A DNA stretch of 29,381 bases from IMG/VR virus record IMGVR_UViG_3300009285_001659, positions 1 through 29,381 of that record; one strand, given 5' to 3'. Numbering within the stretch: position 1 is the first letter of the stretch; each line of letters starts with the position of its first letter. Of the stretch, positions 1 through 29,381 are shown in pieces. The stretch is from a virus. Under the pieces are notes generated by a model, which saw only the letters and a program-made list of their open reading frames with translations, ran no database searches and was not told the DNA's origin. The translations under genes were made by a program, and so were the position numbers.

Positions 1-258
1 AATAAAGGTTATATGGAAGTTTGGCTTAATAACGGCAATGACTGGGTTTATAGGCATTATCACGAATGTATTGATAGAATGGTTGAGCTTGCCAATAAAT
101 TTGCCTATACAAATGACCCTCTATTAAAAAGAGTGCTAAATCAAATGGCAAGAGAACTCTTAATTGCTCAAACTTCCTGTTGGGCATTTATAATGACAAC
201 TGGCACAACTGTTGAATATGCTATGAAAAAAGTTAAAGGACATTTAAATAGCAGTTAA
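1..258 (+). CDS. GH57 alpha-glucan branching enzyme-like protein, C-terminal end (5' cut by window)
   Basis: The frame is open from base 1 (N-K-G-Y-M-E-V-W), so the ATG at 13 is internal and the gene starts outside the window. The 85 visible residues match, from memory, the helical C-terminal domain (DUF1957 type) of GH57 1,4-alpha-glucan branching enzymes: the pattern WxYxH, RMVELANxF, LNQxARELLxAQ and WAFIMTTGTxVEYA is characteristic. These enzymes cut alpha-1,4-glucan and rejoin it as alpha-1,6 branches in glycogen-type storage. The catalytic barrel is not in view. Such a gene is normally cellular, so it is the main reason to place the left edge of the window in a host chromosome. Whether the full gene is intact cannot be seen. 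Confidence 0.75.
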   Translation, partial: NKGYMEVWLNNGNDWVYRHYHECIDRMVELANKFAYTNDPLLKRVLNQMARELLIAQTSCWAFIMTTGTTVEYAMKKVKGHLNSS

Positions 259-309
259 AGGGTAAACTGTCCCTGAAATCATCGCTCGTGAGGCAGAAAG
301 GAAAAAATT

Positions 310-354
310 ATGAAAGGACTTTTTCGTGAGCATACAAACAGTATATCACAATGA
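310..354 (+). CDS. Micro-ORF 1 of a coupled chain (14 aa)
   Basis: Encodes MKGLFREHTNSISQ. It has one of the best Shine-Dalgarno sequences nearby (GAAAGGA, about 7 nt before the ATG). Its TGA overlaps the ATG of the next micro-ORF as ATGA. No function is recognised. It could be a leader peptide whose translation delivers ribosomes to the 68-aa protein at 407, or the first piece of a frame-disrupted gene. Confidence 0.35.
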   Translation: MKGLFREHTNSISQ

Positions 355-407
355 TAATACCTGCCATGAAGGGATACTTACCTTATATAAAAGAAGAAGA
401 TTTTTAA
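351..407 (+). CDS. Micro-ORF 2 of a coupled chain (18 aa)
   Basis: Starts in the ATGA overlap with the preceding 14-codon frame and encodes MIIPAMKGYLPYIKEEDF. Its TAA shares its last A with the ATG at 407 (TAATG). There is no separate ribosome binding site, so expression would depend on re-initiation. It has no recognisable homology. The neat stop/start overlaps on both sides are the only support. Confidence 0.3.
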   Translation: MIIPAMKGYLPYIKEEDF

Positions 408-613
408 TGGGGGAAAAACCTAAATACCAACCACCAGAAAAAGAAAGCGAGGATTTTAGAGTTTATACTAAAAGGGAAGAAGAACCTTATTACAATAAAA
501 AAGATCATCGTGAAAGAACATTGGCAAACGAAGAAGCAGAAGGTAGAAAAGGCGGACATCGAGTATTTTGGAAAAAACAGGAAAAAAATAAGGAAAAAGA
601 AAAAACAAGTTAA
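407..613 (+). CDS. Hypothetical small, highly charged protein (68 aa)
   Basis: I place the start at ATG 407 rather than at upstream in-frame candidates, because the TAATG overlap with the preceding micro-ORF suggests coupled translation. The protein is strongly hydrophilic, rich in Lys, Glu and Arg, with a Pro-rich N-terminus (GEKPKYQPPEK) and a lysine-rich tail (KKQEKNKEKEK). It has no membrane segment and no motif I recognise. It looks largely disordered or helical. It lies between the GH57 gene and the first clear phage-like operon, so it may belong to the cell or to the phage. Confidence 0.5.
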   Translation: MGEKPKYQPPEKESEDFRVYTKREEEPYYNKKDHRERTLANEEAEGRKGGHRVFWKKQEKNKEKEKTS

Positions 614-614
614 G

Positions 615-652
615 TACAGGTTAAGTTATCTTTACACTTAACATGACCTGTA
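615..652 (+). repeat. Two-part inverted repeat with TTAAGT half-sites
   Basis: TACAGG (615-620) pairs with CCTGTA (647-652), and TTAAGT (621-626) pairs with ACTTAA (636-641), giving 12 bp with a 5-nt bulge and a 9-nt loop. A third TTAAGT copy lies at 610-615. There is no U-tract, so it is a poor terminator. It follows the stop of the 68-aa gene directly. An operator or a recombination/attachment region at the cell-phage junction are both possible; this is inference. Confidence 0.45.
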
Positions 653-744
653 GAGGGCTTATTTACAGAAAAGACACTGACGGGTAAATATATACTAACT
701 TATTACTGAAATACTTAGAATTAGTAAGTACATAGAAAGGAAAA
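653..744 (+). promoter_or_regulatory. Leader region of the first small-gene operon
   Basis: Holds a good -10-like TATACT (691-696) without a convincing -35 box, then a hairpin TACTTA (712-717)/TAAGTA (725-730), and a clear Shine-Dalgarno (AGAAAGGA) before ATG 745. A transcript starting about 703 would carry the hairpin in its leader. Weak promoter evidence only. Confidence 0.3.
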
Positions 745-954
745 ATGCACACACTACCACAAAATGAACAAGAATTAACCATGTTGATCTCTGGAGTTAA
801 CGCTAGAGCTATGCAGAACTTTACTATCTGGAAAGCAGATGCGATCGGAGCTATTGAAAAACTGCCAGCAATTACTCAACTCGGATTAGATGGCAAAACA
901 GAAATTGAATACATTGATAGAAACGATTTAATAACTAAACTAAGGAACTTATGA
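745..954 (+). CDS. Hypothetical protein (69 aa)
   Basis: Good Shine-Dalgarno (AAAGGA) 6 nt upstream. The protein is a mixed-charge soluble polypeptide beginning MHTLPQNEQELTMLISGVN, probably mainly helical, without membrane segments or metal-binding cysteines. I do not recognise a family. It overlaps the next gene by 4 nt (stop at 952-954, ATG at 951), so the two are likely translationally coupled in one early-type operon of small phage proteins. Confidence 0.65.
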   Translation: MHTLPQNEQELTMLISGVNARAMQNFTIWKADAIGAIEKLPAITQLGLDGKTEIEYIDRNDLITKLRNL

Positions 955-1265
955 AAGTAACAATAAAGAAGGCTAAGTCTGACACAGTAGGAGCTATCTG
1001 GCTTATTGTAGATCGTGATGACAGTGTCCACTCAACGGCTGATGACTTGCAAGAATCCCTGGATATTGAAACCATAGGCGAGAATACAGCCTACGCCTTC
1101 AAAGAAGACGAATTAGAGCCTATTTACGAGGCACTAAAGGAATATTTAAAGAAGGTTGATGTAGATGAATTGATCGAGATAGCTCATAAAGATCTAAACA
1201 AGAATGACTGGATGCCTATGTTAAAAGACTGGCTAGTATTACAGAAAGTTGAAAGGGAGAAATGA
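951..1265 (+). CDS. Hypothetical acidic protein (104 aa)
   Basis: Starts inside the ATGA overlap with the 69-aa gene and has its own AAGGA sequence upstream. It is acidic, with a first half resembling a small alpha/beta domain (VTIKKAKSDTVGAIWLIVDRD) and a helical second half ending in charged residues. No catalytic motif is recognised. It overlaps the following membrane-peptide gene by 4 nt, so 745-1517 reads as one tightly packed operon. Confidence 0.65.
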   Translation: MKVTIKKAKSDTVGAIWLIVDRDDSVHSTADDLQESLDIETIGENTAYAFKEDELEPIYEALKEYLKKVDVDELIEIAHKDLNKNDWMPMLKDWLVLQKVEREK

Positions 1266-1375
1266 AACTACTTAAACTCTCTCTAATACTACTTATTCTA
1301 GCTATGAGTGTAGTAGTAGTTTTAGAGCTACAAAGAGCTAGAGGACTAGAAAAATATTTATATGAAAGCAATTAA
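1262..1375 (+). CDS. Single-span membrane peptide (37 aa)
   Basis: A short gene starting in an ATGA overlap with the preceding stop. It encodes MKLLKLSLILLILAMSVVVV and then a charged tail (LELQRARGLEKYLYESN): one hydrophobic segment at about residues 4-21, two N-terminal lysines and a helical soluble end. A hydrophobic start is typical of small phage inner-membrane proteins, spanin-like partners or toxin-like peptides, but nothing assigns a role. The next gene begins inside its last codons in another frame. Confidence 0.5.
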   Translation: MKLLKLSLILLILAMSVVVVLELQRARGLEKYLYESN

Positions 1376-1517
1376 ACTATTAGACTCTTTAGGTAACTTT
1401 GAATGGATAGAGGTAAAGAAGAAAAATGATAGACGAGTAATTATAAAAGAATATATCCCGTTTATTTTAATGTTTTCTTATTTTCTTCTTTGGTTGCTTG
1501 TTTTTATATTGATCTAG
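1362..1517 (+). CDS. Tail-anchored membrane peptide (51 aa)
   Basis: Begins 14 nt before the end of the 37-aa membrane-peptide gene, in a different frame. The first ~30 residues are soluble and charged (MKAIKLLDSLGNFEWIEVKKKND), and residues ~33-51 form a hydrophobic segment (PFILMFSYFLLWLLVFILI) that ends at the stop. So the neighbour is N-anchored and this one C-anchored, with overlapping genes. The arrangement is suggestive of a functional pair at the membrane, but no family is recognised. Confidence 0.5.
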   Translation: MKAIKLLDSLGNFEWIEVKKKNDRRVIIKEYIPFILMFSYFLLWLLVFILI

Positions 1518-1561
1518 ATATATCTAGTTTTATTCAGAATTATTTGTGTTAGTATTAAACT
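1513..1561 (+). promoter_or_regulatory. Leaderless-type promoter with palindromic upstream element
   Basis: A perfect palindrome CTAGATATATCTAG (1513-1526) runs into GTTTTA (1527-1532, -35 position), then 17 bp, then TAGTAT (1550-1555). ATG 1562 lies 6 nt after the -10 box, where transcription is expected to begin. There is no Shine-Dalgarno. The block 1515-1534 is 18/20 identical to 26218-26237, and both are exactly 47 nt from an ATG. Confidence 0.6.
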
Positions 1562-1786
1562 ATGGGTAAAAAGAAACTCATTAAATGTCCTCACTGCGAG
1601 AACGATGGAATCACGCAAAACATGGCAGAAGTCTTAGATAGTGGCATGATCGGCATTCAAAGATTTCATCATAAAGAATATGGAAAAGACTATACTGTTG
1701 TAGGTGGTAAAAATTTCTTTTTAATTTGTGGTAAATGTGGAAAAAAGGTTTATGTTAAAACAGACCTATGTAATTCTGGGAGCTAA
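1562..1786 (+). CDS. Zinc-ribbon protein (74 aa)
   Basis: Two CxxC knuckles, CPHC (residues 9-12) and CGKC (57-60), frame a ~45-residue insert, the usual pattern of a small zinc ribbon that binds nucleic acid or a protein partner. The N-terminus is basic (MGKKKLIK). There is no Shine-Dalgarno, and the expected transcription start coincides with the ATG, so the mRNA is probably leaderless. The 3' end overlaps the epimerase gene by 35 nt in another frame. A transcription-related regulator would fit its own dedicated promoter, but this is inference. Confidence 0.6.
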   Translation: MGKKKLIKCPHCENDGITQNMAEVLDSGMIGIQRFHHKEYGKDYTVVGGKNFFLICGKCGKKVYVKTDLCNSGS

Positions 1787-2588
1787 TGGATTTGTTGGTA
1801 AAAGACTTATAGAAGTTCTTGAAAACCAAAATGTTCGTTTAATTCCTAGAGACATGTATTGTAATTTTTACGCCCTGAAAGAATATCTTGAGGCTTTAAA
1901 ACCAGATCATATAATTAACTGTTCTGCTTATGGAAACATGGCACACCAAGAAGATATAGACGCAATTTATCAAATTAATGTAATCAATCCTCTTTATTTA
2001 CTCCAGGCCACTAAAAACGTAGATTATAAATCACTTATTCTAATGGGCTCTTCAAGCGAGTATGGATCTAAGAGTGAACCAATGAACGAGCTAGATTTAC
2101 CAGAAACAGACACGTTTTATGGTGCTTCTAAAGTAGCACAAACTTATCTCGCTAGAGCTTATGCTAAACAATTTAATAAACCTATTCGTATAATTAGACC
2201 TTTTTCAATTTATGGAGAAGATGAAGCAGATTTTAGATTTATTCCTACAGTTATTAGATCGCTAAAAGAAGGAGAAGAATTTAACTTAGTCAAAGAGCCT
2301 AGCCATGACTGGATTTATATTGATGATTTTATTCAAGGACTTCTGCTGGCGACTAGAAAAAAAGTAGATTTGCTTAACGTAGGCACTGGAGAACAATTCT
2401 CAAATATTGAGGTGGTAGAAATGCTTGAAGAAATATCAGGTAAAAAAGCTAATTACAAAGAGGTAAAACAACTAAGAGGATTTGATTCTAATAACTGGGT
2501 AGCAGACAACTCTTTATTAAAAGATTTAGGCTGGAAACAAAAATATTCTCTATTTAACGGACTAAAAAAAGTATATGAAAACTCTTGA
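1752..2588 (+). CDS. NAD-dependent epimerase/dehydratase (extended SDR)
   Basis: Start chosen at ATG 1752 (278 aa) because GGAAAAAAGG precedes it and the Rossmann motif GANGFVG follows at residues 10-16, as usual for this family. The catalytic pattern is present: a Ser-rich strand (MGSSSEYGS) and YxxxK (Y123, K127). Family members act on nucleotide-activated sugars as 4-epimerases, 4,6-dehydratases or reductases, in the cytoplasm. It opens a five-gene block with a split transketolase and a methyltransferase, so it probably makes or finishes a nucleotide sugar. It overlaps the transketolase gene by 14 nt. The exact substrate cannot be read from the sequence. Confidence 0.85.
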   Translation: MLKQTYVILGANGFVGKRLIEVLENQNVRLIPRDMYCNFYALKEYLEALKPDHIINCSAYGNMAHQEDIDAIYQINVINPLYLLQATKNVDYKSLILMGSSSEYGSKSEPMNELDLPETDTFYGASKVAQTYLARAYAKQFNKPIRIIRPFSIYGEDEADFRFIPTVIRSLKEGEEFNLVKEPSHDWIYIDDFIQGLLLATRKKVDLLNVGTGEQFSNIEVVEMLEEISGKKANYKEVKQLRGFDSNNWVADNSLLKDLGWKQKYSLFNGLKKVYENS

Positions 2589-3213
2589 ACAATTAGAAAA
2601 ACGTGTATTAGATATATCCTATGCACTTAAATTAAGTCATATTGGGTCATGTCTTACTGCACTTCCAATTATCCAACTCATTTACAGAATGAGAAAACTA
2701 GATGAACCATTTGTACTTAGCTCTGGTCATGCAGGATTAGCTCTTTATGTTGTCTTAGAGGATTTTTACTCAAAAGAGAATGGATTTTATGGAATTAATG
2801 CAGTCGAACTTTTCCATAAACATGGAGTACATCCAAATAGGGATTTAGATAATGGGATTTACTTTTCAGGTGGATCATTAGGACATGGACTACCAGTAGC
2901 AGTTGGGATGGCTTTAGCAGATAGAAGTAAGAATGTTTACTGTTTAGTATCTGATGGAGAAATAGCAGAGGGTAGTATTTGGGAGGCTCTTAACGTAGCT
3001 AGGAATCAAAAACTAACTAATCTTAGAGTTTATTTAAACTACAACGGCTATTCGGCTTATGACAAGGTTGAGCTCGAACCACTACTTAATAAGTTAAGAG
3101 GGTTTAATTTTCCAGTCAAAGTGTGCAGAGCAAGAGAAACTAAGCACGAATTTTTAAAGGGTTTAGATGCTCATTATTACACAATGGACGAAATGGATTA
3201 TAAAAGCCTATGA
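2575..3213 (+). CDS. Transketolase-like N-terminal (ThDP pyrophosphate-domain) subunit
   Basis: 212 aa, shorter than the usual ~270 aa of stand-alone N-terminal subunits. Recognisable transketolase elements are SHIGS near the start, LSSGHAGLALY, GGSLGHGLPVAVGMA and the thiamine diphosphate/metal motif SDGE (126-129) to NYN (155-157), the equivalent of GDG...N. The protein needs the Pyr-domain partner encoded by the next gene (ATGA overlap). Split transketolases in polysaccharide clusters transfer two-carbon units to sugars, and context (epimerase upstream, methyltransferase downstream) favours making a branched or modified sugar rather than pentose metabolism. GDG is changed to SDG. Confidence 0.85.
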   Translation: MKTLEQLEKRVLDISYALKLSHIGSCLTALPIIQLIYRMRKLDEPFVLSSGHAGLALYVVLEDFYSKENGFYGINAVELFHKHGVHPNRDLDNGIYFSGGSLGHGLPVAVGMALADRSKNVYCLVSDGEIAEGSIWEALNVARNQKLTNLRVYLNYNGYSAYDKVELEPLLNKLRGFNFPVKVCRARETKHEFLKGLDAHYYTMDEMDYKSL

Positions 3214-3707
3214 CAAGACACAACTCTCAACGTGGATATTTCGCTTACGAACTTTTTCACTATATGTTTCGTAACGATAAAGTAATTCTTCTTGTGGGTG
3301 ATCTAGGATATAAGATGTTTGACCAAATTAGAGAAACATTTCCCGATCGTACTCTTAATACAGGAGCAGCAGAGCAAGCACTTGTAGACCTAAGCATAGG
3401 ACTAGCATTAAGTGGTAAAATACCAGTATGCTACAGCATAACTCCATTTCTTCTTTACAGACCCTTTGAATCACTAAGAACTTATATCAATCACGAAAAG
3501 ATTCCTGTTAAGCTAATAGGAGGTGGTAGGGATAGTGATTACGCCCATGATGGCTGGAGTCACAACGCCTCAGATGATAAAGAGTTTATGCAACACTTCA
3601 AGAACATAAACTCTTATTGGCCTGCAACTAAAGAAGAAATAAACGCTAAATACGTAGAGAGATTACTAACTAACGAGAAACCAGTATACTTAAATTTATC
3701 AAGGTAA
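3210..3707 (+). CDS. Transketolase-like pyrimidine-binding subunit (C-terminal domain missing)
   Basis: 165 aa carrying just the pyrimidine-binding (Pyr) domain: VGDLG, the catalytic Glu in GAAEQ (E55) that activates thiamine diphosphate, the PFLLYRPFESLRTYI helix, and GGGRDSDYAHDGWSH. Typical C-terminal transketolase subunits are about 300 aa and have a third domain, absent here. The domain is complete up to its end and stops cleanly, so this looks like a minimal two-chain enzyme rather than a broken gene. It overlaps its partner as ATGA, ensuring matched synthesis. Confidence 0.85.
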   Translation: MTRHNSQRGYFAYELFHYMFRNDKVILLVGDLGYKMFDQIRETFPDRTLNTGAAEQALVDLSIGLALSGKIPVCYSITPFLLYRPFESLRTYINHEKIPVKLIGGGRDSDYAHDGWSHNASDDKEFMQHFKNINSYWPATKEEINAKYVERLLTNEKPVYLNLSR

Positions 3708-3709
3708 AT

Positions 3710-4546
3710 ATGTTAAAAAAATTAAAAGAAGCACTTAAACTAAGTTTGTGGACAGTCAAGGGAATTTTTAGAGCTTATTTTAAATCATCTCAAACTCCAC
3801 TTTCTTTTATTATTGGAGTTAATTCCTATGAAGATGAGATTTGGCTAAGAAAAATGGTGATTGCAGTTGTTGATCTAAAACAAAGACGTGATGATGAATT
3901 TGAAAAGAATAAGCTAGAACGAAGAAAACGCTTAATTAATCTAAATAGAGAAGGTAGAAACGGTGACGATCTAGTTGTTCTAAAGTATGCACAAATCGTA
4001 AAAGATAATTTTAAGCATCCTATCGGTGTAGAATTTGGTTCTGCCTATGGTGGTGGTGTCCAAGATATTGCAGAGCTATGGAAAGGTAGAGGCAAGTATT
4101 ATGGATTCGATACGTTCGAAGGTCATCCGAAAGAATTGGGAGAAGTAGGAACATTCGAGGCTAATTGTATGGATAATTGGTATACTAATCCTTTGTTTGG
4201 AAAAGATAGACTAACTTATGAATTTCAACGCAGGATATTAGATAACGCAGGACTAGACAATGCAATCTTAGTTAAAGAACTGGTAACTGAAGAAACCGCT
4301 AAAGATTTAAAAGAGATACACTTAGCTTTCTTAGATATGGATATGGATAAGTCAATGAGAGATGGATTTAATGCAGTCAAAGATAAGATAGTAAAGGGTG
4401 GATATTTACTTCTTCACGATGCTATGCCTGAATGGCACTTACCAAAGGTTCATAAACTCTACTTAGAGATTGCACAAATGGAAGATTGGGAATTAATAAG
4501 TAATGATGAAGGAACTTACATAGTAGTATTTGAAAAAATATGCTAA
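3710..4546 (+). CDS. TylF/Methyltransf_24-like SAM-dependent methyltransferase (278 aa)
   Basis: AAGG precedes the ATG. The N-terminal ~100 residues are helical and basic. The methyltransferase core follows: VEFGSAYGGG (107-116) as the SAM-binding loop, YYGFDTFEG as the acidic strand, then the LAFLDMDMDKSMRDGFNAV segment (metal/substrate aspartates at 209-213) and GGYLLLHDAM. The last is close to the TylF macrocin O-methyltransferase pattern (LDxDxYxS...GGxxxxDD). It would methylate a sugar hydroxyl, consistent with the sugar genes just upstream. The stop overlaps the following membrane peptide by 7 nt. Confidence 0.75.
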   Translation: MLKKLKEALKLSLWTVKGIFRAYFKSSQTPLSFIIGVNSYEDEIWLRKMVIAVVDLKQRRDDEFEKNKLERRKRLINLNREGRNGDDLVVLKYAQIVKDNFKHPIGVEFGSAYGGGVQDIAELWKGRGKYYGFDTFEGHPKELGEVGTFEANCMDNWYTNPLFGKDRLTYEFQRRILDNAGLDNAILVKELVTEETAKDLKEIHLAFLDMDMDKSMRDGFNAVKDKIVKGGYLLLHDAMPEWHLPKVHKLYLEIAQMEDWELISNDEGTYIVVFEKIC

Positions 4547-4656
4547 CACTAGCACTAAACATAATGGCTTTTTTATTCTTAATGTATGTAGCATATCTAG
4601 CATTTTGGATAATATTAGTTGTTTTAGGGTGGATAATAAGCCTTTTTATGGAGTAA
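4540..4656 (+). CDS. Hydrophobic membrane peptide (38 aa)
   Basis: Starts 7 nt inside the methyltransferase gene. Almost the whole peptide is hydrophobic (LALNIMAFLFLMYVAYLAFW then IILVVLGWIISLFM), enough for one long or two short membrane spans. No ribosome binding site of its own is obvious; coupling to the upstream gene is likely. Function unknown. It is the third tiny membrane protein in the first 5 kb. Confidence 0.4.
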   Translation: MLTLALNIMAFLFLMYVAYLAFWIILVVLGWIISLFME

Positions 4657-4660
4657 AACC

Positions 4661-4700
4661 ACTCCCCTACCAATTTAAAAGGCTAAAATAGGGGTAGAGT
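4661..4700 (+). other. Hairpin with two alternative pairings before the packaging genes
   Basis: CCCCTA (4664-4669) can pair with TAGGGG (4689-4694); alternatively ACTC+TACC can pair with GGTA+GAGT (to 4700). The two pairings exclude each other. There is no U-tract. It separates the first cargo block from the packaging block and lies in the leader of the gene at 4711, so it may be an RNA switch, operator or processing site. Confidence 0.3.
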
Positions 4701-4710
4701 AGAGCAAACT

Positions 4711-4875
4711 ATGAGTTACGAGATAAAAGAAGCAATGGCTAGATTCAAGAAACTACAGAGGAAGTATAAACAATCTGGAGATGTTAGACTGGTTAAAGAG
4801 TTAACTAAACTAGACAAACAAATAGCAGAGAAGAACACAGAATGGATTATAAGTTACGGAAAGTTCTTTACTTAA
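4711..4875 (+). CDS. Hypothetical small helical protein (54 aa)
   Basis: Basic, helix-forming sequence (EAMARFKKLQRKYKQSGD, then VKELTKLDKQIAEKNTEW). It has no clear Shine-Dalgarno and no known domain. Its position immediately upstream of the terminase small subunit and its length suggest a DNA-associated accessory of packaging, but this is only context. A 26-nt gap with a promoter-like sequence separates it from the next gene. Confidence 0.45.
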   Translation: MSYEIKEAMARFKKLQRKYKQSGDVRLVKELTKLDKQIAEKNTEWIISYGKFFT

Positions 4876-4901
4876 CACTATAAGTTTGTTATAAAGACTT
4901 T
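4867..4901 (+). promoter_or_regulatory. Candidate leaderless promoter of the terminase operon
   Basis: TTTACT (4867-4872), 17 bp, TATAAA (4890-4895), then 6 nt to ATG 4902. This is the same -10 to ATG distance as at 1562 and 26265. No Shine-Dalgarno lies in the short interval (GACTTT). The upstream element shared by the other two is not conserved here. Confidence 0.45.
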
Positions 4902-5249
4902 ATGGAAGACAAAGAAAATAAAGGGGTACAAGAGAAGAAATCGGGGGGGCTTAGTAAGATAGCTTTAACTGAGAGTATTAGGAGACATGTTCCTTTATTA
5001 TTAGAGAAGGCATTAGAGATAGCTAAGAACGGAGATAGTGATAGCAATAAGATTGGAGCAATTAAACTTTTACTTAGTAAAGTTTTACCTGATCTTAAAG
5101 CAACAGAGTTAAGCACTGACGATAAATCAAAGTTTATATTTCAGATTATAAAAGATTCAACACTAGAAGATGCAAGAGATAAAGATTCCACTAACAATTC
5201 TAAACTTCCCAAAGCAGGAGACAGTATTTCAGAGTCCAGCAAGGTTTAA
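4902..5249 (+). CDS. Probable terminase small subunit (115 aa)
   Basis: Assigned from position and type. It is a small charged protein directly upstream of and overlapping the large terminase gene, with a helical core (ALTESIRRHVPLLLEKALEIAK, then SDSNKIGAIKLLLSKVLPDLKATEL) that resembles small-subunit DNA-recognition/oligomerisation helices. No catalytic motif is expected. The last 27 residues are low-complexity (RDKDSTNNSKLPKAGD) and are encoded by the same 80 bases as the start of the large subunit in another frame, so the tail looks overprinted. The mRNA is probably leaderless. Confidence 0.6.
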   Translation: MEDKENKGVQEKKSGGLSKIALTESIRRHVPLLLEKALEIAKNGDSDSNKIGAIKLLLSKVLPDLKATELSTDDKSKFIFQIIKDSTLEDARDKDSTNNSKLPKAGDSISESSKV

Positions 5250-6459
5250 GATTGTAGCTAAGGGCAGACGCTTCGGTTTAACAAGGGGGGCTGCTAATAA
5301 TTTCATTGAAGAAGCAATAGAAGGAAAATTCAAGCAAGGACTATGGGGTGACGTCATCAACTCAAACATAGATCGTTATGTTGAGCGTTACTTCTTGCCT
5401 CATCTTTATAAGATTCCTCGTACTCAATGGAAATGGAGACAACAGTCTAAAGTCTTAGAGATGTTTGATTCTTTTATTGACTTTCGTAGTGCTGAAAGAC
5501 CTGAGGGTTGGGAGGGGTTTGGTTATGATAAAGTTTTTTTAAACGAGGCAGGTATTATTCTTAATGATGACTATCTTTGGAACAACGCCATTAAGCCTAT
5601 GCTTTGGGAGTATAAGCCTAGATCGGTAATAGGAGGTACGCCTAAAGGAATGAACCTATTTCACGAACTTTATCTAAGAGGACAGGACACCAATCAAACA
5701 GACTATCAATCGTTTCACTTTACTTCATTCGACAATCCTTACCTAGATCACAACGCTTTAGCAGAAGATATGAAGTCTATGCCTCAAGCAGTTATCCAAC
5801 AAGAGATTTACGCAGAGTTTCTAGAAGATACTGGTGTTGTATTTAGAGGCACTAAAGAAGTGATGACATCTAAGGCACAAGAACCTATTAAGAATCATAT
5901 ATACGTTATGGGAGTTGATCTGGCTAAGGTTCAGGATTTCACAGTTATTACAGTTTATGATCGCCATACCAACGCACAGGTCTATCAAGATAGATTTAAT
6001 ACTCTTGATTGGAACTTACAAAAGAAAAAGATTAAAGAAATTAGTAAAAAGTATAACAATGCTCTAATTGTATTAGACGCAACAGGACTAGGTGATCCCA
6101 TCGCTGATGATCTCATAAGAGATAACCTCCCAGTAGAACCATATAAATTAACTAACGAGAGTAAAAAAGAACTCATCGAGAAGTTAATTATTTGGATCGA
6201 ACAGAAGAAATTTGCAATGCTTCCGCTACAGGAAACGCTTGCAGAATTTTCAAGTTTCACTTATGATGTAACAAACAGAGGTAGGATTACTTATAACGCA
6301 CCTACAGGATTTCACGATGATATTGTGATCTCACATGGTTTAGCGATATGGGGTCTTAACCCAACGGTAGAAGAAGTCAAAGCCGAGCCTGTTTCCTTGA
6401 TACGATCAGAGTATTTGAGACAATTAAAAGGAGACAATTATGAGGATGGCTACTTCTAA
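5170..6459 (+). CDS. terL: Terminase large subunit
   Basis: 429 aa, the normal size. The N-terminal ATPase begins FPKQETVFQSPARFKIVAKGRRFGLTRG (broken here as K15-E17 and A30-G40): the P-loop is deviant, with Lys at the front (K31-G-R-R-F-G-L-T) instead of GKT. Walker B is KVFLNEAG (121-128), with Asn in place of the first acidic residue. The RNase H-like nuclease follows with GVDLAKVQD (D250), VLDATGLGDP and HDD (382-384). It pumps DNA into the prohead through the portal and cuts it. No later Met allows an intact ATPase, so the 80-nt overlap with the upstream gene is real. Confidence 0.92.
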   Translation: MQEIKIPLTILNFPKQETVFQSPARFKIVAKGRRFGLTRGAANNFIEEAIEGKFKQGLWGDVINSNIDRYVERYFLPHLYKIPRTQWKWRQQSKVLEMFDSFIDFRSAERPEGWEGFGYDKVFLNEAGIILNDDYLWNNAIKPMLWEYKPRSVIGGTPKGMNLFHELYLRGQDTNQTDYQSFHFTSFDNPYLDHNALAEDMKSMPQAVIQQEIYAEFLEDTGVVFRGTKEVMTSKAQEPIKNHIYVMGVDLAKVQDFTVITVYDRHTNAQVYQDRFNTLDWNLQKKKIKEISKKYNNALIVLDATGLGDPIADDLIRDNLPVEPYKLTNESKKELIEKLIIWIEQKKFAMLPLQETLAEFSSFTYDVTNRGRITYNAPTGFHDDIVISHGLAIWGLNPTVEEVKAEPVSLIRSEYLRQLKGDNYEDGYF

Positions 6460-6829
6460 CGAAGCATTATTTTTTGTTGAAGATCAATTAAATAGATCTC
6501 AAATTCCATTCGTTTTGCTCGGTGAAACTGCCAAACAAGCTCAGAAGGGTTTTGAGAGTGTTTTTGAAGGAGATATTCAAATAGGGATCTTAAATAAAGA
6601 TTATACACAGAGTGGCAGGTCTACTTTAAAAATGTTAATGCCTCGTCATACAGAGTGGGGAGATAAATTAATTAAAGTAGTTTACAACGGAGTAAACATT
6701 GAAATTAAAATTATTCACCGCAATTATTCATTCTTTAAGAATAGAGATATTATAATTACCTCTATTTCAGACTTTTGTTTGCCAAACCCTTTTAGTAAAT
6801 ATTGGTCAGCTCGTAACTTAATACAATAA
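6440..6829 (+). CDS. Possible nucleotidyltransferase-fold protein (129 aa)
   Basis: A strong Shine-Dalgarno (AAAAGGAG) sits before ATG 6440, which overlaps the terminase end by 20 nt. The order FVLLGETA, GDIQIGI, then GVNIEIKIIH resembles the G[GS]...DxD...E arrangement of small nucleotidyltransferase-fold proteins that act on sugars, tRNA or antibiotics, but the second Asp is Gln (DIQ), so activity is doubtful. Its place between terminase and portal suggests cargo or a DNA-packaging accessory. The family call is tentative. Confidence 0.4.
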   Translation: MRMATSNEALFFVEDQLNRSQIPFVLLGETAKQAQKGFESVFEGDIQIGILNKDYTQSGRSTLKMLMPRHTEWGDKLIKVVYNGVNIEIKIIHRNYSFFKNRDIIITSISDFCLPNPFSKYWSARNLIQ

Positions 6830-6835
6830 GGAAAT

Positions 6836-7084
6836 ATGACAGAAATTATACTTTTAATCATTATCTTAGCTTTACTTGGTTATCATGCTTGGTATGTTAG
6901 TGAACACGACAAACAAACAAACATGTTTACACGTGCTTTGTTTTCAAAGGATATCAATGACTTTACTAATTCAGAAATTATTAATAAAACTCCAAAAATG
7001 AAAGTTAAAGAAGAAGAATTAGTACCTTTTGACGAATTAAGTGACAAGCAGTTTGAAAAAATAATTAAACAACAGGTCAAATAA
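6836..7084 (+). CDS. N-anchored membrane protein (82 aa)
   Basis: AAGGA precedes the ATG. One membrane span at residues 4-20 (IILLIIILALLGYHAWYV) is followed by ~60 polar residues rich in Lys and Glu. Its last base is the first base of the portal ATG (TAATG), indicating coupled translation. Its function is not recognised; the place next to the portal may reflect a role in late assembly at the membrane or simply insertion. Confidence 0.6.
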   Translation: MTEIILLIIILALLGYHAWYVSEHDKQTNMFTRALFSKDINDFTNSEIINKTPKMKVKEEELVPFDELSDKQFEKIIKQQVK

Positions 7085-8997
7085 TGAAAAACAATACCTC
7101 ATCACTTGAAACAAGATCAATTTATAGAGCAATCGAAAACCAAATCAATACTTATTCTTCAAAGCGCAAATCTTTTGAACGCAGATGGTACGATAATAAT
7201 TTCTTTGATGATGGCTTCCACTTTCGTTATTTAAGCAGACAAACTGGAAAAATAATTGATCTAAGTAGCAAACAAAGCGAAACGAGCCCAAAACGAGCCA
7301 TTCCAAAGGCTAGCAGACAAATCAGAGGTGTTGCTAATTTACTCTTAGGATTAGATCCTCATCCGGTAATTTACCCAGAAGAAGTAAACCAATCACAATT
7401 TCAAGAGAATGGACAATTGAATCAACAGGCATATCAACAGGCTTACGATCTTGCTAAGAAGGTAGCTCAAAAAATTGGACATTGGATTACTGATGAGTGG
7501 GGCGATCAAGAGCTTATAGATAAACTAACTCACATGGTTATTTTAGCCGCTAAGCATGGCATTTCATATATCCAGATCCTTCCAGATCCGATCAAAGAAA
7601 AGATTAATACTAAAGTTGCAGATGCTTTTGATATTTACCTAGATGGTTCTCTCACCGAAATTTATGATTCACCCTCTATTATTAAAGCAGTTCCTACTCT
7701 CATTTCAGAGATTAAGGCCAATGAGAATTTTAAAGAAGAAGCTAGACTAAAGATTAATGCTGATAACGAATACGCCTCAAGTGAAGTTAAGCAAGCCTAC
7801 ATGAACGCTAGGTTTGGAAGTCCAGAGGTAGCAGAACATACCGAAACCCTTATCCTCAAGGAGGCATTTATTAAAGAGTATTTAAGCGATGAAAACAAAG
7901 CTCGTATTCGTGAACTTCAAAACGGAGACATTCTAAAAGACAAAGAAAACGGGGACATGATAATGCGTCATGTCTTTTCAACGTCTAACGGAACTCTACT
8001 CGATGAGTATGTTGATCTTAATGAATATCCTTTTGTTGACTTTAGATTTGAACCAGGAATGATTTATCAAGTACCTTTAATTGAAAGATTTAAAGACGCC
8101 AATAAATCCCTAGACATTGCAATGAGTCGTGTTGAGGGTTTTGCAAACACAATGATTACCGGTATTTACCAGAAGCGTAAAGGAGAGAACTATCAGATTT
8201 CAAATATTCCAGGAGGACAAGTTATTGAATATGAGGGACAACCCTTAATTCAACAACAGCCGGCCAGCGTACCAGCGTTTATGTTTAACTATATGCAGAT
8301 GTTAAACACCAACATCGAAGAACAGGGCGCAAGTGCTTCTGCTCTGGGTCAACTTCCTCAAGGTGTTAAATCGGGGGTGGCTATTGAATCAGTAAAACAA
8401 ACTGAATACGCTAATCTAAAGATTCCCACCAATTATCTTAAAAAAACTGTTAAGCGTATTACAGAGAGATTAATTGATGCAGCCAGCAAATCTTTTATTG
8501 ATCCAAAGACCGTATATATTTTAGATCAAGGAGAACCAGATTATTACAAAGTTATAGGTGAAAGAGGTTTAGCTGCTAGAAAAAAAGCAGGCTTAACCAT
8601 TCCAGACAACACGGTTGTTATTAAAAATAACTACAAAGTCAGAATAGATATTGAACCAGCCCTTGGATTTACAATGCAAGGCAAAAAAGACACAATGTTG
8701 CAAATTGTTCAGTTCTTAAAAGATATGGCTAAAGAAGGCTATCTAACTCAAGATGCCGTTAAACTAGTTATTAATCAATTCTTACAAACTTTCCAATTTG
8801 GCTCTACTCAAGAGTTTATGGAGGCTATGGAAAATGGAACTCAAAGTAATCCTTTGAACGAAGATCAATTAATGCAGATGAAGATCGCTATTGTCGAGGC
8901 CATGAAAGACGCAGGAGTTGTTGGAGACACCACAGAGGATGACATCGCTAAAACAAAGGTTGGCGTAGTGGAAGCACTACGAGACATGGGAGCTTAA
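7084..8997 (+). CDS. Portal protein (637 aa)
   Basis: Follows terminase and precedes scaffold and coat genes, the invariant portal position. The size matches podovirus-type portals. The N-terminal part is the clip/stem lead-in (YSSKRKSFERRWYDNNFF, IRGVANLLLGLDPHP); a central region has INEP-like structural turns; GASASALGQLPQGVKSG and IESVKQTEYANLKIP precede the long crown helices. The C-terminal ~90 residues are acidic and Met/Gln rich (NEDQLMQMKIAIVEAMKDAG). It forms the dodecameric ring through which DNA enters and leaves. No protease or nuclease domain is fused. Confidence 0.85.
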   Translation: MKNNTSSLETRSIYRAIENQINTYSSKRKSFERRWYDNNFFDDGFHFRYLSRQTGKIIDLSSKQSETSPKRAIPKASRQIRGVANLLLGLDPHPVIYPEEVNQSQFQENGQLNQQAYQQAYDLAKKVAQKIGHWITDEWGDQELIDKLTHMVILAAKHGISYIQILPDPIKEKINTKVADAFDIYLDGSLTEIYDSPSIIKAVPTLISEIKANENFKEEARLKINADNEYASSEVKQAYMNARFGSPEVAEHTETLILKEAFIKEYLSDENKARIRELQNGDILKDKENGDMIMRHVFSTSNGTLLDEYVDLNEYPFVDFRFEPGMIYQVPLIERFKDANKSLDIAMSRVEGFANTMITGIYQKRKGENYQISNIPGGQVIEYEGQPLIQQQPASVPAFMFNYMQMLNTNIEEQGASASALGQLPQGVKSGVAIESVKQTEYANLKIPTNYLKKTVKRITERLIDAASKSFIDPKTVYILDQGEPDYYKVIGERGLAARKKAGLTIPDNTVVIKNNYKVRIDIEPALGFTMQGKKDTMLQIVQFLKDMAKEGYLTQDAVKLVINQFLQTFQFGSTQEFMEAMENGTQSNPLNEDQLMQMKIAIVEAMKDAGVVGDTTEDDIAKTKVGVVEALRDMGA

Positions 8998-9120
8998 ATG
9001 AAAAAAGAAACTAAAAAACAAGCTATTGATATTGCTCTTAGTAAAGCCAGAGAAGAAAAAAAATCTGGTTATTCTAAAGACGTGGTGGAAATGGCATTAA
9101 GGAAACATGAAAATAAATAA
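8998..9120 (+). CDS. Hypothetical basic peptide (40 aa)
   Basis: ATG follows the portal stop directly (TAAATG) and the 3' end overlaps the next gene by 14 nt. The sequence is a charged helix (KKETKKQAIDIALSKAREEK, then SGYSKDVVEMALRKHENK). Packed between two real genes and in frame for its full length, it is probably expressed. No function can be given. Confidence 0.45.
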   Translation: MKKETKKQAIDIALSKAREEKKSGYSKDVVEMALRKHENK

Positions 9121-9397
9121 CGATAACCTAGCAAAATCTATTCACTATAGAATGACCGGAGAAGTAAGTGAATATGATAAGAAGAAAAAAGGACTGATCA
9201 AACAACTCAGTAACAATCCTATTGCTAAGAAGTTAGAAGAAAAAGAAGAAATGATGGAGAAGATGGATGAGAGATACGATGAATGGGAAAAGATCCAATG
9301 CTTGATTGGTGGCGCTAGAGAACTCTACATGGATAAAGGAGATTTTAAAGAAGTTGCCAAGAACCTAATTGATGCTTTAACTAAAATATCTAAATAA
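9107..9397 (+). CDS. Hypothetical coiled-coil protein (96 aa)
   Basis: Starts in the end of the 40-aa gene, preceded by AAGGAAAC. The middle is a likely coiled coil (LEEKEEMMEKMDERYDEWEK), with a helical C-terminus. No known domain. It closes the packaging block; 2 nt after its stop lies the -35 box of the scaffold promoter. A head-assembly accessory would fit the position. Confidence 0.55.
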   Translation: MKINNDNLAKSIHYRMTGEVSEYDKKKKGLIKQLSNNPIAKKLEEKEEMMEKMDERYDEWEKIQCLIGGARELYMDKGDFKEVAKNLIDALTKISK

Positions 9398-9398
9398 T

Positions 9399-9427
9399 TT
9401 GACACATTTCTATTAATGAATTATTAT
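9399..9427 (+). promoter_or_regulatory. Late promoter module A (scaffold/coat)
   Basis: TTGACA (9399-9404), exact 17-bp spacer, TATTAT (9422-9427). The expected start is A 9434. The RNA would then open with hairpin GTCA-GCAA-TGAC (9435-9446, a GNRA-type loop) that begins 8 nt after the -10 box, as in modules at 16055 and 22499. An intrinsic terminator follows within 57 nt. Confidence 0.8.
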
Positions 9428-9462
9428 AAAAACAGTCAGCAATGACACCGCATAGTTATAGA

Positions 9463-9490
9463 GCTATGACATAACAGTCATGGCTTTTTT
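9463..9490 (+). terminator. Promoter-proximal terminator A, with competing hairpin
   Basis: GCTATGAC (9463-9470) pairs with GTCATGGC (9477-9484) around a 6-nt loop, followed by six T. A competing stem, CATAG (9451-9455) with CTATG (9464-9468), would break the terminator, giving an attenuator-like choice. It lies upstream of the scaffold gene, so late transcription must pass it. Confidence 0.75.
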
Positions 9491-9500
9491 ATTATACAGA

Positions 9501-9520
9501 ACCGTCCAATTAGGAACGGT
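9501..9520 (+). other. Leader hairpin before the scaffold gene
   Basis: ACCGTCC (9501-9507) pairs with GG-A-ACGGT (9513-9520) with one bulged A. It lies between terminator A and the Shine-Dalgarno of the scaffold gene. It may stabilise or control the read-through mRNA. Confidence 0.4.
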
Positions 9521-9538
9521 CTAAAGAAAGGAAATACT

Positions 9539-10264
9539 ATGTCATTTACGGATAAAGTTGAACCTGAAGAGGTTAAAAAAGTAGAGGAAGTTGTAGAAGA
9601 GGAAGTCGAAAAGATAAAACTTGGAGATGAAGAATTCACACACGATCAACTCAAAAGACTGGTAGATCTCGGTAAAATAGGTGTTGAAGCTGAAGAAAAA
9701 TACAATACATCATTAGACAAAGTATGGCCAGAGTTCGGTAAGAAAAGCAACCAACTTAGAGAATACGAAGAAAAGTTTGCTCATCTGGAAGAAGAGAGAA
9801 ACAAACCTCAGCTCCCAGAAAACGAACAACAAGCAATCGAAGAAGCAAGAGCTGCTGCTAGAAAATTAGGACTAACTTTAGATGAAGATGTAGAAGGTAA
9901 AGTAGGAGCTAAACTTGAAAAAGAATTTAGAAACTACTATCTAAGAGAAAAATCAGCAGAAAGACTCTTAGAAGAAACAAGTCATTTGGAAAAAGAAATA
10001 GATGGATCTGATGGAAGACCAAAATTTAATTCAACAGAAGTTTTGGAATTCATGAAAGAAAACCCAGGATTTAAAAAACCAATTGACGCTTACGAAGCAA
10101 AATATAAATCTGAAACAGATGAGTGGAGAGCGAACCAAATAGTTAAAGCTAAAAAAGGAATTGTTACAAACAATGACAACTTAGGGGTTGACAAACAACC
10201 TCCAGAGGTAAGAGTAACAAGCGCCAATTTAGACCAACTTATTAGAGAAAGCCTAAACAAGTAG
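9539..10264 (+). CDS. Scaffolding protein (241 aa)
   Basis: AAAGGAAA precedes the ATG. The protein is acidic, Glu/Lys rich and almost wholly helical/coiled, with no cysteines. The N-terminus is strongly acidic (VEPEEVKKVEEVVEEEVEK) and the C-terminus carries a short basic/polar helix (SANLDQLIRESLNK), where coat-binding segments usually sit. Position directly before the coat gene and composition support a scaffold that guides prohead assembly and then leaves. No protease domain is visible. Sequence similarity alone would not prove this. Confidence 0.75.
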   Translation: MSFTDKVEPEEVKKVEEVVEEEVEKIKLGDEEFTHDQLKRLVDLGKIGVEAEEKYNTSLDKVWPEFGKKSNQLREYEEKFAHLEEERNKPQLPENEQQAIEEARAAARKLGLTLDEDVEGKVGAKLEKEFRNYYLREKSAERLLEETSHLEKEIDGSDGRPKFNSTEVLEFMKENPGFKKPIDAYEAKYKSETDEWRANQIVKAKKGIVTNNDNLGVDKQPPEVRVTSANLDQLIRESLNK

Positions 10265-10315
10265 CCGTACGGATATTATAAATTTGGAACATAAACAGGA
10301 AAGGAGTACAATTTT

Positions 10316-11560
10316 ATGTCAATTTTATTAAGCAATGTTACAGACACGCTTGAGAAAGTTATCCAACCTTATATTCAGGACAACTTTAACAAGACCACCC
10401 CATTGCTCGATCAATTAAAGAGAAATGACAACGTAGAGTTTTTTAATAATAACTTTTACGCTCCAATTAGAACTTCACGTCACAGTGGAATTGTTAACTT
10501 GGCTAACGATGGCAACAGTCTAGTTAGTGGCAAAGCCTCTACCGATCAAGCAAGTGTTGGTGTCAAAATCTTAACTGGAACTTTCGATATTTCGAAACTA
10601 GTCCTAGACGCTACCAAAACCAGACCAGGTGCAGTGGAAAACCAACTGACCTTTCAGGCTCGTACGTTAAACAATGATTTTGCAAAGGACGTTAACCGTC
10701 AGTATTATTCTGATGGTGTTGGTGTTCTAGCTCAAGTAGCAGGTTCTGTAGGTGCAGGTACTTTAAGCGTCATGTTACCAGATGCAAGTTTGGATGACGG
10801 AAGAAGTATCGATAATTACGGTACAGTCAATGGAGATATCAATCCAACTAAATATTTACAACCAGGAATGGTTTTGGGTATTGGTACTGCCGCCGCCGAT
10901 TTGGGTACTATTTCTACTATTACTGGAAACACTGTAGTAGTCACTGGTGCTCCAGCAATCGTTGCCAACGATTCTATTTATAGAGTTGATGGTAGTGGCG
11001 AAGGTGCAGGGACTGCCGAAATTCAAGGTTTGAGAGCTGCTTTATCTAGTTCAAGTGGTACTAGCGAATACGCTAGTGTTGCTCGTTCTACTTATGGTTG
11101 GGCTCCTCAAATTGGCACAGTCGCTGAAGCCCTATCGTTGTCCGCATTGGAAGATCAATACATTTCTGCCAGAGAGTTCGCTATGTCTGGTGATAGATAT
11201 GCTATTTTCGTCAACAAGACTCTCTACAAGAAATACGGTGATATTCTCACCGCTTTGCGTAGAACAGTTAACCAAACCGATTTACTCGGTGGTTGGACTG
11301 GTCTTGAATTCCAAATCGGCATGGGTAAAGTGGGTGTGTTCTTGGATTACGAAGTTCCAGATGGAGAGGTTATGATTATTAACCTTGATTCTTGGACTGT
11401 CTGTGAGGTATCACCTATGAATTGGGTTGAAGGTCCAGATGGCAAACCTATGGTAAGACGCAGAGATGCTATTACCTATCAAGCTACTATGGTATGGTTT
11501 ACGAACCTACTCTGTAGAGCTCCAGGTGCAAATGGTCGTTTGACTCAAAAGACTGATTAA
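10316..11560 (+). CDS. Major coat protein, HK97-fold type (414 aa)
   Basis: Strong Shine-Dalgarno (GGAAAGGAG) and position after the scaffold. The N-terminal helix region (LSNVTDTLEKVIQPYIQDNF) is followed by an extended arm/loop (FYAPIRTSRHSG), a Gly/Thr/Ser-rich insertion (~160-235) that may be a surface domain, and the A-domain-like end (VGVFLDYEVPDGEVMIIN, then TYQATMVWFTNLLCRAPG). Codons are visibly more GC-ending (GCC, GGC, ACC) than in neighbours, typical of a highly expressed gene. A -10-like TATTATAAA lies at 10274 but has no clear -35. Translation stops at TAA 11558-11560, followed by a structured RNA region. Confidence 0.85.
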   Translation: MSILLSNVTDTLEKVIQPYIQDNFNKTTPLLDQLKRNDNVEFFNNNFYAPIRTSRHSGIVNLANDGNSLVSGKASTDQASVGVKILTGTFDISKLVLDATKTRPGAVENQLTFQARTLNNDFAKDVNRQYYSDGVGVLAQVAGSVGAGTLSVMLPDASLDDGRSIDNYGTVNGDINPTKYLQPGMVLGIGTAAADLGTISTITGNTVVVTGAPAIVANDSIYRVDGSGEGAGTAEIQGLRAALSSSSGTSEYASVARSTYGWAPQIGTVAEALSLSALEDQYISAREFAMSGDRYAIFVNKTLYKKYGDILTALRRTVNQTDLLGGWTGLEFQIGMGKVGVFLDYEVPDGEVMIINLDSWTVCEVSPMNWVEGPDGKPMVRRRDAITYQATMVWFTNLLCRAPGANGRLTQKTD

Positions 11561-11568
11561 AAAAGTGG

Positions 11569-11636
11569 TTTTGGAGGCCGCTCGAAAGGTTATTTTTTAC
11601 GAATCGATAAGTAAAAAAGATTCCTTACCTCCAAAA
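11569..11636 (+). other. Long stem-loop downstream of the coat gene
   Basis: Nested pairing: TTTTGGAGG (11569-11577) with CCTCCAAAA (11628-11636); AAGG (11586-11589) with CCTT (11623-11626); TTTTTTAC (11593-11600) with GTAAAAAA (11611-11618), closing on a 10-nt loop. There is no U-tract beyond the stem, so it is not a plain terminator. It could protect the coat mRNA's 3' end or act with the tRNA-like element that starts 3 nt later. Confidence 0.65.
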
Positions 11637-11638
11637 AA

Positions 11639-11682
11639 GAGAGTAATGGCGACCCAGCAAAGTTCGATTCTTTGCGCTCTCG
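11639..11682 (+). ncRNA. tRNA-minihelix-like element (acceptor + T-arm)
   Basis: The 3' part is a canonical T-arm: CAAAG (11658-11662), loop TTCGATT, CTTTG (11670-11674), then a 7-nt strand CGCTCTC (11675-11681). That strand pairs with GAGAGTA (11639-11645): five Watson-Crick pairs and one wobble. D and anticodon arms are replaced by 12 nt able to form only TGG/CCA. It is not a functional tRNA (no anticodon, no CCA). Minihelices like this are known substrates of tRNA-processing nucleases. A micro-ORF starting at ATG 11646 overlaps it and is an alternative reading. Confidence 0.45.
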
Positions 11683-11686
11683 CAAT

Positions 11687-12010
11687 ATGGTAAAAATTAC
11701 TAAACAAGATAAGATGCGTTTTGGAGCCATACCAGATGCTGATTTTAGTGAATCACATAATAGAAGTGTGATAGCAGCAACAATTAAAAATGCTGACGAA
11801 AACCAAAAGAGAAAACAAAAACTCTTTAGTGAAGGTTTAAGAGATAGAGCAGACATGGTGTATAGCTTTATAAGACACATTGTTAAGGGAGGTAATCAAG
11901 ATAAAACCATAGAAAAATACCTTGGTAAAGATCGTATGATGCAATTAATGGGAGAAGAAAGAATCCGTGAAATGCAACGCATGATGGCTATGCAGGGTAA
12001 GTATAAATAA
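11687..12010 (+). CDS. Hypothetical basic helical protein (107 aa)
   Basis: I choose ATG 11687; the TTG 15 nt upstream lies inside the T-arm-like element. There is no Shine-Dalgarno. The protein is basic and helical (IKNADENQKRKQKLFSEGL) and ends with a Met-rich helix (MMQLMGEERIREMQRMMAMQ). Its position between coat and decoration genes is where head-completion or minor capsid proteins occur, but no family is recognised. Cutting the RNA after G 11682 would leave the ATG within a few bases of a 5' end. Confidence 0.6.
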   Translation: MVKITKQDKMRFGAIPDADFSESHNRSVIAATIKNADENQKRKQKLFSEGLRDRADMVYSFIRHIVKGGNQDKTIEKYLGKDRMMQLMGEERIREMQRMMAMQGKYK

Positions 12011-12024
12011 ATAGAAAGGACATT

Positions 12025-12699
12025 ATGCCACTTAAAAGACATTTGCCAGACGTTAGATTTAGCGGTAATCAAGTCACACCAGACGAAATTGACCGTTATG
12101 AACAGTATCAAGTAATTAATCCAGCCATTAGCGCCACCTTCTTTGGTAGTGCTACTGCAGGCACAGTTGACGAAGTTGTCACCATTGGCTTGGGGAATAC
12201 CAGAGCCGACTTCCCACGTGCAGTTGCTCTCATCTTCTCAGGAAGCGCTTCGGTTAGTGGAACTGCAGCCGTAACTGGTAAAGATCAGTTCGGTGTTTCT
12301 ATCAGTGAAAGCCTAGGTCTTGCACAAGGAACTCAAGCTGCAGGAACTGTTGCAGGCACCAAGGTATTTGCACAAGTCAGTGCTTGTAGTGTAACTATGG
12401 GAACTGGTGTTCTTGGAACTGGAACTGTTTCTCTTGGTGTGCCTATTGCTGGAACTTCCGCTCTTTTTGGCTTACCAACTAAAATTGGCGCAGTCTCCGA
12501 TGTTAAAGCGATCACTTGGTCAAATAGCACTGGGTTATCAATCGCAATTAATGGCGGAACTGTTGCTTCTACCACCTATGTAGATACCACAAATCATGCA
12601 TTTAAAGGTTCGGCTGCTTTGGCTGGTACAATGACCTATACAGTCTTGTACAAACCATCCTATGTTGCTGAAAGTCTAGCCAAAATGGCTAACTTGTAA
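12025..12699 (+). CDS. Decoration or tail structural protein (224 aa)
   Basis: AAAGGA precedes the ATG. Beyond a charged N-terminus (residues 1-30) the protein is rich in Gly, Ala, Ser and Thr with many short beta-type repeats (GTAAVTGKDQFG, GTGVLGTGTVSLG), as in capsid decoration or tail-surface proteins. Like the coat gene it favours GC-ending codons, suggesting high copy number. It is directly followed by a terminator/pseudoknot and the second glycan block, which makes it a natural candidate substrate for glycosylation. The exact role is inference. Confidence 0.6.
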   Translation: MPLKRHLPDVRFSGNQVTPDEIDRYEQYQVINPAISATFFGSATAGTVDEVVTIGLGNTRADFPRAVALIFSGSASVSGTAAVTGKDQFGVSISESLGLAQGTQAAGTVAGTKVFAQVSACSVTMGTGVLGTGTVSLGVPIAGTSALFGLPTKIGAVSDVKAITWSNSTGLSIAINGGTVASTTYVDTTNHAFKGSAALAGTMTYTVLYKPSYVAESLAKMANL

Positions 12700-12738
12700 T
12701 TAAAGCAGATAAGTGATAAAGTTAGGGTAATTTACCAT

Positions 12739-12792
12739 TCTGCGAGATGGAGAATCCCTCTCTAATTCTCGCAGATTAGGGGGGGATTTTTT
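12739..12792 (+). terminator. Terminator interlocked with a second hairpin (pseudoknot or switch)
   Basis: Stem 1: TCTGCGAGA (12739-12747) with TCTCGCAGA (12767-12775), 9 bp perfect. Stem 2: AATCCCTCTCTAA (12753-12765) with TTAGGGGGGGATT (12776-12788), 13 bp with two G-U pairs, followed by T-tract to 12792. The arms alternate (1-2-1'-2'), so they form an H-type pseudoknot or exclude each other as antiterminator and terminator. Just upstream are a weak promoter-like TTGTAA-17-TAAAGT (12694-12722) and a mini-hairpin GGTA/TACC (12726-12736). Confidence 0.75.
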
Positions 12793-12796
12793 ATCT

Positions 12797-13450
12797 ATGC
12801 AAGCATTTTTTTTCAACGACTTCAAGAACGCCTATATACCTGAAATACTCAAGGAAATGTATCGAGATTGTGTGTACGATCCTTATTTGAAGGGTAAGAA
12901 AGATCTAGTAATTCTTGATCTTGGAGCTAACATCGGAATGTTCTCTTATTACGCCTATGATATGGCTAAGATTATTTATGCAGTAGAGCCTAGTAAAATG
13001 CACTTTGAAGCACTCAGTAAGATGATTGAATACAACGGAATGAAGCGTGTCAAAGCCATCAAAAAGGCAGTTTCACATAAAACAGGACAAACTACCTTCT
13101 TTCATAATGATAATGTCACTATGTTTAGTTTAAAACCAGAAGTAAATAGCAGACCACAAGATGCTGAAATCGTGGAAACTATCTCACTAGATAAATTCTT
13201 TGAAGAAAACAAAATTAAACACCTAGATTTTCTCAAGATCGACATTGAAGGAAGCGAGGCAGAAGTTTTTGCAAGCGAAGGATTTGAAAAGGTTGCAAAT
13301 AAGATCGATGTAATAATGGGTGAGTTTCACACTTGGAGCAACGTCAACCCTAGACAATTTGAAACATATTTAACAGATAGAGGTTTTACTTTTAAATGGG
13401 TTAATGCTACAGAGGCTACCTTATTTATTTGTGAAAGAACACATGACTGA
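12797..13450 (+). CDS. FkbM-family methyltransferase 1 (217 aa)
   Basis: SAM-dependent methyltransferase with the FkbM hallmarks: DLGANIG (41-47), IIYAVEPS, AVSHKTGQTTF and LKIDIEGSE (D149, E151, G152). The family O-methylates sugars on glycolipids, polysaccharides and polyketides. There is no obvious Shine-Dalgarno between the terminator and the ATG; T-rich leader GATTTTTTATCT precedes it. First of a four-gene glycan block bounded by terminators on both sides. It overlaps the next gene by 8 nt. Confidence 0.88.
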   Translation: MQAFFFNDFKNAYIPEILKEMYRDCVYDPYLKGKKDLVILDLGANIGMFSYYAYDMAKIIYAVEPSKMHFEALSKMIEYNGMKRVKAIKKAVSHKTGQTTFFHNDNVTMFSLKPEVNSRPQDAEIVETISLDKFFEENKIKHLDFLKIDIEGSEAEVFASEGFEKVANKIDVIMGEFHTWSNVNPRQFETYLTDRGFTFKWVNATEATLFICERTHD

Positions 13451-14015
13451 TGAAGATTTAAAAAAAGAGATATTTATTGATAAGGTTTATGGAGAGGTTG
13501 AGGGAAATGACTTAACGATCTTAGATATTGGTGGATGTAGTGGATTTTTTAGTATATTTGCTCAATCTCATGCTAAGATTATTTATGCCTTTGAACCCTA
13601 CTCATTGGCAATTAAGAACTTCAAAGAGAATACTAAGGAATTTAAAAACATTAAACTTATAGAGAAAGCAGTCTCTGATGTTAGCGGAGAGATTGACCTT
13701 TATGAAGATGATTACGCAGGTCAAAGCATAGTGCATAACAAAGAGCAAAAAGTATGCAAAAGAGTGCAGTCTGTAATCCTATATGACTTTATTATTGAGA
13801 ACAAAATAGATCATATTGATTTTATGAAGATGGATATTGAATGTGCCGAGATAAATGTTTTTAATAGTAAAAACTTCGATAAGGTTTTAGCAATAACTGA
13901 TAGAATAGCAATGGAAACTCATGGACACAATGCTTTTATTATACCGATACTAGAGAATAATAACTTTAAAATGTTAAAAATAGATCATACTTGTATAGCC
14001 GAAAGGATAAAATGA
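13443..14015 (+). CDS. FkbM-family methyltransferase 2 (190 aa)
   Basis: Start placed at ATG 13443 (MTDEDLKKEIF), giving an 8-nt overlap; an earlier in-frame ATG at 13404 would add 13 residues inside the first methyltransferase gene. Core motifs: LDIGGCSGFF (27-36), IIYAFEPYS, AVSDVSGEIDL and MKMDIECAE (D131, E133). The usual Gly of DIEGSE is Cys here. It shares the AKIIYAxEP segment with its neighbour, so the pair probably arose by duplication and diverged. Likely methylates a second position or sugar. Confidence 0.82.
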   Translation: MTDEDLKKEIFIDKVYGEVEGNDLTILDIGGCSGFFSIFAQSHAKIIYAFEPYSLAIKNFKENTKEFKNIKLIEKAVSDVSGEIDLYEDDYAGQSIVHNKEQKVCKRVQSVILYDFIIENKIDHIDFMKMDIECAEINVFNSKNFDKVLAITDRIAMETHGHNAFIIPILENNNFKMLKIDHTCIAERIK

Positions 14016-14800
14016 AAATTATAGCTTATACCTGTGCAGACCAAAATAATATGGGTTATGCCAAAAAGATGGTTAACTCTTTCCACTATTTTCATCCAGA
14101 TATTGAGGTGAAGATTTATACTGAAAAAGAAGTCGGAAATCCAGTTAATTGGTATAAACAGAAGCCTTTATTCGCTAAAGAATTAATTAAAAATTATGAT
14201 CTTGTGATAGGACTAGATGCAGATCAGATCATTACTGGTGATCTCTCTTACGCTTTTGACAAAGAATTTGACGTTGCTGTTGTCAATAATTTTTGCAGAT
14301 CCGATGTTGATAAATATGGTTTGATAAGTGTTTTTGATATCCCACCAGATCAATATATGAATTGTGGAATGGTGATGATGAAAAGTAAAAAGTTTATTGA
14401 GAATTGGTGGAATCTCTGCAATTCGTTTCATTTCCAGAATATGAGATATAAGGAACAAGATTTGCTTAATCTCATGATCCATTTTGGGGACTGGAATGTG
14501 TTTCCACTTGATAGACCAAGTAAAGAATGCAACGGGTGGCACGGACTACTTTCAAAGGGCGAGTGGTTAAAAATGAAGTTGGTTGACGGAAAACTTATCC
14601 TTCCTAAAGCCAAAGATAATTATCCCGAATCAGATAAAGAAATTAAAGTAATGCATTGGGCTGGTGGTGGAAATGAACCAAAACAAAACTATAGAATCAG
14701 TTGCACGGAGGAAGTAATCGAGTACCTTGACGAACTAGTCAAAGAAAGAACTAATGGAAGACCTGCTAAAGAAAATAAAGGATCTAAAAATATTAAATGA
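14012..14800 (+). CDS. GT8-like glycosyltransferase (262 aa)
   Basis: Start at ATG 14012, with AAAGGA upstream and an ATGA overlap with the previous stop. The fold is GT-A-like: an N-terminal nucleotide-binding strand (KIIAYTCADQNN), LVIGLDADQII with the metal/nucleotide DxD at D69-A-D71, MNCGMVMMKSKKF and a late VMHWAGGG motif resembling the C-terminal His of GT8-type enzymes. It would transfer a sugar from a nucleotide donor to an acceptor glycan or protein. Family placement between GT8 and related nucleotide-sugar transferases is uncertain. Confidence 0.75.
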   Translation: MKIIAYTCADQNNMGYAKKMVNSFHYFHPDIEVKIYTEKEVGNPVNWYKQKPLFAKELIKNYDLVIGLDADQIITGDLSYAFDKEFDVAVVNNFCRSDVDKYGLISVFDIPPDQYMNCGMVMMKSKKFIENWWNLCNSFHFQNMRYKEQDLLNLMIHFGDWNVFPLDRPSKECNGWHGLLSKGEWLKMKLVDGKLILPKAKDNYPESDKEIKVMHWAGGGNEPKQNYRISCTEEVIEYLDELVKERTNGRPAKENKGSKNIK

Positions 14801-14831
14801 CAATGAGTATTCTTCACTTGAAGGAATAATC

Positions 14832-14915
14832 ATGTCTGGACCATACCCAAAAACTAAGAAAGAACTAGAAGATTTGATTAAGGAATCAATTAAATATGCA
14901 AAAAAAGAAACTTAG
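14832..14915 (+). CDS. Hypothetical peptide (27 aa)
   Basis: AAGGA lies 6 nt before the ATG. It encodes a charged helical peptide starting MSGPYPKTKKELEDLIKE and overlaps the GT4 gene by 20 nt. It fills the gap between two glycosyltransferase genes and may mainly serve to couple translation. Similar short SGPYPKTKKELE-type sequences are unknown to me as a family. Confidence 0.4.
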   Translation: MSGPYPKTKKELEDLIKESIKYAKKET

Positions 14916-16080
14916 GATCTTGTTTAATACTAATGCCCCCTGGAGTACATCGGGGTATGCTCAACAAATTAGAGAACTAGCACCAAAAATTCGTGATGCT
15001 GGTTACGATCTGGGAATTGTGTGTTTCTATGGATTAGATGGCGGAAAAATAATCTTGGATGGCATCACTATGTACCCCAAAATCGGTGATATGTGGGGAG
15101 AGGATGGTGTTATTAACCATCAAAATGATTTCAAGGCAGATGTGGTCTTTACTCTGCAAGACATCTGGGTGCTTAAACCAGAAGCGCTTAAATATTTTAA
15201 GAATTGGATCCCCATTTGTCCTATAGATCATGAGCCCACACCTCCAGCCGTAAGAGAACGCCTTAAAATGGCCTACAGAGTGGTTACTTATTCACCTTTC
15301 GGACACAAACAACTACAAGATGAAGGAATCAACTCAACCTATATACCTCACACTGTAGACACCAAGTTGTTTAAAAAGATCGACAAGGCAGAGATTCGCA
15401 AACAATTAAGTATTCCAGAGGATATATTCTTATTTGGAATGGTTGCAGCTAACAAAGACAACCCATCACGCAAATCGTTTCAAGAAGCTATGGATGCTTT
15501 TGCCAAATTTCACAAAAAACACCCTAAGAGTGGGATGTATTTTCATACTATGACTAAATCAAGCCCTGGTTTCTCAGGATTTCCAATTGAAGAGTATGCC
15601 AGAGTTTTAGGTATTCAAGACTCAATCTATAGCATTCCAATTTATGAACTTCTTTACAAGGTAGGTAAAGAGGATATGCACAAGATTTATAACTCATTTG
15701 ATTGTTTACTTGCTCCAAGCGAAAATGAAGGTTTTGGTGTGCCTATTGTTGAGGCTCAAGCGTGTGAAGTACCAGTCATCACGACCAAGTTCACGGCTAT
15801 GAGGGATTTAATCATTGATGGTAAGACTGGATTCTTCTGTAATGTAAATTACAAGAGATTTACTCCTCTTGGTTCTTATGTTGCTATGCCTGATATTGAG
15901 TCAATTTATAAAGCTATGGAAAAAGTTTACTCTGCTAATAGAGAAAAGATGGGCGTAGAGGCTAGAAAATTTGTCATGCAGTTTGATATTGATAAAGTAT
16001 TTGAGGAGAAGTGGCTTCCATTTTTAGAGAAAATCTCTAAAGAACTCTGCAAAGTTGACACTTCAAAGCAAGTGAAGTAA
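14896..16080 (+). CDS. GT4-family glycosyltransferase (394 aa)
   Basis: Two-lobed GT-B enzyme of normal length. N-terminal acceptor lobe begins LRILFNTNAPWSTSGYAQQ; the donor lobe has FGMVAANKDNPSRK and the retaining-enzyme motif ENEGFGVPIVEA (E278 and E286, spaced E-x7-E), then VPVITTKFTAMRDLI. It adds a sugar from a nucleotide donor, cytoplasmic or at the inner membrane. It is the last gene of the second glycan block. The -35 box of the next late promoter (TTGACA 16055-16060) lies inside its final codons. Confidence 0.88.
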   Translation: MQKKKLRILFNTNAPWSTSGYAQQIRELAPKIRDAGYDLGIVCFYGLDGGKIILDGITMYPKIGDMWGEDGVINHQNDFKADVVFTLQDIWVLKPEALKYFKNWIPICPIDHEPTPPAVRERLKMAYRVVTYSPFGHKQLQDEGINSTYIPHTVDTKLFKKIDKAEIRKQLSIPEDIFLFGMVAANKDNPSRKSFQEAMDAFAKFHKKHPKSGMYFHTMTKSSPGFSGFPIEEYARVLGIQDSIYSIPIYELLYKVGKEDMHKIYNSFDCLLAPSENEGFGVPIVEAQACEVPVITTKFTAMRDLIIDGKTGFFCNVNYKRFTPLGSYVAMPDIESIYKAMEKVYSANREKMGVEARKFVMQFDIDKVFEEKWLPFLEKISKELCKVDTSKQVK

Positions 16081-16083
16081 ACT
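16055..16083 (+). promoter_or_regulatory. Late promoter module B (tail genes)
   Basis: TTGACA (16055-16060), 17 bp, TAAACT (16078-16083). Expected start A 16090; the RNA then folds GCGTA-AAA-TACGC (16091-16103), again 8 nt after the -10 box. A 15-nt spacer ATTGGTACTATTTAG leads to the terminator. The spacer shares ATTG-GTACTA-AGAA with module C at 22547. Confidence 0.7.
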
Positions 16084-16118
16084 TAAATTAGCGTAAAATA
16101 CGCATTGGTACTATTTAG

Positions 16119-16145
16119 AAGCACCTCCTTTGTGGGGTGCTTTTT
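16119..16145 (+). terminator. Promoter-proximal terminator B
   Basis: AAGCACCTC (16119-16127) pairs with GGGGTGCTT (16134-16142), one G-U, short loop, then a T-tract through 16145. It ends the glycan block and also lies 55 nt after the expected start of module B, ahead of the tail genes. Confidence 0.85.
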
Positions 16146-16158
16146 ATTAAGGAAAAAT

Positions 16159-16422
16159 ATGTTTAATGATGGCTTCTCATATTCAAATATAATTGCTGCT
16201 GGAACTTCTACCCTTATTAGTGGTAGGAAAGGCTTCCTTCACTCAGTAGTGATAAGCAGTCCTTATGTTGGAACTGTAATTCTAACTGATGGATCAGGAA
16301 CAATTGCAACCATTGGAACACCAAGTGTTACAGCAACTACATTAAGTTTTGACGCTAGAGTCAAAGATGGTTTAGTCGCAGTAGCCACTGGAACTCCAAA
16401 TTTAACAATAATTTATCAATAA
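16159..16422 (+). CDS. Small beta-rich structural protein (87 aa)
   Basis: Start at ATG 16159 (AAGGA upstream), not at the in-frame codons inside the terminator. The sequence is hydrophobic/Thr-Gly rich beta type (TSTLISGRKGFLHSVVISSP and GTVILTDGSGTIATIG), compatible with a small tail or capsid surface protein. First gene of the tail group. No motif allows a firmer call. Confidence 0.6.
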   Translation: MFNDGFSYSNIIAAGTSTLISGRKGFLHSVVISSPYVGTVILTDGSGTIATIGTPSVTATTLSFDARVKDGLVAVATGTPNLTIIYQ

Positions 16423-16430
16423 AGGAAATT

Positions 16431-16943
16431 ATGCAATCAGTTACAGGTTTAAAAGGTATTATTAGATACAAACTTTTTGATAAAGATGGAAATCTAAAAC
16501 AAGAGGGTAAAGGTTGTAATATTGTTACAACTCAAGGTGACAATTATTTTGTAGATCAACTTTCTGATTCTGGGGCGGCTGCGGTTAGTTTAATTGCTTT
16601 AGGAACTGGAACTGCTACTGTTGCAAAAGCTAATACTTGGGTAAGTGGTCCATTTTCTGCAAACGGAACTATAACTGCGGGTGGTGGAAGTGTTGCGGCT
16701 GTTACTAATTCGGGAACTCCAGCTAATCTACAATATGTAGGTACTTTTGCTGCAGGATATGCAACTCAAGATGGTATTACTAGAGCAATTTTAATTAATA
16801 TGAATCCTTCAGCAGATGGGAATGGAACTCCAAATGGAAGTACAACTTTTTGTGTAGCTCATGGAACTGTTAGTCCAACTGTAAATAAGGGAGCTAGTGA
16901 TAGTTTAATCATAACTTGGGATGTTACTTTTTTGGGAGCTTAG
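16431..16943 (+). CDS. Putative tail structural protein (170 aa)
   Basis: AAGGAAAT precedes the ATG. The N-terminal segment GLKGIIRYKLFDKDGNLKQE and NIVTTQGDNYFVDQLSD is followed by a Gly/Thr/Ala-rich beta region (GTGTATVAKANTWVSG) and a closing strand (SDSLIITWDVTFLGA). Similar short proteins occur among fibre and baseplate-region genes of environmental phages. It is likely a virion surface component. Confidence 0.55.
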   Translation: MQSVTGLKGIIRYKLFDKDGNLKQEGKGCNIVTTQGDNYFVDQLSDSGAAAVSLIALGTGTATVAKANTWVSGPFSANGTITAGGGSVAAVTNSGTPANLQYVGTFAAGYATQDGITRAILINMNPSADGNGTPNGSTTFCVAHGTVSPTVNKGASDSLIITWDVTFLGA

Positions 16944-16954
16944 GAAATTAAAAT

Positions 16955-18064
16955 ATGGCAACAACTTATCCAGGCACTTTAGATGCCTTCACTAATCCAG
17001 TAGGTACTAATACTTTAGATTCACCAGACCACGCCCTTCAACATTCAGACGCAAATGATTCTATTGAAGCTATTCAGGCTGTTTTAGGAACTACTGCTGG
17101 TACTTCTGTTTTAATGAGTTTTGCTGCTGGTCAATTTGCTGCTAAAACAGCAGGTGGAACTATAAACACGACCACTTTTGGCACTCCTACTTTTACTTTA
17201 GGCTCTGATGCTACTGGAGATATGTTTTTTCGTTCTGCCGGTGGAACTGCTACAAGATTAGGAATTGGTTCGTCAGGACAGTATCTAACTACTAATGGAA
17301 CTTCTCCATCTTGGGGAACTGTTGCCTCAAGTAGTTCTGATGGATGGACACTGGATTCTAATACTTGGACTGTAGCAGGAACTGCAAGTGATCCTCAATT
17401 TACCATTACATCACCAGGAACAATAAATACAACTTTCGGTCAAGGTGCTAGATTTAAGATGGATAATGCAGGTTCAACAGGTTATTATCTTTTATCTTTA
17501 GCTCCAGCCGTGGCGAGTGGCACTACTACTTTAACTCTTTATGGTGGGACAGCTTACAATCTTGTTTCTGGCTCTGCTATAACTAATGTATATTATTCAA
17601 GAGAAAAATCACCTCTTAACTTTCCTCTAACTGATTCTTTTTGGACTGTCCAAAGAGTTGATACTTCTTCAAGAACTCAAGCATCTCCTACTCAGAATCA
17701 ATGGTATAACTTAGGTGGAACTGCAACACAGATAAGTATTCCTGCTGGATTATGGAAAACAAGTTATAAAGTATTTGCTAATCCTTATAAAGCTAACACT
17801 GATTCTATTGCTCAACACGTTACTCTTTCTACTGGCACAGCTTCAGAGAGCGATGCAGATTTTACTGCTCAAATGGAGCTCTCTAATGGTTCTGTAGTGA
17901 CAAGTATAGGCGGTCTTAGCATGTATGTAGAAAAAAATCTTACTCTTGCTACAGTGACACCATATTATTTAAATAGTAAAACAAAAAACGCTAGTATGAA
18001 CAATATCACTTTTGCTAATGACCAAGTAAAAATGATTATTAATGCAAAGAGCAACTTAATTTAG
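16955..18064 (+). CDS. Tail fibre-like protein (369 aa)
   Basis: N-terminal TYPGTLDAFTNPVGTNTLDS followed by ALQHSDANDSIEAIQAVLG is a leader seen in many fibre/appendage proteins of environmental phages. The middle is Gly/Thr/Ser-rich beta repeats (GTPTFTLGSDATGDMFFRS, GSSGQYLTTNGTSPSWG), a pattern of trimeric fibres. The C-terminal ~170 residues form a compact beta domain (SFWTVQRVDTSS, NQWYNLGGTATQISIPAG) that would be the receptor-binding or capping part. Probable host-recognition protein. Confidence 0.7.
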   Translation: MATTYPGTLDAFTNPVGTNTLDSPDHALQHSDANDSIEAIQAVLGTTAGTSVLMSFAAGQFAAKTAGGTINTTTFGTPTFTLGSDATGDMFFRSAGGTATRLGIGSSGQYLTTNGTSPSWGTVASSSSDGWTLDSNTWTVAGTASDPQFTITSPGTINTTFGQGARFKMDNAGSTGYYLLSLAPAVASGTTTLTLYGGTAYNLVSGSAITNVYYSREKSPLNFPLTDSFWTVQRVDTSSRTQASPTQNQWYNLGGTATQISIPAGLWKTSYKVFANPYKANTDSIAQHVTLSTGTASESDADFTAQMELSNGSVVTSIGGLSMYVEKNLTLATVTPYYLNSKTKNASMNNITFANDQVKMIINAKSNLI

Positions 18065-18091
18065 AATAAATATAGACCGACTTACTTATGT

Positions 18092-18946
18092 ATGATTACT
18101 TACAACGAAGCATCAGTTACTTACTCAAGCACTCTTTATAAATATAATGGCGAGAGTATTGGTCAAATTTTTCAAAGAGTTTTACAGGATTCACTAGGAC
18201 TTACAGATTCACTCAAACAAGCTAGAATAATTGTAAATACACTTCAGGATACATTAGGTTTAACAGATACTTTAGTTAGAACAGCAAATGCAATTAGAAC
18301 CCTTGTAAATAATGAAGGTTTAACAGATACTTTAGTTAAAAATGTTTCATATTCAAGAGAAATAATAAACTCTCAAGGGATAACAGACGATCTTAAAAAG
18401 GTAAGTAATTTTTCAAAAACACTTTCTGAGTCAGTTTCTATACTAGATCAATTAGTTAGAAATTTAACTATTCCAAGATCAATAGAAGATAGTGAAGGTC
18501 TTAGTGACTCTTTAACTAAACAATCAAATGTTTCTCGCTCTTTAAGTGAAGCAGAAGGATTAACTGATCTTAACACTCATGAAAGAATTGTACGCAATTT
18601 TATTGAAGATAATTTAGGGATTAGTGATGTTATAAATTCATTAGAAAGGGCAATTGATCTTACAATTGCTCACTTCTTAGGAATCGAAGATATTAAGCCA
18701 ATAATGGTTTCAGCGGATATTAGTAAAACTGATATAAAAATTGTCATAAATGAAAAACCGAGTTATGATTCTATTGGAAGAACTCTAGCAGTTTTTCAAA
18801 CAAGTTTAACAACTTACAACGATTCATTAACAACTTATAACAGTGCAAGCCAAGTTTATGCAGGATATGATGATAGGCAAGAGCTTGGAGAAATGCCTCA
18901 ATTTGATAATTATATACCAGAAATTATATCAGTAGGATCATTATGA
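18092..18946 (+). CDS. 20-residue-repeat structural protein (284 aa)
   Basis: Residues 30-188 are eight near-exact 20-residue units of the form L-x-[DNE]-[ST]-x-G-[LI]-[TS]-D-x-L (for example TLQDTLGLTDTLVRTANAIR at 50-69). They are flanked by matching Tyr/Ser/Thr caps: TYNEASVTYSSTLYKYNG at the N-terminus and TYNDSLTTYNSASQVYAG near the C-terminus. The repeat likely makes a long regular fold, a spacer or fibre shaft. There is no Shine-Dalgarno in the 27-nt gap (CGACTTACTTATGT). The next gene overlaps as ATGA. Confidence 0.7.
   Translation: MITYNEASVTYSSTLYKYNGESIGQIFQRVLQDSLGLTDSLKQARIIVNTLQDTLGLTDTLVRTANAIRTLVNNEGLTDTLVKNVSYSREIINSQGITDDLKKVSNFSKTLSESVSILDQLVRNLTIPRSIEDSEGLSDSLTKQSNVSRSLSEAEGLTDLNTHERIVRNFIEDNLGISDVINSLERAIDLTIAHFLGIEDIKPIMVSADISKTDIKIVINEKPSYDSIGRTLAVFQTSLTTYNDSLTTYNSASQVYAGYDDRQELGEMPQFDNYIPEIISVGSL
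18179..18655 (+). repeat. Tandem 60-bp coding repeat (eight units)
   Basis: Eight in-frame units encoding 20 residues each (the seventh is 19). They are much better conserved in protein than in DNA, with synonymous and radical changes, so the array is old and under selection for the G-[LI]-[TS]-D turn. A ninth, degenerate unit (FLGIEDI) follows. Confidence 0.75.
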
Positions 18947-20079
18947 TAATTAAAGTAAAAAATAATCTAGACATTAAAGCACAATATTCATTTTTAAGTA
19001 ATTCAGAGGCCTCAGCAGTTTCAACTCTTAGAGTTCGCAACATCAATCAATTTTATGATGATTGGGCTATACAAATAGGCAAGACTGGTGAAGAAAAGAC
19101 GGAAATAAGGCTAATAAACGCCGCTCCATCTGGTACAAGTCTATCAATTTCAGCTGCAACCTCGTTTGATCACCCAGAAGATACTCCAGTTTACTCAATT
19201 AAGTTTGACCAGATAGTTTTTGAGCGTTCAACAATTGGAACTGCAGGGACAGCAACGCCTATTGGAACTGTTTCTATTACTCCAGACAGCGATTATACAC
19301 AATATGACGACACAACTGGTGCTTCCACTTATGCTTATAGAACTTATTTTCAAAACTCTGTAAGTGGTGTTTTATCTAGTGAGAGTGACTGGCTTACATC
19401 TTCAGGATTTTCTTTTTACTCTAAAGCTAAATTAAAAGATCGTGTTAAAGGAAAACTCTTAGACTCTGGATATATTAAGGATGATAGTGTAATTGATGAT
19501 TGGCTTAATGAATGGCTAGAAGTTTTAAACAATGTAGCTATTCAAGTGGATAAGTCTTATGGACTAGGGACTGTTGATGTTTCTTTTGGAACTTCTGGTC
19601 TAGGAACTATTACAAGTGCAGATTTTATATCACTCAAAAATATGTGGATAACTAACAATGGAAGTGATTTTTATGTTGCCGCTCAGATAGACATGAATCA
19701 AATTTATCCTAATCAAACTTTTAATGAAACTCATCCTTATTTTTCATGGAGAGGTGATAATGTCTTTAAGATCAATCCAGAAGAAACTGGAGGAACAGCA
19801 AGACTTCATTACTACAATATTAGAACTAGACTAGTAGATGACACAGATGAATTACCAGTAGTAATGAGGCCTTATACACGTTCCTTTGTAGATTATGCCC
19901 TCTCTGAAGCCTTATATCAGGATACTAAGGAAGCTAGAGCTGATCGCTACTCAATGAGAGCAGAAGCAGATAAAAAAACTTTCCTTTCTCAAATAACACC
20001 ACGTAATAATACAGGTATTCAAATGATACAAATGGACTCTGATATAAACTCAAGTGATGAGTTCTACGAAATACTATGA
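18943..20079 (+). CDS. Putative head-tail adaptor/tail protein (378 aa)
   Basis: Starts in an ATGA overlap. The N-terminal ~130 residues look like beta-sandwich (fibronectin-like) modules (AYRTYFQNSVSGVLSSESDWL). The C-terminal part is a helical/beta domain with KAKLKDRVKGKLLDSGYIKDD and a late MRPYTRSFVDYALSEALYQD helix, reminiscent of tail-tube/adaptor proteins of podoviruses. It is followed by the propeller-like tail gene, the usual order for tail-tube A then B. Homology is inferred from order and pattern only. Confidence 0.55.
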   Translation: MIIKVKNNLDIKAQYSFLSNSEASAVSTLRVRNINQFYDDWAIQIGKTGEEKTEIRLINAAPSGTSLSISAATSFDHPEDTPVYSIKFDQIVFERSTIGTAGTATPIGTVSITPDSDYTQYDDTTGASTYAYRTYFQNSVSGVLSSESDWLTSSGFSFYSKAKLKDRVKGKLLDSGYIKDDSVIDDWLNEWLEVLNNVAIQVDKSYGLGTVDVSFGTSGLGTITSADFISLKNMWITNNGSDFYVAAQIDMNQIYPNQTFNETHPYFSWRGDNVFKINPEETGGTARLHYYNIRTRLVDDTDELPVVMRPYTRSFVDYALSEALYQDTKEARADRYSMRAEADKKTFLSQITPRNNTGIQMIQMDSDINSSDEFYEIL

Positions 20080-21476
20080 AAATAAAAGTTTTAAATCTTG
20101 GCGGATTAAATACCTATCTCAATCCTTTAGTAAAGAATGATGGCGATTTAATCACTTCTATTAATATGGATTCATATCCTTTCGCTGCTAAGACTAAACG
20201 TCAAGGTTATTCAACTTATTTAGGTACTACTGACGGCAGTGCAGTTGCTGATCTTTTTTCTTGGACTAAAAATGATGGGTCATTATTTACCTATAAAGTA
20301 AGTAATCAAAAACTTTATTATTCTACTCAGGGGACAGGAGACTGGACTATTTGCGGCAATGGTACTTTAAGTGCAGATCATGTGGGATATGCAGTCTTAG
20401 ACAATACTATGATTTTAGGTGATGGAGTGGGATCGACTAGACACACTACTACAGGTACTTCTTTTACAAATACCACTCTTGCACCTGTTGGAGAATTTTT
20501 TGCACAATACCAAAATCGTATTTACATTAGTGGAACTTCTTCAACTGTTTTTTACTCGACAACCAATGACGCTACTAACTGGGCTTTATCAGGCACAGCA
20601 GACTCATCCTCGTTTACAGTACCAGGAGCAGGAAAGATGGGTGCTATCTTCAAAGCTAATGATCGCTTAGTAATGACTAAAACCTCTGGAATAATTGATA
20701 GATGGGACGGTCATTCACTTGTTGATACTTCTACAAAACTAGGTCCTTCTTCACCTTATTCAGTTGACGAGTCTGAAGGCTACTATATGTGGCTAAATCG
20801 TCTTGGAATCATGGGTTATGGTGGAGACAAACCACAACTTTTAAGCAACGCTATTGAACGCCAAATTTATAATAGAAGCGGATCGGCAATTGTTGGTTCA
20901 GTTTTTGGGACTGCACCTGCTGGAGTACACCGCTACGACTATATGGTTTCAGTTGGAACTATAACTGATGACTTTACTAGTCAGACCATTAATAACGCTG
21001 TTTTAAAATATAACTTCCAGAAGAACGAATTTTTAGACTATTCATTTTATAATCAACCTTCTTGTTTTCACTCATTTGTAAATTCAAGCGGAAATCAACA
21101 GTTTATTTTCGGGTCTGGTAATCAGGTTTATACTTTAGAGTCAGGAAACACAGACAACGGGCAACCTATTGAATCAATAATGGAATTTGTAGTACACTTA
21201 GGAAGTCCAGAACTAGACAAAGAGTTTAAATCTTTATATGGTTTCTTTAATCCAGGATGTAATGCTAAAGTTCAAATAGCTATAACTGATACTTATACAA
21301 GAGATTCTAAAAAGTGGGTAGAAATTGGAGACTTTACTGATGGGATTTTAAAATATAGATTCCCTAAGCAGAAGTGTAGAGGTAAACTTTTATTTATTAG
21401 AATTTATGAGAACTCTAAAGACCCTGCTTTTACTTGTTATGGATTCGCAATAGATGGAGATGTAATAGATGACTAA
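20076..21476 (+). CDS. Putative propeller-type tail nozzle/stabilisation protein (466 aa)
   Basis: Overlaps the previous stop as ATGA. The sequence cycles through short beta units with Trp/Tyr and Gly turns (LGTTDGSAVADLFSWTKNDG, KLYYSTQGTGDWTICGNG, QNRIYISGTSSTVFYST), a beta-propeller-like rhythm. P22- and T7-type phages have propeller proteins at the tail nozzle. The C-terminal ~90 residues form a separate beta domain. It probably seals packaged DNA and extends the tail. Confidence 0.6.
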   Translation: MKIKVLNLGGLNTYLNPLVKNDGDLITSINMDSYPFAAKTKRQGYSTYLGTTDGSAVADLFSWTKNDGSLFTYKVSNQKLYYSTQGTGDWTICGNGTLSADHVGYAVLDNTMILGDGVGSTRHTTTGTSFTNTTLAPVGEFFAQYQNRIYISGTSSTVFYSTTNDATNWALSGTADSSSFTVPGAGKMGAIFKANDRLVMTKTSGIIDRWDGHSLVDTSTKLGPSSPYSVDESEGYYMWLNRLGIMGYGGDKPQLLSNAIERQIYNRSGSAIVGSVFGTAPAGVHRYDYMVSVGTITDDFTSQTINNAVLKYNFQKNEFLDYSFYNQPSCFHSFVNSSGNQQFIFGSGNQVYTLESGNTDNGQPIESIMEFVVHLGSPELDKEFKSLYGFFNPGCNAKVQIAITDTYTRDSKKWVEIGDFTDGILKYRFPKQKCRGKLLFIRIYENSKDPAFTCYGFAIDGDVIDD

Positions 21477-22332
21477 TTATAACGATTTAGGACTCAACCA
21501 GTTTTTACAGCCTACTAACTCTCCAGTTACTAACTCAGGTTTTGTTAATGCTTATCAATTTGACTCAAATAATGAAAGAGGAGCTATAACCAGTGCTTTT
21601 ATTCAAGATGCTTCTATTAATAATGCAAAGATAGGAACTGCTGCAATTGGCACTGCTAATATTGGAACTTTAACTTTTAATGAAATATCTGGTGGTACTG
21701 CCACTTTTGGTGGAACTACAAACGGAAATGGATTAGTAGAAGTTTTAAATGAAGCTGGTGGAACAGTTGTTCAGTTGAATAAAGACGGTTTACAGATAAC
21801 GAACGGAAGTATTAGCGTACAAAATAGTTCTGGGTCGACATCTTTTGATCAACTCGGAGTTGTATCAGAACAGAATTTTTTTACATCAACAGCAGAAGTA
21901 ATTTCTTCTGGAACTCAGGAAACAAGTAGTTACAGCTTTGTTGATATTGTTGGAGGGAGCATGTCTTTCACAACGAGCAGAACTAGGCTTTTAAATGTTG
22001 ATTGTCAGCTCGGCTTCTGGGTTTACTCGGGTGTCACTTATGGAACAACCGAATATAGAGGTCTTTGTCAACATACTTTTTACATAGATGGAACACTGAG
22101 TTCTTATGCTCCAGTCATTGAAACAGGATATTTTGGAGTTGGGTCTGGTGCAGAAAGAGCTTTAGGAGCGTATGGGTTGAGTTATGTTAAGTTTGGTCAA
22201 GTTCTAAGCCTTTCTGCTGGAACACACACACTCAAATTGCAATCAAGGTTATATGATTCTAGTTTATCAACTGGAACTCCAGTTTTGCACATATGGGCAT
22301 ACAAAATAGGCTACACTCTACTAGGAACTTAA
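21469..22332 (+). CDS. Tail fibre/spike-like protein (287 aa)
   Basis: Overlaps the previous gene by 8 nt. An N-terminal anchor (YNDLGLNQFLQPTNSP) is followed by repeats of the IGTAAIGTANIGTLTFNEI type, then VVQLNKDGLQITNGSIS (a common fibre motif), and a C-terminal beta-jelly-roll-like domain (FVDIVGGSMSFTTSRTRLL, SAGTHTLKLQSRLYD). A second receptor-interacting protein besides 16955-18064 is likely. Confidence 0.65.
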   Translation: MTNYNDLGLNQFLQPTNSPVTNSGFVNAYQFDSNNERGAITSAFIQDASINNAKIGTAAIGTANIGTLTFNEISGGTATFGGTTNGNGLVEVLNEAGGTVVQLNKDGLQITNGSISVQNSSGSTSFDQLGVVSEQNFFTSTAEVISSGTQETSSYSFVDIVGGSMSFTTSRTRLLNVDCQLGFWVYSGVTYGTTEYRGLCQHTFYIDGTLSSYAPVIETGYFGVGSGAERALGAYGLSYVKFGQVLSLSAGTHTLKLQSRLYDSSLSTGTPVLHIWAYKIGYTLLGT

Positions 22333-22333
22333 T

Positions 22334-22507
22334 ATGAAAACATATATTATGCTTAATGACAAAGGAGAGGCTCAAAATATTTTAGAGTCTAATGATCCAG
22401 GAATTATTATTCCAATAAATAGTATTGATATAACAGATCACAAAAATAAAGAAGAAATTAAACACGATATTAAAAAATATAAAATAAAAGATAAAAAATT
22501 GACATAA
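22334..22507 (+). CDS. Hypothetical small protein (57 aa)
   Basis: ATG 1 nt after the fibre stop. It encodes MKTYIMLNDKGEAQNILES, then a Lys-rich helix (HKNKEEIKHDIKKYKIKDKK). Small genes after fibre genes are often fibre-assembly helpers, but nothing in the sequence proves this. Its last codons (K-L-T-stop) contain the TTGACA of promoter module C. Confidence 0.5.
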   Translation: MKTYIMLNDKGEAQNILESNDPGIIIPINSIDITDHKNKEEIKHDIKKYKIKDKKLT

Positions 22508-22527
22508 ATAGTCTTGTGAATTAGTAT
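22499..22527 (+). promoter_or_regulatory. Late promoter module C (ejection genes)
   Basis: TTGACA (22499-22504), 17 bp, TAGTAT (22522-22527). Expected start A 22534; hairpin CCAG-AATA-CTGG (22535-22546) begins 8 nt after the -10 box. The 14-nt spacer ATATTGTGTACTAG resembles that of module B. A terminator follows. Confidence 0.8.
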
Positions 22528-22560
22528 AAAACTACCAGAATACTGGATATTGTGTACTAG

Positions 22561-22586
22561 AACACCGACTTTTTTCGGTGTTTTTT
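22561..22586 (+). terminator. Promoter-proximal terminator C
   Basis: AACACCGA (22561-22568) pairs perfectly with TCGGTGTT (22575-22582), loop CTTTTT, then T-tract to 22586. It ends 53 nt after the expected start of module C and lies upstream of the ejection genes. Confidence 0.88.
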
Positions 22587-22598
22587 ATTTAAGGAACT

Positions 22599-23555
22599 AT
22601 GGCAAAATCTTTTGATGCTTACATGGCTGAATCAGGAAGGCAAGGTGATCTCGATCAACTTCGCAAAAACTTTGGATATGATAGTGCTAAGTCTCAGTAT
22701 GAATCTAGTGGATCGTATGGTTCTCAACCAAATACATCATCGGTTCAATCTTCTTCTTATGCTCAGCCAAACTTTGAGTCTACCCTAAGTAGGGCAATGG
22801 AAATTCAGAAGCAAGCGGCTCAACCTGCTATTAGTTCGCTTCAAGCAAGTATTCCTGAAATTCAAAAGTCTTATACCTCTCAAACTCAATATGCTAAAGG
22901 TCAAGTTTCTAACCTAGAAAGCAGATACAAAACTCTACTCGATAGTATTAAAACTAATCAAGCAGGTGCGGAAACTACTGCAATTAAAACTACTTCACAG
23001 GAATTAGGTCGTAGAGGAATTGTAGGATCAAGTGGTGTAGCTGATGTAGCTATGCAAGAAGCAGTAAATCCTATTAAGGCTCAATACTCTAATTTATTAA
23101 GTCAAACTGGTGTTTCTCAAGAAGCAGATATAGCCGCTGCTAATCAACAAATCTCCAACTTAGGATTTGCAGAAACAGAAGCAACTAGAAACGTGAATAA
23201 CGCTATTGCTCAATTACAATCTGCTACTACTACAGCAGGAGTTAATCAGGCTTTACAGCAACTGCAACTAGCTCAAACTGATCTACAAAATCAACAACAG
23301 GCAAGTCAATTTGCTGCTCAACAGGCACAGGCAGATAAGATTTATAACACAATTTCACTCCCAGAGAGTCAATATAATATCAATAAACCTTACTCAAGTG
23401 CTGATGGAAGTGGACTAAGTGTAACTGATCTTTTATCTTTATTTGGTGGAGGTGTAACAACTCCACCTACAAAATCAACTGGATTTTCAAACGTAGATAG
23501 TTTAATAGCAGAAGGAAAGTATGATGAGGCTATGCAGCTTCTTCAGAATCCATAA
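22599..23555 (+). CDS. Internal virion/ejection-type protein (318 aa)
   Basis: AAGGAA before ATG. Ser/Gln-rich N-terminus, then a long helical/coiled region (residues ~60-235, many QxxxA and LQxAQ heptads) containing SQELGRRGIVGSSGVADVAM, a motif shared by podovirus-type ejection or tail-tip proteins. The C-terminus has a Gly-rich linker and a short helix (NVDSLIAEGKYDEAMQLLQ) resembling a TPR-like unit. No signal peptide. Likely packaged in the head and released with DNA. Confidence 0.6.
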   Translation: MAKSFDAYMAESGRQGDLDQLRKNFGYDSAKSQYESSGSYGSQPNTSSVQSSSYAQPNFESTLSRAMEIQKQAAQPAISSLQASIPEIQKSYTSQTQYAKGQVSNLESRYKTLLDSIKTNQAGAETTAIKTTSQELGRRGIVGSSGVADVAMQEAVNPIKAQYSNLLSQTGVSQEADIAAANQQISNLGFAETEATRNVNNAIAQLQSATTTAGVNQALQQLQLAQTDLQNQQQASQFAAQQAQADKIYNTISLPESQYNINKPYSSADGSGLSVTDLLSLFGGGVTTPPTKSTGFSNVDSLIAEGKYDEAMQLLQNP

Positions 23556-23557
23556 TT

Positions 23558-25792
23558 ATGGCAGAACCAACTAAAAACAAATTCCAAAAATTACTTTCTT
23601 TTCTTTCACTAGGTGCAGTTGGAGAAAATCTTGGTCTTATGGCTACCGCTCCCACTCTTGGGATTGCTAGCAATCAAAGTAACAAACAACTTGATGAAAT
23701 TAGAAAACAGCAAAAAGCATTGATGGATAAGATTAAAATTACTACTAATCAAGAAGAAAAAACAAAGCTATTAAATCAATCTCGTTTACTTAGTGGACAA
23801 ACAGAAAATGTAGGCAACCAAATTTCTAACTTAACTAATACAGTTAGAAATGTAGGTCAAATCTCAGATCAAGATTTAACTAAAAGTAATTTAGGATTTG
23901 CTCTTGGACAAGCAGGAAGGCAAACTGCTGGACTAGCTTCTTATGCAATCCCATTTGGAAAAGGAACAAAAATTGCTACTAAAGGCATTAATCCATTATT
24001 AGGACTTTTAGGAAAAACAGCAAATCTAGCAACCAACACTTTAATTCCAGGTGCAGGAGTTGGAGCATTGAATTCATTAAGTCAAGAAAATGTAACTGCT
24101 CAAGATGTAAAGAGTGGGGCAGTGGGCGGTGCAATTGGTGCTGGATTATTTAAGGGTGGTACAGAATTATTAAAAGCAGGAGGAAAAGGACTAGCAAAAC
24201 TTGGAGGAAAACTCGTAAATAAAGCTACTGCTAATTTTATTCAAACATCACCCGCAGTATTTCAAAAAGCTGCAGAATCTGGAATTAATGTCAATGATGT
24301 CTTTCAAAAGTACTTCAAAGCTACAGATAAACTTGAAAATTTAATTGGAAAAGTTGGTGGAAAAGGTGAAGGAAAAGTAGCGAAGCTACTTGGAGAATCA
24401 GAAGGAATCATTAATAAAACTATTAAAAACTATGGTAATGATGTTGTTGCTACTGCTGATGACTTAATTAAACCCTTAATAGAGCAAGGACAAAAACTTG
24501 CTAAAGTTCCAGGAAATACACAAAAAGTTCAACAACTTAGTGCTTTTATTGAGGATGTTAAAAAATTATATCCACAGGGTACTAATGCCAAACAACTACT
24601 AGAGTTAAAAAGAATCTTTGATCATCAATTTGGTGCTTCTGTTGTAGATGATGCTACAGGTGCAGTTATTAGAGATGCACAAAAATCAATTGCTAATACC
24701 GCAAGAGGTATATTAAAAAATACATTCTCAACTATTAAAAACGCACTAGATAATGAAAGCGAACTTCTTACTTTAAGACCTATATTGGAAAAAGCTCGTG
24801 CCACTGCAGAAACTACTGCACTAAAACAACCTGGAGGTTTAGGACTTCTTGATTTGATTTTAGGAGTGGGTGGATCAGCAATGGGAAGTCCTGCCGTAGG
24901 ACTTGGACTTGTTGCTGGTAAAAAAGCCCTACAATCTCCAACCGCATTAAATGCTATGGGGAAAACAGCCCAAGCAGTTGGTGGAGCTCAATTGCCATCA
25001 GCTTTAAGTAACATTCTAGGAAAAGTAATGCCACAGTTAGCGGCTAGAACTGGATCAAATCTTGCTACAGGATCAGTCGGTGTTAGTCCCGAACAAGAGC
25101 AAGTAAATGCCGTACAAGATCAACAAAATATACCAAATCAAAATACACCTCCTTCTACTAATAATATACCACTAGCTGAAAGTATTGATATATCTAAATT
25201 ACCACCAGAAAAACAAGCCGCTGCTAAGATGATTCAAGAGGCTAAAGCTGCTGCTCAAGGTGGTGCAATGGGTGGAGTCGGAGAAATAACCCCACAGCAG
25301 GCCATGATGGCTCAGATGTTACTTTCACCTAAAGAACTGACTAAGTTTAATAATATGTATAAGATTCAGCAAGATACTGCTAAGGCTTCTCAAACCAAAG
25401 CACCTTCTGCGGCTTCTCAAACTAAAATAGAACTTGGAAAGTCTGGACTTAGAGCTTTAGATCAGGTAGAAGATATACTTAAAAAAGATCCAAGCAAAGC
25501 TCTCAAGGCATCAATTCCAGGACAACTCGGAGCTAGAGATTATGACTCAGCAGCTTTTAGAGCGGTAGAAGGTCTTTTAAGATCACGCTCTGGTGCAGCA
25601 GTTCCAGAAACAGAAGTTAGACGCTACATGAGAGCTAATTTACCAAGAATAGGTGATACTAAAGGGGATATTAAATTCAAATTAGAATCGTTTAGAAAAG
25701 ACCTAGAGGCTCAAGCTAGTTTTGGTGCTACCGAAGGTGCGGATACAGACGCACTTTTACAGTTACTGGGAGAGCAGGGAATAAACCTATAA
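23558..25792 (+). CDS. Large internal virion/ejection-type protein (744 aa)
   Basis: The largest gene of the window, 2 nt after the previous stop. N-terminal Lys/Gln coiled coil (LDEIRKQQKALMDKIKITTN), Gly/Ala-rich segments that could insert in membranes (GAVGGAIGAGLFKGG; LGLLDLILGVGGSAMGSPAV), a Pro/Asn/Gln linker (~530-560), and a C-terminal domain with RSGAAVPETEVRRYMRANLP followed by GDTKGDIKFKLESFRKDLE, a pattern common in phage internal proteins. No lysozyme motif was found. Probably part of the DNA-ejection channel. Confidence 0.6.
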   Translation: MAEPTKNKFQKLLSFLSLGAVGENLGLMATAPTLGIASNQSNKQLDEIRKQQKALMDKIKITTNQEEKTKLLNQSRLLSGQTENVGNQISNLTNTVRNVGQISDQDLTKSNLGFALGQAGRQTAGLASYAIPFGKGTKIATKGINPLLGLLGKTANLATNTLIPGAGVGALNSLSQENVTAQDVKSGAVGGAIGAGLFKGGTELLKAGGKGLAKLGGKLVNKATANFIQTSPAVFQKAAESGINVNDVFQKYFKATDKLENLIGKVGGKGEGKVAKLLGESEGIINKTIKNYGNDVVATADDLIKPLIEQGQKLAKVPGNTQKVQQLSAFIEDVKKLYPQGTNAKQLLELKRIFDHQFGASVVDDATGAVIRDAQKSIANTARGILKNTFSTIKNALDNESELLTLRPILEKARATAETTALKQPGGLGLLDLILGVGGSAMGSPAVGLGLVAGKKALQSPTALNAMGKTAQAVGGAQLPSALSNILGKVMPQLAARTGSNLATGSVGVSPEQEQVNAVQDQQNIPNQNTPPSTNNIPLAESIDISKLPPEKQAAAKMIQEAKAAAQGGAMGGVGEITPQQAMMAQMLLSPKELTKFNNMYKIQQDTAKASQTKAPSAASQTKIELGKSGLRALDQVEDILKKDPSKALKASIPGQLGARDYDSAAFRAVEGLLRSRSGAAVPETEVRRYMRANLPRIGDTKGDIKFKLESFRKDLEAQASFGATEGADTDALLQLLGEQGINL

Positions 25793-25801
25793 GAAAGATT
25801 T

Positions 25802-26212
25802 ATGACTGAACAAATATTTACAACATCAAACATCACATTTGTAGTTGGAATCATAGGTATAATTATTGGTGTATATAAATCAATCAACAAGCCTCAAGTT
25901 GATCTTGAGAAGAATCAAGCTATTAACGAAGAAAAAGACAAAAGCAAAGCTACTGTTTTACAACAAAAGGAAACTGAAAATAAAGCTATTCTCTTAGCTG
26001 AACAGGTTAAATGGGATAAAGAATCTAACGCTCAAAAGTTTGCAGAAATGGGTATAAGAATAGATAGGGCTTTTGAAGTCGCACAAAATCACATTAATAC
26101 GATCGAAACAGAAGTTAAAAATTTAACTGTATCAGTTGGAGTAATGACTAATAAAATTACTGAATTAAATACAATTCTTATAGAACGATTACCACCAAAC
26201 AAAAACAAATAA
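25802..26212 (+). CDS. Membrane-anchored coiled-coil protein (136 aa)
   Basis: GAAAGA lies before the ATG. One membrane span at ~12-27 (ITFVVGIIGIIIGVY) is followed by ~105 hydrophilic residues with heptads (IETEVKNLTVSVGVMTNKIT). Such proteins next to lysis genes are often holin-like, spanin-like or ejection accessories. Its short basic end (PPNKNK) gives no further clue. Confidence 0.55.
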   Translation: MTEQIFTTSNITFVVGIIGIIIGVYKSINKPQVDLEKNQAINEEKDKSKATVLQQKETENKAILLAEQVKWDKESNAQKFAEMGIRIDRAFEVAQNHINTIETEVKNLTVSVGVMTNKITELNTILIERLPPNKNK

Positions 26213-26217
26213 TATTA

Positions 26218-26264
26218 TAGATAGATATAGTTTTATTTAAATAATAAAGTGATATAAATAGTAT
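26218..26264 (+). promoter_or_regulatory. Leaderless-type promoter of the endolysin
   Basis: 26218-26237 matches 1515-1534 at 18 of 20 positions. GTTTTA (26230-26235), 17 bp, TATAAA (26253-26258), 6 nt, ATG 26265. No Shine-Dalgarno. Lies in the only gap (52 nt) of the ejection-lysis region. Confidence 0.6.
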
Positions 26265-27215
26265 ATGACCTTAGAACAATTTATAGAAAAATATAAGGGC
26301 AAAAAAGTAGAGTATCATTCATATTCTAGCAACTCACTCTATCAGTGTGCAGATTTAGCAAATCAATACATTGTTGAGTGTCTAGGACTCCCCGCTATTA
26401 TTGGTACAAACGCTCAAGACTTCCCTAAAAAAGCAGGTGATAAATACGATTATATTTTAAACACTCCAGATGGTATTCCTAAAAAGGGAGACATAATGAT
26501 CTGGAAGTCAGCAGATAACATTGGTCATATTGCTATTTTTGTCTTAGGGGATGAATTTACTTTTACTTCATTTGATCAAAATTGGCCTACTGGCAGTTCA
26601 TGCTCTCTAGTTAAACACAATTATACTAATGTTTTAGGCTGGTTAAGAGCATTACAAACTACACAAGGAAACAATACGACAGAAAAAACATACACACAAG
26701 AAGAATGGACTAAATTAAGAGCTGAAAATCAGGATAATTGGGACAAATGGCAATTAGAACTTGGAAACAATAAAACTCTAACTTCTGAAAACGAAGGACT
26801 CAAAGAAGAACGAGATTCAATCAAAAATAGATACAATGACTTAATCCAATACATATTCACTAAATGCAATCCTTTAAAGCCTCTAATAGATCAGTCTGAG
26901 GACTCTGCAAAGGCTGAAATCGTCTCTTTAGTGTCTAACATAGACATTCTTAACAACGAGATTAAAACCAACCAAAAACAGGCAGAGAAAAGAGAGCTAG
27001 CACTTGTCAAAGAAAATGAACTCTTACAAGGAAAACTAGATACTCTACAATCTCAATTTGATAAAATGAAAGAAAAACACGCCCAAGAATTAGAAACAAT
27101 GCAAAATAAAATAGATAAGGTTCAAGAACAAGTTGAGGCTAACAACGAAGCTAAACAAGAAAACAATACTTTTAAAACTTGGATAGAAAATATTATTAAA
27201 AAATTGAAAGGTTAA
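26265..27215 (+). CDS. CHAP-type endolysin with coiled-coil C-terminus (316 aa)
   Basis: Residues 1-130 form a CHAP/NlpC-like cysteine peptidase or amidase: C28 in LYQCADLANQY, H88 in NIGHIAIF, and D104/N106 in FDQNW as third residue. PKKGDIMIWK is the usual strand before the His. Such enzymes cleave peptidoglycan peptides. Residues ~140-316 are a long coiled coil (LQGKLDTLQSQFDKMKEKHA) instead of a common wall-binding domain, ending in a basic helix (WIENIIKKLKG). There is no signal peptide, so release depends on the holin 2 nt downstream. Confidence 0.8.
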   Translation: MTLEQFIEKYKGKKVEYHSYSSNSLYQCADLANQYIVECLGLPAIIGTNAQDFPKKAGDKYDYILNTPDGIPKKGDIMIWKSADNIGHIAIFVLGDEFTFTSFDQNWPTGSSCSLVKHNYTNVLGWLRALQTTQGNNTTEKTYTQEEWTKLRAENQDNWDKWQLELGNNKTLTSENEGLKEERDSIKNRYNDLIQYIFTKCNPLKPLIDQSEDSAKAEIVSLVSNIDILNNEIKTNQKQAEKRELALVKENELLQGKLDTLQSQFDKMKEKHAQELETMQNKIDKVQEQVEANNEAKQENNTFKTWIENIIKKLKG

Positions 27216-27216
27216 T

Positions 27217-27567
27217 ATGGAACTTTCACCACTAATGCTTTTGATAGGTCTATTTATCCCAGCTTTGATGGGTCTTGTAACACGCTTAATTAAGGACTCT
27301 GATGGCAGATTTTGGGCTTCGGCTCTCATTTGTACGATAGTTGGAGGTCTAGTCAATTACATAGAGAGAAACGGGGTCTACACGGGCTTAACAATGTCAG
27401 ATATTGTTTACTCTATTGCTTCATCTGCTTTTTCAATGATTGGACTAGCTAAGGTTTCTTATCAGGCTATTTGGGATAATAAAGCCGTAAGTAAGTTATT
27501 ACCTGATGAAATAGCTAAAGATACTGAAACACCTCTCAAGGCTATGGGTTTACAGCCTAAAAAATAG
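27217..27567 (+). CDS. Holin (116 aa)
   Basis: GAAAGG precedes the ATG. Three hydrophobic stretches fit membrane spans (PLMLLIGLFIPALMGLV; FWASALICTIVGGLV; IVYSIASSAFSMIGLAKV) with a charged C-terminal tail (PDEIAKDTETPLKAM). Size, topology and place directly after the endolysin support a holin that opens the inner membrane at lysis. I cannot assign a specific holin family. Confidence 0.75.
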   Translation: MELSPLMLLIGLFIPALMGLVTRLIKDSDGRFWASALICTIVGGLVNYIERNGVYTGLTMSDIVYSIASSAFSMIGLAKVSYQAIWDNKAVSKLLPDEIAKDTETPLKAMGLQPKK

Positions 27568-27570
27568 ACG

Positions 27571-27589
27571 TGCTATACTAATTTAGTAT
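27571..27589 (+). promoter_or_regulatory. Extended -10 promoter overlapped by a palindrome
   Basis: TGC-TATACT (27571-27579) is an extended -10 box; a weak TTTACA lies 19 bp upstream. ATACTA (27575-27580) and TAGTAT (27584-27589) form a perfect 6-bp inverted repeat over the -10 and start region, so a repressor could act here. Drives the gene at 27608. Confidence 0.5.
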
Positions 27590-27607
27590 TAAAAGAAAGG
27601 TTCTTAT

Positions 27608-27769
27608 ATGTTAGTTTCAATACTAATTTTGGTTTTGATCCTGGTTGTTGCATTCTGGATCATAGGTGAAATGAGTCTTCCACACCCAATTAACATGATT
27701 GTTAGAGTTGTGGTTGGGATTGTCGGTTTGATTTACTTATTGAATCTAATCGGTGTAAGACTTCCATAA
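27608..27769 (+). CDS. Small two-span membrane protein (53 aa)
   Basis: GAAAGG precedes the ATG. Two membrane spans (VSILILVLILVVAFWIIG and MIVRVVVGIVGLIYLLNLI) joined by EMSLPHPINM. The layout resembles small phage membrane proteins of the Thivi_2564 type found near lysis genes. It has its own promoter and could adjust lysis timing or be expressed independently of the late operon; inference. Confidence 0.6.
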   Translation: MLVSILILVLILVVAFWIIGEMSLPHPINMIVRVVVGIVGLIYLLNLIGVRLP

Positions 27770-27824
27770 TTGCACCACAAGTATCTAGTTTACTTCCAAT
27801 TTAATTTGGTTTATTCTTAGTTAT

Positions 27825-27913
27825 CTAGCCTTGAAATCTCCCAAGGAAATCTGGGCTATAAATTAAAGATCCATTTATGACAAACCTGGCGGGAAGTTGT
27901 GAATGGATTTTTT
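27825..27913 (+). ncRNA. Candidate ~90-nt phage small RNA
   Basis: Starts with a stem TAGCC (27825-27829)/GGCTA enclosing CCTTG/CAAGG, and ends with a strong terminator AAAGATCCATT (27865-27875)/AATGGATTTTTT (27902-27913) whose loop contains ACAA-AC/GTTGT. About 38 nt upstream is TATCTAGTTTACTTC (27782-27796), close to the upstream element of the leaderless promoters, with TTATTC in the -10 position. It has no ORF. It may also simply be the lysis-operon terminator. Confidence 0.45.
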
Positions 27914-28032
27914 GATACATTGTGTTTAAACTCGTTTTAGTTTATTCTAGATGAGGCGGTTAGTTTCCCCTAAAAACTGCTAGTTTTTAATTTATTGCTT
28001 TCATAATCTTTAAAGACTAATCGCCACTTAAT
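27914..28032 (+). other. Non-coding stretch with inverted repeat
   Basis: The only structure seen is TAAAAACT (27971-27978)-GCT-AGTTTTTA (27982-27989), 8 bp perfect with a 3-nt loop; an operator or weak terminator. With 27770-27824 it forms a 263-base gap without a convincing gene on either strand. Confidence 0.45.
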
Positions 28033-28194
28033 ATGCCCAAAAAGAAAACTAAGAAGATTAAACACCCCTCACTTAAACTTAAATCTACTCAGTTAAAATC
28101 TAAAATACCTAGTAGATTCTCTACTCCTTGGAATGGTATAGAAGAGTATTTTAAACAGTGTGAGAGAAGTGAAAAAACTGCCACTTGTAAATAG
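28033..28194 (+). CDS. Hypothetical basic protein (53 aa)
   Basis: Very basic N-terminus (MPKKKTKKIKHPSLKLKSTQ), then TPWNGIEEYFKQCERSEKTA with two cysteines. No Shine-Dalgarno. A nucleic-acid-binding role is suggested by charge alone. The Lys-rich start resembles many phage small DNA-associated proteins. Weakly supported because the gap upstream is long. Confidence 0.4.
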   Translation: MPKKKTKKIKHPSLKLKSTQLKSKIPSRFSTPWNGIEEYFKQCERSEKTATCK

Positions 28195-28319
28195 GTTCAA
28201 ACATGGTAATAATGGATGTTGCTGATGAAGCACAAACAATGATTATCTCGAGGGATAATTAACCTTCAAAGCCTGTTTCTTAGGCAGTACAGGCACAGAA
28301 GGAAAAGAAAGATAGATAG
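28195..28319 (+). other. Short gap with hairpin and tiny ORF
   Basis: Holds a 19-codon frame (28203-28262, MVIMDVADEAQTMIISRDN) of doubtful reality, and a hairpin GCCTGT (28271-28276)/ACAGGC (28289-28294) with a 12-nt loop that precedes AGAAGGA and the ATAGATAGAT stretch touching ATG 28320. Probably the leader of the replication group. Confidence 0.35.
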
Positions 28320-28511
28320 ATGAAAATTCACGAAATAAATCAAATTGAACCAAAAATGATACCTTTTAAGTGTCCTGTTTGCTCGGGCTTTGGAACACTG
28401 AAATATGGTGAAAAAGTTTGTCATGCCTGTAATGGAAAAGGATATGTAGTAATAAAGAACGCAGAAGAAAGAGAGATAGATAGATATGCAAACGAGAATA
28501 ATTTACACTGA
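28320..28511 (+). CDS. DnaJ-type zinc-finger protein (63 aa)
   Basis: One complete DnaJ-like Cys-rich module: CPVCSGFGTL and CHACNGKGYV, two CxxCxGxG knuckles coordinating one zinc. There is no J domain. Stand-alone fingers of this sort are frequent in phage early regions and probably bind proteins or nucleic acid. AAGGA lies 16 nt upstream, rather far; ATAGATAGAT abuts the ATG. It overlaps the next gene by 26 nt. Confidence 0.65.
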   Translation: MKIHEINQIEPKMIPFKCPVCSGFGTLKYGEKVCHACNGKGYVVIKNAEEREIDRYANENNLH

Positions 28512-28941
28512 GATATGGCAAGATGATTTTTTTGTTGGACTAAACCCTGATGAAAAACTCTTGTTTATTTATTATTTAACCAACGAATCGGTTAATATCA
28601 TTCATTTTTACAAATGTGGAAACAATAGAGTTAAAGCTGATACGGGTATTGATACCCCTATTATTTTACAAGCACAGCAGAAGTTTGAAAAAGAGGGCAA
28701 GATATTCTTTAAGAATGGATATGTATTTTTGCGAAATGCACACCGTTTTGAACGCTATGAAGGCTCTAAGAATGAGATTGCAAAGTCTAAACTCTTCGCT
28801 CGTTTATCAAATGACTTATTAGACTGGTATTCCAAGCTAACTGATACCCCTATCGATACCCTCTATAAATCAGAAATCATAAACCCTAAAACAGAAACCC
28901 TAAATACTAACTCAGTTAACCCCAATGATATTCCTTTTTAA
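28486..28941 (+). CDS. Phage replisome-organizer/DnaD-like replication protein (151 aa)
   Basis: The N-terminal ~110 residues follow the pattern of phage replisome organizers: TEIWQDDFFVGLNPDEKLLFIYYLTNE (split here at 8-24 and 25-34), TGIDTPIILQAQQKFEKEGK, and YVFLRNAHRFERYEG, a winged-helix domain that recruits the helicase. The C-terminus is a Thr/Pro/Asn-rich linker that ends N-D-I-P-F at the stop, the same tip as bacterial SSB, by which SSB recruits PriA, ExoI, RecQ and others. ATAGATAGATAT (28476-28487) overlaps the ATG. This is the only replication gene in the window. Confidence 0.7.
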   Translation: MQTRIIYTEIWQDDFFVGLNPDEKLLFIYYLTNESVNIIHFYKCGNNRVKADTGIDTPIILQAQQKFEKEGKIFFKNGYVFLRNAHRFERYEGSKNEIAKSKLFARLSNDLLDWYSKLTDTPIDTLYKSEIINPKTETLNTNSVNPNDIPF

Positions 28942-28964
28942 TCTAATATATATTTTTGAAATAA

Positions 28965-29243
28965 AGCAGAGATTTATGTGAAAAATCAGATTATAGTGAA
29001 GAAGAATTTGATTTGATGTTAGAATGTTTACTGGAAAATATAGAACTCATCCCTAAAGAGGAAATTAAAGGGTATATGGAAGAAGCAAAAGAAGTTATGA
29101 AGAATATTGATATTAAAGATTCTTCATTTATTGCCACTTGCTTTTCAACAAGCTCTGATGGAATTTGGACTTTTGATTCTCATTTCAATCAGCAAGATAA
29201 AGTAAGGATTTTTAGCACAAAAGAGTTAGCAAACCTACAATAA
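28965..29243 (+). pseudogene. 5'-truncated PIN-domain gene
   Basis: The C-terminal half of a PIN-domain nuclease (VapC-like/archaeal type): EEEFDLMLECLLENIELIP, NIDIKDSSFIATCFSTSSDGIWTFDSHF and VRIFSTKELANL. The two Asp of the late active site (DIKD region, FDSH) are present. The N-terminal part with the first catalytic Asp is missing; the frame is open only from 28965 (after a TAA), with no ATG before 29016 (TTG at 29013). No Shine-Dalgarno. It is probably a remnant, and it marks a change from phage-like to cellular-like DNA. A short expressed product cannot be excluded. Confidence 0.55.
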
Positions 29244-29294
29244 CCTTATCAGATACAAACATTAATCTCAATTTCATAAGCTTTATTAATTAAC

Positions 29295-29320
29295 TATCTT
29301 TCTTAGCTAAATGAAAGATA
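29295..29320 (+). repeat. Inverted repeat spanning a start codon
   Basis: TATCTTTC (29295-29302) and GAAAGATA (29313-29320), 8 bp perfect, 10-nt loop containing ATG 29311. As RNA it would bury the start codon region; as DNA it could be an operator. No T-tract follows directly. Confidence 0.4.
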
Positions 29321-29381
29321 AAAAGATTTTTTACACATTAATAATAATCCTTATTGTCAGCCAAATATCATCAACAGCATT
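29311..29381 (+). CDS. Secreted or membrane protein, N-terminal start (3' cut by window)
   Basis: Only 23 residues are visible: MKDKKIFYTLIIILIVSQISST, a basic start, a hydrophobic core and SSTA, as in a signal peptide. No Shine-Dalgarno. Together with the truncated PIN gene this suggests cellular DNA at the right edge. Function unknown. Confidence 0.4.
   Translation, partial: MKDKKIFYTLIIILIVSQISSTA

Follow-up and report, generated by a model that had tools for sequence, protein, structure and literature searches.

The nut boxB element of phage lambda, close to the beginning of its transcript, is a small hairpin whose loop is rich in A; the corresponding factor, N, is an arginine-rich peptide. 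Lambdoid phages have one late promoter. Their Q proteins bind promoter DNA at a sigma-dependent pause (PMC6606751, PMC7171158). In Pseudomonas aeruginosa, AlpA recognizes a DNA element between the -35 and -10 boxes; the terminator tB starts 54 nt from the start site and its bypass is needed for operon expression (PMC7969949). LoaP of Bacillus velezensis, a NusG paralogue, binds a UNCG hairpin in the 417-nt dfn 5' leader and gives terminator read-through (PMC12691694). The put RNA of phage HK022, about 70 nt in length and folded into two stem-loops, needs no phage protein for its action (PMC9378689).

The DNA analyzed here is a stretch of 29,381 nucleotides (the window; IMG/VR record IMGVR_UViG_3300009285_001659) in which three late promoters are each followed by a small hairpin and an intrinsic terminator. 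As in the LoaP/dfn system, both elements precede the first gene, so the likeness holds to that extent. Unlike LoaP, no NusG-family domain is found in 18 phages of this family, and in place of the long dfn leader there is a leader of about 55 nt with a loop of the GAYAAAAUAGC type. The order of promoter and then intrinsic terminator is shared with AlpA, but the DNA between the promoter boxes of the phage modules is without a conserved signal. As with Q, late genes would be controlled via read-through of a terminator downstream of a late promoter; here, however, there are several late promoters per genome and conservation lies at the RNA level. With put the modules share an RNA structure close to the 5' end of the transcript that is linked to suppressed termination, yet this structure is one short hairpin before the terminator and a phage zinc-ribbon protein tracks it, so it departs from the put pattern. 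The small hairpin with its A-rich loop also resembles lambda boxB, whereas a zinc ribbon takes the place of N as candidate factor and the element sits at nt 1-2.

The preliminary description of this DNA had seen no known antiterminator gene, and the two families searched for are indeed absent from 18 phage genomes. The NusG domain PF02357 was found in none of them, with the same search positive in 10 of 14 control genomes; the Q family PF06530 was likewise found in none, in a search that did not extend to other Q families (e.g., PF03589).

Late promoter modules of the window

All three modules (A, B and C) are found at the positions first reported for them. Their promoters and hairpins were read from the sequence; all three hairpins are supported by shuffle folding, and that of A by covariation in relatives as well.

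9399-9427, plus strand: module A promoter, TTGACA (9399-9404), 17 bp, TATTAT (9422-9427)
9435-9446, plus strand: module A 5' hairpin, GTCA-GCAA-TGAC, starting at about RNA nt 2
9451-9455, plus strand: module A candidate antiterminator arm CATAG, complementary to CTATG (9464-9468) within the terminator 5' arm
9460-9490, plus strand: module A AGAGC element (9460-9464) and intrinsic terminator AGCTATGAC/GTCATGGCT with T-tract (9462-9490)
16055-16083, plus strand: module B promoter, TTGACA (16055-16060), 17 bp, TAAACT (16078-16083)
16091-16103, plus strand: module B 5' hairpin, GCGTA-AAA-TACGC
16107-16109, plus strand: module B candidate antiterminator arm GGT, against ACC (16123-16125); weak, 3 bp plus neighbors
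16117-16145, plus strand: module B AGAAG element (16117-16121) and terminator GCACCTC/GGGGTGC with T-tract (16121-16145); next ATG at 16159
22499-22527, plus strand: module C promoter, TTGACA (22499-22504), 17 bp, TAGTAT (22522-22527)
22535-22546, plus strand: module C 5' hairpin, CCAG-AATA-CTGG
22552-22555, plus strand: module C candidate antiterminator arm GTGT, pairing with ACAC (22562-22565)
22559-22586, plus strand: module C AGAAC element and terminator ACACCGA/TCGGTGT with T-tract (22562-22586); next ATG at 22599

The fixed hairpin offset that had been claimed is exact: in each module the hairpin is separated from the -10 box by 7 nt. Two details of the spacers needed revision: of the lengths given as 16, 15 and 14 nt, that of A becomes 13-15 nt, varying with the assumed start of the terminator stem, and the motif ATTG-GTACTA-AGAA described as common to B and C survives only as a gapped match.

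Exact TTGACA occurs five times on the plus strand of the window, and the two copies outside the modules (10188 and 14256) are intragenic. The promoter-plus-terminator pattern arises 0.85 times per shuffled window, against three in the window itself, and never in 20 shuffles with a hairpin at the module offset. The RNAs of A, B and C gave folding z-scores of -4.9, -3.9 and -3.8 relative to shuffles; the folding energies of the entire leaders are -16 to -20 kcal/mol, and T-tracts are present. An ATG follows the T-tracts of modules B and C after 12-13 nt, which leaves no room for a second promoter. No Rfam model matched the window at its gathering score.

The module across the phage family

The same arrangement of promoter, hairpin at RNA nt 1-2, spacer and terminator is present in more than 25 related phage genomes, in 1-5 copies per genome. 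The placement ahead of late groups first noted in the window holds in these relatives, where modules are found on the late strand and almost exclusively at the starts of orthologous late groups (scaffold, tail and ejection). Across the window and its relatives, 50 of 54 modules have the 5' hairpin, and 47 of these 50 hairpins start 6-8 nt after the -10 box. Some modules (G002, G037, G023, G044, L062 and L063) lack it; the hairpin is thus not strictly required. When viral contigs were scanned with a DNA pattern, the matches listed were mostly chance matches; among them, the loci with a full module all belonged to this phage family, save one doubtful case (L157). The family is uncultivated, and one relative is integrated in the chromosome of a tiny CPR bacterium (Roizmanbacteria). 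This prophage carries both the zinc ribbon and the modules. When 373 genomes from the Roizmanbacteria class were searched for the coat, only the one prophage came up, and the host range was not widened.

The distribution bears on a second possibility raised in the preliminary description, that the RNA of about 55 nt is itself the product. The modules would then encode several paralogous small phage RNAs with strong promoters and their own terminators. Small RNAs typically have such a size, along with a hairpin at the 5' end, a single-stranded middle part and a terminator, and the number of copies per genome would suit this reading. However, an ATG lies 2-60 nt past the terminator in most modules, so that the genes would be without a separate promoter, the modules keep almost entirely to late-group starts on the late strand, and several phages lacking the zinc ribbon retain the promoters without the RNA. 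We regard this reading as very improbable, but it is not excluded.

The leader RNA

In the modules of the relatives, the 5' hairpin shows compensatory changes around a conserved A-rich loop of the GAYAAAAUAGC type. The four inner pairs are formed in 95 of 100 cells, and double-sided changes occupy 40 cells, compared to 11.3 in shuffles; slid versions of the hairpin collapse. The P1 loop holds 9.1 bits of information against 0.85 by chance. The DNA between the -35 and -10 boxes, on the other hand, carries 1.27 bits over 17 bp (chance 0.85), so no conserved signal was found there. This comparison was made across genomes and leaves room for an element peculiar to a single genome. Recognition of promoter DNA in the manner of Q or AlpA was rejected on these grounds, and the function in RNA that had been proposed from the window alone is supported by both results. 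The relatives' covariance model (R1), run on the window, did not recover modules A-C as significant hits because the hairpin loops of the window are short. The homology of A-C to the modules of the relatives rests on position, architecture and coat/portal relatives.

A second RNA feature involves the spacer. Pairing between the spacer and the terminator 5' arm is stronger within than between modules (p ~0.0005), and in declustered sets of 36 and 21 modules p ranged from 0.0003 to 0.035. Controls with the 3' arm and with the leader were null. A first version of the test, with no loop limit and with G-U pairs counted, was not significant (p 0.09). The effect is modest and the helix has 3-5 bp, only 3 bp in module B. 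Judged from sequence alone, this helix is a candidate antiterminator that would exclude the terminator. The mutually exclusive helices of a protein-controlled leader attenuator are in that respect present, albeit with a short helix. The AGAAG element was also considered as a plain A-tract of the terminator, an explanation that was rejected, since the element accompanies 25 of 33 promoter-proximal but 5 of 19 other late-strand terminators.

Could the terminators simply insulate one group from the next, ending the transcripts of the preceding group, with promoter output being leaky read-through that needs no dedicated factor? The modules do occupy the gaps between groups and would end upstream transcripts. 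For such a purpose, though, a terminator is expected before the promoter, whereas here it comes after it, and the conserved hairpin, the alternative pairing and the link to the zinc ribbon would all remain unexplained. Of all the readings considered, we give this one the least credence.

A zinc-ribbon protein tracks the module

The window encodes one candidate for the trans-acting factor:

1562-1786, plus strand: 74-amino-acid zinc-ribbon protein (CPHC...CGKC)

The preliminary description had proposed two candidates. The zinc ribbon is the sole family of 85 compared that tracks the module, whereas this comparison did not pick out gene 11687 (family c11). The zinc ribbon is present in all 27 module-bearing genomes and in none of 8 without the module. 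Automated module calls alone give 21/28 versus 1/8 (p 0.003), and automated calls together with covariance-model hits give 26/28 versus 1/8 (p 3e-5); in one quarter of the zinc-positive genomes, the module call relied on the covariance model or on reading by eye. On the coat tree, module and zinc ribbon each change about six times, and independent pairs are concordant. In the zinc-negative relatives the module is missing altogether, and in several of them the promoters ahead of the same gene groups are bare, with no terminator, which makes these relatives a natural knock-out series. Neither this absence nor the spacer-terminator pairing was part of the preliminary description.

For the protein itself, a fold search against PDB and viral models returned nothing below E 1, Pfam and PHROG searches gave weak zinc-ribbon matches only, and the best match of its profile among PDB sequences was ribosomal L32 (E 0.19).

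The association weighs against antitermination without a factor, in which the nascent RNA alone would act on RNA polymerase as put does, with some other role for the zinc ribbon. An RNA structure at the 5' end near the promoter and the lack of a known antiterminator gene fit this scheme, and put RNA does work without a phage protein, via the beta' zinc-binding domain (PMC9378689). Yet it leaves 27/27 versus 0/8 unexplained, put has two long stem-loops where the modules have a single hairpin of 4-5 bp, and a terminator would be useless behind a permanently antiterminated leader. We consider this scheme quite unlikely.

Co-occurrence cannot separate an antiterminator from a termination enhancer. 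With the opposite sign, the zinc ribbon would promote termination or repress late genes in early infection or lysogeny, with release by another signal or by loss of the zinc ribbon. The association is compatible with either sign, and one relative that has both zinc ribbon and modules is a prophage. However, the terminators are strong on their own, judging by the folding energies and T-tracts of the leaders, and should stop polymerase by default, and an additional terminating factor would leave late expression unexplained. We consider reversal of sign unlikely.

Proposed mechanism

We think it probable that termination at each late promoter is conditional and is released by the zinc ribbon acting on the leader RNA. 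Each late gene group would have its own sigma-70-type promoter, and a strong intrinsic terminator would by default halt the transcript at about nt 55. The hairpin at the 5' end of the nascent leader may serve as a recognition handle; the candidate antiterminator would be the short alternative helix that the spacer forms with the terminator 5' arm, with AGAAG in or beside its loop. Once accumulated, the zinc ribbon would recognize the leader RNA through the hairpin, the AGAAG loop or both, and either hold the antiterminator form or ride with RNA polymerase. Polymerase could then pass the terminator into the scaffold/coat, tail and ejection genes.

Computed observations are the module, the covariation of its hairpin, the pairing signal between spacer and terminator, the association with the zinc ribbon and the bare promoters of several zinc-negative relatives. 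Termination itself, binding of RNA or polymerase by the zinc ribbon, the sign of read-through and its timing are all inferred without an experiment. Of the antitermination claimed at the outset, the part that is supported is read-through as the purpose of the arrangement, because B and C leave no room for a second promoter and zinc-negative relatives have terminator-free promoters before the same groups; antitermination as such is still an inference.

That the arrangement is confined to family members with the zinc ribbon suggests a new type of on-switch for late genes. More tentatively, and with somewhat less than even confidence, it may represent a new class of antitermination, in which a small zinc-ribbon protein, with no sequence relationship to NusG or Q, recognizes a 5'-terminal hairpin at several late promoters, flips an antiterminator/terminator switch and acts as the late regulator of a family of CPR-infecting phages. 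Most of what is known of CPR/Patescibacteria phages comes from sequence alone, and the papers we found describe no late-gene mechanism for them. If the proposal is right, the zinc ribbon would join the few protein folds proposed to control termination, and the compactness of the parts, about 55 nt for the leader and 74 amino acids for the protein, would make them testable in laboratory E. coli or in vitro. It would also mean that a complete, testable regulatory circuit of RNA element, short antiterminator and protein had been obtained for this family from sequence alone.

Leader Modules Ahead of the Late Genes

Three modules, in each of which a promoter is followed by a 5' hairpin, a spacer and a terminator, stand ahead of late gene groups, and re-inspection of the sequence found them as the preliminary description had set them out. 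They are listed here with the gene of a candidate trans-acting factor.

9399-9490, + strand: module A, ahead of the scaffold/coat genes
16055-16145, + strand: module B, ahead of the tail genes
22499-22586, + strand: module C, ahead of the ejection genes
1562-1786, + strand: predicted zinc-ribbon protein of 74 amino acids

The exact hexamer TTGACA occurs five times on the + strand of the window, three times as part of modules A-C. In shuffled windows, a scan for a promoter with a terminator returned on average 0.85 matches each, never with a hairpin at the offset of the modules. The predicted RNA folds of A, B and C have z-scores of -4.9, -3.9 and -3.8, respectively. Their hairpin loops (GCAA, AAA, AATA) are shortened relative to those of related phages, and the three hairpins were not recovered when the window was searched with the relatives' covariance model. 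The position of module A is orthologous to that of a module ahead of the scaffold gene of a relative, G009. An inverted repeat (ACCGT...ACGGT, 9501-9520) lies after terminator A and before the start codon of the scaffold gene; many relatives, among them some without a zinc-ribbon gene (zinc-negative), have similar repeats ahead of scaffold. It may be an element of translation, distinct from the module.

Relatives of the Phage

The window (29,381 bases) is the entire IMG/VR virus record, whose completeness as a genome is not established, and encodes the large terminase, portal, coat and endolysin of a tailed phage. No relatives of the portal were found in the phage collection, and the coat has only about 23% identity to its matches in Arthrobacter and Microbacterium phages. 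Relatives were therefore sought in IMG/VR, giving 78 loci through the portal and 65 through a coat profile. Among GTDB genomes a single place was matched, on a Candidatus Roizmanbacteria contig, where by our reading of the translations the phage genes come after uvrB/uvrA/uvrC-like host genes and an integrase-like ORF. At least one family member therefore appears, from its sequence context, to reside as a prophage in a CPR bacterium. In this prophage (L322/L323, G047:C2:460302-482319), the ejection-to-scaffold block lies on the strand opposite the zinc ribbon, terminase and portal, through either inversion or misassembly. The covariance model has only one match in the 1.4-Mb Roizmanbacteria genome (E 0.2), directly before the prophage's small-terminase-like ORF.

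Many relatives share one architecture: TTGACA-17-TAnnnT, 6-7 nt, hairpin, spacer, AGAAG, terminator and T-tract. Among 54 distinct modules, TTGACA is exact in 47, the promoter spacer is 17 bp in 40, and a hairpin is present in 50, starting 6-8 nt from the -10 box in 47 of these; the median distance from the presumed start to the end of the terminator is 58 nt. Module calling had partly demanded AGA[AG][GC], so conservation of AGAAG was re-checked without that demand, and it was found in 25/33 promoter-proximal terminators vs 5/19 others. The modules lie on the late strand ahead of orthologous groups, namely scaffold, tail (families c20/c34) and ejection (c9), and in some genomes also ahead of terminase. 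Compact variants without the 5' hairpin occur in G002, G037, G023, G044, L062 and L063. Those of G002 (2801, 17263 and 21860, late strand) have a common GGAT(C/T)AAGACC motif in place of the hairpin. As the G002 zinc ribbon is among the most divergent, it is possible, judging from sequence, that factor and element co-diverged.

The claim that the hairpin functions as RNA is borne out by covariation in the relatives and by a conserved loop. In an alignment built by MAFFT, not by structure, the four inner pairs form in 95/100 cells, with both sides changed in 40 cells vs 11 in shuffles, and sliding the pairing partners abolishes the signal. Together with its closing pair, the 9-nt loop (consensus GAYAAAAUAGC) carries 9.1 bits vs 0.85 by chance, while the DNA between -35 and -10 carries 1.3 bits vs 0.85, a difference that speaks for putative recognition of the RNA rather than of promoter DNA.

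Spacer and terminator 5' arm have complementary stretches in all three modules (A, CATAG/CTATG; B, GGT/ACC; C, GTGT/ACAC) and in relatives (ACGA/TCGT, GCGA/TCGC, GCGT/ACGC, GAGT/ACTC, CTGG/CCAG, CTGAC/GTCAG). Within-module pairing exceeds that with arms from different modules (p about 0.0005-0.0008; after declustering, 0.01-0.035 with 36 modules, 0.0003-0.007 with 21 and 0.01-0.07 with only 10), and control pairings with the 3' arm and leader gave no signal. Between loci L019 and L031, ACGA to GCGA is accompanied by TCGT to TCGC; the base that changes is part of the terminator loop (GTATA to GCAAA), so the co-change is not accounted for by pairing within the terminator. This helix is likely an antiterminator, although it is short, its effect is modest and the role is not proven.

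A Zinc-Ribbon Gene That Tracks the Module

Relatives of the zinc ribbon are found in all near-complete module-bearing genomes. Of 85 gene families with members in three or more genomes, only this one occurs in 27/27 module-bearing vs 0/8 module-free genomes; the runner-up, GroEL-like, is in 10/27. GroES-like genes occur in 8/27 (either kind, e.g., in G020, G022, G027, G028). In divergent genomes, modules were partly called by eye with the zinc-ribbon result already in view. By automated scan only, modules are found in 21/28 zinc-positive vs 1/8 zinc-negative genomes (p 0.003), with covariance-model matches added in 26/28 vs 1/8 (p 3e-5), and by eye in 28/28 vs 0/8. The Roizmanbacteria prophage was excluded from the family comparison, hence 27 and 28 genomes; G001, G010, G018, G020 and G060, records without the region of the zinc-ribbon gene, were set aside. 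Mapped on the coat tree, the trait shows about six changes; the independent pairs are all concordant, but only three of them are on well-supported branches, which is insufficient as a stand-alone test.

Several of the eight zinc-negative genomes have TTGACN/TAnnnT promoters immediately ahead of late groups: scaffold in G024 and G040, ejection in G040, G043 and G049, and tail in G040, G043, G049 and G051. No terminator was found downstream of these promoters, and the distance from the -10 box to the start codon is often between a few and 40 nt. G021, G036 and G050 have no clear promoter of this form at the scaffold position, and the sole automated module match in G049 is not at the start of a late group.

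AlphaFold predicts a small beta fold for the 1562-1786 protein, mostly confident (mean pLDDT 84) and consistent with a zinc ribbon; this fold had no match in the PDB or viral models. In many relatives the zinc-ribbon protein has a variable tail at its end that contains a GT(I) motif (e.g., L027:6059-6322, L047:4256-4525, L082:2487-2756, L073:4301-4585); GT dipeptides are very abundant in several of the family's structural proteins. The stretch 1728-3707 contains, as judged by sequence, an NAD-epimerase-like gene and a transketolase-like pair of halves; in most relatives these adjoin the zinc ribbon, and they possibly serve surface sugar synthesis. The right end of the window encodes a PIN-domain protein (29013-29243; PF10130, E 2.6e-9) and, at 28320-28511, a protein that weakly matches a DnaJ-type zinc finger.

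Known Systems and a Probable Mechanism

The nearest known system in logic is LoaP (PMC12691694), in geometry AlpA, whose tB starts 54 nt from the start site (PMC7969949), in purpose Q, and as an RNA element near a promoter put (PMC9378689). Because at least one defining feature of each was tested in the phage family and not met, the module is filed as a new variant of antitermination/attenuation outside these families. No description of the leader element was found in a literature search limited to open-licence papers.

The zinc-ribbon gene is located upstream of the late region; no instance of it immediately following a module was seen. Binding by the zinc ribbon, the direction of its effect and processivity are inferences. 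On the likeliest reading, transcription from each late promoter would by default terminate near nt 55, and recognition of the leader by the zinc ribbon would permit read-through. Each module's terminator would double as the stop for transcription of the preceding group, and every late group would have a separate switch.
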